DNA from: a virus | IMG/VR virus record: IMGVR_UViG_3300042691_031808 | Span: 1-36,512 of that record | Reading direction: 5' to 3' (one strand) | Length of the DNA stretch: 36,512 nucleotides | Part shown: positions 1-36,512 of the stretch, piece by piece | Position numbering within the stretch: position 1 is the first letter of the stretch | Layout: each line of letters starts with the position of its first letter | Notes under the pieces: generated by a model | What the model was told of the DNA's origin: nothing | Database searches by the model: none | Seen by the model: only the letters and a program-made list of their open reading frames with translations | Made by a program: the position numbers and the translations under genes

Positions 1-1
1 A

Positions 2-1078
2 ACACTACGCAGATGGACATTTAGTGAAGGTGGTGACTTAACATTCCCAGATGGTACAGTACAAACAACAGCGTTTACTGGAGGTTCATTTAGCGGTAAT
101 TACAATGACTTAACAAACAAACCAACTGAGGTTGTAGAAACGATTGTACTTGACGGGTATACTCGAAGTTATACTGATGGTAATACTTACGTTGGATTAT
201 CATCATTGACTACTGAAGAACTGGCAATTATTGATGGGTTGGTCAACGGCGATACTGTTGTATTCACTGGAGCACAGAGTCCTACACAAACTTATACTAG
301 AACAGTAAGTTCTATCACAGTTAACCAGAGTGGATTCCAACGTCAAGTTTTGTTCACTGGTGGAGCTTTAACTAACACTAGTACTGGATTTATTGAAGGT
401 GCCCTGCAATCTATTAGCATAAATTCAACTATTGAAATACCAAGGACGTTTAATCAATTAAGCATAACCACAGTGGCCAAAGACGGTCCGGCTTCTGCAG
501 ACATTGGAGTCAAAGGCCGTGCGGCAACTGTTACAGCATCGCCCAGCAACAACACTAATCTTACTCCTGGAACATATCTTGGTGTAGCATTCGATCAATT
601 TTTACTTAACATCACAGTGGCAGCAAACGGTGATATTACAGCAACAGTAGCAACAAGCGATCCAGATGTTGCAGTTGGTGACTCGGGAGTGTTTGTTGCT
701 GGTGACTTTGCCGGCGGAACTGCTCCAGCAGACAATATTACATTTACTGTAGCCACATTAACTGACATTCTAGCACCCTTAGCCATAGACCTAACAAAAA
801 CAGTCAACAAACTAGCAGACGGTGTTTACTCATTAGCCAATGGTGTTGAAGGACAGATCTTGTATCTTGTTCCGCAGACTGGCACTACCGATGGCGGAGT
901 TTCAATAATAATCGCCAATGCTCGAGTACTAGATGATAGCGGAACACCAACAGCCACAGTATATACTGACATTGATTACAGACCGTTTGTACCGTCAACT
1001 GGAAGCCCTATAGCAAACGTTGTTACACTGATCTACACAGACGGTGCTTGGCAGGCCAGCAGTGGCAGTTTTGATTAA
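2..1078 (+). CDS. Tail-fibre-like structural protein, 5' end outside window
   Basis: The frame is open from the left edge to the stop at 1076-1078, so this is the C-terminal 358 codons of a longer gene. Near the start it reads TFPDGTVQTTAF, then SFSGNYNDLTNKP, both typical of the distal parts of marine phage tail fibres. A Gly/Thr/Val/Asn-rich beta-type composition follows, with no membrane segment. Around nt 566-770 lies a module ending in FAGGTAP that recurs in the 1534-residue adhesin downstream. A TTG at 206 could be read as a start, but coding-like sequence continues upstream of it, so I reject that. It is probably a host-adhesion component at the tail tip. GC content is higher than in genes after 8107 (34/60 in the line from 481). 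Confidence 0.75.
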   Translation, partial: TLRRWTFSEGGDLTFPDGTVQTTAFTGGSFSGNYNDLTNKPTEVVETIVLDGYTRSYTDGNTYVGLSSLTTEELAIIDGLVNGDTVVFTGAQSPTQTYTRTVSSITVNQSGFQRQVLFTGGALTNTSTGFIEGALQSISINSTIEIPRTFNQLSITTVAKDGPASADIGVKGRAATVTASPSNNTNLTPGTYLGVAFDQFLLNITVAANGDITATVATSDPDVAVGDSGVFVAGDFAGGTAPADNITFTVATLTDILAPLAIDLTKTVNKLADGVYSLANGVEGQILYLVPQTGTTDGGVSIIIANARVLDDSGTPTATVYTDIDYRPFVPSTGSPIANVVTLIYTDGAWQASSGSFD

Positions 1079-1080
1079 CC

Positions 1081-1088
1081 GATAAATA
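1081..1088 (+). promoter_or_regulatory. T4-type late promoter octamer (GATAAATA)
   Basis: GATAAATA directly follows the stop of the preceding gene and lies 16 bases upstream of the ATG at 1105. It differs at one base from the T4 late consensus TATAAATA, which needs no -35 box. The same octamer precedes several other structural genes in the window. Confidence 0.55.
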
Positions 1089-1104
1089 TGAATAGGACAC
1101 TAAC

Positions 1105-1311
1105 ATGGCAATAACATTTCCAACATCGCCCACACTAGGGCAAGAATTCGTAGGTGACAACTCTGTGACCTATCAATGGGCAGGCAATCGCTGGAGCACA
1201 GCAGTACCAGCACTGGCGGGCCGTAGCAGTTATATAGTAGTGGGCGGGTTCGCTAACACTGAGTACAATGAAGATTTAGACAACACCCTAGACGGTGGCA
1301 ATGGAGCATAA
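1105..1311 (+). CDS. Small tail-fibre-associated protein, 68 aa
   Basis: A 68-residue protein opening MAITFPTSPTLGQEF, followed by a YQWAGNRWS stretch. This is a short beta module seen at the start of, or as free-standing small proteins beside, phage tail fibres. The end is rich in Asn, Asp and Gly. It starts 27 bases after the upstream stop, downstream of a late-promoter octamer, and ends 3 bases before the large adhesin gene. That suggests co-translation with it, perhaps as a fibre adaptor. I recognise the N-terminal pattern but cannot assign a specific role. Confidence 0.7.
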   Translation: MAITFPTSPTLGQEFVGDNSVTYQWAGNRWSTAVPALAGRSSYIVVGGFANTEYNEDLDNTLDGGNGA

Positions 1312-1314
1312 ACA

Positions 1315-4300
1315 ATGACAACTAGAATTAAACTACGCCGTGACACAGCGGCAAACTGGGCAGAAGCAAATCCAATCCTAGCCGCGGGTGAGCCAGGACT
1401 AGAATTAGACACTGGCAAAGTCAAGTACGGCAATGGTACTAGTACTTGGACTAGTTTAGACTACAGTGGCGCTGGAGACAAATTAACCGACGATCATAAA
1501 GTTACAGTCACTGTGGGCAACACAGAATATTGGGCCATTGTAAATCGTGTCAATAACGACGGTGATGGTGTTGAAGCCAGTGCTGTAGCCTATGACAGCG
1601 AAGGCAACATGATTGCTCTACATGTGGCCGACGGCTTGGCCAGCGAAGGTCGTGAAGTAGTAATCATCAGCAAGTTTGATACCGCAGCCAACCTACTGTG
1701 GCAAAAACAAATCAACAACGAAGCAGACGGCAGCATAGCACACGATGTCTGTGTGGATAGCAACGACAATATCTTTGTGGCTCTCACTTCCGATGATACA
1801 CTAGTGCCCCAAGGCACAGAAGGTATTGACAGTATCGTTATCGTGAAACTTGATTCTGACGGTGCTGTAATTTGGCAAAAAGATTATCAGGGTAATGCGT
1901 CGGTAGCCGTCAGCGACCCTAATGTGTTCATATTCAGCAATACTGTTGCCACCACTACATTTAATGGCAATGCTGCACAGAGCATACAAATCATCAATAA
2001 TAACCCTTGGAATGCCACTGGGCTTGTTTTTAGTCGAACTGAGAACGGCACGTCATTTACCACTATAGGAACTGTGTTAGGGCAAACTCTTACTTCCCAG
2101 GATGATAACCCCCCTATAGCCGTTCTTTACTTTGCCGCAGGTACTTTTACAGACGATTTAGATCCCACAACATACGATTACAGACTAGCAGGTTCAGCAC
2201 CAAACAGTTTCCAAGAAATAGGTGCTATGGTCTGCGACGGTACCGACATTTATTTCACCGGCGAATACAATGAAGACTCAGACGGCGGTGGCGGCTCGGG
2301 TCAAGACAAGGGATTGATTGCCAAAGTGTCAGGTGCCACAGGTGCTCTAGTTTGGAGCAAGGTAGTTAATTACGGCAACATAACTACAGGAATGTTCTAC
2401 GGTATGGACATTGGTGCTGACGGCAATATAGTCACTGTGGGTGTAGTGGAAGTAATGGGTGCAGAGGATGCTGTTATTTCTAAATTTAGCGGTGTAGATG
2501 GTTCGCACATTTGGTCCAAACTAATTCCAAGCAGTGAAAACACAGCATACACCAGCGGTGATGTGGTCATTGACAGTCAGAACAATGTGTTTGTCAGCAT
2601 TAACAGTCGTCAAGAAATTGTACACAATACCAACGATCAACTGCTTCGTACTATAACACATATAATGAAACTCAACAGTTCAGGTGTTCAGCAATGGACT
2701 CGCAGAGTTGGTCCAGGACCATGTGCTTCTGTGGCCACGGGCATTGACTGTGACGCAACCGGCAATGTCTACCTCAGTGCTCTAACAGTGGCACAGGATA
2801 ACCCCACAAGAGAAACCGACGACTACTTCAACACCGCTAGAAATGTATTAGTAGTGGCCAAGTATTCTACCTCAGGCACAGTTCTGTGGCAGAGATACAT
2901 CGAAGCAGAAGGCTACGAATTTATTGCCAGTCACGTAGAGTTCAACGACGAAGACGGTGCAGCTGGTAATGGTTCATATCCTGGCGAGTACTATCACAGT
3001 CACAACAGAGGTAGATATGTCAGCCTAAACAATTCAGGCAAGTTGGCTGTACAAGTCAGTGTAAAAGCTCGTGACTTTGATAACTACGTATGGAGCACAC
3101 GATACACTGAAAGCATAACTTTCCAAATTGATCAAGACGGTCGCGAAATGACCATTGGCAATGGCAACGAGCGTTTCACTGTAAAAGCCAGCCGTGTGCC
3201 AGGCAAGATGGTCACACTTAATCTAGAAAGTTTAACTGGAGGTGACGCACCAACAGTCACAAATCTTGCCAGCAATCTATTAGTAACCAATACCACATTT
3301 ACAGTAACAGAAGGCGAGTTAGCACAACAGATAGCCAAGTCAGCACCCTATGAGTATGTGTTTGGCAACGATGGTACATTGACTATCCCCAATGACGGTG
3401 ATGTCAAACTGGTACAGACACAGATTGGTTGGTTCTCAATATTTGGTTCTGCCGAAGACAACAGCGATGATGTTTGGATTCGTGCTAGTTGCGTGGACAC
3501 CGCCACAGGCGATGTCTATGTTGTAGGACAGGATGATGATAACAATCAAGGCTTTGTGGGTCGCTACAACAGCCAGGGTCAACTGCTTTGGAGCATAAGA
3601 CTCTATGACAACGATGATGGTGTTGACACAAGATGTAATGCTGTTAAAATTCATCCTACCAGAGGCAATGTGATTGTGCTCTGCGAATACTACGGCAACG
3701 AAACTGCCGCAATGGTAGTGGAGATTGATCCAGACACAGCACGGGTCCTTGACACTCTTGGCTTCCGTGATCAGAACGCCAACAATGCTGTACAAGCCTA
3801 TGACTTTGACTTCTTCTCAAACGGTGATATAGCAGTAGTTGGTCGCAAGTATGATGAATTTACCACTATTCCAGTGGTAGCACAGACTGGCAGCGGTCTT
3901 GGCACATTGGTTATTCTAAACTCCGCAACTAGTTCATCTGCGGCACACCCTGTAGATACTAACTGGTCTGTTTCAGGAACTGGCATCACTGGTAGAGCCA
4001 GCATACAGTATGTAAACCGCTATACAGGCCTAACTGGTGATACAAGACCAGGTTCTGGTGCTATGTTTGAAGTACTAAACACCGGTGGTGGAAACTATAT
4101 TGTCACTAGTGCTACAGGTGGAACTAACTATCGCACAGGACACAAAGTTAAAATCTTAGGTACAGCCTTAGGAGGTGCGACTCCTGACAACGATCTTATC
4201 CTAACAGTAACAGCGGTTAACGGAGAAGTTATTGGCACAGGAGATCAAGAAGGTGTGGCCGCAGGAACTAATGCACAAACATATTACGAACTTACAGGCA

Positions 4301-5919
4301 CTAGTTATAATATAGGCAGCGGTGCTACGATTGATGTAATTGTTAACGATGCTGGTCTTATTACAATTAATAATATTTCTGCTGGTGGCACAAACTATGT
4401 CGAAGGTGATTGGATCGTCATTCCGGGAACTGTGTTTGCCGGAGGAACAGCACCAACTAATAACCTATATGCAGTAGTGGCAACTGTAGACGGCGCACCG
4501 GGAATTACTGGACCAGTTACGGCCTTTAACAGTGAAGTTTCGTCAGGAACAGCACCAACTACTCACCGTAAGATAGAAATCAGCGATGTTGTTGACTTTG
4601 ACAGTGAAGGCACTTGGACAGTGGGTTATCCACTAGGTGGTGAAGCATTTGTTTTACGCTATGCTACCGCAGGTACTATAACCTGGAGCAAGGTACTCAG
4701 TGGCGGCGGTCAAGGGGACAACGACGAACGCTATTTCTCTGTGGTAGTAGACAGTGACAACGCTGTGTATGCCGCAGGTGAGATGTTTTCAAGAGGCAAC
4801 GCAACAGTTGGCGACCTTGTTAGTTATAAGTGTGCTGTAGTTACCAAGTTCAATAGTTCAGGTGTGCCGCAGTGGACCAAGGCCCTAAATGACGACCTTT
4901 TCGATTGCTCTGCTAAATGCGTAGCGGTACAGGGAACCACTGTGGCAGTATCGCATCACACTCAAAACAACGACGACACAGTGATTACCAAATTAGACAC
5001 CGCAGGTAACATCAAGTGGCAGAGACGCACAGACAGTGGTGACGACAGTTCGGTGGCTATCGATACCAACGGTGACATCTATGCTGTAGTAGAAGGCTAC
5101 TTTGAAACCAGATACGAAGATATTATCAAAGTCATCAAGTTTGCCGCCAACGGTGAAATCAGTTATCGCAAGTTTATAGGTACACTGACCAACGAATACA
5201 GCAGCACTCACGAGTACTTTAAGAATGGTCGCAATCTAACCTTAGATGCGGATCATATGTACATATCGGGCTACACCACTGCTCCTAACAATGACTACGA
5301 AAGTGGATTTATAGTCAAATTGCCCAAGACTGGAGACTGTGATGGTTCCTATGGTATCTGGGCATATCAGACAGAAGAGTACGATGTAGACAAGGTCACT
5401 GAAACAGAAGCCACTACATTTACACCTAATGTGGGCACAGGCAACTGGGAAACATGGATACCAGACTTTAGATCTGAATGGTATGATCCTAGCGACGACA
5501 ATTACTATCACATGATGGAAGAAATCCGTGATAGAGACGGTGGTGCTATTGAGTTCGCAGACGGTACTCGTCAGACTTCGTCAGCACAGCAGATTCCACA
5601 GCGTAAGATTTCAACTGGTGCGGATCACAGATTATGCCTAGAAGACATGGGCAAGCATATCTATGTGATCAATAGAGCGATGAGAATTAATGTGCCTTAC
5701 CACGAAGACGCTCCACTGCCAATGGGCTTTAGTGTGGTCATTGTCAACAACAGTAACAGTATGGTCAGCATTGATGGCGACGGTGGTAACATAAACATCG
5801 TAGTTCCAGGTGTTGCTACCAGCAGTTATTGGGATCTAAGCAGTCCGGGTATGGCTACATTGATCAAGGTTGAAGAAAACCGTTGGTTCATGACTGGCAA
5901 TGTCAGTGACGACAGTTAA
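1315..5919 (+). CDS. Giant beta-propeller tail adhesin, 1534 aa
   Basis: The N-terminal 50 residues (TRIKLRRDTAANW, then GEPGLELDTGKVKYGNG) match the N-terminal module shared by phage tail fibres and the Bordetella phage Mtd protein, which anchors the receptor-binding part. Most of the rest is a degenerate repeat of about 50-60 residues with the pattern D..GN.Y......VAKYSTSGTVLWQR, like SBBP/quinoprotein beta-propeller blades. Blades lie at roughly residues 85-180, 300-560 and 700-870, resuming at 1110-1340. Two YG-type modules (nt 4045-4500) interrupt them. The C-terminal part has FADGTRQTSS and a compact beta domain. I infer a receptor-binding adhesin. The GC content is about 48-50% in two lines I counted, well above the replication genes. 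Confidence 0.8.
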   Translation: MTTRIKLRRDTAANWAEANPILAAGEPGLELDTGKVKYGNGTSTWTSLDYSGAGDKLTDDHKVTVTVGNTEYWAIVNRVNNDGDGVEASAVAYDSEGNMIALHVADGLASEGREVVIISKFDTAANLLWQKQINNEADGSIAHDVCVDSNDNIFVALTSDDTLVPQGTEGIDSIVIVKLDSDGAVIWQKDYQGNASVAVSDPNVFIFSNTVATTTFNGNAAQSIQIINNNPWNATGLVFSRTENGTSFTTIGTVLGQTLTSQDDNPPIAVLYFAAGTFTDDLDPTTYDYRLAGSAPNSFQEIGAMVCDGTDIYFTGEYNEDSDGGGGSGQDKGLIAKVSGATGALVWSKVVNYGNITTGMFYGMDIGADGNIVTVGVVEVMGAEDAVISKFSGVDGSHIWSKLIPSSENTAYTSGDVVIDSQNNVFVSINSRQEIVHNTNDQLLRTITHIMKLNSSGVQQWTRRVGPGPCASVATGIDCDATGNVYLSALTVAQDNPTRETDDYFNTARNVLVVAKYSTSGTVLWQRYIEAEGYEFIASHVEFNDEDGAAGNGSYPGEYYHSHNRGRYVSLNNSGKLAVQVSVKARDFDNYVWSTRYTESITFQIDQDGREMTIGNGNERFTVKASRVPGKMVTLNLESLTGGDAPTVTNLASNLLVTNTTFTVTEGELAQQIAKSAPYEYVFGNDGTLTIPNDGDVKLVQTQIGWFSIFGSAEDNSDDVWIRASCVDTATGDVYVVGQDDDNNQGFVGRYNSQGQLLWSIRLYDNDDGVDTRCNAVKIHPTRGNVIVLCEYYGNETAAMVVEIDPDTARVLDTLGFRDQNANNAVQAYDFDFFSNGDIAVVGRKYDEFTTIPVVAQTGSGLGTLVILNSATSSSAAHPVDTNWSVSGTGITGRASIQYVNRYTGLTGDTRPGSGAMFEVLNTGGGNYIVTSATGGTNYRTGHKVKILGTALGGATPDNDLILTVTAVNGEVIGTGDQEGVAAGTNAQTYYELTGTSYNIGSGATIDVIVNDAGLITINNISAGGTNYVEGDWIVIPGTVFAGGTAPTNNLYAVVATVDGAPGITGPVTAFNSEVSSGTAPTTHRKIEISDVVDFDSEGTWTVGYPLGGEAFVLRYATAGTITWSKVLSGGGQGDNDERYFSVVVDSDNAVYAAGEMFSRGNATVGDLVSYKCAVVTKFNSSGVPQWTKALNDDLFDCSAKCVAVQGTTVAVSHHTQNNDDTVITKLDTAGNIKWQRRTDSGDDSSVAIDTNGDIYAVVEGYFETRYEDIIKVIKFAANGEISYRKFIGTLTNEYSSTHEYFKNGRNLTLDADHMYISGYTTAPNNDYESGFIVKLPKTGDCDGSYGIWAYQTEEYDVDKVTETEATTFTPNVGTGNWETWIPDFRSEWYDPSDDNYYHMMEEIRDRDGGAIEFADGTRQTSSAQQIPQRKISTGADHRLCLEDMGKHIYVINRAMRINVPYHEDAPLPMGFSVVIVNNSNSMVSIDGDGGNINIVVPGVATSSYWDLSSPGMATLIKVEENRWFMTGNVSDDS
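4045..4500 (+). repeat. Two diverged copies of a GTNY/GGATP fibre module
   Basis: Within the large adhesin, about 60 residues encoded at 4045-4240 and again at 4296-4495 share an order of motifs: GSGA, a GGTNY turn, then GH/GD, a short strand, a Gly-Gly-(A/T)-(T/A)-P turn, and a V..V strand. A third, more diverged copy is in the upstream fibre protein at about 566-770 (FAGGTAP). They are protein-level repeats. The DNA has drifted, so recent slippage is unlikely. Confidence 0.5.
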
Positions 5920-5928
5920 GGAATTACA

Positions 5929-7629
5929 ATGCCTATTACACAAATATTATTAACGGCAAACAGTGGTGGCGGTTCTTCTATTAATATCTACGGTTGGAGC
6001 AATCCAATGAACGAAGGTTCAACTAACACCGTAACTGTAGAATACCAAAACTACTCGCCAACTACTATATATTGGCAGATTGTAAATGATGGCACAGCAG
6101 GCGGTGATTGGCTCAACGGTGAAATTCCCACTGGGAGTTTTTATATAGAGGGCACCGGTAATGCTAGTTTTAGTTGGACTACCGCAGAGGATCTTACCAC
6201 TGAAGGCAATCAGAATTATCTGTTACAGGTGGGCACGTCGGTGGGCAACAACAATCTACTTAATGAGACATTGACTATCTCGGATACTTCAACTACTCCA
6301 CCATATCCAGTAACACTGGCCACTACCGGTGGTAGTTTTTACTTTACAGGCGGCACTAATAATATTACAGTCAATAATTCACTCAGTGACTTTGAAGTGG
6401 GCACAGGCGACTACACCATTGAATGGTGGCAGTGGATGTTAGACACCAGCGGAGTATTTACTCGACCATTTAGTATGGGCTCATATCCCAACGCTATACT
6501 TGGCCTGAGTTTTGAAAACGCTGTATTGCTCTGGGCCAACGGCGGTGTAATACTTACTGCCCCGTTTAATCGACAAGATCTAAGTAATACTTGGGCGCAC
6601 TTTGCCGTCACTCGAACCAGTGGTACTACCAGGATATTCCAAGACGGTGTTCTGATAGGAGCAAATAACGCAAGTTACAATATTACATCGTCTACGAACT
6701 TTACTATCGGTAATGAGACATCGCCGAGCGTAGGCGCAGGGTTCGCCGGCTACATCAAAGACTTTAGATTTATCAAAGGTGTTAGTGTCTATACCTCAGC
6801 GTTTACCCCACCAATGGCTCAGTTAACTGCTACAGCAGAAACTAAACTGTTGTTCTCAGTAAACAGCGAACTTGGATTGTATACCGACTCCTCTACTAGT
6901 GCTCATACTGTCACCGCTCAGACCAATGGCTATGCTCCAGTCGGCCCGTATGACTTGGCTCTGTATGTAGATGCGGGCAATGCTTCTAGTTATAGTCTTG
7001 CGGATCAAACAAAGTGGTATGACTTGAGTCCAGCGGGCAACTATCTAAATCTAACTAATGTAAGTTATAGTAGTAATAGCGGCGGAAGTCTATATTTCGA
7101 CGACGGATTTAGTGCCCCAGGTTATGCTCAGACCGCAAGTACATCAATAGCCTCGGCACAAAACGGTCTAACACCACGTTCGAGTGTTAGTTTCTGGGGC
7201 ATTATTCAAGGTAATAGCAATTTCCAACACATTGTGGGCATGAGGGGCGGAGACAAGTTCCACATGGTATTGCGGAACAATAACCAAAGTCTAGAATGTC
7301 GAGTTGAAACTTTAGGCGGTGACCAGCCAAATTACTTTGATAACATGCCTGACATCAGTGCATCCCTTGGCAGTATGAAACACTATGCGTTTGTGGTCAA
7401 CGGCACAAGAACAGAAGTGTATATAAACGGTAGTCTAGTAGGTGAAACTTCAAATGTCACTGGATTGAATACTGGAACACTGGGAGCATTTACTATCGGT
7501 CGTGCCGCAAGTGGTGATTACCAATCAGAAGATCTATATGTAAGTCAACTACGCTACTACAACCGTGCTCGCGGTCCTAAAGAGATTGCCGCAGAGTTTG
7601 CTGCCACTAGATCTAGATACGGAGTGTAA
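5929..7629 (+). CDS. Tail fibre protein with two LamG/ConA-like domains, 566 aa
   Basis: Two concanavalin A-like (laminin G type 3) jelly-roll domains can be read. The first, at about residues 135-300, has TIEWWQWM, WAHFAVTR, IFQDGVLIG and GYIKDFRFIKGVSVYTSAFTPP as its strand pattern. The second, at about 345-560, has FWGIIQGNS, KHYAFVVNGTRTEVYINGSLVG and SQLRYYNRARGPKEI. Residues 1-130 form a separate beta-rich domain (NEGSTNTVTVEYQN). Such domains bind sugars or surface polymers and are common in marine phage fibres, so receptor binding is the likely role. It starts 9 bases after the adhesin stop, and its stop overlaps the next ATG (TAATG). It shares the higher GC of this block. Confidence 0.8.
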   Translation: MPITQILLTANSGGGSSINIYGWSNPMNEGSTNTVTVEYQNYSPTTIYWQIVNDGTAGGDWLNGEIPTGSFYIEGTGNASFSWTTAEDLTTEGNQNYLLQVGTSVGNNNLLNETLTISDTSTTPPYPVTLATTGGSFYFTGGTNNITVNNSLSDFEVGTGDYTIEWWQWMLDTSGVFTRPFSMGSYPNAILGLSFENAVLLWANGGVILTAPFNRQDLSNTWAHFAVTRTSGTTRIFQDGVLIGANNASYNITSSTNFTIGNETSPSVGAGFAGYIKDFRFIKGVSVYTSAFTPPMAQLTATAETKLLFSVNSELGLYTDSSTSAHTVTAQTNGYAPVGPYDLALYVDAGNASSYSLADQTKWYDLSPAGNYLNLTNVSYSSNSGGSLYFDDGFSAPGYAQTASTSIASAQNGLTPRSSVSFWGIIQGNSNFQHIVGMRGGDKFHMVLRNNNQSLECRVETLGGDQPNYFDNMPDISASLGSMKHYAFVVNGTRTEVYINGSLVGETSNVTGLNTGTLGAFTIGRAASGDYQSEDLYVSQLRYYNRARGPKEIAAEFAATRSRYGV

Positions 7630-8081
7630 TGTTTGAACACAGTCGCCTAGCAGTTGATCCAGGTATAGCAGAGCAAGTTATTGAACTCTACAGAGACCTG
7701 GACAACGCTCGCGGTGGGCAATACGGTACTTGGCACAGCCGTAGAATTCGCACAAATCCCTATTCATGGTTTGCGGCTACATTTAACAGAGTGGCTGACA
7801 GCATAGGTGACTTGGTTATAGACGAGTGGTGGTTTAACTGTGGCGAACCTGGCGATGAATATCGCTGGCATAGCCATCATCCTTATACACGGGCTGGCGT
7901 ACTCTACATACAAACTCCTGAAAACTCTGGTGGTATAGAATTTAAACGACAGGGCGAACATCAAGTTTTTCAACCCAGTGTGGGCGATTTTCTAGTATTT
8001 CCAGGCAATCTAGCACATAGAGTATTAAAGAATAACAGTAAGGATTTTAGAATCAGTGTAGCCTTCAATTTTAAAAATTGA
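7629..8081 (+). CDS. 2OG-Fe(II) oxygenase, 150 aa
   Basis: The protein fits the short phage and bacterial 2-oxoglutarate/Fe(II) oxygenases. The first iron-binding motif is at 80-85 (WHSHHP, H81 and H83 as likely ligands), then a GVLYIQTP strand, GGIEF, VGDFLVFPG (118-126), the distal ligand H130 in LAHRV and the 2OG-binding R141 in FRISVAF. The HxH in place of HxD matches the family with HxHP motifs. Likely reaction: hydroxylation of a protein or small molecule. Its start overlaps the fibre gene stop by one base, and it has the same raised GC as the fibre genes, so fibre modification is a plausible but unproven role. Confidence 0.8.
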   Translation: MFEHSRLAVDPGIAEQVIELYRDLDNARGGQYGTWHSRRIRTNPYSWFAATFNRVADSIGDLVIDEWWFNCGEPGDEYRWHSHHPYTRAGVLYIQTPENSGGIEFKRQGEHQVFQPSVGDFLVFPGNLAHRVLKNNSKDFRISVAFNFKN

Positions 8082-8087
8082 TAAATA
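8080..8087 (+). promoter_or_regulatory. T4-type late promoter octamer (GATAAATA)
   Basis: GATAAATA overlaps the stop of the oxygenase gene and lies 19 bases upstream of the ATG at 8107. A purine-rich AAAAAAGAGCGAGA stretch between them can serve as the ribosome-binding region. It marks the beginning of the AT-rich tail gene block. Confidence 0.55.
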
Positions 8088-8106
8088 ATAAAAAAGAGCG
8101 AGAACT

Positions 8107-8946
8107 ATGGCTATACAAACTATTAATTTAGGTACTTTTGCTAACGATGGAACAGGCGACGACCTTCGTGTTGCTTTTGAAAAAGTAAACAGTAACTTTT
8201 CAGAGATCAACGGTTCCGTTGTAGTTAACGGTCAAAACTTAGGATCAGGAACAGGATTGTTTTCTGGTAAATCTTCTAATGCAGGATTAGGAGACAATCT
8301 TACTTTTAAAAGTCTTATTGGTGGTCAAAACATTACATTAAGTTCTAATTCTGATAGCATTACAGTAAATGCAGCAACACTTATATCACAACTTGCAGAT
8401 GATCTAAGTCCTCAGTTAGGAGGTGATTTAGATCTCAATAATTATGCTATTGTAAATTATTCTACTCCTGGAGTATACGGAACTATACAATTAAATGGAC
8501 TAAGAATATCTCAAAGCAATAAAGTTGTAACTGTAGGAAATTTTGTAAACGATCATAGTTTAATTATTGAATCAGCCACAGACTTAACTTTAAAGGCAAG
8601 TCCTGGCGGTAATATTACATTTACCGGAGAAGTATTTTTTGAAGATCTAGTCAATGCCGATATAGTTGGAACAGTTACAGACATTTCTAATCATGATTTA
8701 TCAGATTTAGGTAATGTATCGAGTGTAGCTCCTTTAATTGGACAAACACTTGTTTGGAATGGTACAGAATGGACTCCCGGAGCAGGTACCGGTGGTGATG
8801 CAGGTAATGATGCTATAGATTGGGAATTTTTACCTTTCGATGGAATAGCTACTAACCCTATACAATTTTTATTAGATGATTATTCATTCGATTATGGAAC
8901 TTTTGCATCACCTATTGGTCCTGAAATTAATTTAGGAACGTTTTAA
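8107..8946 (+). CDS. Tail fibre-like structural protein, 279 aa
   Basis: It begins MAIQTINLGTFANDGTGDDL and continues with RVAFEKVNSNFSEIN, the N-terminal motif of many marine myovirus fibre or baseplate-associated proteins (a 'DDLRxAFxKxNxNF' helix). The remainder is beta-rich, with LSPQLGGDLDLNNYAI, a common fibre segment, and LIGQTLVWNGTEWTPG near residue 215. There is no enzyme motif. Composition falls to about 30% GC in the line from 8401, in sharp contrast with the upstream gene. The N-terminal motif is related to that of the 187-residue protein at 14488, suggesting a shared attachment module. Confidence 0.7.
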   Translation: MAIQTINLGTFANDGTGDDLRVAFEKVNSNFSEINGSVVVNGQNLGSGTGLFSGKSSNAGLGDNLTFKSLIGGQNITLSSNSDSITVNAATLISQLADDLSPQLGGDLDLNNYAIVNYSTPGVYGTIQLNGLRISQSNKVVTVGNFVNDHSLIIESATDLTLKASPGGNITFTGEVFFEDLVNADIVGTVTDISNHDLSDLGNVSSVAPLIGQTLVWNGTEWTPGAGTGGDAGNDAIDWEFLPFDGIATNPIQFLLDDYSFDYGTFASPIGPEINLGTF

Positions 8947-8965
8947 GAAAGTTTAGGAGAAAGAA

Positions 8966-10288
8966 ATGGCTTTAAAAATAAGACAAGGTTTAGAAGCTGA
9001 CAGAGCAGGATTCGTTCCGGAAAGCGGAGAGTTAATTTACACTACTGATGACAAATTAGTTTATATAGGTGACGGAACTACTGCTGGAGGTAATATTATC
9101 AGCGGCACTACATATTCAATCAGTTCTGAGACTGTTAGTGGTGGTGCAAATTTACGCTTAACTGGTAGTGACGCTAGCACTGATAATGTATCTTTTGTAG
9201 GTTCAGGAAGTGTTACAGTATCTAGAACCGACTCTAATACGATTACAATTAGTGGTTCTGGAGGTGGCGGTGGAGGCAGCGGGACTGTAAATTCTGGCAT
9301 TGCTGGATCTCTTGCTTTTTATACGTCAAACGGCACTACAGTAGATGACACCGGTCCTGGAATATTTTATGACACAAATGCAGCAAAATTATCAGTGTCA
9401 TATCTTGGAGCAGAAGACATCGAAGCAAATAGTCCTCTTTTTAGGATGATTAATAAACATGCATCTAACTTAATTACCTTTGGCGGAATTTCACCGGATA
9501 GTACAGAACATTCAGGTCGTTTACGTGTCTTAGATAAAGGCCCTTTTGATCCGTTGAATCCAGTGATAGCTTCATTTGATTCAGTTCATAATAATGCTAG
9601 TGTAAATGCTTTAACATTTTTTAGAGCTAGAGGAACTTTAGCTTCTGCAACAGGAATAAATTCATCAGGAGGTGATGGCATCGGTGCTATATTATTTGTT
9701 GCTCAAACAAATTCGGCAGGAGATGTAGCTCAAGTAGGTTCATTAGGTTTTATAAATAACGATTCATTTACTCCTGGAAATAGTATTGTGCCAGGAACTT
9801 TCTTTATTCAGAACTGTCATCCTACATGGGGAATGCAGACTAGTTTTTGGATTCAACCAGATCTAGATACATACTCTTCACGTTATCATCATGCGACTTT
9901 AGGAATCAGAACTCCAGAAATTGACACTGATGACAGTAGTCATCTTACTATTGTTCCTACTGCTGTGTTTAATTCTGATGTCGAAATACAAAATGATTTA
10001 GTAGTTGCCAACAAAGTTACAGCAGACGAATTTATTAGTACATCAACTGGCACACCAGAAATATATTCTAATACAGATCTAAGAGTAATTGCTAATCCTT
10101 ATACATGGAAGTTCCTTACCGATGGAGGATTCCAATTACCTGTTTTAACAGCAGCTCCCGGAAGTCCTACTACTGGAGCAATTTATTTGGCAGACAATGC
10201 AAATTGGGATCCTTTATCAAAAGCTGGTAGTGCCCCTTACGCTGTACTTTGGAATGGTAGTGCCTGGATCCCAGTATCTGGAGCATAA
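8966..10288 (+). CDS. Tail fibre protein with Mtd-type N-terminal module, 440 aa
   Basis: Residues 1-45 (ALKIRQGLEADRAGF, then GELIYTTDDKLVYIGDG) are the same class of N-terminal module as in the 1534-residue adhesin, here in an AT-rich gene. A poly-Gly linker (GGGGGGSG) near residue 100 separates this from a large beta domain with HSGRLRVLD and a C-terminal stretch (PGSPTTGAIYLADN) that is typical of fibre ends. The ribosome-binding site is GGAGA, 6 bases before the ATG. I infer a receptor-binding or fibre-tip protein. The family of its central domain is not clear to me. Confidence 0.7.
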   Translation: MALKIRQGLEADRAGFVPESGELIYTTDDKLVYIGDGTTAGGNIISGTTYSISSETVSGGANLRLTGSDASTDNVSFVGSGSVTVSRTDSNTITISGSGGGGGGSGTVNSGIAGSLAFYTSNGTTVDDTGPGIFYDTNAAKLSVSYLGAEDIEANSPLFRMINKHASNLITFGGISPDSTEHSGRLRVLDKGPFDPLNPVIASFDSVHNNASVNALTFFRARGTLASATGINSSGGDGIGAILFVAQTNSAGDVAQVGSLGFINNDSFTPGNSIVPGTFFIQNCHPTWGMQTSFWIQPDLDTYSSRYHHATLGIRTPEIDTDDSSHLTIVPTAVFNSDVEIQNDLVVANKVTADEFISTSTGTPEIYSNTDLRVIANPYTWKFLTDGGFQLPVLTAAPGSPTTGAIYLADNANWDPLSKAGSAPYAVLWNGSAWIPVSGA

Positions 10289-10300
10289 AAAGGAAACAAC

Positions 10301-11893
10301 ATGACTAGAGAATATATTGTTTCTTTAAACGCAGATGTAGACTACGATCAGTTTTGGAATCAAATTGAGAACGAATCACAGGATGATGGATTTGTTCCTA
10401 CACGAAGAGTTGATATCGTAAATGCTAGACCAGGAAGTATTAGAAGCTGTCATTATGCGCTTACTGATCAAGAAGCGGAAATATTACGCAATGATCCTCG
10501 TGTGCGTTCAGTAGAAATTCCACCTAGTCAAAGAGACGATATTGTAATGCGTCACAAATACAATACTCAGACAGGTAACTTTACAAAGACTTTTTTAAGT
10601 ACAGGCGATAATCTAAATTGGGGATTAAGACGTTGTATAGATTATTTTAACCCGTACGGGACTTCTGATTCAGTAGAAGGAAATTACAACTATATTAACG
10701 ACGGTACAGGTGTCGATATAGTTATTCAAGACAGCGGATTACAGGTAGATCATCCTGAATTCGAAGACGGAGAAGGTAATTCCAGAGTTCAAGAAATTGA
10801 TTGGTATAGTGAAAGCGGATTACCAGGAACGCAAAGTATAAATCATTACAGAGATTTCGATGGGCACGGAACACACGTAGCAGCTACAGCAGCAGGAAAA
10901 ACCTACGGTTTCGCTAAAAATGCTAGAATTTATTCTGTAAAAGTAAGAGGTTTAGAAGGGTTTGGTGACACAAATAACGGTATAGTTGTAGAAGATGTGT
11001 TCGATGTTATAAAATTATGGCACTTAAACAAACCCGTAGATCCTCTTACAGGATACAAAAGACCCACTATTGTTAATATGAGTTGGGGATATTTTACTTC
11101 TTATTCTAATATCGACGGCGGAGAGTATAGAGGTACTCCATGGTCAGGAACAACGAGAAATACATCATATGGAATGGTCGGAGTATTTGATGGTTTGAAC
11201 TATGTACATAATATCAGAGTCGGATCTGTTGACAGCGATCTAGATGAATTAATAGATGTGGGTGTTATTGTATGTATTGCGGCTGGAAACAGTTATGATA
11301 AAATCGACAACCCTGATGGTCCAGACTGGAATAATTATTATAATAACCCGTTTGGCCAAAGATACTATCATAGAGGATCCAGTCCTCACAGTGAAAATGC
11401 AATTAAAGTAGGAGCGATTGATAGCATCGTTCCGGAAGATTTAGAACAAAAAGCAGTTTTTAGTTGTACAGGTCCAGGTGTAGATATTTGGGCACCTGGC
11501 GTGGACATTTCTAGTGCATGTAGTAATACAAATGCATTTGGTGCTGCAACATATTATGCAGATGCAGGATATAAACAAGTTAACATAAGCGGTACTAGTA
11601 TGGCAAGTCCTCAGGTAGCAGGTGTAGCAGCATTGTTTGCACAACTCTATCCAGGAATAAATTGTAACGGAATGAAGCTTGTTTTACAGTCACAAAGCGA
11701 TTTAGCATCGCCAGCAAGATTAGTCGATAGTGGGTTGGATGATGACTACACTAACGACAGATCTTTGTTAGGATCTCCTCAACATTTGCTATATTATCCG
11801 TTCTCTCAAGAAAATCCTGTTTTTCCTTCGGTAGTTAAGGCTAGAATTAGTAATGTGAGTCTTAGAGGTGCAGTGAATATTAGATTCGTGTAA
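10301..11893 (+). CDS. Subtilisin-family (S8) serine protease, 530 aa
   Basis: The full S8 catalytic triad is readable: D144 in VIQDSGLQVDHPEF, H189 in DGHGTHVAATAAG, and S433 in GTSMASPQVAG. An oxyanion-region Asn is likely in CIAAGNSYD. Residues 1-80 resemble an inhibitor-I9-type propeptide (REYIVSLN, ending in a DPRVRSVE segment), so it is probably made as a zymogen. There is no signal peptide. It sits between tail genes, 12 bases after one and 1 base before the next, so it is probably a virion component or a maturation protease for fibres. Degradation of host surface protein at adsorption is an alternative. The family is certain; the role is inferred. Confidence 0.9.
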   Translation: MTREYIVSLNADVDYDQFWNQIENESQDDGFVPTRRVDIVNARPGSIRSCHYALTDQEAEILRNDPRVRSVEIPPSQRDDIVMRHKYNTQTGNFTKTFLSTGDNLNWGLRRCIDYFNPYGTSDSVEGNYNYINDGTGVDIVIQDSGLQVDHPEFEDGEGNSRVQEIDWYSESGLPGTQSINHYRDFDGHGTHVAATAAGKTYGFAKNARIYSVKVRGLEGFGDTNNGIVVEDVFDVIKLWHLNKPVDPLTGYKRPTIVNMSWGYFTSYSNIDGGEYRGTPWSGTTRNTSYGMVGVFDGLNYVHNIRVGSVDSDLDELIDVGVIVCIAAGNSYDKIDNPDGPDWNNYYNNPFGQRYYHRGSSPHSENAIKVGAIDSIVPEDLEQKAVFSCTGPGVDIWAPGVDISSACSNTNAFGAATYYADAGYKQVNISGTSMASPQVAGVAALFAQLYPGINCNGMKLVLQSQSDLASPARLVDSGLDDDYTNDRSLLGSPQHLLYYPFSQENPVFPSVVKARISNVSLRGAVNIRFV

Positions 11894-11894
11894 A

Positions 11895-14495
11895 ATGTTA
11901 AACATATGGTCTCAGAAATCAGGATACAGTTATGGAGTAATCCAAGAAAGCACAAAAGTAGATCTTGGATTACCTACTGTATATTCTGAAAATTTTAGCG
12001 ACAGTTCTGCTATTAATTTTTCTGTACTTGCTGGAAAATTGCCTCCTGGACTCAGATTAGAACATGACAGAATAGTTGGCAGTGCATTTGAAGTTTCTAG
12101 AGATACAGAATTTAGATTTGTTGTCAGAGCTTCCGATGGAATAGAGTTTGCTGATAGAACTTTTTCAATTACTATATCTGGCAAGGACGAACCTAGATGG
12201 AATACCGCAGCTGGCGTATTACCGCTAGGTCCAAACGATGCTTACTACGTTTTAGATAATTCTTACATAGATTTTCAACTTAGTGTCATTGATTTTGATA
12301 CTGCTGCCGGGCAAGAATTAAAGTTTTTTATACCTAGTGGCGGAGGAGAATTACCACCAGGATTAGTACTTACCGATAGCGGTAGAATTGTAGGGTGGGT
12401 TCAACCAGTATTAGCTCCTCCGGCAAGTGCAGGAAATGGTAACTTTGATACTACAGTTTATGATAAAGTTGCTTACGATTACGGATTAAGATCTAACAAC
12501 GGATATGACACTTTTATATTCGATTCTTTTACTTTTGATTATAGTATTCCAACAGGATTTCCTAAAAAATTAAATAGAAATTTTGAATTTAATGTTATTG
12601 TAACAGATGGTGATACTAGTACTGCAAGAAAATTTAGAATATATGTTGTAGGTGATGATTTTTTCAGAGCCGACAATACTTATATGCAAGCTGGAAATGG
12701 AACTTTTACAGCTGATGTCACATATGCTAGAGCTCCAGTATGGACTACTAATTCTTATCTAGGAATATTCAGAGCCAACAATTATAAAACATTTAAGTTA
12801 GATACTTATGAAGGGTTACTACTAGGACCAATAACTTATAGTTTCGAAAGTGTTAATCCTGATGTTTACGGACAAGCATATACTACTATTCCTTCTGAAA
12901 ATAAAGCAGGCCAAAATAAAATTAGAATACGAAATGTTAAAGGAATTCCAAGAGAAGGTCATAAAATACAATTAGTAGAATATGTAACTGGTGCTAGTTT
13001 TACAATATACACAATCAGTGTTGTTACAAAAATATCTGATACAGAATATCTTTTAAATCTAAATAGTAATTTAGAAAAAACAATACCTAATCTTACTCAT
13101 TTATATTTTGGAACTCAAAGTATTTTACCTCCGGGTATGACATTTGATCCGTTTACAGCAGAAGTATTTGGAAATCTTCCTTATCAACCAGCAATTACAA
13201 AACAATATAGATTTACAATTAAAGCTACTAGATTTACTGAAAAAGGAGAAACTGCTAGTTCAAAAAGAACCTTTACAGCAGATATTATTGGTGAAATTGA
13301 TAGTACAATAACATGGGAAACTGCTTCTGATCTAGGATCGTTAGATGCAGATTATATAAGTAATTTGTTTGTAAGAGCAAATACTACACTAGTAAATGTT
13401 CCTATCTTATATTATTTTATATCTGGAAGTTTGCCTCCGGGATTAAGTTTTAATTTGGACGGCGAAATAATAGGAAAGATTAATCAATTTGGAGAAGAAG
13501 ATAATCCAGGATTAATTTCTTTTGATGATGAAAATTTTACTCTAGATGGCGAGACTACTAGTCTAGATAGAGAATACTATTTTACAATCGAAGCGAGAGA
13601 TATAGTAGGGTATACTGCAATACAAAGAACTTTTAAGTTAAGAGTGGAAACACCTAATGATAGGTTGTTTAGTAATCTCATAGTCAAGCCTTTCTTAAAA
13701 TTAGATCAAAGACAATATTATCAAGAATTTATTAACGATCCTGATATTTTTGATATAAGTGCTGTTTATAGACCTACTGATCCAAATTTTGGTCTTAGAA
13801 AAAATTTAGAAATGTTAATTTTTGCAGGCATAGAAACTAAATCAGCTGCTGAAGTTGTAAGCAAAATAACTAGAAATCATAAAAATAAAAGATTTAGATT
13901 TGGTGAAATTAAAAAAGCTATAGCTAATTTTCCTTTTACATCAGATCGTGTTTATGAAATAATTTATGTAGAAGTTTTTGATCCTCTAGAAAAAGGCACA
14001 CAATCTTTACCATTTCAAATTAATGTAAATCCTAGTGAAAGAAACATTACTGTAGATCAGGATAATAGTTTCTATAATGGTAATCCTAATCAAATAAATC
14101 CTTATTGGGGTAGACCTGATCCATTTCATGTAACAGTAGATCAAAATACCGTTTTCGCTGGAGATCCTAATTCGGAAATTCGATTCCCTAGTAGTGTAAA
14201 ATTGTGGAGAAAAAGAATAGCCGAACTTGGTATTTTTGACTACGATTATCTTCCATTATGGATGAGAACTATACAAGAAGGCGATATAACACCTTTAAGA
14301 TACATTAAAGCAGTGCCTATATGCTTTTGTAAACCAGGAAGGGGCGACGATATTTTACTAAACATAAAGCAAAGTGCTTTCGATTTCAAAAAAATTGACT
14401 TTTATGTCGATAGATATATCATAGATAGAGTCACCGGTTATAGACAGGATAAATACATAGCATTTAAAAACGATAGGACCACAATAAATGGCTAG
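11895..14495 (+). CDS. Large tail structural protein with Ig/He_PIG repeats, 866 aa
   Basis: Several Ig-like repeats carry the He_PIG signature L-P-P-G-L plus a short strand and a G-x-I-x-G turn: LPPGLRLE...RIVG near residue 50, LPPGLVLTDSGRIVGW near 155, LPPGMTFDPFTAEVFG near 410 and LPPGLSFNLDGEIIG near 510. Each is followed by FxxxVxAxD-type strands. After about residue 590 comes a different, less repetitive domain with FNFGLRK-type segments and KPGRGDDILLNIKQ. I infer an elongated tail or baseplate-associated protein. Its gene overlaps the next by 8 bases and shares the AT-rich composition (17/60 GC in the line from 13801). Confidence 0.7.
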   Translation: MLNIWSQKSGYSYGVIQESTKVDLGLPTVYSENFSDSSAINFSVLAGKLPPGLRLEHDRIVGSAFEVSRDTEFRFVVRASDGIEFADRTFSITISGKDEPRWNTAAGVLPLGPNDAYYVLDNSYIDFQLSVIDFDTAAGQELKFFIPSGGGELPPGLVLTDSGRIVGWVQPVLAPPASAGNGNFDTTVYDKVAYDYGLRSNNGYDTFIFDSFTFDYSIPTGFPKKLNRNFEFNVIVTDGDTSTARKFRIYVVGDDFFRADNTYMQAGNGTFTADVTYARAPVWTTNSYLGIFRANNYKTFKLDTYEGLLLGPITYSFESVNPDVYGQAYTTIPSENKAGQNKIRIRNVKGIPREGHKIQLVEYVTGASFTIYTISVVTKISDTEYLLNLNSNLEKTIPNLTHLYFGTQSILPPGMTFDPFTAEVFGNLPYQPAITKQYRFTIKATRFTEKGETASSKRTFTADIIGEIDSTITWETASDLGSLDADYISNLFVRANTTLVNVPILYYFISGSLPPGLSFNLDGEIIGKINQFGEEDNPGLISFDDENFTLDGETTSLDREYYFTIEARDIVGYTAIQRTFKLRVETPNDRLFSNLIVKPFLKLDQRQYYQEFINDPDIFDISAVYRPTDPNFGLRKNLEMLIFAGIETKSAAEVVSKITRNHKNKRFRFGEIKKAIANFPFTSDRVYEIIYVEVFDPLEKGTQSLPFQINVNPSERNITVDQDNSFYNGNPNQINPYWGRPDPFHVTVDQNTVFAGDPNSEIRFPSSVKLWRKRIAELGIFDYDYLPLWMRTIQEGDITPLRYIKAVPICFCKPGRGDDILLNIKQSAFDFKKIDFYVDRYIIDRVTGYRQDKYIAFKNDRTTING

Positions 14496-15051
14496 TCAAA
14501 TTAATTTCGAATCAATCAACGAAGCATACCCTGTAGCAGGGCAAGATAATAATAGTCAGGGATTTAGAGACAATTTTAATCTAATTAAATTAGGTTTGGA
14601 AACTGCGAATAGTGAAATCACTACACTACAAACTAATACAGCCAAAGTTAATGATGACAACAACTTTTTTGGAAATTTATTAACTAATGCAGAAATTAGA
14701 CAATTAAATCACTCTGTAGCTAGTCTAGGAACTATTATTTCTAGCACAACTGTAGATGTCAGAGATGCTGATTACTTTCATGGTGTTATTTCACCTCCCT
14801 CGACTTCTATAACCATTACATTTAGTAATTGGGGAGCAGACGGTGTCGCTAGAAGAATTTGGATCAAACTAAGAAGTGATGGAACTAGTCAACAATTTAA
14901 CTTTGGCACTACAGGTGGCGGTGTAATATTATCTAATACTACATTTCCATTTTCAACTAATGCAAATTCTAATGAAAGATATGTATTTGAACTTCACTCA
15001 ATCGACGGAGGTGATGAAGTTTATGTTAATTATCTAGGAACATTTGTCTAA
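14488..15051 (+). CDS. Conserved tail/baseplate-associated protein, 187 aa
   Basis: The opening INFESINEAYPVAGQDN followed by QGFRDNFNLIK is a hallmark of a protein found in many T4-like marine phages beside the fibre genes. A short predicted coiled coil (ETANSEITTLQTNTAKVND, about residues 40-62) is followed by a beta domain ending VYVNYLGTFV. The pattern suggests a trimeric fibre or adaptor with a helical neck. The start lies 8 bases inside the upstream gene, and the stop overlaps the next start (TAATG). The exact role is unknown. Confidence 0.65.
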   Translation: MASQINFESINEAYPVAGQDNNSQGFRDNFNLIKLGLETANSEITTLQTNTAKVNDDNNFFGNLLTNAEIRQLNHSVASLGTIISSTTVDVRDADYFHGVISPPSTSITITFSNWGADGVARRIWIKLRSDGTSQQFNFGTTGGGVILSNTTFPFSTNANSNERYVFELHSIDGGDEVYVNYLGTFV

Positions 15052-15281
15052 TGCATCCTCTATTGGAAGATTTATCTGATTTAAAAGATCAAGAAATAGA
15101 ATCCAAAATATTAGATCTTAGCAAAAAATATTGGATAGTGAGAAATCCAGATGTTCAACATCAAATAACTCTGCTTCTTGGATCATATCAAGAAGAACTA
15201 AGAAGCAGACGTGCTAAAGCATGGGAACAACAATATCAAAATCGAGACAAAGGACTTGACAAACTAATTAATGTAAATTAA
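15051..15281 (+). CDS. Conserved small helical protein, 76 aa
   Basis: An all-helical, charged protein (LEDLSDLKDQEIESKI...; C-terminal RRAKAWEQQYQNRDKGLDKL). I recall close relatives in T4-like marine phages next to tail genes, but no function. It overlaps the preceding gene by one base (TAATG), which implies coupled translation with the tail protein. The start of the next gene's promoter lies inside its last codons. Confidence 0.6.
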   Translation: MHPLLEDLSDLKDQEIESKILDLSKKYWIVRNPDVQHQITLLLGSYQEELRSRRAKAWEQQYQNRDKGLDKLINVN

Positions 15282-15284
15282 AAT
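15256..15284 (+). promoter_or_regulatory. Sigma70-type promoter abutting a start codon
   Basis: TTGACA at 15256-15261, a 17-base spacer and TAAAAT at 15279-15284. Transcription would be expected to start about 7 bases after the -10 box, at 15291, which is the A of the next ATG. I see no Shine-Dalgarno sequence in the short interval, so the transcript is predicted to be leaderless. Confidence 0.6.
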
Positions 15285-15290
15285 AGTTAC

Positions 15291-15797
15291 ATGAAATTAG
15301 ACAAATTTTCTCAAAGTATCTTTCAAAGTCAAGATCTTTTTAATATAATGTATGAAAAGGATCTCGATGTCTTAAACAAAATCATTGTTGAAGAAGATTC
15401 GGAAATTTCCTCATTTATTAAACATTCCGAACTTGTTTTACAAACTACCGAAAGCATTTCTTATTCCTCTAATGTATTCGATTTTGATAGAAATCTTCAA
15501 AATCAATGGTTTATGCCTGATGAATATAAAGATTTTGATATTGAAGAATTTTTAGTTAACCAGTGCCCTAAAGAAAATTATACAAGATTAGTCGACGAAT
15601 TAAACGAATTTAGAAAAAGAGATATGATAGACTTGTTACGTTGGCTAAAATATTTCGTCGATACATGCCGAAAAAATAACATAATCTGGGGTGTCGGACG
15701 AGGCAGCAGTGTTTCCAGCTATGTTCTTTACTTAATAGGCATCCATAAAATAGATAGTATAAAATATAATTTAGACTGGCAGGAATTCTTAAGATAA
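15291..15797 (+). CDS. DNA polymerase III alpha (DnaE)-like fragment, 168 aa
   Basis: The C-terminal 70 residues match the stretch of bacterial C-family polymerases just before the catalytic aspartates: a helix (RLVDELNEFRKRDMIDLLRW), then WGVGRGSSVSSYVLYLIG, and IDSIKYNLDWQEFLR in place of the usual DPLKYDLLFERFLN. The protein stops there, so the PDxDxDF active-site motif is missing and it cannot be a polymerase by itself. The GRGS loop, which contacts the nucleotide triphosphate in DnaE, is intact. The N-terminal 90 residues are acidic and unrecognised. It could bind a Pol III partner or be a relic. It has its own promoter and no visible ribosome-binding site. Confidence 0.65.
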   Translation: MKLDKFSQSIFQSQDLFNIMYEKDLDVLNKIIVEEDSEISSFIKHSELVLQTTESISYSSNVFDFDRNLQNQWFMPDEYKDFDIEEFLVNQCPKENYTRLVDELNEFRKRDMIDLLRWLKYFVDTCRKNNIIWGVGRGSSVSSYVLYLIGIHKIDSIKYNLDWQEFLR

Positions 15798-15826
15798 GTA
15801 AGTATATTAAGCCCAAGGAGAAAACT

Positions 15827-16057
15827 ATGGCTATGAAAGAACCACAAAGAAAAACATACAGAACTATGCAGGGCAAAGAGCTAGATTTTGATAAATTACG
15901 TATGAAAAACGAAATGACTCTTGCAGTTGGAAATGTAAGGATGAATGCCAGAGGTGATGAGTTAGGTCCAGGCGGAAAAATCATTCGTAAAAAAGAAGAT
16001 ATCATGTCCGAATATCATACTGATAGCAAAAATCTAATTATGCCCAAACAGAAATAG
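15827..16057 (+). CDS. Conserved phage protein, 76 aa
   Basis: A basic 76-residue protein with TYRTMQGKELDFDKLR and ARGDELGPGGKIIRKKEDI, a pattern I recall from T4-like marine phages without a function. No membrane segment or enzyme motif is seen. It has a good ribosome-binding site (AAGGAG, 7 bases before ATG) and ends 8 bases before the co-chaperonin gene, so it is probably transcribed with it. Confidence 0.65.
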   Translation: MAMKEPQRKTYRTMQGKELDFDKLRMKNEMTLAVGNVRMNARGDELGPGGKIIRKKEDIMSEYHTDSKNLIMPKQK

Positions 16058-16065
16058 GAGTAAAG

Positions 16066-16401
16066 ATGAACGTAGTAAAAGGTAAAATTAGTCCGATTAG
16101 AGACAGAATTTTAGTTGCCGATATGGAATTTGGTGAGGAACGTACAACTACCGGAATCATCATACAAAATTTAGACGGTAAAACCGAAGGTATTAAAGCT
16201 CGTTGGGGTCGCGTTTTTGCGATCGGTCCTGAACAAAAAGATGTTAATGTAGGGGATTGGATTTGTGTAGCACATGGACGTTGGACACGAGGGGTTAAAG
16301 TTGAAGAAGATGGTAAAGAAATTACCATCAGAAGAGTAGACAATGATGACATTTTACTTGTGTCGGATCATAAACCAAACGATGTATATATTCCAAAATG
16401 A
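16066..16401 (+). CDS. groES: GroES-like co-chaperonin (gp31-type), 111 aa
   Basis: The length and beta-barrel pattern fit GroES: ISPIRDRILVADMEFGEER (first strand), the region TTTGIIIQNLDG, equivalent to the mobile loop that contacts the GroEL apical domain, then GRVFAIGPEQKDVNVGDWI and a final DDILLV strand. An insert (CVAHGRWTRGVKVEED) resembles phage rather than bacterial GroES. In T4, gp31 replaces GroES so that host GroEL can fold the major capsid protein gp23. The same role is likely here. AGGAG precedes the ATG, and the stop overlaps the next start (ATGA). Confidence 0.85.
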   Translation: MNVVKGKISPIRDRILVADMEFGEERTTTGIIIQNLDGKTEGIKARWGRVFAIGPEQKDVNVGDWICVAHGRWTRGVKVEEDGKEITIRRVDNDDILLVSDHKPNDVYIPK

Positions 16402-16763
16402 CAAATCCTTTTAAAGACCAAGAAGATTTTATGAAAGCCTGCGATCAAACAGTCAAAGGCTTTAATGAATCACAATATAAACTCTATTGTGATTTAATTG
16501 ACGAAGAATTCAACGACGAATTCAAAACTGCATTAGCTAACGGCGATCGCATCGAGCAACTCGATGCATTAATTGATATTTTAGTTGTTACTATCGGTGC
16601 TATCCATAGTGCAGGATTTGACGCAGAAGGTGCTTGGAAAGAAGTAATGAATACAAATTTTGCCAAAATTGATTCTGAAACAGGCAAAGTTCGTAAGCGT
16701 GAAGATGGAAAAGTACTTAAACCTGATGGATGGCAACCGCCAAATCTATCTTCTTATATCTAA
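16398..16763 (+). CDS. MazG-like nucleotide pyrophosphohydrolase, 121 aa
   Basis: It shows the metal-binding pattern of the all-alpha NTP pyrophosphatases: DEEFNDEF near residues 34-41 (EExxE-type), followed by LDALIDILV near 55-63 (DxxxD). The tail TNFAKIDSETGKV, then KREDGKVLKPDGW, is characteristic of the phage MazG/phosphoribosyl-ATP pyrophosphohydrolase-like branch. The family hydrolyses NTPs or dNTPs to monophosphates. In phages it is suggested to affect nucleotide pools or ppGpp, but the substrate here is unknown. It is translationally coupled to the co-chaperonin by a 4-base overlap. Confidence 0.8.
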   Translation: MTNPFKDQEDFMKACDQTVKGFNESQYKLYCDLIDEEFNDEFKTALANGDRIEQLDALIDILVVTIGAIHSAGFDAEGAWKEVMNTNFAKIDSETGKVRKREDGKVLKPDGWQPPNLSSYI

Positions 16764-16773
16764 TCAAAGAGCA

Positions 16774-16802
16774 TTGACTCATCACTATTTTTAAGCTATA
16801 AT
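16774..16802 (+). promoter_or_regulatory. Consensus sigma70 promoter of the tRNA gene
   Basis: TTGACT at 16774-16779, a 17-base spacer and TATAAT at 16797-16802, 11 of 12 consensus bases. Predicted start is near 16809, five bases before the tRNA. It should act as an early promoter read by unmodified host polymerase, and may also drive the cytidylyltransferase and clamp loader downstream. Confidence 0.75.
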
Positions 16803-16813
16803 TGTTTTATGAT

Positions 16814-16890
16814 GGGCCTTTAGCTTAATCGGTTAAAGCAGCGGACTCATAATCCGTTGAGTCCGGGTTCGAGTCCCGGGGGGCCCACCA
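16814..16890 (+). tRNA. tRNA with CAT anticodon, probably tRNA-Ile2 (AUA)
   Basis: A complete 77-base cloverleaf with encoded CCA. The acceptor stem GGGCCTT pairs with GGGGCCC, the D stem is GCTT/AAGC, the anticodon stem GCGGA/TCCGT has loop CTCATAA, and the T arm is CCGGG/CCCGG with loop TTCGAGT. CAT could mean elongator Met or Ile2. Base pairs C4-G69 and C5-G68 are the acceptor features that the lysidine synthetase TilS uses to choose tRNA-Ile2 in E. coli, so Ile2 is favoured. It would read AUA, which is frequent in the AT-rich genes here. Confidence 0.93.
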
Positions 16891-16902
16891 GAAAGGTTTA
16901 CT

Positions 16903-17355
16903 ATGAAAGTCGGATTTACTTGTTCAACTTTTGATTTGTTCCACGCTGGACACATTATGATGCTTAAAGAAGCGAAAAGTGTCTGCGATTACTTAATAGT
17001 AGGATTACAAACAGATCCTACATTAGACAGAAAAGAAAAAAACAAACCAGTACAAACAATTTTTGAAAGATATGTACAATTAGATTCTTGCAAATATGTA
17101 GACGAAATTATAGTCTACGGAACAGAAAAAGAGCTAGTTGACATTTTACTTTCTTATCCTATTAATGTTAGAATATTAGGACAAGAATATGAAGAAAAAG
17201 ATTTTACTGGAAAAATGGAATGTATAAATCGAGGAATCGAATTACATTTCAATCAAAGACAACATTCTTTTAGCACAACTGAATTGAGAAATCGAGTAGT
17301 TTACGCAGAAGATATTAAACGTATGCAAACTCCCCAACCATTGGAGACAAAATGA
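16903..17355 (+). CDS. Cytidylyltransferase (glycerol-3-phosphate type), 150 aa
   Basis: It has the HxGH nucleotidyltransferase signature at 14-17 (FDLFHAGH), followed by a helix LKEAKS and DYLIVGLQTDP. The second signature HSFSTTELRNRV is near residue 123, corresponding to the RTxGISTT loop of TagD-like enzymes. The family transfers CMP from CTP to glycerol-3-phosphate or related phosphates. The phage substrate is not known, with modification of surface sugars or lipids possible. The length is normal for the family. It lies just after the tRNA, with AAAGG before the ATG, and overlaps the next gene by 4 bases. Confidence 0.8.
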   Translation: MKVGFTCSTFDLFHAGHIMMLKEAKSVCDYLIVGLQTDPTLDRKEKNKPVQTIFERYVQLDSCKYVDEIIVYGTEKELVDILLSYPINVRILGQEYEEKDFTGKMECINRGIELHFNQRQHSFSTTELRNRVVYAEDIKRMQTPQPLETK

Positions 17356-17501
17356 CCGATCCTGAATATTCAGAGGCGATTATGATGTTACATCAAATTG
17401 CTCGTATGATTGAAACAAAAATAGGTAAAGGACTGTTAAGCGAAGATGTACGAGATTGTGCTGACAGATTACACGAACTAACGAAAGAAATTACACTATG
17501 A
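17352..17501 (+). CDS. Small helical protein between cytidylyltransferase and gp44, 49 aa
   Basis: A 49-codon gene starting MTDPEYSEAIMMLHQIAR and ending HELTKEITL. It overlaps the upstream gene by ATGA and the downstream gp44 gene by ATGA, and GGAG precedes its start. This double coupling argues that it is real. It is predicted to be all helix, with a charged amphipathic pattern and no recognisable domain. It could be a partner of the clamp loader by position alone. Confidence 0.65.
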   Translation: MTDPEYSEAIMMLHQIARMIETKIGKGLLSEDVRDCADRLHELTKEITL

Positions 17502-18415
17502 AAGAGTTGTGGGTAGAAAAATATCGTCCTAAACATATCGATGGGTATGTTTTTAGAGATCAGCATCAAAGAGATCAAGTTGAATCGTGGATACAAGAAA
17601 AAAGCATTCCGCATTTGTTGTTCAGTGGAAGTGCTGGAGTTGGAAAAACTACACTTGCTAAAATTCTTATAGAACAAATTGGTGTACAAGACACCGATAT
17701 TATGTTAGCTAACGGTAGTAAAGAAGCACGTAAAATTGAATGGATCGACAAATTAATCAATTTTTGCCAAACCATGCCGTTTGGTGATATTAAAGTTGTA
17801 TTGATCGATGAAGCAGATTTTATGAACATTAACAGTGTTCAACCTGCCCTTCGAAACCTAATGGAAGACTATTCTAATAGTGTAAGATTTATTCTTACTT
17901 GTAATTACCCTAATAAAATTTTACCTGCGATTCATAGTCGTTGTCAAACTGTACATATTGAAAAAACTGATCAAACAGAATTTACAGCTAGAGTAGCTAC
18001 AATTCTAGTAGAAGAAGGTATAGAATTTGATCTAGATACATTAGACAATTATGTCAAAGCGGTCTACCCAGATTTAAGAAAATGCATCAATAACATTCAA
18101 GCTAACAGTATTGGAGGAGCATTAGTAAAACCTAATCAAAGCAATGATGACCAAAAAGACTATAGATTTGAAATGGTTGAACTTTTCAAAGAAGGAAAGA
18201 TACGAGAAGCAAGAAAATTAGTATGCAGTAAAGCAGCACCTGACGAAATAGAAAGCATATTCCGTTGGCTATACGACAACGTTGAATTATTTGGAAATGA
18301 AGATCAACAAGAAAAAGCTATACAAATTGTCAAACAAGGGTTAGTTGATCATACACTAGTAAGTGACCCTGAAATTAATTTAGCTGCTACTTTAATTAGA
18401 TTACGCTATATCTAA
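17498..18415 (+). CDS. 44: Sliding-clamp loader ATPase, T4 gp44-like, 305 aa
   Basis: An RFC-small-subunit/gp44 AAA+ protein. It opens WVEKYRPKHIDGYVF (RFC box II), has Walker A at 44-51 (GSAGVGKT), Walker B VVLIDEAD near 108-115, and the SRC motif (IHSRCQTV), which supplies the arginine finger to the neighbouring subunit. The C-terminal collar region holds the ELFKEGKIREARKLV helices. In T4, four gp44 and one gp62 load the gp45 clamp. The gp62 gene that normally follows is not here. The next gene, dCMP deaminase, overlaps by one base. Length is close to T4 gp44 (319). Confidence 0.92.
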   Translation: MKELWVEKYRPKHIDGYVFRDQHQRDQVESWIQEKSIPHLLFSGSAGVGKTTLAKILIEQIGVQDTDIMLANGSKEARKIEWIDKLINFCQTMPFGDIKVVLIDEADFMNINSVQPALRNLMEDYSNSVRFILTCNYPNKILPAIHSRCQTVHIEKTDQTEFTARVATILVEEGIEFDLDTLDNYVKAVYPDLRKCINNIQANSIGGALVKPNQSNDDQKDYRFEMVELFKEGKIREARKLVCSKAAPDEIESIFRWLYDNVELFGNEDQQEKAIQIVKQGLVDHTLVSDPEINLAATLIRLRYI

Positions 18416-18927
18416 TGAAGCAAAAATTTATTGACTTGTATATGGACTGGGCAAAAAGATTAAGTGAGCTCAGTCATGCTCAAAGATTAAAAGTAGGTGC
18501 AGTTATTGTAAAAGATGATTGTGTAATCAGCTATGGTTACAATGGTATGCCGGCGGGGTGGGATAATAATTGCGAACATAAAGAATGGATGTCGTCTGAC
18601 GCAGGAGGGTGGCTTAGTCCGGAAGAAATTTATGAACGTTGGCCTTTCGAAGAATTTACAGAAGTGCAATCTGTTGTCAGGTATAAATTAGTAACTAACC
18701 AAGAGGTACTTCATGCAGAAAGTAACGCCATTAGTAAACTCGCTCGTAGCCATAATAGTGGTTCCGGTGCTGATATTTTTATCACACACAGCCCTTGTCT
18801 TGAATGCGCCAAACTTATATATCAATCTGGTATTAGTGGCGTTTATTACGGCCAAGACTATCGCGATAGCTCAGGAATTAATTTCTTATTACGATCCGGA
18901 ATCTCAGTTAAAAAAATAGGGGAATAA
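18415..18927 (+). CDS. Deoxycytidylate (dCMP) deaminase, 170 aa
   Basis: It has a zinc-dependent cytidine/deoxycytidylate deaminase fold: KVGAVIVKDDCVISYGYNG at the N-terminal strand pair, HAE at 100-102 (zinc ligand plus catalytic Glu) and SPCLECAK (second and third zinc ligands), followed by GVYYGQDYRD. It converts dCMP to dUMP for dTTP synthesis, adjusting pools toward the AT-rich phage genome. T4 Cd is the known counterpart. Its start overlaps the gp44 stop (TAATG), and its stop codon lies within the loop of the terminator at 18911. Confidence 0.9.
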   Translation: MKQKFIDLYMDWAKRLSELSHAQRLKVGAVIVKDDCVISYGYNGMPAGWDNNCEHKEWMSSDAGGWLSPEEIYERWPFEEFTEVQSVVRYKLVTNQEVLHAESNAISKLARSHNSGSGADIFITHSPCLECAKLIYQSGISGVYYGQDYRDSSGINFLLRSGISVKKIGE

Positions 18928-18940
18928 ATCCCCTATTTTC
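18911..18940. terminator. Bidirectional terminator between dCMP deaminase and phoH
   Basis: A 10-base-pair stem, AAAATAGGGG at 18913-18922 with CCCCTATTTT at 18930-18939, around a 7-base loop. The A-rich and T-rich ends give a U tract on both strands. The deaminase stop is in the loop and the phoH stop begins at 18941 on the minus strand, so it serves both converging genes. Confidence 0.85.
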
Positions 18941-19655
18941 AATCACCGTATATTTCTAATATTTCTTTCACGGCATCGTGTCTTTCTATGTCCTCAGTAT
19001 CAAAATTTACTACATCTATATATTGAAGTTTTTTGTGTTGCTGTAACCTTTCAATAAAATTAATTAAACCATTGTCTTTCAAACGATCTGCTTGTGCTAG
19101 GTCTCCTGTTACTACCATTTTGCTTCCTTCTCCTAATCTTGTTAGTAACATCTTCATTTGATTTTGAGTAGCATTTTGCATTTCATCTGCTATGATATAT
19201 GCGTTTTTAAATGTGCGTCCACGCATATATGCCAGTGGGCTTATCTCTATGACATTCTCATATAGCATGTTTTCTATGTCTTTTTGGCTATAATATTCTC
19301 CTAATACATCAAAAATTGGACGGGTCCACGGAGCCATTTTTTCATTTAATGTTCCCGGTAAAAACCCTAGATCTTCATCTACTGAAACGGCGGGTCTAGT
19401 TACTATAATCTTATCAACTTTCCCTTCTTGAAACTGACGTATACCCATTTGAACAGCTAATAAAGTTTTACCTGTTCCAGCAGGTCCGATAGCAAAAACT
19501 ATGTTTTTAGTATCATCATTTAACTTTAAAATATAGCTTTCTTGGTGTTTATTTCGAGGAAGCAATAAGACTCTTTGCTTCTTATTAGGAAGGTACGGTT
19601 GAAAATCAATTACATTAACATCTGAAGAAAAGCGTTTTTTCACTCTTTTACTCAT
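18939..19655 (-). CDS. phoH: PhoH-like ATPase, 238 aa
   Basis: It has Walker A GPAGTGKT near residue 58, the PhoH-typical ITRPAV block (KIIVTRPAVSVDEDLGFLPG), and Walker B AYIIADEMQNAT, followed by TRLGEGSKMVVTGDLAQ. The ATPase family is widespread in marine phages and linked to phosphate-stress regulons in bacteria. Its biochemical task in phages, perhaps RNA metabolism, is unsettled. It is oriented against its neighbours. The ATG at 19655 has GGGAG about 8 bases upstream and a hairpin-plus-U-run leader. It ends at a shared bidirectional terminator. Confidence 0.92.
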   Translation of the reverse strand: MSKRVKKRFSSDVNVIDFQPYLPNKKQRVLLLPRNKHQESYILKLNDDTKNIVFAIGPAGTGKTLLAVQMGIRQFQEGKVDKIIVTRPAVSVDEDLGFLPGTLNEKMAPWTRPIFDVLGEYYSQKDIENMLYENVIEISPLAYMRGRTFKNAYIIADEMQNATQNQMKMLLTRLGEGSKMVVTGDLAQADRLKDNGLINFIERLQQHKKLQYIDVVNFDTEDIERHDAVKEILEIYGD

Positions 19656-19668
19656 TAAGTTCTCCCAC

Positions 19669-19722
19669 TTTTTTAAAAAAGTAGGACTTGTAGCGACCGC
19701 CCAGTAACTACAGAGGTCCTAC
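19669..19722 (-). promoter_or_regulatory. Hairpin and U run in the phoH leader (candidate attenuator)
   Basis: Read on the minus strand, GTAGGAC pairs with GTCCTAC (7 bp) and, after a small asymmetric internal loop, TGTAG pairs with CTACA (5 bp) around a 14-base GC-rich loop. TTTTTT follows at once, then AAAAAA and the GGGAG ribosome-binding site. This is the layout of an intrinsic terminator placed in a 5' leader. No minus-strand gene lies upstream that would need terminating. Confidence 0.5.
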
Positions 19723-19778
19723 AATCTTATTTAATTCTATACGAATAAATTAAAGTGTTATGATTTGATTTTAAGTAC

Positions 19779-19786
19779 GATAAATA
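19779..19786 (+). promoter_or_regulatory. T4-type late promoter octamer (GATAAATA)
   Basis: GATAAATA lies 25 bases upstream of the ATG at 19812, in the divergent gap between phoH and a plus-strand gene. The context CGATAAATA matches the octamer at 31951. There is no convincing -35 element, as expected for T4-type late promoters. Confidence 0.55.
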
Positions 19787-19811
19787 AGTATAGAAATTTC
19801 TAGGATAAATT

Positions 19812-20366
19812 ATGCGCGATATTAAGGACGTTATTGAAAACATACAAACCCTGTATAGCAATAATTCTAGTCTAAGCACGTTAAAAGACTTTGAACGTGT
19901 ATTGGATGAAATGGATATGTATGTTTATAAAAACTGGAAAAATGGGGAATTAGCAGAAGGACCCCGTGTGGACCGCCATTGGATTACTGCTAGCTTTATG
20001 TGGCCTAGGGAAAGTATGCCGGACCCTATGGCAGCAAAACGTCTTTTAGATTATGGTTGTAAAATCAAATATGAAAGAACTCATTTAGTACAACCTAGAC
20101 AAATTAAAAATCCTGATGATTTTAGACCAGGAACTAGGAAAGGTAAATTAGATAGAATTCCAGTTTGGTTAGTAGAAATCACCATGCCCAAAAAACTTGT
20201 AGAAGATACGTTTAATGGTTACATGACTAGAATGAGAGAAAGTATGGGCATAGGCAGAAATATTAAAGTAGATACTGCACCAAGTCAGCCAGCAGATCAA
20301 GCAGCAATGATGGGAACAACACCAGCAGCACCACAGGGAGGATTACCAAGTGCGCCAGCAGTTTAA
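19812..20366 (+). CDS. Conserved T4-like phage protein, 184 aa
   Basis: This resembles a protein I recall from many T4-like marine phages, without a known role. The body has a helical start (IKDVIENIQTLYSN), a segment RVDRHWITASFMWPRESMPDP, and IPVWLVEITMPKKLVEDTFNGYM. The last 35 residues are a disordered Ala/Pro/Gln tail. No catalytic motif is seen. It is preceded by a late-promoter octamer, which points to a virion or assembly role. It overlaps the next gene by 17 bases, with that gene's ribosome-binding site inside this tail. Confidence 0.7.
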   Translation: MRDIKDVIENIQTLYSNNSSLSTLKDFERVLDEMDMYVYKNWKNGELAEGPRVDRHWITASFMWPRESMPDPMAAKRLLDYGCKIKYERTHLVQPRQIKNPDDFRPGTRKGKLDRIPVWLVEITMPKKLVEDTFNGYMTRMRESMGIGRNIKVDTAPSQPADQAAMMGTTPAAPQGGLPSAPAV

Positions 20367-21087
20367 TGAAGAATTACTTGCCGGCGATTTAAGAATGTTA
20401 GTAGATAACATTTTTGAAATCGATAGCTATGCAAGTAAAATGGGATCCGACAAAGACATAGTTGTATTATCTTTTACTGTAGAACAAAAAGAACCAGCAG
20501 AAGATTTAGTAAACTTTTGCGAAAGAGGTTATGAGTTTGTTTTAGATGCAGATTCTACTCCTGGTGAACTAAACGACGGCAAATACAAAGTATTTGTAGA
20601 AATGGAAAGAAATAGACATGTTCCAGAAAATATAATAGAACTATTAGATGGTGTAGGCAAATTAGCCGAAGTCGATGATTTTAAATTTAGATATTACAAA
20701 AGTTTTCAAAGTCAACCTGTAAGTCAATTGTCATTAGAAGAAACTATTCCGGTTAGTAAAGAAGATTACGAAATAGCTATACAAGAAAACAAACTTAATA
20801 ACTTTTCTAACTTTTTTGGCAGAAGTTATTTAGAAAGTATTGATGTACAAGACGATGATATTATATTTCAAAAAATGTATGCAGAACCTTTAAGAATGCG
20901 AATTAAAGATTCTGGTTTAAAAGAAGATGTATATAAAAAATTAGAAGGTCGTATTATGATTGAAAGTAAAGATATGGCAGAAATTTTATATCTTACAAAA
21001 TATATCGGAAATTATAATATAACCAAAATTGCAAATAATTTTGTTTTTGAAAATGAAAACTTTGCTGTGGCCTTGGAGAAATTATAA
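20350..21087 (+). CDS. Conserved T4-like phage protein with GTG start, 245 aa
   Basis: The start is taken as GTG at 20350, because GGGAGG (20336-20341) sits 8 bases upstream and the relatives I recall begin RQQFNEELLAGDLR as this one does. The N-terminal half (LRMLVDNIFEIDSYASKMG, then DIVVLSFTV, GYEFVLDADSTPGELNDGKYKVFVEMER) looks like a compact alpha/beta domain. The C-terminal half is helical and ends at a 1-base overlap with the membrane protein gene. The function is unknown. The late-promoter context suggests a structural or assembly role. Confidence 0.7.
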   Translation: MRQQFNEELLAGDLRMLVDNIFEIDSYASKMGSDKDIVVLSFTVEQKEPAEDLVNFCERGYEFVLDADSTPGELNDGKYKVFVEMERNRHVPENIIELLDGVGKLAEVDDFKFRYYKSFQSQPVSQLSLEETIPVSKEDYEIAIQENKLNNFSNFFGRSYLESIDVQDDDIIFQKMYAEPLRMRIKDSGLKEDVYKKLEGRIMIESKDMAEILYLTKYIGNYNITKIANNFVFENENFAVALEKL

Positions 21088-21554
21088 TGTGGTGGATGCT
21101 TAGTTTATTACCAGACAGTTGGATAGAATTTATAACTTATGCTATTGTAGCAGTTGGAGTAACACTTTACATTTTAAGCAAATTAGTAACCTGGATTCCT
21201 TTAATTAAGAATTATAAACTTCCTCTAGAACTTGTAGGATTAATCTTATATGGTGCCGGAGCATTTTATGCTGGAGGGTATGGTGTTGAAAAAATCTGGC
21301 GAGAGCGTGTTGCAGAAATGGAAAAGAAAGTAGAAGAACTAGAAAATAAACAAGCAGAAGTTGTTAAAGTAATCGAAACTAAAGTTATCACAAAAGTTAA
21401 AACTGTAGAAGTGGTAAAAGAAGTTATTAAAAAAGAAATTGAATATAGAGAAAAAGAAATCAATGCTAATTGCGACGTAAGCCCGTCAGCTATTGAAATG
21501 TTTAATAAATCTGTAACTAATCCTGAGTTAATTAAACAGGAGGAAGCAAAATGA
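21087..21554 (+). CDS. Candidate inner-membrane spanin (Rz-like), 155 aa
   Basis: Two hydrophobic segments, about residues 12-32 and 48-68, are followed by a long charged coiled coil (RVAEMEKKVEELENKQAEVV, continuing to about 125) and a short tail with one Cys (NCDVSPSAI). The gene is followed, with a 4-base overlap, by a small lipoprotein gene, the standard order for an i-spanin/o-spanin pair. Spanins fuse inner and outer membranes in the last step of lysis of Gram-negative hosts. Two membrane segments rather than one is atypical for Rz, so the call rests on architecture and neighbour. Confidence 0.6.
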   Translation: MWWMLSLLPDSWIEFITYAIVAVGVTLYILSKLVTWIPLIKNYKLPLELVGLILYGAGAFYAGGYGVEKIWRERVAEMEKKVEELENKQAEVVKVIETKVITKVKTVEVVKEVIKKEIEYREKEINANCDVSPSAIEMFNKSVTNPELIKQEEAK

Positions 21555-21823
21555 GATTAATTTTATTATCTACATTGCTCTTAGTAGGTTGTTCTACTAC
21601 TGTTCCAGTAGTAATGAAATTTCCAGATGCGCCACCTAGTTTAATGACTCCAGCCACGGATCTAAACAAACTACCCGCTGATAAAAAAATTGAGATGAGC
21701 GACATTATCAAAACTACCAATGAAAATTCTAAATTATATTACGAATTGAAAATAAAGTACGAAGCGTGGCAAGAATGGTATAAAGAGCAAAAAAATATAG
21801 CAGATCAACTCAAAAAGAAGTAA
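21551..21823 (+). CDS. Candidate outer-membrane spanin lipoprotein (Rz1-like), 90 aa
   Basis: A type II signal peptide of about 13 residues ends in the lipobox LLVGC, so the mature protein would be lipid-anchored at Cys14. The mature part begins with VVMKFPDAPPSLM and has a helical end with YYELKIKYEAWQEWYKEQ. This resembles a known family of phage o-spanin-like lipoproteins with a KFP..P.. start. It overlaps the preceding membrane coiled-coil gene by ATGA and has AGGAGG just upstream of its start. It would be exported, attached to the outer membrane and bound to the i-spanin. Confidence 0.7.
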   Translation: MRLILLSTLLLVGCSTTVPVVMKFPDAPPSLMTPATDLNKLPADKKIEMSDIIKTTNENSKLYYELKIKYEAWQEWYKEQKNIADQLKKK

Positions 21824-21845
21824 ACTACTAAGAAAACCAAAAAAT

Positions 21846-21853
21846 AATAAATA
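21846..21853 (+). promoter_or_regulatory. Late-promoter-like octamer (AATAAATA)
   Basis: AATAAATA in an AT-rich gap, 25 bases upstream of the lipoprotein ATG at 21879. It differs in its first base from the GATAAATA octamers elsewhere in the window. The AT-rich context makes this a weaker call. Confidence 0.4.
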
Positions 21854-21878
21854 ATAGCATATTAAGTAAGGAGCGATT

Positions 21879-22127
21879 ATGAATCTAAAATGGGCTATGC
21901 TATTGCCAGTTTTTATGCTTCTAGCTGGGTGTGAGGAGCGATATAGATATCCGTGTCAAGACCCAGATAACTGGAGTGAAAAATTCTGTAAAAAACCATA
22001 CTGTAGTGCTAATGGAACTTGTCCGGAAGATTTGACACACTACGAAAAACAAAACGTAACTATTGACAAAAAAGGCAACGAAGTTTATGTGCCTGCGCCA
22101 CAGCCAAGTAAAGGAGAATGTAAATGA
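21879..22127 (+). CDS. Phage lipoprotein, 82 aa
   Basis: The signal peptide has a hydrophobic core (WAMLLPVFMLLAGC), with the lipobox cysteine at about residue 18. The mature part, EERYRYPCQDPDNW, has a cluster of cysteines (CQ, FCKKPYC, GTC) suited to disulfides in the periplasm. I recall near-identical RYRYPCQDP motifs in T4-like marine phages, annotated only as lipoproteins. It has a good ribosome-binding site (AAGGAG) and overlaps the next membrane protein gene by 4 bases. A role in lysis or superinfection exclusion is possible but unproven. Confidence 0.75.
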   Translation: MNLKWAMLLPVFMLLAGCEERYRYPCQDPDNWSEKFCKKPYCSANGTCPEDLTHYEKQNVTIDKKGNEVYVPAPQPSKGECK

Positions 22128-22612
22128 TTAGAGAATTATGGGATGGCCCGAGATACACTACAGAAGAACTTAATGTAAGATTAAAGTTTTTTATTGGTAT
22201 CATATTAGGATTGACACTGTTTGGTATTGTATTTGTTGTTCTATACAGTCTTATTTTTGTTACTCAACCAATGAATGGAATGAGTCCTGTAGACAATAAA
22301 TTTTTCGAATTAATTATTCCAATCGCAACATTCTTAACTGGTACACTTTCTGGAATTATGTTAGCAGGCGATGATAAAGATTTACGTGCAAAAGCACTTG
22401 AAGCTGCTAACAAACCGCCTCCACCGAGTGCTCCACCTCCTGCACCAACAATTTCACCAAGACCAGTTAGTCCGAGCCCAATGCCAATGGCTGCGATGGG
22501 TGGCGCGGTAGCAGGTGCAGGCGTGATGGCAGCGGCAGGTGCTATGCCTACTATGGATAAACCAATGCCTAGTAGACCTCCATTGGAAGAAGATTTTCCT
22601 CCATTAGATTGA
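22124..22612 (+). CDS. Two-helix membrane protein with Pro-rich tail, 162 aa
   Basis: Two transmembrane segments lie at about residues 23-45 (FFIGIILGLTLFGIVFVVLY) and 63-85 (ELIIPIATFLTGTLSGIML). A cytoplasmic or periplasmic Ala/Pro/Met-rich tail follows, which is probably disordered. Position after the spanin pair and a lipoprotein makes it a holin candidate, but the long low-complexity tail is unusual and nothing in the sequence proves pore formation. Its last codons contain the -35 element of the dnaJ promoter. Confidence 0.65.
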   Translation: MIRELWDGPRYTTEELNVRLKFFIGIILGLTLFGIVFVVLYSLIFVTQPMNGMSPVDNKFFELIIPIATFLTGTLSGIMLAGDDKDLRAKALEAANKPPPPSAPPPAPTISPRPVSPSPMPMAAMGGAVAGAGVMAAAGAMPTMDKPMPSRPPLEEDFPPLD

Positions 22613-22637
22613 CATAGACAAGGTCTCCTTGTATAAT
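22609..22637 (+). promoter_or_regulatory. Perfect consensus sigma70 promoter of dnaJ
   Basis: TTGACA at 22609-22614, a 17-base spacer and TATAAT at 22632-22637, all 12 consensus bases. The expected start, about 22644, is one base before the dnaJ ATG at 22645. No Shine-Dalgarno sequence fits in the leader, so a leaderless or nearly leaderless transcript is predicted. Confidence 0.8.
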
Positions 22638-22644
22638 TATATGT

Positions 22645-23475
22645 ATGAACTATTATGACATACTCGGAGTAAATCAAAACACCAGTCAGGATGATATTAA
22701 AAAAGCCTATAAAAAATTGGCTATGCAACATCATCCTGACAGGGGTGGCGATAATAAAAAATTTCAAGAAATATCACAAGCTTACGATACTCTAAGCGAC
22801 ACTCAAAAAAAATCTCAATATGATGCACAACTAAATGGATTTGGTGATCCATTTATTCATATACGTTCAGGCGGATTTCCAAATTTTGAAGACATGTTCG
22901 GATTCCATTTTGGACAAGGATTCGCTGGTCATCAAATTAGAAAAAATAAAGATCTAACTTTAAAAATCTTAGTAACTTTCAAGCAAAGTTATCTAGGAAC
23001 ACAAACCGAGGCTCGTTATCAAACACCGTCAGGAAAAACAAAAACTGTTATAATCGATGTACCTCCAGGTGTACAATCAGGACAAATTATCAGATTCTCA
23101 GGACTAGGAGACGATTCTATCCCTGGAGTGCCTCCCGGTAATCTTAATGTACATGTCACTGTAGAAGCAGATAATGACTGGTTTAGACGTGACAATGATC
23201 TTTGTAAATGTGTTTATTTAAATCCTTTTGATGCTATTTTAGGCAAGGTTATAGAAATTAATTGTTTAGATGACACAATAATGCCTCTTCAAATACGATC
23301 CGGTGTACAGCACGGCACTGAATTTGCAAGTAGAGGAAGGGGTTTTGCAGATATAACAGGAACTAGAAGAGGTTCTTTAGTAGTAATTGTACAAATAGAG
23401 ATTCCAGATATTTCAGATAAAAATATTTTGAAAGAGATCGAAATTTTAAATGCTAAAATTAGTAAAACATCCTAA
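22645..23475 (+). CDS. dnaJ: DnaJ-like co-chaperone (zinc-finger-less), 276 aa
   Basis: Residues 1-65 are a J domain with YYDILGVNQNTSQDDIKKAY and the HPD motif at 30-32, which stimulates DnaK ATPase. A Gly/Phe-rich linker (about 70-100) and two substrate-binding beta domains (about 105-270) follow. The latter have a VPPGVQSGQIIRFSGLGD signature. The CxxCxGxG zinc domain is absent, so it resembles CbpA-type (class B) proteins. It would recruit host DnaK to phage or host substrates. It heads a run of overlapping genes with peptide deformylase and ClpA, behind a consensus promoter. Confidence 0.9.
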   Translation: MNYYDILGVNQNTSQDDIKKAYKKLAMQHHPDRGGDNKKFQEISQAYDTLSDTQKKSQYDAQLNGFGDPFIHIRSGGFPNFEDMFGFHFGQGFAGHQIRKNKDLTLKILVTFKQSYLGTQTEARYQTPSGKTKTVIIDVPPGVQSGQIIRFSGLGDDSIPGVPPGNLNVHVTVEADNDWFRRDNDLCKCVYLNPFDAILGKVIEINCLDDTIMPLQIRSGVQHGTEFASRGRGFADITGTRRGSLVVIVQIEIPDISDKNILKEIEILNAKISKTS

Positions 23476-23983
23476 TGAAATTTTAAACAAACAGCTACCA
23501 GATTTTGATTTTTCAAATCCAGTAATGAATCCTTACGATTTAGAAGAAGAAATGATTAAAATCATGGTAGAAAGTAATGGTATAGGTTTAGCTGCTAATC
23601 AAGTCGGAGTTGAGGCTAGAGTGTTTATCATGCAAACTTCTAATATCAAAGAACTATACACTCCATTTGCCTTATTCAATCCAAAAATAATAGAAGTAAG
23701 CGAAGAAGAAAACTTAGATGATGAAGGGTGTTTAAGTTTTCCTGATCTTTGGATTAAAGTTAAACGTCCAACTTATGTATTAGCCGAATTCTTTGACAGA
23801 GATAATACTAAGCGTATAATACAATTTGAAGGTATTGACGCTAGATGTTTCTTACACGAATTAGATCATTTAGACGGCACTTGTTTTATAGAAAAAGTTA
23901 GTAAACTAAAACTAGATTTAGCTTTAAAAAAACAAAGGAAAATAAATGGTAGAACCCAGCAACGAACTACAGTCGATATTTGA
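23450..23983 (+). CDS. def: Peptide deformylase, 177 aa
   Basis: All three deformylase motifs are present: motif 1 GIGLAANQVG at 44-53, motif 2 EGCLSFP with the metal ligand C94, and motif 3 HELDH with ligands H136 and H140 and catalytic E137. It removes the N-formyl group from nascent proteins. The gene starts 26 bases inside dnaJ and ends 38 bases inside clpA, an unusually deep overlap on both sides. The C-terminal 35 residues after motif 3 are short and basic. Phage deformylases occur in cyanophages, where they are thought to speed turnover of proteins needed late in infection. Confidence 0.93.
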   Translation: MLKLVKHPNEILNKQLPDFDFSNPVMNPYDLEEEMIKIMVESNGIGLAANQVGVEARVFIMQTSNIKELYTPFALFNPKIIEVSEEENLDDEGCLSFPDLWIKVKRPTYVLAEFFDRDNTKRIIQFEGIDARCFLHELDHLDGTCFIEKVSKLKLDLALKKQRKINGRTQQRTTVDI

Positions 23984-26204
23984 AAAATCTATTACTGTAG
24001 CACAAAAATTAAAACATGAGTATCTAACTCTTGAACATTTGCTTTTCGGTATGCTTTGCGAAGAAGGATTCTGCAATTATATTAACGGGTATGGAGCAGA
24101 TGCAGATTTTCTTAAAAAAAATTTAGAACACTATCTTAAAAATAAATGTGACGAAATTAAAATCGATGATGACACGCCTAAGCCTAAAAAAACACAGGCA
24201 GTTGAAAGAGTACTAAATCGCGCATTTACACAAGTTTTATTTAATGGTAGACAAAAAATTGAAGCATCTGATGTGTTTATATCCATGATGAGCGAAAAAC
24301 GTAGCTATGCTCATTACTATATTCAACAAGCTGGTATCGATAGAGATAAATTTACAGATTATCTAAATAACGAAGTAAGTGAAATAGAAGAAGAAGAAAA
24401 TAATCCCATGGATCATCAAGGAGATCGAGCTCTCAGAGCTTTTACAACCAATTTAAACGATCAAGTTAAGAAAGGAAAGATTGATCCTGTAATTGGTAGA
24501 ATAGACGAATTGGAAAACATCGCACTATCATTAGGCAGAAGAACTAAGAGCAATGTTCTGCTAGTCGGCGATCCAGGCGTAGGTAAAACTGCAATTGCAG
24601 AAGGCCTTGCTTACAATATCGTCAAAGGTGCTGTTCCTGAATTTTTAAAACCATATACAGTTTATAATCTAGATGTTAGTTCTATGTTAGCTGGTTCTAA
24701 GTATAGAGGTGACTTTGAAGAAAGATTCAAAGCAGTATTAAAAGGGCTAGAGAAAAAAGGAAAGACTGTACTCTTTATTGACGAAGCTCATATGATTAGC
24801 GGTGCAGGTAGTGCAAACAACAGTGCAAATGATCTTAGCAACATGATGAAACCTGCATTAAGCAAAGGTAACATTAAAGTTGTTGCTTCAACTACCTGGG
24901 AAGAATATCGAAAATATTTCGAAAAAGATCGTGCATTGATGCGTAGATTCCAGCGTATTAGTATTGACGAACCTACTTCAGAAATGACTGCTCAAATCCT
25001 AAAAGGAATTAGAAAATATTACGAACAACATCATAATGTCAAAATTAAGGATGATGCTATTCAAGCTGCAATTAAACTTAGTGTAAAATATCAAGCAGAT
25101 AAAAAATTACCTGATAAAGCTATTGATTTAATTGATTGTGCTGCAAGTAGATTCAATTTAAAACATGCAGATACTAGAATAATCACAGCTAGTGAAATCG
25201 AATTTGAATTAAGTAAAATGATTAATATGCCTGCTGAAACAATCGCAGAAACAGAAGCTAATAATCTTGCCAACTTAGAAACTAAAATTGCTTCAGAAGT
25301 TTATGGTCAAGATACTGCGGTTACAGAAATTGTAGATAAAATCTTAGTAAGCAGAGCTGGATTAAAATCTGATAACAAACCTATTGGTAGTTTTGTTTTT
25401 ATGGGGCCAACAGGGTGTGGTAAAACAGAAACAGCAAAAGCCTTAGCTAAAAATCTTGGTGTGAAACTTATTCGCTTTGATATGAGCGAATATCAAGAGA
25501 AACACAGTGTAAGTAAATTAATCGGTAGTCCTCCAGGTTATGTAGGATTTGAAGATAATGCTGGATTATTGATTACACAAATTCAAGAAAATCCTAACTG
25601 TGTTTTACTACTTGATGAAATCGAAAAAAGTCATCCAGATGTCAGTACAATATTACTGCAAATTATGGATAACGGATTTATCACAGGCAGTAATGGTAAA
25701 CGTGCAGATTGCAGAAATATAATTTTAATTCTTACTACAAATGCAGGTGCTGCGGAATCTGAAAAAAATGCCATCGGGTTTGGTAGCCAAGAAAAAATTT
25801 ACGAAGATAAAGAATTGAAAAAGTTCTTTGCTCCAGAATTTAGAAATCGTCTAGATGCTGTTATTACTTTCAACAAACTTGGCAAAGAAACAATGATTAA
25901 AATTGTTGGCAAGTTCATGGACGAAGTAAAAGAGCAAGTACGCGAAAAAGGTGTCAAAATGAAAATTAATAACGAAGCAGTTAATTGGCTCGTTGAAAAA
26001 GGTTTTGACAAGAAAATGGGTGCTCGTCCGTTACAACGTGTAATTGATAAAGAAATTAAACGTCCGTTATCTAAACTAATTCTTTTTGGCGATCTAAAAA
26101 ATGGTGGAATATTGCATATTGCTGTCGAAGACGATAAAATTGTATTACGCCCTAAAGTAAATAAACCGAAAGTAATTGTAAATGAAGTTCTTGAAGAATC
26201 ATAA
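23946..26204 (+). CDS. clpA: ClpA-like AAA+ unfoldase, 752 aa
   Basis: Domain order: Clp N-domain (about 1-145, EYLTLEHLLFGML), first AAA+ module with Walker A GDPGVGKT near 207 and Walker B VLFIDEAH, then second AAA+ module with GPTGCGKT near 487 and VLLLDEIEKSHPDV. The coiled middle domain of ClpB is absent and total length matches E. coli ClpA (758). An IGF tripeptide near residue 610 (NAIGFGSQ) lies where ClpA has the IGL loop that docks on ClpP. It probably feeds proteins to host ClpP, since no phage ClpP is seen in the window. GGAAAA lies 6-11 bases before the start. Confidence 0.92.
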   Translation: MVEPSNELQSIFEKSITVAQKLKHEYLTLEHLLFGMLCEEGFCNYINGYGADADFLKKNLEHYLKNKCDEIKIDDDTPKPKKTQAVERVLNRAFTQVLFNGRQKIEASDVFISMMSEKRSYAHYYIQQAGIDRDKFTDYLNNEVSEIEEEENNPMDHQGDRALRAFTTNLNDQVKKGKIDPVIGRIDELENIALSLGRRTKSNVLLVGDPGVGKTAIAEGLAYNIVKGAVPEFLKPYTVYNLDVSSMLAGSKYRGDFEERFKAVLKGLEKKGKTVLFIDEAHMISGAGSANNSANDLSNMMKPALSKGNIKVVASTTWEEYRKYFEKDRALMRRFQRISIDEPTSEMTAQILKGIRKYYEQHHNVKIKDDAIQAAIKLSVKYQADKKLPDKAIDLIDCAASRFNLKHADTRIITASEIEFELSKMINMPAETIAETEANNLANLETKIASEVYGQDTAVTEIVDKILVSRAGLKSDNKPIGSFVFMGPTGCGKTETAKALAKNLGVKLIRFDMSEYQEKHSVSKLIGSPPGYVGFEDNAGLLITQIQENPNCVLLLDEIEKSHPDVSTILLQIMDNGFITGSNGKRADCRNIILILTTNAGAAESEKNAIGFGSQEKIYEDKELKKFFAPEFRNRLDAVITFNKLGKETMIKIVGKFMDEVKEQVREKGVKMKINNEAVNWLVEKGFDKKMGARPLQRVIDKEIKRPLSKLILFGDLKNGGILHIAVEDDKIVLRPKVNKPKVIVNEVLEES

Positions 26205-26811
26205 TGTAAAGTACAGCACAAAACTATTCCAGAGTAAATTCAAATATAAAATTGTGTTTACTTCTGGAGTAGCTGGCTGGTTTAGAGGTAGCAGTGCTGA
26301 ACAAATTCTAGATCATCACGATAATAATGATTATTATTATGCTAGAAAAGCCTTACCGAGTGATAAAACTCACGCTAAAAAACTAGCAGAACTACTAAAA
26401 AATGTCGAGGATTGGGGAGCAAGGGTAGAAACTCCGTTCGTCAGCGTGTATCTCAATAATGAACGAGATCTAGAAAATGTTATTAAAGTTTGTAAAAACA
26501 GAGTCAAATACTTAGAAATTCCGGATCCTAAAACAGAAAATCTGTTAGCCGAGGGCACAATTTTAGTTAAGAAACTGAACTTTAAATTTAAAGTAAGTCT
26601 AGGAGTTTCTGATCAAAATCACAGTAACTTTGTACAGTGGTGTGAAAATAACCCTAAAATACGCATGCCTAAACGTGCTAAACGTGATCTTACCAGAGAC
26701 AAAAATGCTGGAGGAGGCTTTTTCTACGTCAAAGACGAAAAAGTGCTCACTATGGTAAAGATGTTCCTAGGGCGTACAATCACTAAAGTTGAGACTGTAG
26801 TACAAGGCTAA
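26182..26811 (+). CDS. Conserved phage protein of unknown function, 209 aa
   Basis: A basic, mixed alpha/beta protein. Recognisable pieces are YKIVFTSGVAGWFRGSSAEQ near residue 22, a helix-rich middle (KLAELLKNVEDWGARVET) and an Asn/Lys-rich end with KRAKRDLTRDKNAGGGFFYVKD. I do not recognise the family. It starts 23 bases inside clpA, so translation is probably coupled, and it is the last gene before the terminator at 26828. The strand-helix pattern and basic patches would suit nucleic-acid binding, but that is a guess. Confidence 0.65.
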   Translation: MKFLKNHNVKYSTKLFQSKFKYKIVFTSGVAGWFRGSSAEQILDHHDNNDYYYARKALPSDKTHAKKLAELLKNVEDWGARVETPFVSVYLNNERDLENVIKVCKNRVKYLEIPDPKTENLLAEGTILVKKLNFKFKVSLGVSDQNHSNFVQWCENNPKIRMPKRAKRDLTRDKNAGGGFFYVKDEKVLTMVKMFLGRTITKVETVVQG

Positions 26812-26827
26812 AAAGTAGTTTATAAAG

Positions 26828-26863
26828 ATCCCTTTTACGCTAAATATGTAAAAGGGATTTTTT
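26828..26863 (+). terminator. Intrinsic terminator after the clpA operon
   Basis: An 11-base-pair stem, ATCCCTTTTAC at 26828-26838 with GTAAAAGGGAT at 26848-26858, around a 9-base loop, followed by TTTTT to 26863. The next ATG is at 26864, directly after the T run. The loop carries a late-promoter-like TAAATA. Confidence 0.85.
26839..26846 (+). promoter_or_regulatory. Late-promoter-like octamer inside the terminator loop
   Basis: GCTAAATA fills the loop of the terminator at 26828 and lies 17 bases upstream of the ATG at 26864. It shares TAAATA with the other late octamers. If active, transcription would start within the right arm of the stem, near 26853, so the new mRNA would not contain the hairpin. 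Confidence 0.4.
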
Positions 26864-27418
26864 ATGACTAAATCTTCGAGCACTATACTTAGAGAGTATT
26901 TAGATATACTAAACGAAGGACCCCCTCCAGAAGTAGGTCCTAATGCAGTAAAAAAACCTACATCAGAATCAAAAAAGAATTTTTTAGATTTCATGGAAGA
27001 TGTAGAATTGGAAGGTGACATTGTATCGGGCGATTACTTTCATATAGAGCTAGCAGAGGGCGAAGGTATAGAAACCTGGGTCATCGCTGAGTGGACAGAA
27101 TCTGTACTTATTGAAGCCGATGCTACCGTTTTAAAATTATTAGAACAACACGGTGCTACTTTCCACGACGAATTAACTGAAGCGGAATATCAAGGACGCA
27201 AAGTGCCATTAGGTAAACGTATGCCTGGAGATGTAAAAAAATCCAAAGTATATGTTCGTAAACCAAATGGAAAAGTAGTTAAAGTTAACTTCGGCGATAA
27301 AAAGATGAAGATAAAAAAATCTAATCCTAAACGTCGTAAAAGTTTTAGAGCACGTCATAACTGTCAAAATCCAGGACCGCGTTGGAAGGCACGTTATTGG
27401 TCATGTAGGGCATGGTAA
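26864..27418 (+). CDS. Conserved phage protein with leader motif and RARHNC/YWSCRAW tail, 184 aa
   Basis: The start STILREYLDILNEGPPP contains L16-N17-E18, a (L/I)-x-E site like those cut by the T4 gp21 prohead protease. The middle is acidic (ELAEGEGIETWVI, then LIEADA). The last 80 residues are basic and end with SFRARHNC...ARYWSCRAW, a Cys/Arg/Trp motif I recall in many marine T4-like phages with no known function. The two cysteines and a His could bind zinc. It heads the operon after the terminator, and its own ribosome-binding site is not evident, since the T run abuts the ATG. Confidence 0.7.
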   Translation: MTKSSSTILREYLDILNEGPPPEVGPNAVKKPTSESKKNFLDFMEDVELEGDIVSGDYFHIELAEGEGIETWVIAEWTESVLIEADATVLKLLEQHGATFHDELTEAEYQGRKVPLGKRMPGDVKKSKVYVRKPNGKVVKVNFGDKKMKIKKSNPKRRKSFRARHNCQNPGPRWKARYWSCRAW

Positions 27419-27419
27419 T

Positions 27420-27761
27420 ATGAAAATACTAGAAGTTATTAATCTCGATAGTTTTAACGCTGAAGAATATGATGTCGTAGAAGACTTAATGTTCTTTATG
27501 AATAATGATCCTCTTTTCTATAGACAAGATTATTATCCATCAATGTTAAAATTTATGAATTGCAATAAATCCGGAAAACCTTTCGAAAGTTCAAATTTTC
27601 GTCCTATGGTTAAAAAAGCTTACGAAATGTATCATCATAAATTTCCTGTAAAAAATTTAAAAAAAGAAATTAATTTAGAAATGATGGACGAAGTTTGTTC
27701 TAAAATTTATGAATCTGAATTAGAAAATATAAAGATGGGCCACTATAACAGTAAAAAATAA
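27420..27761 (+). CDS. Conserved phage protein, 113 aa
   Basis: It starts MKILEVINLDSFNAEEYDVV. The motif DLMFFMNNDPLFYRQDYYP followed by a PMVKKAYEMYHHKFP helix is one I recall in T4-like marine phages with no known function. The start is similar in hydrophobic spacing to the leader-bearing neighbours but lacks a clear (L/I)-x-E at the usual position, so I do not count it with them. It is nearly all helical and starts 1 base after the previous stop. Confidence 0.6.
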   Translation: MKILEVINLDSFNAEEYDVVEDLMFFMNNDPLFYRQDYYPSMLKFMNCNKSGKPFESSNFRPMVKKAYEMYHHKFPVKNLKKEINLEMMDEVCSKIYESELENIKMGHYNSKK

Positions 27762-27762
27762 A

Positions 27763-28683
27763 ATGCTATTAAGAGAACTATTTGAAAATGAGAGCACTAC
27801 TGTAGGAATAATCTTTGGAAGATTTAATCCTCCACATCAGGGCCATCATGCTGCTTGGGAAATGGCAGCTGAAAACGATCATTGGTTTGTTGGAACGAAT
27901 CAAAGTACACAAGGTCCAAAAGATCCTTTGCCATTCAAAGTAAAAGTTGAAGCCATGAAAAAAATATTTCCTGCAATTAAAGGACATATTGTTGCAGAAA
28001 CAAGTTGGCTAACATTAGCTAGTAAAGTGTACAAAGAATTTGGCGATATATCACTGAATGTATATACTGACGAAGAATGGGTCACTAAAACTATAGTGCA
28101 ATATAACGGAAAAGAAGGTCCGCACGGATTTTATAATTTTAAAAATATTCAAACACAACCTACTCCTAGATTAAGTTCAGCAACAGCATTAAGAGATGCA
28201 GTTGTAAAAGGAGACAGAGAAGCATTTAGTCAAGCAGCAGGTATTGATGCAGACACTGACATTGGAGGTCATGCATATTTTGATTTAGTAGCAAATTATC
28301 TATTACCATATCAAGATGCTCCTAAAAAATCTACATCTAAAAAGAAAGATAAAGAACGAGAAGTAGAAAAAGAATCAAGAGGATTTACTGATGTAAGCGG
28401 AATGAGCAGTAAAGAAATTCAAAGATTAGGTCATGAAGATGACGATTCTAGTACATGGACAGTTTTTGTAGATGGTAAGCGTTGGAAAGAGTTCGCAAAC
28501 GAAAAAGAAGCTTACAGAGCAGCAGCAGCCATTGAAAGAAAATATGGTAAAAAAACTAAAGTGTGGCGTGAATCTGTTTCTGAAGAAGCTGCGGGTGTAG
28601 GAATAATTACTAAACAAAATACAACCGTAGACGTAAACAAAAACACACCTCGTAAAAATTTAAAAGCATTTAGATTAGTTTAA
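27763..28683 (+). CDS. NMNAT-like nucleotidyltransferase with leader, 306 aa
   Basis: After an 8-residue leader MLLRELFE comes VGIIFGRFNPPHQGHH, the nucleotidyltransferase HxGH motif at 25-28. RLSSATALRDAV near residue 135 corresponds to the second signature (ISSTxxR) that binds the triphosphate. These fit NMN adenylyltransferase/bacterial cytidylyltransferase-like enzymes. A charged linker follows at about 190, then a small C-terminal domain (WTVFVDGKRWKEFANEKEAYRAAAAIERKYGK). The leader resembles the propeptide of T4 Alt and ends in L-F-E, a gp21-type site. The enzyme may thus enter the cell with the DNA. The substrate is not certain. Confidence 0.75.
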   Translation: MLLRELFENESTTVGIIFGRFNPPHQGHHAAWEMAAENDHWFVGTNQSTQGPKDPLPFKVKVEAMKKIFPAIKGHIVAETSWLTLASKVYKEFGDISLNVYTDEEWVTKTIVQYNGKEGPHGFYNFKNIQTQPTPRLSSATALRDAVVKGDREAFSQAAGIDADTDIGGHAYFDLVANYLLPYQDAPKKSTSKKKDKEREVEKESRGFTDVSGMSSKEIQRLGHEDDDSSTWTVFVDGKRWKEFANEKEAYRAAAAIERKYGKKTKVWRESVSEEAAGVGIITKQNTTVDVNKNTPRKNLKAFRLV

Positions 28684-28689
28684 GGATTA

Positions 28690-29133
28690 ATGATGGAAGA
28701 TTTACAAAAGGCCAGCAAAGTAGCATTTGCCAGTACGTTTAGTTTTTATCTAAAAGCACATAACTTTCATTGGAATGTTGAAGGTATACATTTTGCTGAA
28801 CTTCATGATCTGTTTGGAAAAATATATGAAGAAGTATATGGAAGCATAGACACTTTTGCAGAACAAATTCGTTCGCAAGGAACATATGTTCCAGCAAGTT
28901 ATCAAAGATTTAGTATGTTAACACAAATTGACGATGAAACTAATATTCTTCCTCCAGATGCTATGCTACAAGAACTTTTAGAAGATAATGAAAAAATTAT
29001 TAAAATTTTAAAGCTAGTATTCCAAGAATCCGAAAAAGTAGGAGAATACGGTTTCAGCGATTTCATTGCAGGTCGAATCGATGCACATCGTAAACATGGA
29101 TGGATGCTAAGAGCAAGTTTAAAAAATGGATGA
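28690..29133 (+). CDS. dps: Dps-like ferroxidase/DNA-protection protein, 147 aa
   Basis: The Dps ferroxidase ligands are present with the exact spacing of E. coli Dps: H27, H39, D54 and E58 (12, 15 and 4 residues apart) in HNFHWNVEGIHFAELHDLF and SIDTFAEQIR. Five helices of normal length follow, ending MLRASLKNG. Dps dodecamers oxidise and store iron and shield DNA from peroxide. The N-terminus is short and lacks the basic tail used for DNA binding. No (L/I)-x-E leader is present. It sits 6 bases after the nucleotidyltransferase gene and overlaps the next by 8. Confidence 0.85.
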   Translation: MMEDLQKASKVAFASTFSFYLKAHNFHWNVEGIHFAELHDLFGKIYEEVYGSIDTFAEQIRSQGTYVPASYQRFSMLTQIDDETNILPPDAMLQELLEDNEKIIKILKLVFQESEKVGEYGFSDFIAGRIDAHRKHGWMLRASLKNG

Positions 29134-29347
29134 ATTAGAACAAATTAAAAAACTTGCTGGCATTAACAGTTTTAATGGATGGCAAGTTTGGGAAGGTAGC
29201 AACATAAGCATCACCGGAAATGAAAAAGGTGAGCTAATGAAGAAACATAATATAAAACCTGGAACTCCTGAATGGTTTCAATTATGGTTTAGTCTACCTA
29301 AATTTACAGGCGAAAAACCAATAGGTCCAGGTATAAGAAAAAAATGA
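29126..29347 (+). CDS. Conserved small phage protein, 73 aa
   Basis: MDELEQIKKLAGI starts it, and a motif KKHNIKPGTPEWFQLWFSLP ends in FTGEKPIGPGIRKK. I recall this proline and tryptophan pattern in marine T4-like phages without a known role. There is no membrane segment. It overlaps the dps gene by 8 bases and the HAD-GH19 gene by 4 bases (ATGA), so all three are probably translated together. Confidence 0.65.
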   Translation: MDELEQIKKLAGINSFNGWQVWEGSNISITGNEKGELMKKHNIKPGTPEWFQLWFSLPKFTGEKPIGPGIRKK

Positions 29348-31086
29348 GAATACTTGATATTATCAGTGAAAGATTAGGTCCTACTGGCAATATGGCGCTG
29401 ACTATTTTTGACATCGACGATACATTATTTCATACTACTGCCAAAATTAAAGTTATTAAAAACGGTAAAGTAGTTCGTAGTTTAACTAATCAAGAATTTA
29501 ACAATTATCAACTACAGCCCGGTGAAGAGTTTGATTTCGGCGAATTTCGTAATGCTGAAAAGTTTGCTCAAGAAAGTGAACCAATCAAACCTATGATTAA
29601 CACTCTAAAACGTATATTAGACAGAGCAACAAATACAAAAGTTATCATGTTAACTGCTAGAGCAGATTTCGATGATAAAGAAAAATTTTTAGATACTTTT
29701 GAAAAATATGGTATCGATATGAGTCGTGTGCATGTTCATCGTGCAGGCAATCTTCCAGGCGATGATCCTCCTGCAATTAAGAAAGCAATATGGGTCAGAA
29801 AATATCTAAACACTGGAAAATATAGTAGAGTAAATTTAATAGATGACTCTATGAGTAATCTAAAAGTTTTTAAAAGTTTAAAATTAGAATATCCAACTGT
29901 AGATTTTGATGCTTACTTTGTTAAACCTTCAGGAAGTGTTAGTGTAGTAGAATCGTGGATAAGCGAAGTTAAAAATCCTTACGATAAGGTAAAAGGAGAT
30001 CCGATAGGATCATTAATTCAAAACTTACAAAATCCAAAAAAACAATCTACTGCTGTTAAAGGTCAAGCAGCACAGCCAGCACCTATTACTAGTAGTCCTT
30101 TAGAACAAACACTAAGAAACTTTGCTATTAAAGCAGGGATTAAAGGAAAAGAATTAGCACAATTTTTAGCTCAATGCGCTCATGAAACTATGAACTTTGC
30201 CAGTTTAGTAGAGCTAGGTGACAACTATAAAAATTATGATCCTAAATTTAATCCAGACAAAGCAAAGACTCTAGGAAACACTAGTCCTGGCGACGGCGAA
30301 CGTTTTAAAGGAAGAGGATTTATACAATTGACCGGTCGCTGGAATTATACACAGGCCGGTCAAGCATTAGGATTGCCACTAGATCAAAAACCTCAATTAT
30401 TAGAAAAACCTGATGTTGCTGCAAAGGCTAGTATTTGGTTTTGGAAAAACCGTGTGCAACCAAATGTTAAAAATTTTACAGATACAAAAACTGTAACTAG
30501 TTATATTAATCCTGGATTATATGGTTTACAGAAACGTCATGGGTTATTTCAAAACTACTTGAAAACCATGTCAACTACTAAAGAAGATTATCATCCTAAC
30601 GATAAGCCCCCTGGTCCAGAAACTAAACCAACTATGCCGGCAGGTACTGTTAGGGTGGACGTCAGCGATGTATATGATTGGTATAAATTAGGACAACATA
30701 TTAGTAACCTTAAAGGTCTAGGTAAACATGACTTTGGCAAGGGGCCTCCAAGCACTATACTGTCATTTGGTAGTGAAGAAGAAGAACACAAATATATACA
30801 AGATTTAATGAAATTAGGTCTTGACACAACAGATATCGATCCCATTGATCCAAACCAGCCCAAAAATATAAAGCGTCAAAAAGTCGATCCGACATTCAAT
30901 GTAGGTGAAAACTTTGCAGACGGGCGTAATCCTCAGGATAAAGGAGACAGTGCCCGGCACGGTATTCCTAAAAAGGCTAGCATAAGTACATTAAAGAGCA
31001 TTCGAAGCAGTAAAACAGCAAGTCCTCGTAAGAAACAATTAGCCCATTGGCAAATAAATATGAGGCAAGGAAAGAAAAAGGAGTGA
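29344..31086 (+). CDS. HAD phosphatase-GH19 lysozyme/chitinase fusion, 580 aa
   Basis: An N-terminal leader MRILDIISE (I7-S8-E9) is followed at once by a HAD domain: DxDDT at 23-27 (nucleophile D23), a motif II VIMLTAR and motif IV VNLIDDSMSN, up to about 200. A Gln/Ala-rich linker leads to a GH19 domain at about 255-400 with catalytic-type HE at 280-281 (AQCAHETMNF), then GRGFIQLTGRWNY and WFWKN. The last 60 residues hold a DSARHGIPKK...KKQLAHWQINM element that I recall from other phage proteins. GH19 domains cleave chitin or peptidoglycan. Its probable packaging leader makes it a candidate entry lysin. Confidence 0.8.
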   Translation: MRILDIISERLGPTGNMALTIFDIDDTLFHTTAKIKVIKNGKVVRSLTNQEFNNYQLQPGEEFDFGEFRNAEKFAQESEPIKPMINTLKRILDRATNTKVIMLTARADFDDKEKFLDTFEKYGIDMSRVHVHRAGNLPGDDPPAIKKAIWVRKYLNTGKYSRVNLIDDSMSNLKVFKSLKLEYPTVDFDAYFVKPSGSVSVVESWISEVKNPYDKVKGDPIGSLIQNLQNPKKQSTAVKGQAAQPAPITSSPLEQTLRNFAIKAGIKGKELAQFLAQCAHETMNFASLVELGDNYKNYDPKFNPDKAKTLGNTSPGDGERFKGRGFIQLTGRWNYTQAGQALGLPLDQKPQLLEKPDVAAKASIWFWKNRVQPNVKNFTDTKTVTSYINPGLYGLQKRHGLFQNYLKTMSTTKEDYHPNDKPPGPETKPTMPAGTVRVDVSDVYDWYKLGQHISNLKGLGKHDFGKGPPSTILSFGSEEEEHKYIQDLMKLGLDTTDIDPIDPNQPKNIKRQKVDPTFNVGENFADGRNPQDKGDSARHGIPKKASISTLKSIRSSKTASPRKKQLAHWQINMRQGKKKE

Positions 31087-31089
31087 TAT

Positions 31090-31725
31090 ATGAGCAGTTT
31101 TGAATTTGATTTTACTTTAGCAAAACTAAAGAAAGTAGTACATAAAAACAAAGAATTAGAGTTATGGCATAATGCGTTTAATACGTATTTGCCTAAATTT
31201 TATATTACTACACCAGCCCGTGTAGCAGGGTTTATAGCACAGTGCCAACACGAATCAGCTGATTTTACAGCACTGCAAGAAAACTTAAATTACGGAGCAA
31301 AGGGTCTGCGCGGACTGTTTGGAAAGTATTTTCCGGATGATGCTACTGCAAAAGCTTACGAACGTAAACCTGAAAAAATTGCTAATAAAATTTATAGCAG
31401 TCGTATGGGTAACGGACCAGAAGCTTCAGGCGACGGATGGAAATATCGTGGACGTGGAATTCTGCAACTAACAGGTCGCGATAATTACACTAAATGCAGC
31501 AGAGATTTATTTGGTGATGATACGCTAGCGAACGATCCGGATTTATTACGTACACCTGAGTATGCTACATTAAGTGCTTGCTGGTTCTGGTATAAAAATC
31601 AACTAAATGCAATTTGCGATAAAGGTGATATTGTATTATTAAGTAAAAAAATTAACGGCGGTACTATCGGAATGGAGGATCGCATCAAGCATTGGAATGA
31701 TGCATTGGATGCTTTCGAAGAGTAA
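31090..31725 (+). CDS. GH19-family endolysin, 211 aa
   Basis: A stand-alone GH19 domain: FIAQCQHESADFTALQENLNY, with HE as the catalytic region near residue 57, GRGILQLTGRDNY, then ACWFWYKN, and an acidic end. Neither a leader nor a signal peptide is present, so it would be cytoplasmic and need a holin for release. It is of normal length for phage GH19 endolysins. AAGGAG lies just before the ATG, and the stop overlaps the next ATG by one base. It is a sister of the GH19 domain in the preceding gene. Confidence 0.88.
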   Translation: MSSFEFDFTLAKLKKVVHKNKELELWHNAFNTYLPKFYITTPARVAGFIAQCQHESADFTALQENLNYGAKGLRGLFGKYFPDDATAKAYERKPEKIANKIYSSRMGNGPEASGDGWKYRGRGILQLTGRDNYTKCSRDLFGDDTLANDPDLLRTPEYATLSACWFWYKNQLNAICDKGDIVLLSKKINGGTIGMEDRIKHWNDALDAFEE

Positions 31726-31955
31726 TGAGATTAAGAGAGTTATTAGGAGAAACTGCAACTAGTGGTGCAACTAGTGCAGGAAACATAGCGGCTGTACCTA
31801 ATCCCCATATTGCTATTGGAAATATAAAACAATATGGTAAAGGTGCAGTCGCTAAACCTCCTAAGGCTTTACAAGCTAAAAATCCAGACGGTACTGCTAA
31901 AAATGCACTTGATATAAAAACTAACATATTCGGCGGTGGTGCCGTAAAACGATAA
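31725..31955 (+). CDS. Small conserved protein with leader motif, 76 aa
   Basis: MRLRELLGE (L7-G8-E9) opens it, then ATSGATSAGNIAAVPNP and YGKGAVAKPPKALQAKNPDG. It is glycine/alanine rich and probably flexible. The middle motif is one I recall in T4-like marine phages with no known role. With E9 as a gp21-type site, cleavage would leave about 67 residues, similar in size to small T4 internal proteins. It overlaps the endolysin stop by one base. Confidence 0.65.
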   Translation: MRLRELLGETATSGATSAGNIAAVPNPHIAIGNIKQYGKGAVAKPPKALQAKNPDGTAKNALDIKTNIFGGGAVKR

Positions 31956-31958
31956 ATA
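31951..31958 (+). promoter_or_regulatory. T4-type late promoter octamer (GATAAATA)
   Basis: GATAAATA at the end of the preceding gene, 22 bases upstream of the ATG at 31981. Context ACGATAAATA matches that at 19779. Confidence 0.55.
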
Positions 31959-31980
31959 TAATGTATTGGAGAAAAGACTC

Positions 31981-32703
31981 ATGAACTTAGATAGACATCC
32001 AGATAAACACGAAGCAGCAATGGCTCGTGCTGATCTATACAAACTAGCCAACTATTCTATGAAATTATTTAAAATGATTCAAGAAGGTCAAGAATTAGAA
32101 GGCTGGGTACAAGCTAAAATTACTAAAGCAGCTGACTATATTTCCAGCGTATATCATTTTATGCAGTATGAAATGAAAGTTAGTGAATATGGAGACACTT
32201 TAGAGAACAGTGATGTCTATAGCGAAAGTGTACGTCGTGCTTTTGAACAAAAGTTAATGGAAGCAAAACGTCAAGCCGAAAAAGCTAAAAAAGAAGCCAG
32301 TAAGGTTGAAGAAGGCTTCGAAGAAATGGAAAAATGGCTTAAAGATAAAAAAGGTCCACAACCTAGTGGCGGTGCTGGTAAAAAGCAAGGTTCTAAATAT
32401 GGCGGCAGCAAACAAGCAGCCGATAAGGAAGACGACGAAGATGAAGGCAAGAAGAAGGATAAAAAAGTTAAAGAATCGGCTAAGCCAGATTATCTTGACT
32501 TCGACAAGGACGGTAACAAAAAAGAGCCAATGAAAAAGGCCTTAAAAGATAAGAAAGTTAAAGAAGCAGCTGATGAATGCAATCACAGTCCTAAAGGTAA
32601 AAAATGCCCTGTACACGGATTGAAAGAATGTGGCAGCATGAGTGAAGCTAAAAATCTAAAACAGCAAGCAGCTATTGCTATTGCTAAAAAGAAGGCAAAA
32701 TAA
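31981..32703 (+). CDS. Conserved T4-like phage protein with EF-hand- and zinc-type motifs, 240 aa
   Basis: ATG at 31981 is chosen over the in-frame TTG at 31966 because TTGGAG lies 9 bases upstream and relatives I recall begin MNLDRHPDKHEA. Residues 1-80 are helical (LYKLANYSMKLFKMIQEGQ, then VQAKITKAADYISSVYHFM). A Lys/Glu-rich stretch follows, then YLDFDKDGNKKEPMKKA near 185, which looks like an EF-hand loop (DxDxDGN). Close to the end is CNHSPKGKKCPVHGLKEC, a candidate zinc knuckle. The function is unknown, but late-promoter context and composition suggest a virion or prohead core component. Confidence 0.7.
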   Translation: MNLDRHPDKHEAAMARADLYKLANYSMKLFKMIQEGQELEGWVQAKITKAADYISSVYHFMQYEMKVSEYGDTLENSDVYSESVRRAFEQKLMEAKRQAEKAKKEASKVEEGFEEMEKWLKDKKGPQPSGGAGKKQGSKYGGSKQAADKEDDEDEGKKKDKKVKESAKPDYLDFDKDGNKKEPMKKALKDKKVKEAADECNHSPKGKKCPVHGLKECGSMSEAKNLKQQAAIAIAKKKAK

Positions 32704-32707
32704 AATC

Positions 32708-33646
32708 ATGGACATGAAAAAGATATTATCTGCTATAGATGGAGCGAATAAGCCTGTAGCAGATTCTTCGGAAATGAAGAAATTTGTATCTATTGTAAAT
32801 GAATCTGCTACTAATCGTTTGAGTATGGCAGAACAACTAGCGGTTCAACATTATCAAAAAGATATTACCAATCCTGTACTTAATAAAGATAAAGATGCAA
32901 AACCTAGTATGATTGGAAAATACTTTAAACAAATTGAAGATGAATTAGCCGAATCAGAACAAAGATATAAAGACCGTGCTAAACAATTAGCAGAACGTGT
33001 TATTACTAAAATGAACGAAAAAACCTCCGATGTGGATGCTGCTGTAAAAGATTACATATCAAAAGGCGGAGAAATTAAACAAGGTAAAACACATAAACCA
33101 CGCAAAAGTGAAAAAACTGACTTTGGTAGTAAACATATCGGTGGCAAAGGAGAGGTTAATAAATCTGGTAAGGCTACTAAGATTGGCAAATCTGCTAATA
33201 CTCAAGGAAAGCCTGTTGTTAAAGTCGAAACAATTTTAACAAACATCAGAAATTTAAAATCTCAATTAGATGAACAGATTTCACAATTAGAAGAGTATTA
33301 CTCAGCTCCTCCTACAGATAGCATGAGTCCTATTCCAGGAAAACATCATCCAGATTGTAAATGTAAAGAAGTAGAAGAAGGGTTACGTGATCCAAAAGAT
33401 AATCCTTGCTGGAAAGGATATAAGCCTGTTGGCACTAAACAAAAAAATGGTCGCACAGTTCCTAACTGTGTTCCTAAAGAAAGTGTAGGAGAATCTATAC
33501 CGTTTGCCAGTAAAACACAAAAAACTGGAGAAGCAGGGCAACTAAGAGCAAAAGACAAAGTTTCTGTTAACGGAACTGTCCTAGGTTCGCCTGAAAAAAG
33601 TCAAAAAGGCTTACGAGGTAAGCTAGTTGGCGGATCTTCTTCCTAG
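32708..33646 (+). CDS. Conserved T4-like phage protein with Cys/Trp module, 312 aa
   Basis: I take ATG at 32708. A second in-frame ATG at 32714 is equally possible. A helical N-terminal region (KKFVSIVNESATNRLSMAEQ) precedes a Lys-rich middle. Two short metal-type modules follow: HHPDCKCKE near 220 and DNPCWKGYKPVGTKQKNG...PNCVPK near 240. The latter is an element I recall repeatedly in marine T4-like phage proteins. The C-terminus ends KSQKGLRGKLVGGSSS. No catalytic motif is seen. It may be a prohead or internal protein, by position and composition. Confidence 0.65.
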   Translation: MDMKKILSAIDGANKPVADSSEMKKFVSIVNESATNRLSMAEQLAVQHYQKDITNPVLNKDKDAKPSMIGKYFKQIEDELAESEQRYKDRAKQLAERVITKMNEKTSDVDAAVKDYISKGGEIKQGKTHKPRKSEKTDFGSKHIGGKGEVNKSGKATKIGKSANTQGKPVVKVETILTNIRNLKSQLDEQISQLEEYYSAPPTDSMSPIPGKHHPDCKCKEVEEGLRDPKDNPCWKGYKPVGTKQKNGRTVPNCVPKESVGESIPFASKTQKTGEAGQLRAKDKVSVNGTVLGSPEKSQKGLRGKLVGGSSS

Positions 33647-33725
33647 AACACACCTTAGGACCGTGTGTAGGCGGCTTCTGCCTTATCCAAAGGAGTCGTG
33701 CCCAGAGGATTAAAAGAGCAAATAT
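33647..33725 (+). other. Intergenic stretch with an ACACAC/GTGTGT hairpin
   Basis: Between the stop of the preceding gene and the terminator, ACACAC and GTGTGT can form a 6-base-pair hairpin with a 9-base loop. A weaker AGGC/GCCT pair follows. No conserved RNA is recognised. A shifted frame across the stop reads LPRTHLRTVCRRLLPYP and ends at TAA, but I have no support that it is translated. Confidence 0.3.
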
Positions 33726-33753
33726 AAAAAAAGCAGCCTTAGGCTGCTTTTTT
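33726..33753. terminator. Bidirectional terminator before the minus-strand gene
   Basis: GCAGCC at 33733-33738 pairs with GGCTGC at 33742-33747 around TTA. Seven As precede and six Ts follow, so the stem extends and both strands end in a U run. It terminates plus-strand late transcripts and the minus-strand gene whose stop is at 33752. Confidence 0.9.
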
Positions 33754-34069
33754 AATGCCAATTACCTTGAAAACAATGTCTTACTTCATGTCCTAAAATA
33801 TGCATAGTGGCTTGTTTTCCTGTTATGATAGTACAAGTATTATTATGAAAGAAACTACAAGCTTGTACTCCGAATCCAAATCCTTTGTGACCTCTTTTAC
33901 GAGATTCGTCTTCGCAAGCTTTTTGAACATTGTCCTCAGTTCTCCATGTAATTGTACTCTGATTAGTATAATTATTAGAAGTATTGAATGGACTTTCAGG
34001 ATCGCTGTTAAGTGCTATTGCTTGATTAGCAACTAACAAAGAAATTAATGCAAAAAGTTTGGATTTCAT
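33752..34069 (-). CDS. Secreted protein with HExxH motif (moron-like), 105 aa
   Basis: An ATG at 34069 is chosen because it gives a clean signal peptide (MKSKLFALISLLVANQAIA, cut after AIA), whereas the upstream in-frame start adds a non-signal stretch. The mature part has four cysteines, suited to disulfides in the periplasm, and ends HILGHEVRHCFQGNWH, with the HExxH zinc motif and a further His close by. It may be a small zinc peptidase, though only the motif supports that. It runs against all neighbours, has its own sigma70 promoter and terminator, and is probably expressed independently of the lytic programme. Confidence 0.7.
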   Translation of the reverse strand: MKSKLFALISLLVANQAIALNSDPESPFNTSNNYTNQSTITWRTEDNVQKACEDESRKRGHKGFGFGVQACSFFHNNTCTIITGKQATMHILGHEVRHCFQGNWH

Positions 34070-34098
34070 AGCGATACAATTTAATTGATAACAGTACA

Positions 34099-34127
34099 AT
34101 TATAATTTCAAAGTTGTAAAAACTCAA
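34099..34127 (-). promoter_or_regulatory. Sigma70 promoter of the minus-strand secreted gene
   Basis: On the minus strand: TTGAGT (34127-34122), a 17-base spacer and TATAAT (34104-34099). Expected start is near 34092, giving a leader of about 23 bases to the ATG at 34069. No clear Shine-Dalgarno sequence is visible in it. Confidence 0.65.
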
Positions 34128-34147
34128 GAATTTTGGTGTAAAATTAA

Positions 34148-34155
34148 AATAAATA
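34148..34155 (+). promoter_or_regulatory. Late-promoter-like octamer (AATAAATA)
   Basis: AATAAATA lies 17 bases upstream of the ATG at 34173, with GAGGAT between as ribosome-binding site. It is in AT-rich sequence, so support is moderate. Confidence 0.4.
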
Positions 34156-34172
34156 TAACATCGAGGATTAAT

Positions 34173-35108
34173 ATGAAACTTTTAAGCATTTTAATTGAAC
34201 AAGAGCAACTGACTGCACAAGAAAAAGAATATGATAAAATAGGTCAGAACCTAGAAGCGGCTGCATCTGCTCAGCCAAAACTTCTAGATGATCCAAAATT
34301 CAGAGCCAAATTAGACAAATACAGAGCATGGAAAAAAGGTAAATCTCAACCGGCAACAACTGCTGATAAACCTGCTAATGCTACTGCTGGTGTTCAGCAA
34401 ATAACTGGAGTAGATACATCAGTACAACTTAATGTAGAGCAATTAAAATCTGCATTTAATTTTAATTCGGCTGTTAAATCAGAAGTTATTGCTCAAGTTC
34501 AAAAAATTCTAGAACATTTTAAAATAACTCCTGTTGGGAAGCCTGGAGTAAATGATGAAAGATTTATCTACGCATTGGCTAATTTTCAAAAGAAAGCTGG
34601 ATTAGCTGCAACAGGAAAATATGATAATCAAACTAAAGCTGCTATGGAAAAGCAACTTAAAACTAATCCTTTGCCTAAAACAGATAAGCCAACAGACACA
34701 AATACTCAAAATCAAAATCAAAATCAGGATCAACAAGGAGAGAACAAGCCCGAGACACCGGGCATCAATCCTGCAACTACAGAAGATTTTAACAAATTGC
34801 CGGGACAAATGTTTACACATTCTGGTTCCAATATTCAATACAAAATTGTAAAAACAATGCCTTATCGAAACGACAATGATGTAACTATGGTGTTGTTAGC
34901 TCAACACTTAGAAGGATTGGTTTTCTTTTTTATATTTGGTTTAGATCCTGTTAAAAGAAGAGAATTTATTCCAGATGTAAGTACAGACAAAATTAAATCT
35001 GATCAGAGAAAAATGGAACAACTTTTTACAACTGAATACAGATTAAAAGGTCCTTATCTATATGGTCCTAATACTCTGCCAGATACTATAGGACAAAAAA
35101 TATCATAA
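34173..35108 (+). CDS. Leader-bearing protein with peptidoglycan-binding-like domain, 311 aa
   Basis: Leader MKLLSILIE (L7-I8-E9), then a helical charged region. At about residues 100-160 there is a PG_binding_1-like helical repeat (VQKILEHFKITPVG, ALANFQKKAGLAATGKYDNQT), which in other proteins binds the cell wall. A Gln/Asn/Pro linker (NQNQNQNQ) leads to an unknown C-terminal domain from about 210 with YKIVKTMPYRND and VFFFIFGLD. If the leader is removed by the prohead protease, the protein would sit in the head. The cell-wall-binding domain would then fit a role in DNA entry. That is inferred. Confidence 0.65.
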   Translation: MKLLSILIEQEQLTAQEKEYDKIGQNLEAAASAQPKLLDDPKFRAKLDKYRAWKKGKSQPATTADKPANATAGVQQITGVDTSVQLNVEQLKSAFNFNSAVKSEVIAQVQKILEHFKITPVGKPGVNDERFIYALANFQKKAGLAATGKYDNQTKAAMEKQLKTNPLPKTDKPTDTNTQNQNQNQDQQGENKPETPGINPATTEDFNKLPGQMFTHSGSNIQYKIVKTMPYRNDNDVTMVLLAQHLEGLVFFFIFGLDPVKRREFIPDVSTDKIKSDQRKMEQLFTTEYRLKGPYLYGPNTLPDTIGQKIS

Positions 35109-35124
35109 TAATGGCATAATTATT

Positions 35125-35153
35125 TTTGACATAGCGACTTCTTGTATATATAA
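35125..35153 (+). promoter_or_regulatory. Perfect consensus sigma70 promoter of the dsbA-like gene
   Basis: TTGACA at 35125-35130, 17 bases, TATAAT at 35148-35153. Predicted start is near 35160, leaving about 19 bases with AAGGAG before the ATG at 35179. Unlike the dnaJ promoter it gives a normal leader. It shares TTGACATAG and CTTGTATA with that promoter. Confidence 0.75.
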
Positions 35154-35178
35154 TAACTTTATTTTACAAGGAGTAACT

Positions 35179-35442
35179 ATGTCTAGAATGTATGGTCCGG
35201 AAGAAAAATCCAAACTTGAAAGACTAATTAATGAAGGCTCAACCGTTTTAAGAGAAATCGAAGACTTACAAGAAGGTCTCAAAGAAACTGTTAAAGCTGT
35301 AGCAGAAGAGCTTAATGTCAAACCTAGCATCATCAACAAAGCAATTAAAATTGCTCATAAAGATAATTGGAAAGTACATGAAGAAGAATGGGATGAAATT
35401 GAAAACATTCTCGGTGCTACCAAAAACTTACCTCAAGATTAA
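35179..35442 (+). CDS. dsbA: DsbA-like dsDNA-binding/late transcription protein, 87 aa
   Basis: An 87-residue helical protein whose length and C-terminal pattern (ELNVKPSIINKAIKIAHKDNW, then EEEWDEIENILG) resemble T4 DsbA, which binds double-stranded DNA near late promoters. In T4 dsbA lies in a different operon, but marine T4-like phages often have a DsbA homologue close to gp43, as here. A consensus early promoter and AAGGAG precede it, and its stop overlaps the next ATG. This is the T4 DNA-binding protein, not the bacterial disulfide oxidase of the same name. Confidence 0.65.
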   Translation: MSRMYGPEEKSKLERLINEGSTVLREIEDLQEGLKETVKAVAEELNVKPSIINKAIKIAHKDNWKVHEEEWDEIENILGATKNLPQD

Positions 35443-35726
35443 TGAACGATATAGTCTATAATATTTTTCAATGGATAAAAGATGATTGGAGATCTAATCG
35501 TTTACGTTTTGCTGTCGAGTTGCTTGCTTGGGTCTTTAGTATTGGTTGCAGTATCACTATGGCAGCAACCGTCCCTAATCCGCCGCTGCTTATTCTTTAT
35601 CCTATTTGGATTAGCGGTTGTGCTATGTACGCTTGGGCAGCTTGGTCTCGCAGATCGTTTGGAATGTTAGCCAACTATCTTTTGTTAGTCACTATTGATA
35701 TAATTGGATTAATAAGAATGTTATGA
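35442..35726 (+). CDS. Small membrane protein, 94 aa
   Basis: Two or three hydrophobic segments (about 22-43, 47-66 and 72-93) follow an amphipathic start MNDIVYNIFQWIKDDW. The pattern FAVELLAWVFSIGCSITMA, then PNPPLLILYPIW, is one I recall from T4-like marine phages near gp43, with no known role. It overlaps dsbA by one base and the next small gene by 4 bases. Membrane location is clear; function is not. Confidence 0.7.
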   Translation: MNDIVYNIFQWIKDDWRSNRLRFAVELLAWVFSIGCSITMAATVPNPPLLILYPIWISGCAMYAWAAWSRRSFGMLANYLLLVTIDIIGLIRML

Positions 35727-35869
35727 TCTGGAATATTGTGCTTGAAATTTTATTAAATTGGATAGCTATGGGTCTAGTAATGATATTTTTATTAACAACT
35801 TTTTTAGGCATTGCAATTTCGTGCGAAAAAATTGTAGACTTTTTTAAAAATATAAATATTCTTAGGTAA
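35723..35869 (+). CDS. Small single-span membrane protein, 48 aa
   Basis: A 48-codon gene beginning MIWNIVLEILLNWIA and ending KIVDFFKNINILR. Residues 5-33 are strongly hydrophobic (AMGLVMIFLLTTFLGIAI) and would span the membrane once, with a basic C-terminus. Its start overlaps the preceding stop (ATGA), as is common for coupled phage genes. It was too short to be noticed by length alone. No family is recognised. Confidence 0.55.
   Translation: MIWNIVLEILLNWIAMGLVMIFLLTTFLGIAISCEKIVDFFKNINILR
35851..35858 (+). promoter_or_regulatory. Exact T4 late octamer TATAAATA upstream of gp43
   Basis: TATAAATA lies inside the end of the small membrane protein gene, 74 bases before the gp43 start. It matches the T4 consensus exactly, but DNA polymerase is normally early or middle, and the run is AT-rich, so it may be chance. 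Confidence 0.25.
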
Positions 35870-35932
35870 GGTTTAATCAGCCACAAATGATTACTTTGGT
35901 ATTTGCAAGCCGTAAATTGCATAGGAGAATAG

Positions 35933-36512
35933 ATGTACGTAGACGCATACTTTAATCGCGACTCTGATGTCATACATGTTGTTGAAAGAAACGATAACGG
36001 CAAAAGAGTTTTCAAAGAATTTCCCATCAAATATACTTTTTATTATCCTGATGCTAGAGGAAAATATACTAGCATTTATGGAGATCCCTTAGCTCGAGTA
36101 GTTTGTAAAAATTCAAAAGATTTTCATAAAGAATTAAAAATACATTCAAATAAAAAATTATACGAAGCAGACATCAACCCATTGTTTGTATGTCTGAGCG
36201 AAAATTATTTAAATGTAGATGCTCCAAAACTTAATACAGCATTTTTTGATATCGAAGTAGACTTTGATCCAGAACGTGGATATGCTTCACCTGATGATGC
36301 ATTCATGCCGATCACTGCCATTGCAGTGCATCTTCAATGGTTAGATACTTTGATTTGTCTTGCTGTTCCTCCAAAAGGACTCAATATGGAGGAAGCACTA
36401 GCTGCTGTTAAAGAATTTCCTAACACACATCTGTTTGATAACGAAGCAGATATGTTAGATACGTTTTTAAATCTAATTCAAGATGCAGATATTTTAACCG
36501 GTTGGAACAGCG
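35933..36512 (+). CDS. 43: DNA polymerase gp43 (family B), 3' end outside window
   Basis: The first 193 codons are present. It starts MYVDAYFNRDSDVIHVVER (T4 gp43 has an equivalent N-terminal domain), has the Exo I motif FFDIEVDF with D106 and E108 (T4 D112 and E114), and breaks off at ILTGWNS, the beginning of Exo II. Proofreading exonuclease residues seen so far are intact. AGGAG lies 6 bases before the ATG. The polymerase domain lies beyond the right edge. It replicates the phage genome together with the clamp loader gp44. Confidence 0.95.
   Translation, partial: MYVDAYFNRDSDVIHVVERNDNGKRVFKEFPIKYTFYYPDARGKYTSIYGDPLARVVCKNSKDFHKELKIHSNKKLYEADINPLFVCLSENYLNVDAPKLNTAFFDIEVDFDPERGYASPDDAFMPITAIAVHLQWLDTLICLAVPPKGLNMEEALAAVKEFPNTHLFDNEADMLDTFLNLIQDADILTGWNS

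Follow-up and report, generated by a model that had tools for sequence, protein, structure and literature searches.

The exchange of adhesin modules between phages is already known, and its closest precedent is the host-recognition module shared by the Alteromonas phages A5, V22 and P24 (Gonzalez-Serrano et al. 2023, PMC10579305), which holds a central fibre, a tail fibre and a DUF4376 chaperone. Laminin-G3 lectin domains have been described in the tail fibres of jumbo phages, in the part of a fibre survey considered here (PMC7824862), and for the 2OG-Fe(II) oxygenases of cyanophages metabolic or repair roles have been proposed (PMC3037559). Within the partial coverage of our literature search, no earlier account of a module linking an oxygenase to an adhesin was found.

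The locus described here lies in a 36.5-kb virus fragment (record IMGVR_UViG_3300042691_031808), the whole 36,512 nucleotides of which are referred to as the window. The window is a piece of a phage of the jumbo type: the jumbo phages PA5oct, Phosso and Atu_ph07 have the clamp loaders nearest to its own, its g9 matches Atu_ph07 and Phosso, and its IMG/VR relatives reach sizes of 282-355 kb. A megablast comparison of its first 20 kb with known phages gave no match, and a scan of bacterial and archaeal genomes with g3 found no relative, so these genomes offer no link to a host or prophage. Our main reading, to which we assign a probability of about 0.86, is that positions ~1080-8080 are a four-gene host-adhesion module that jumbo-type phages exchange as a unit, that the window's lineage gained it here after diverging from the nearest sampled relative, and that the retained composition of the module makes the step in GC content at its right end.

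All genes and features discussed below lie on the plus strand. The left neighbour of the module is g1 (2..1078), the C-terminal part of a resident tail or adhesin protein cut by the contig end, whose C-terminus has 34-41% amino-acid identity to the gene left of the same slot in two relatives that have no module there (loci L173 and L143). The module is headed by g2 (1105..1311), a small protein of 68 aa with counterparts that are 72% identical in L006/L007 and others in L012, L016, L103, L108, L109 and L111. It is followed by g3 (1315..5919), a 1534-aa adhesin whose only Pfam match is Mtd_N (aa 5-43, 4.6e-14); this domain also occurs in the tail protein of the DGR-diversified Mtd system, a likeness that we claim for the domain alone. 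The first 720 residues of g3 are predicted to form a beta-propeller, the nearest structures to the AlphaFold model of this part (pLDDT 71) being those of CylK, PL24 polysaccharide lyases and sialidases. The third gene, g4 (5929..7629), encodes a laminin-G/concanavalin-type lectin protein (Laminin_G_3, 6e-24) and is the variable member of the module, ranging from 227 to 976 aa and poorly conserved among relatives. Its stop codon is overlapped by the start of g5 (7629..8081), a 150-aa 2OG-Fe(II) oxygenase and the best-conserved of the four genes; in most relatives too, g5 starts within a few bases of the stop of the preceding gene. Directly to the right lies g6 (8107..8946), which holds the same position beside the slot in L008, L017, L082, L083, L141-L143 and L173; g6-g7-S8-g9 on the right and g1 on the left are resident sequence flanking the module. 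The Mtd_N, LamG and beta-propeller matches fit putative receptor-binding proteins, and the suggestion of the initial annotation that this is a host-range module is plausible given this domain content and the variability of g4.

The same annotation had drawn attention to a sharp drop in GC at the boundary of the adhesin block, and the drop is real. GC content is 45.3% before and 34.6% after the step (best change point 7986, 2ΔlnL 298), and the sliding-window profile is a sharp step in place of a smooth one, with 1-kb windows at 0.44-0.47 from ~500 to 8000 and 0.29-0.39 past 8000, and the fall placed at ~8080. Codon counts bear out the reported shift from GGC/GCC to GGA/GCA: GGC falls from 0.37 to 0.15 as GGA rises from 0.15 to 0.42, GCC falls from 0.26 to 0.09 and GCA rises from 0.35 to 0.46, and AAG falls from 0.49 to 0.13. 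At four-fold sites GC goes from ~0.35 in the block to 0.14 beyond it, with g2-g5 at 0.34-0.39 and g6 and g7 at 0.09-0.14 (g5 versus g6, Fisher p = 2e-5); a single change point at these sites gives 2ΔlnL 110, against a maximum of 21 in 2000 permutations. Since the step is also present at four-fold sites, amino-acid content is not its cause. In the best two-change-point model the left change point falls at 1048-1057, with a support interval of 385-1215; the four-fold GC of g1 is only 0.20, versus 0.34 in g2 and g3 together (p = 9e-5). The high-GC block is therefore ~1080-8080, comprising the four genes g2-g5, and its left limit lies inside the window and not at its left edge, where the initial annotation had put it; g1 belongs to the resident locus. 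Smaller domains may have been exchanged or inserted within the block as well, because a 187-aa stretch of g3 (3952..4512, aa 880-1066) resembles the background, with a four-fold GC of 0.22 versus 0.31-0.39 elsewhere in the gene.

Loci in relatives were recovered by searches with g5 (35 loci), g3 (33) and g6 (41). A single-sequence search of viral contigs with g3 gave no match, and the 33 loci were later recovered with an alignment as the query. It was the search with g6, a resident gene, that gave the decisive comparison, that with module-free relatives. The four nearest backbone relatives of the window are L173 (g9 64% and PhoH 92% identical, DNA 78% identical over 18415-20114) and L141-L143 (g9 61%, S8 56-58%). 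All four keep g6-g7-(S8)-g9 and all four have no g2-g5 at the locus: the slot is filled in L142, L143 and L173 by one gene for a fatty-acid desaturase of ~240 aa (Pfam PF00487, run for L142 and L143; the L173 protein is 95% identical to that of L143) and in L141 by a lectin (LamG) gene. DNA homology to the window restarts at 8080 in L143 and L142, at 8087 in L173 and at 8072 in L141, which falls on the composition step. The block is thus absent or replaced in the four nearest relatives and is not conserved in sequence and place throughout. At this one locus the module is present in type A in the window and L017, present in type B in L008, L020, L027, L031 and L036, and absent in L173 and L141-L143. 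The relatives L173 and L141-L143 are known from fragments of 21-41 kb and may carry the module elsewhere in their genomes; the zero g5 matches in 14 module-free contigs weigh little, as these contigs too are fragments. A conclusion drawn from L008 alone, that the module is conserved in place and hence not acquired, was dropped after the DNA-level comparison and the finding of the module-free relatives.

Sequence comparison further indicates that g2-g5 is passed between phages as a unit. Modules of type B share ~84-94% DNA identity, with flanks that mostly do not align at that level, and their homology runs from a GATAAATA motif before g2 to a point between the stop of g5 and the first ~250 bp of g6. 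The clearest case is the pair L008 and L031, whose modules have g3 84% and g5 97% identical and DNA ~88% identical over 6.8 kb, yet g6, g9, g10, g11, g12, the clamp loader and PhoH of these two backbones are 36-62% identical, and a pairing of L008 with L031 is rejected by g9 (p-AU 5e-46), by the clamp loader (3e-8) and by seven joined backbone proteins (1e-56). The g9 tree places the window as sister to L173 (96/95) and rejects the window with L017 (p-AU 6e-47), yet the g5 proteins of these two are 83% identical; g5 in turn rejects a grouping of the window with L008 and L027 (p-AU 2e-9). The backbone is itself mosaic, as the clamp loader alone rejects the same grouping (p 4e-4). On a 25-row g9 tree the state of the module requires 6 changes compared with 6.5 for shuffled labels, so its presence carries no signal on the backbone tree, and in G013 and G015 (~355 kb) a distance of >100 kb separates it from both the clamp loader and g9.

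These results uphold the earlier proposal of an acquired cassette, which is absent from four relatives, ends at composition steps and has mobile homologues; they do not uphold 'recently', as the best match to the adhesin g3 of the window is 65% identical in amino acids and the sampled loci include no near-identical donor. The arrival of the module can be placed no more closely than after the divergence from L173, whose g9 is 64% identical, so that 'recent' is a relative term. An in-situ swap of type B for type A within the window's own lineage was also considered, and on this question the joined backbone tree gives a support of 73/72, with p 0.35 for the alternative.

The account that survives best after acquisition takes the module to have been present at the locus ancestrally, with later loss from L173 and L141-L143, and explains its higher GC by selection on the codons of long, highly translated adhesins. 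It draws on the fact that several distant backbones carry the module at the same position and on the four-fold GC of g3, which in 25 of 29 loci lies above that of its own background (mean 0.345 versus 0.258). However, other genes of at least 700 aa have no such excess (mean difference -0.03), the type-A g3 of L104 stands at 0.20 in a background of 0.14, there is little or no excess in L088, L111, L128, L130, L082 and L012, and module DNA is ~88% identical between backbones that do not align. We consider ancestral presence improbable and prefer gain by exchange, with the step read as incomplete adjustment following transfer. The excess of g3 is large in AT-rich backgrounds (the window, L115, L013 and L035) and slight or absent in several GC-richer ones, such as L082, L012 and L111, with L016 and L103 as exceptions. 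Across the 29 loci module composition follows the background with a slope of 0.44 ± 0.20, which weakens a former estimate from 21 loci (slope 0.06) that had made the two independent, and the value in L104 indicates that module composition is not fixed. Part of the GC excess may nonetheless be intrinsic, because it stands above the background nearly everywhere.

A still weaker case can be made for a chimera in which the assembly fused two phages at ~8080, which would suit a sharp step at one point in a single metagenomic contig; the junction of g5 with g6 recurs in the independent contigs L008, L017, L027, L082 and L083, and the module-free L173 and L143 have a gene of g1's kind to the left of the slot, making an artefact very unlikely. 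An ordinary gene-class effect, with tail fibre genes rich in Gly, Ala, Thr and Ser codons raising GC, would account for the high GC1 and GC2 of the block and for the somewhat higher GC of the structural genes g7 and g8 than of most of the remaining window, but is refuted by a step equally strong at four-fold sites (0.35 versus 0.14), where the structural genes g6, g7 and g9 have only 0.09-0.14.

The limits of the module suggest how an exchange of this kind could proceed. The GATAAATA motif, which we take to be a T4-type late-promoter-like motif judging from T4-like phages, occurs five times in the window, each time on the plus strand and 13-38 bp upstream of a gene start. One copy (1081..1088) marks the left end of the module, where the DNA homology of the type-B modules begins, and another (8080..8087) marks the right end, where it coincides with the composition step and with the start of homology to the module-free relatives. 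The module would thus stand between two late-promoter-like motifs as its own transcription unit, probably transcribed late. Two stretches are common to types A and B, one of 376 bp at the left end (1075..1449; 82% DNA identity with L008 by blastn) and one at the border of g3 and g4 (5894..6257), where the window and the type-B module of L008 are 74% identical in DNA; beyond them the modules of the window and L008 are highly diverged, and the shared stretches are plausible recombination anchors. Under the preferred reading of gain by exchange, the module would have come into the locus in the window's lineage after the split from the nearest sampled relative, probably by recombination within conserved flanks, and, set in a genome richer in AT, would have retained the composition of the module pool, producing the step. 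Its g3 would most likely serve as the adhesin trunk and g4 as a variable receptor-binding tip, and g5 would modify either the adhesin or the surface of the host.

The assignment of g5 comes from its match to Pfam PF13759 (2OG-FeII_Oxy_5; 8e-14, 52.2 bits, curated cut-off 27) and from its model (pLDDT 93), which has the double-stranded beta-helix fold predicted for a 2OG-Fe(II) oxygenase and is nearest to PDB 2rg4/3bvc, then to the prolyl 4-hydroxylase 4j25. The residues H81, H83, H130 and R141 are invariant in 15 sequences, so that the His/Arg active-site pattern is kept. A desaturase-type gene lies directly 3' of g5 in L007, L011, L020 and L103, and directly 3' of the adhesin in L142, L143 and L173; the adhesin unit is therefore repeatedly closed on its 3' side by iron-dependent oxidative enzymes. 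It is a tentative idea, and one we rate as rather unlikely, that these enzymes are a functional part of host recognition, either activating or tuning the adhesin by hydroxylation or chemically altering the host envelope, and with it the receptor, once infection has taken place. If it were true, the module would be a mobile adhesin-plus-modifier system.

This locus is a clearly bounded case in which large phages pass putative receptor-binding genes on together, and breakpoints, trees and the alternative allele are all available for it. It resembles the Alteromonas case in that a syntenic receptor-binding module is found in otherwise unrelated genomes, read there as horizontal exchange (PMC10579305). 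Unlike that module, the one described here combines a propeller adhesin bearing Mtd_N with a LamG lectin and a 2OG-Fe(II) oxygenase, and no chaperone was recognised in it. It occurs within jumbo-type phages and is marked by a composition step. With the jumbo-phage fibres it shares concanavalin-fold lectin domains on virion fibre proteins, and the part of that survey considered here describes no module, exchange or linked oxygenase (PMC7824862). The cyanophage and pelagiphage oxygenases belong to the superfamily of g5, with ~24-38% identity among the best matches listed, and in three annotated records they do not follow a tail adhesin and have photosystem, terminase or small hypothetical genes nearby. 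The tight linkage of oxygenase and desaturase genes to the adhesin module looks new: in many lineages phage adhesins are accompanied by an Fe(II)-dependent oxygenase and frequently by a desaturase as well, a hint that phages may chemically modify their adhesins or receptors.

Exchange may also reach inside the module. The otherwise high-GC Mtd_N beta-propeller adhesin g3 carries a low-GC insert (3952-4512), and stretches similar to this insert find matches in other virion proteins of relatives, which we read as a sign of domain swapping within the module. In the related 353-kb phage genome G015, the end bearing g4 (LamG lectin) and g5 (2OG-Fe(II) oxygenase) of the type-B module version (L079:1-1230) is apparently joined, across contig ends, to a different adhesin trunk of 2135 aa (L132:6717-13121), so g4-g5 may also move independently of g3.

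Phage-encoded fatty-acid desaturases (PF00487) repeatedly lie immediately 3' of tail-adhesin genes or g5 in many jumbo-type phage contigs, with genes at L142:4130-4837, L143:9239-9979, L173:9214-9981 and L006:12933-13646; none was seen among the annotated genes of the window. A subtilase (S8) gene (10301-11893) sits between the resident genes g7 and g9, and is found also in L141-L143 and, upstream of g6, in L080; the tail loci of L008, L082 and L173 lack it.

Further along, a phage Cpn10 (GroES-like) co-chaperonin gene (16066-16401) is followed by DnaJ-like, ClpA-like, peptide-deformylase-like and ferritin-like genes. A protein with an endolysin-like glycoside hydrolase 19 (GH19) domain (29344-31086), its N-terminus HAD-phosphatase-like by eye, adjoins a second GH19 gene (31090-31725). 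Kept beside tail genes in relatives, at about 36-58% identity, is a stand-alone 168-aa protein (15291-15797; PF07733, E 1e-13), which matches part of this bacterial DNA polymerase III alpha domain.

Follow-up and report, generated by a model that had tools for sequence, protein, structure and literature searches.

What do the short N-terminal leaders that recur on neighboring, unrelated proteins of a large uncultured bacterial virus do? The window analyzed in this study is the whole 36,512-nt stretch of IMG/VR record IMGVR_UViG_3300042691_031808 (positions 1–36,512), in which the leader genes form a cluster at positions 26864–35108. The virus appears to tag several unrelated proteins, enzymes among them, for loading into the head, where they would be trimmed and from which they would probably be injected. 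Judged from the sequences, the leaders very probably represent capsid targeting sequences (CTS) of the T4 type, mostly in a 9-residue variant, M-[K/R]-h-x-[E/D]-h-h-x-E. The CTS principle is known from T4; the 9-residue variant on enzymes and multidomain proteins would be new.

Leaders of the window proteins

All coordinates refer to the plus strand. The initial annotation listed five proteins with an N-terminal leader of 8–18 residues ending in L/I-x-E, and all five are present in the translations. Each of the five leaders has the L/I-x-E end and, by reading, hydrophobic residues at the targeting positions. For the first protein (ORF 26864–27418) the sequence quoted earlier, TILREYLDILNE, corresponds to residues 7–18; the complete leader is MTKSSSTILREYLDILNE (residues 1–18; 26864–26917), followed by Gly. 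Its near relatives start with MTSQSSTLLRAYLDILNE and MTSGSILRNYLDILNE, and 14 of 16 distinct homologue N-termini contain a hydrophobic-x-Glu site within the first 24 residues, a loose test with a background of 638/2132 (30%). The second leader, MLLRELFE (27763–27786, then Asn), is assigned from the translation and homologues and opens an NMNAT/cytidylyltransferase-like enzyme (ORF 27763–28683). Pfam, PHROG, and Foldseek place a nucleotidyltransferase domain with an HxGH motif and an NMNAT/NaMNAT-like fold, together with a C-terminal part, at 27787–28680. The Pfam match to CTP_transf_like is just under the cut-off (E = 0.00081), the PHROG match to cytidyltransferase has an E value of 2e-17, and the top Foldseek matches are NadM and NadD with a probability of 1.00 and low TM-scores. 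The motif reads HQGH, and columns G27 and H28 are invariant across 27 sequences. AlphaFold predicts, with low confidence, a short helix at residues 3–8, and the domain begins at residue 13. The hydrophobic-x-Glu site is present in 26 of 29 distinct homologue N-termini; scoring with 'h..hhxE' finds only 5/29 because the site lies one residue earlier in this family, and the looser count is therefore reported. Among homologues, the leader of this enzyme varies in sequence (MLLRELFE, MIKSFNDYLVE, MKTLLNFLTE) and yet retains much the same physical pattern. The nucleotidyltransferases of S-CAM4 and GAP32 are without a leader.

The HAD-GH19 protein (ORF 29344–31086) starts with MRILDIISE (29344–29370, then Arg), as seen in the translation, the homologues, and the AlphaFold model, in which a low confidence helix spans residues 3–10 and the first HAD strand begins at residue 17. 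The leader head is found in 20 of 23 distinct N-termini of this family and the hydrophobic-x-Glu site in only 9 of 23, near the 30% background, so that cleavage, as far as these sequences indicate, is probably not universal across families. An additional leader-like head, MKILEVINL (27420–27446), was recognized from homologue N-termini in ORF 27420–27761, outside the five leaders listed initially. Position 9 is not Glu, and homologues start with MRIDELVN, MKIQDLFENI, or MKVFEIFSQ; 15 of 19 distinct N-termini keep the leader head and 10 of 19 have hydrophobic-x-Glu. Retention of the head in the HAD and 27420 families, with the Glu often replaced by Asp or Lys or absent, is what would be expected if the leader were a docking helix that stays uncleaved and brings proteins to a part of the virion (core, capsid wall, or tail), its Glu being just one element of an amphipathic pattern. 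We consider this reading unlikely; it does not fit the retention of the site in the nucleotidyltransferase and in the 76-residue protein encoded at 31725–31955, whose leader, MRLRELLGE (31725–31751, then Thr; translation and homologues), has hydrophobic-x-Glu in 20 of 21 distinct homologue N-termini.

The fifth leader, MKLLSILIE (34173–34199, then Gln), belongs by translation to a peptidoglycan-binding protein (34173–35108; PG_binding_1, E = 1.7e-08) that has zero homologues within the related-phage protein set. In the ORF starting at 32708 a leader-like sequence, MKKFVSIVNE, is internal, with its Glu32 at 32801–32803; the relatives read KKFLSIMNE or EKFLSIVNE at this site. A leaderless Dps-like ferritin (28690–29133; Pfam Ferritin, 6.7e-20) serves as a negative control within the locus; in its family, 0/17 distinct N-termini have hydrophobic-x-Glu among residues 1–24. 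A GH19 protein identified by domain searches and homologues (31090–31725) also has no leader; its homologues shorter than 260 aa show the leader head in 3/14 and hydrophobic-x-Glu in 5/14. The loose test gives 14/28 for GH19 homologues, a set that includes multidomain leader proteins, 19/37 for the family of 31966, and 8/29 for that of 32675.

Recurrence in related phages and likeness to T4

The same leaders were sought outside the window, as proposed earlier, in a set of 2503 distinct proteins (ORFs of 60 aa or longer, called by us). These were taken from the window, from related loci that an NFADG-bearing query had retrieved, and from five long related records. The 9-residue pattern, ^M[KR]..[EDSNQ][LIF][LIVFM].E, was devised after some of these records had been inspected; it matches 73 of the 2503 proteins. 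Shuffled sequences gave a mean of 0.5 (maximum 3 in 100 shuffles), and internal Met positions gave 2 matches in 10906. In held-out proteins, which have no 20-mer in common with the inspected records, there are 56 matches in 1596 (shuffle mean 0.38, maximum 4 in 200) and 1 in 6238 internal Met positions. Position 3, which is not fixed by the pattern, is Ile, Leu, Val, Phe, or Ala in 71 of the 73 matches. One type of leader thus occurs on otherwise dissimilar proteins, in 34 strict and 16 loose families. The strict, coverage-limited clustering (34 of 1170 clusters; shuffled mean 0.56, maximum 2), which may divide some homologues, replaced a looser first-pass clustering, in which one of the 16 families is a lump of 392 proteins merged via common domains; both counts are reported. 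The bare L/I-x-E motif (352/2503, about 177 expected) is too weak and was dropped as a detector. In each of the five long records that were tested, the leader genes lie close to one another (p ≤ 0.0325); G001 and G002 are not independent, because this region is common to both.

Similar N-termini on dissimilar proteins could also arise from a recombined 5' gene segment or from sequence bias at translation starts, with no protein signal. Identical codons are indeed used at 571 of 981 (58%) identical leader residues between families, a modest excess over the 47.6% expected, but leaders with at least 7 identical residues often differ at several bases (in the 15 pairs listed of 159, 19–24 of the 27 bases agree), and leaders of the same enzyme differ in sequence yet keep a similar physical pattern. 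We regard this origin as highly improbable.

In T4 IPIII, targeting depends on positions 4 and 7 and processing on positions 8 and 10, and the two functions are separable, as Asp at position 10 blocks processing only (portions of PMC9026906). The leader spacing in the relatives matches these positions. The separability would also accommodate a docking helix that is never cut. A looser pattern, devised with the T4 leaders in mind, matches 7 of 272 T4 ORFs, namely IPII, IPIII, gp2, gp21, gp22, gp24, and the uncharacterized 61.1, and misses IPI and Alt. The 9-residue patterns match no T4 internal protein, and the looser of them matches UvsY. The leaders resemble the T4 CTS (IPI, IPII, IPIII, and Alt, with the gp21 prohead protease) in being N-terminal and about 10 residues long with an L/I-x-E end, in their hydrophobic residues at the targeting positions, in occurring on unrelated proteins, and in the presence of a gp21-type protease in relatives. 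They differ in being mostly 9 residues long with Lys/Arg at position 2 and Glu/Asp at position 5, in their presence on enzymes and multidomain proteins of 16–34 families, in the clustering of several genes per record, and in the retention of only the leader head in some families. Two other systems are more distant. Phage P1 DarB also has an N-terminal signal that packages a reporter, but this signal is longer than 9 but shorter than 30 residues, and no consensus is reported among Dar proteins (parts of PMC9024508). In phiKZ and SPN3US a gp21 relative likewise cleaves head proteins after x-Glu, but the propeptides mostly exceed 100 residues (parts of PMC5694885), unlike the 8–18 residues of the window leaders.

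Virion proteins, capsid junction, and protease

Published mass spectrometry detected homologues of the nucleotidyltransferase in S-CREM2, S-SCSM1, and S-SZBM1 virions, and all three bear CTS-like leaders: MKNFSSFLTE in the S-CREM2 cytidylyltransferase gp154, MKSFLQFLKE in the S-SCSM1 NMNAT, and MRFRQFIIE in the S-SZBM1 cytidylyltransferase. Other virion proteins of S-CREM2 start similarly (gp6, MKDFDSFLEE; gp13, MKDLHSFLTE; gp14, MKRFDAFLTE; gp136, MQTFSMFFSE), and a putative citidylyltransferase, T4-GC190, is reported from S-SM1 virions. The virion enzymes of T4-like cyanophages (cytidylyltransferase/NMNAT, SAM hydrolase, and APH/ChoK-like kinase of S-CREM2, S-SCSM1, S-SZBM1, and S-SM1) are of the same enzyme class and have CTS-like leaders in those examined; they differ in that their leaders are mostly in the 10-residue T4 register and that they are published as virion-associated. 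The leaders go unmentioned in the available portions of the publications on these enzymes. In S-CREM2 the T4 register is found in 5 of 52 virion proteins and 1 of 167 others (p = 0.003, one of three tests tried; under the two looser rules, p was 0.06 and 0.17). In S-SCSM1 it is found in 1 of 48 virion proteins and 2 of 238 others, one of the latter being a RecA-like protein, and the difference is not significant (p = 0.42). The authors of the S-CREM2 study caution that the enzymes detected might be co-purified and leave packaging versus contamination undecided. The leaders, if they act as proposed, would help to explain metabolic enzymes in cyanophage virions.

Peptidoglycan-active domains such as GH19 and PG-binding domains are typical of tail lysins. 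They count in favor of a structural or tail-associated location, in which the leader would serve local assembly away from the head, as do the S-CREM2 endolysins gp208 and gp209, which are virion proteins without a leader. Most T4 proteins that bear leaders of this type are, however, head, core, or DNA-end proteins, and the junction that one window leader resembles is that of a capsid protein, making a tail location very unlikely. In the 76-residue protein, Glu9 and the following TATSGATSAGNIAAV (31749–31796) resemble, by comparison with capsid proteins, the Glu junction of the major capsid proteins of relatives, which also argues against a docking helix that is not cleaved. All seven capsid proteins translated, two of them identical, have hydrophobic-x-E at the junction, followed in six by a stretch with GATSAGNVATL; the best matches in four shuffled proteomes were 8–9 of 16. 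A gp21 homologue, whose presence had been proposed as a check, was not found by an S77 search of the 36.5-kb record, as expected because the record is a fragment, and no capsid gene was seen among its ORFs. Of 18 relative records, several of them fragments, 6 encode a protease of the gp21 family and 7 encode gp23. Searches with tblastn for the small leader protein, the RNFVAK-type protein, and the NFADG module gave no match in 50,697 phage records, leaving no isolates to draw on for these three.

The interpretation proposed at the outset is thus supported in part. Its capsid-targeting reading is favored by the recurrence of the leaders on unrelated proteins, the T4 positions, the protease and capsid junction of relatives, the virion homologues, and the proximity of the leader genes. 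Against it speak the near-background frequency of hydrophobic-x-Glu in the HAD family, the S-SCSM1 comparison, the two looser rules in S-CREM2, the 9-residue patterns matching no T4 internal protein, the leaderless nucleotidyltransferases of S-CAM4 and GAP32, the possible co-purification, and the protease and capsid genes not found in the fragment. We hold capsid targeting by the leaders with high confidence. Packaging of the leader-bearing proteins is well supported, if indirectly, and trimming is likely, with cleavage probably falling after the Glu, where that site is retained.

Internal junctions and proposed route of the cargo

Sites like those of the leaders also precede some modules within larger proteins. 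Glu208 of the HAD-GH19 protein (W-I-S-E; 29965–29967) was identified by homologue comparison as a candidate cleavage site separating the HAD domain from the remainder. Of 12 distinct homologues that continue past the HAD domain, 10 have hydrophobic-x-Glu within the next 20 residues (random places in the same proteins would give 2.6), a count made post hoc. Module comparison shows that Glu522 (V-G-E; 30907–30909) precedes a C-terminal NFADG module (30910–31083). Among distinct NFADG modules, Glu precedes 39/39 and hydrophobic-x-Glu 37/39, and mainly the P3 hydrophobic residue and the P1 Glu are kept, which again disfavors a Glu that only makes a docking helix amphipathic. The leader head is present in 29 of 41 NFADG proteins and 243 of 2503 overall, in loci collected with an NFADG-bearing query. 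By the same comparison, Glu106 of the 26864 protein (L-T-E; 27179–27181) lies before an AEYQGRKV module (residues 107–184), a module type preceded by Glu in 9/9 distinct cases and by hydrophobic-x-Glu in 8/9, and located directly after a leader in 2/9. No such site precedes CWKGY-type (0/17) or RNFVAK-type (0/10) modules, and internal nucleotidyltransferase copies have no junction site among the 45 rows listed. For modules that elsewhere follow a leader, a site is near 113 of 232 internal junctions, which are not mutually independent (28.2 expected; control 40/200, 23.1 expected). A general rule of polyproteins is only partly borne out by these counts. The sites hint at cargo polyproteins, which would be new: one leader would import multidomain cargo, and the gp21-type protease would also cut between modules at hydrophobic-x-Glu, a tentative reading that we rate at somewhat below even. 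Separate enzymes and small proteins would then be released inside the prohead; in the window, the HAD domain, the GH19 part, and the NFADG tail would be split apart, and the 26864 protein would be cut before its AEYQG module.

By analogy with T4, the hydrophobic residues of the leader would dock the protein onto the prohead protein core late in infection. A gp21-type protease of the phage would then cut after the Glu, in the same wave as capsid protein trimming, as the apparently shared junction suggests. The mature enzymes would remain in the head beside the DNA, as the virion-detected homologues suggest, and enter the cell at infection, as in T4 (portions of PMC9026906 and PMC12373910). The cargo would comprise the NMNAT/cytidylyltransferase-like enzyme, the HAD-GH19 protein, the peptidoglycan-binding protein, and small proteins. 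Injection is, on this analogy, rather more probable than its absence. Injected IPI–III of T4 counter GmrSD nucleases and so block host defenses at the first moment of infection (portions of PMC12373910). If the leader code holds, one could read from sequence which proteins uncultured T4-like phages inject. The code predicts new cargo classes among nine proteins scanned (DUF6267, amidoligase, M23 peptidase, and a weak GNAT match), and the leaders would provide short tags usable in packaging tests. Among the literature matches listed (titles, beginnings of abstracts, and some passages), no such leaders are described for environmental or cyanophage genomes, and none of those listed on capsid targeting sequences concerns such genomes, judged by title.

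Sites for the late-promoter consensus of T4, TATAAATA, are not overrepresented in the window (2 sites, 5.5 expected). A motif scan located a late-promoter-like ATAAATA at 34149–34155, 18 bases before 34173, with others at 31054 and 31952. This motif is depleted overall (10 sites, 18.6 expected), yet it is strand- and position-specific, as all 10 sites are on the plus strand and 0 on the minus strand, and 8 of the 10 lie 17–33 bases before a gene start.

The leader-bearing gene set and its occurrence among relatives

The window record comprises 36,512 bases of a T4-like phage. Its left part holds genes of tail and baseplate type, and its middle a clamp loader and a ClpA-like ATPase; the right end is taken up by an ORF beginning MYVDAYFNRD, which we take to be the start of a DNA polymerase gene that is full-length in relatives. 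The leader genes lie in an accessory block at 26.8–35.1 kb and are all on the plus strand. The five leaders ending in L/I-x-E described in the initial annotation, on the proteins starting at 26864, 27763 (nucleotidyltransferase), 29344 (HAD-GH19), 31725 (a 76-residue small protein) and 34173 (peptidoglycan-binding), were all confirmed by sequence. A sixth gene, 27420, encodes the targeting-like head of a leader with the Glu missing; Dps (28690) and the GH19 protein at 31090 have no leader. Two other ORFs of the block are of note: the protein at 32708–33646 contains the leader-like stretch MKKFVSIVNE, whose final Glu is residue 32 (KKFLSIMNE or EKFLSIVNE in relatives), and a small minus-strand ORF at 33752–34099 has a secretion-signal-like N terminus, with similar ORFs in the related records L002 (16472–16786) and L004 (16595–16948).

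Leaders also occur outside the window, where the initial annotation had suggested that they be sought. The 9-residue pattern ^M[KR]..[EDSNQ][LIF][LIVFM].E matched 73 of 2503 distinct proteins, as against 0.5 when residues 2–15 were shuffled (maximum 3 in 100 shuffles), and only 2 of 10,906 internal methionines in the same proteins. Because the pattern was devised after some records had been inspected, the count was repeated on held-out proteins having no 20-mer in common with those records; these gave 56 matches in 1596 (mean 0.38 and maximum 4 over 200 shuffles) and 1 in 6238 at internal methionines. Chance is excluded as the source of the leaders. By family, the matches fall in 34 of 1170 coverage-limited clusters, some of which may split homologues (shuffled mean 0.56), or in 16 families under a looser clustering that lumps 392 proteins as one. 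Leader genes are clustered in all five long records that were tested (p ≤ 0.0325 for every one), two of which have the region in common; among 14 consecutive genes of one 138 kb relative, 8 fit a looser 9-residue pattern and 11, by reading, have at least a leader head.

We interpret these proteins as the cargo, enzymes among it, of a new form of T4-like capsid targeting that is spread over 16–34 protein families of the sampled relatives. The leaders very probably target their proteins to the head, and the mechanism overall, of which head targeting is the main part, is held with good confidence. Cleavage after the leader Glu, where the site is kept, is likely, and injection of the leader-bearing cargo is somewhat favored.

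Comparison with T4 and conservation of the leaders

According to an excerpt of a review on T4 head assembly (PMC9026906), the first 10 residues of T4 IPIII are enough for packaging, residues 4 and 7 being important in targeting and residues 8 and 10 in processing; Asp at position 10 stops processing with targeting unaffected, and gp21 cleaves after L/I-x-E. In GenBank, the T4 leaders are MKTYQEFIAE on IPII and IPIII and MELITELFDE on Alt. In the leaders of the relatives, the pattern itself imposes hydrophobic residues at positions 6 and 7 and a Glu at position 9, and position 3, which it leaves free, is I, L, V, F or A in 71 of 73; the spacing of the hydrophobic residues from the Glu is identical to that in IPIII. 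A looser pattern, devised with the T4 leaders in mind, matched 7 of 272 T4 ORFs (IPII, IPIII, gp2, gp21, gp22, gp24 and the uncharacterized 61.1), IPI and Alt not being among them. The 9-residue patterns matched no internal protein in the same 272 ORFs, and the looser of them matched UvsY. Gene 61.1 (T4 record L174, 18966–19130) begins with the CTS-like MKTFKEFIKE, making its product a candidate internal protein, and gene 2 (T4 record L175, 26061–26885) begins with MAIFQIINE, also CTS-like.

Conservation was scored as hydrophobic-x-Glu in the first 24 residues of distinct N termini, for which the background outside the tested families is 638/2132 (30%). The site is present in 20/21 members of the small-protein (31725) family, 14/16 of the 26864 family and 10/19 of the 27420 family, and in 0/17 Dps N termini; for the 34173 protein, the set yielded no homologue. 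The count is 26/29 for the nucleotidyltransferase family and 9/23, close to the 30% background, for the HAD family; the S-CAM4 and GAP32 nucleotidyltransferases have no leader. A targeting-like head is nevertheless found in 20/23 HAD proteins (background likewise 638/2132), the Glu often being replaced by D or K (MRASDFVKD, MRASDFVKK); by the T4 rule, such proteins would be targeted and left untrimmed; among GH19 homologues shorter than 260 residues, 3/14 have a head. The nucleotidyltransferase leaders vary between phages (MLLRELFE, MIKSFNDYLVE, MKTLLNFLTE), and this variation, together with their absence in S-CAM4 and GAP32, places the leader outside the enzyme fold. In AlphaFold models, it is a short low-confidence helix, the folded domain beginning at residue 13 in the nucleotidyltransferase and 17 in the HAD protein.

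Leaders on virion proteins of isolates

Mass spectrometry of the S-CREM2 virion detected 52 proteins, for which the authors allow that co-purification is possible (PMC10665884). Their GenBank sequences include a SAM hydrolase (MKDFDSFLEE), gp13 (MKDLHSFLTE), an APH/ChoK-like kinase (MKRFDAFLTE), gp136 (MQTFSMFFSE) and a cytidylyltransferase (MKNFSSFLTE) of the same enzyme class as the 27763 protein, with the motif GRxNPPHxGH common to both. Leaders are likewise found on the S-SCSM1 NMNAT (MKSFLQFLKE) and the S-SZBM1 cytidylyltransferase (MRFRQFIIE), which excerpts of PMC9602691 and PMC9146016, respectively, give as virion proteins, and on an S-SM2 enzyme (MKSFFQFLSE) annotated as cluster T4-GC190, to which an S-SM1 virion protein belongs (PMC3037559, excerpt). 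Whole-genome tests cover two genomes. In S-CREM2, the exact T4 register occurs in 5/52 virion and 1/167 other proteins (p 0.003), and two looser leader rules gave p 0.06 and 0.17; in S-SCSM1, the register showed no significant enrichment (1/48 virion versus 2/238 others, p 0.42), a RecA-like protein being one of the two non-virion matches. Pooled, the counts are 6/100 and 3/405 (p 0.0026). The T4 register is thus rare, fairly specific and absent from most virion proteins. Two further S-CREM2 and S-SCSM1 sequences are of note: gp12 of S-CREM2 (L179, 7704–10313), a virion-detected Cas9-like nuclease, has a CTS-like RFASFMAE displaced to residues 18–25, and a 106-residue hypothetical protein of S-SCSM1 (L187, 44215–44535), with no virion mark, begins MKTFKQFMSE, a close likeness of the T4 leader.

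Putative cleavage junctions, cargo and expression

The search for a gp21 homologue that the initial annotation had proposed gave S77 (Pfam) proteases of the gp21 family in 6 of 18 related records, with gp23 in 7. In seven translated capsid proteins (two identical), hydrophobic-x-Glu immediately precedes the conserved domain, followed in 6/7 by a stretch containing GATSAGNVATL; the capsid protein of record G002 has YLAE then SATGGATSAGNVATL, and in that of G010 the junction Glu is followed by STAGTTTSGNIATL. The small protein 31725 has RELLGE then TATSGATSAGNIAAV. A 16-mer of the small family, compared with the 2503 proteins, matched that family, capsid proteins, C-terminal copies in other proteins that mostly bear leaders, and one further protein weakly. 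Of the capsid proteins, those of G002, G007 and G010 scored 12, 11 and 9 of 16, as against 8–9 in four shuffled proteomes, so that the G010 score equals that of shuffled sequence. Of the sequence evidence, this likeness ties the leader Glu most strongly to the prohead protease. TATxGATSAG-like junction motifs stand C-terminally in proteins of L057, L035, L041, L020, L063, L043, L023 and L067, each preceded by Glu, and most of these proteins also have an N-terminal leader.

Similar sites adjoin internal modules. The 58-residue NFADG module (30910–31083), with which the HAD-GH19 protein ends, is found in many contexts, with homologues in L002–L081, no Pfam match and none in 50,697 phage records. 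In related records, Glu directly precedes it in 39/39 distinct cases and hydrophobic-x-Glu in 37/39; two leaders, MRIHEVILE and MRAKEFITE, sit directly on it. Over 35 distinct 8-residue contexts, P1 is Glu in 35 and P3 hydrophobic in 33, a constraint that would also arise if, as an alternative, both residues were part of the module itself. The AEYQG module, which ends the 26864 protein, is similar (Glu in 9/9, full site in 8/9), the CWKGY comparison module has such a site upstream in 0/17, and, in a comparison made post hoc, hydrophobic-x-Glu lies within 20 residues after the HAD domain in 10/12 homologues (2.6 expected). Taken together, the NFADG, AEYQG and post-HAD sites have the appearance to be expected of inter-module protease sites. 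Over all such junctions, the site occurs in 113/232 (28.2 expected; control 40/200, 23.1 expected), an excess that is real but partial.

The closest folds to the 27763 protein are NMN/NaMN adenylyltransferases (Foldseek probability 1.00, low TM-scores), making a role in NAD metabolism a fair guess; such a role has previously been proposed by others in cyanophages. The HAD part is similar to acid phosphatases and to the Pnkp 3' phosphatase of T4 (PHROG 415, E 7e-10; Foldseek weak), and the GH19 and peptidoglycan-binding domains point to a function at the cell wall. Of nine leader proteins scanned in other relatives, three had no match at all; the others include DUF6267 proteins, an amidoligase and an M23 peptidase, and GNAT was matched weakly. 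The cargo may have defense or host-takeover roles.

ATAAATA is the core of the T4 late promoter. The window has 10 such sites, a total below chance expectation, all on the plus strand; eight (1082, 8081, 14449, 19780, 21847, 31054, 31952 and 34149) lie 17–33 bases upstream of gene starts, including 31090, 31981 and 34173. This strand- and position-specific placement fits a late, virion-type mode of expression for some of the accessory block.
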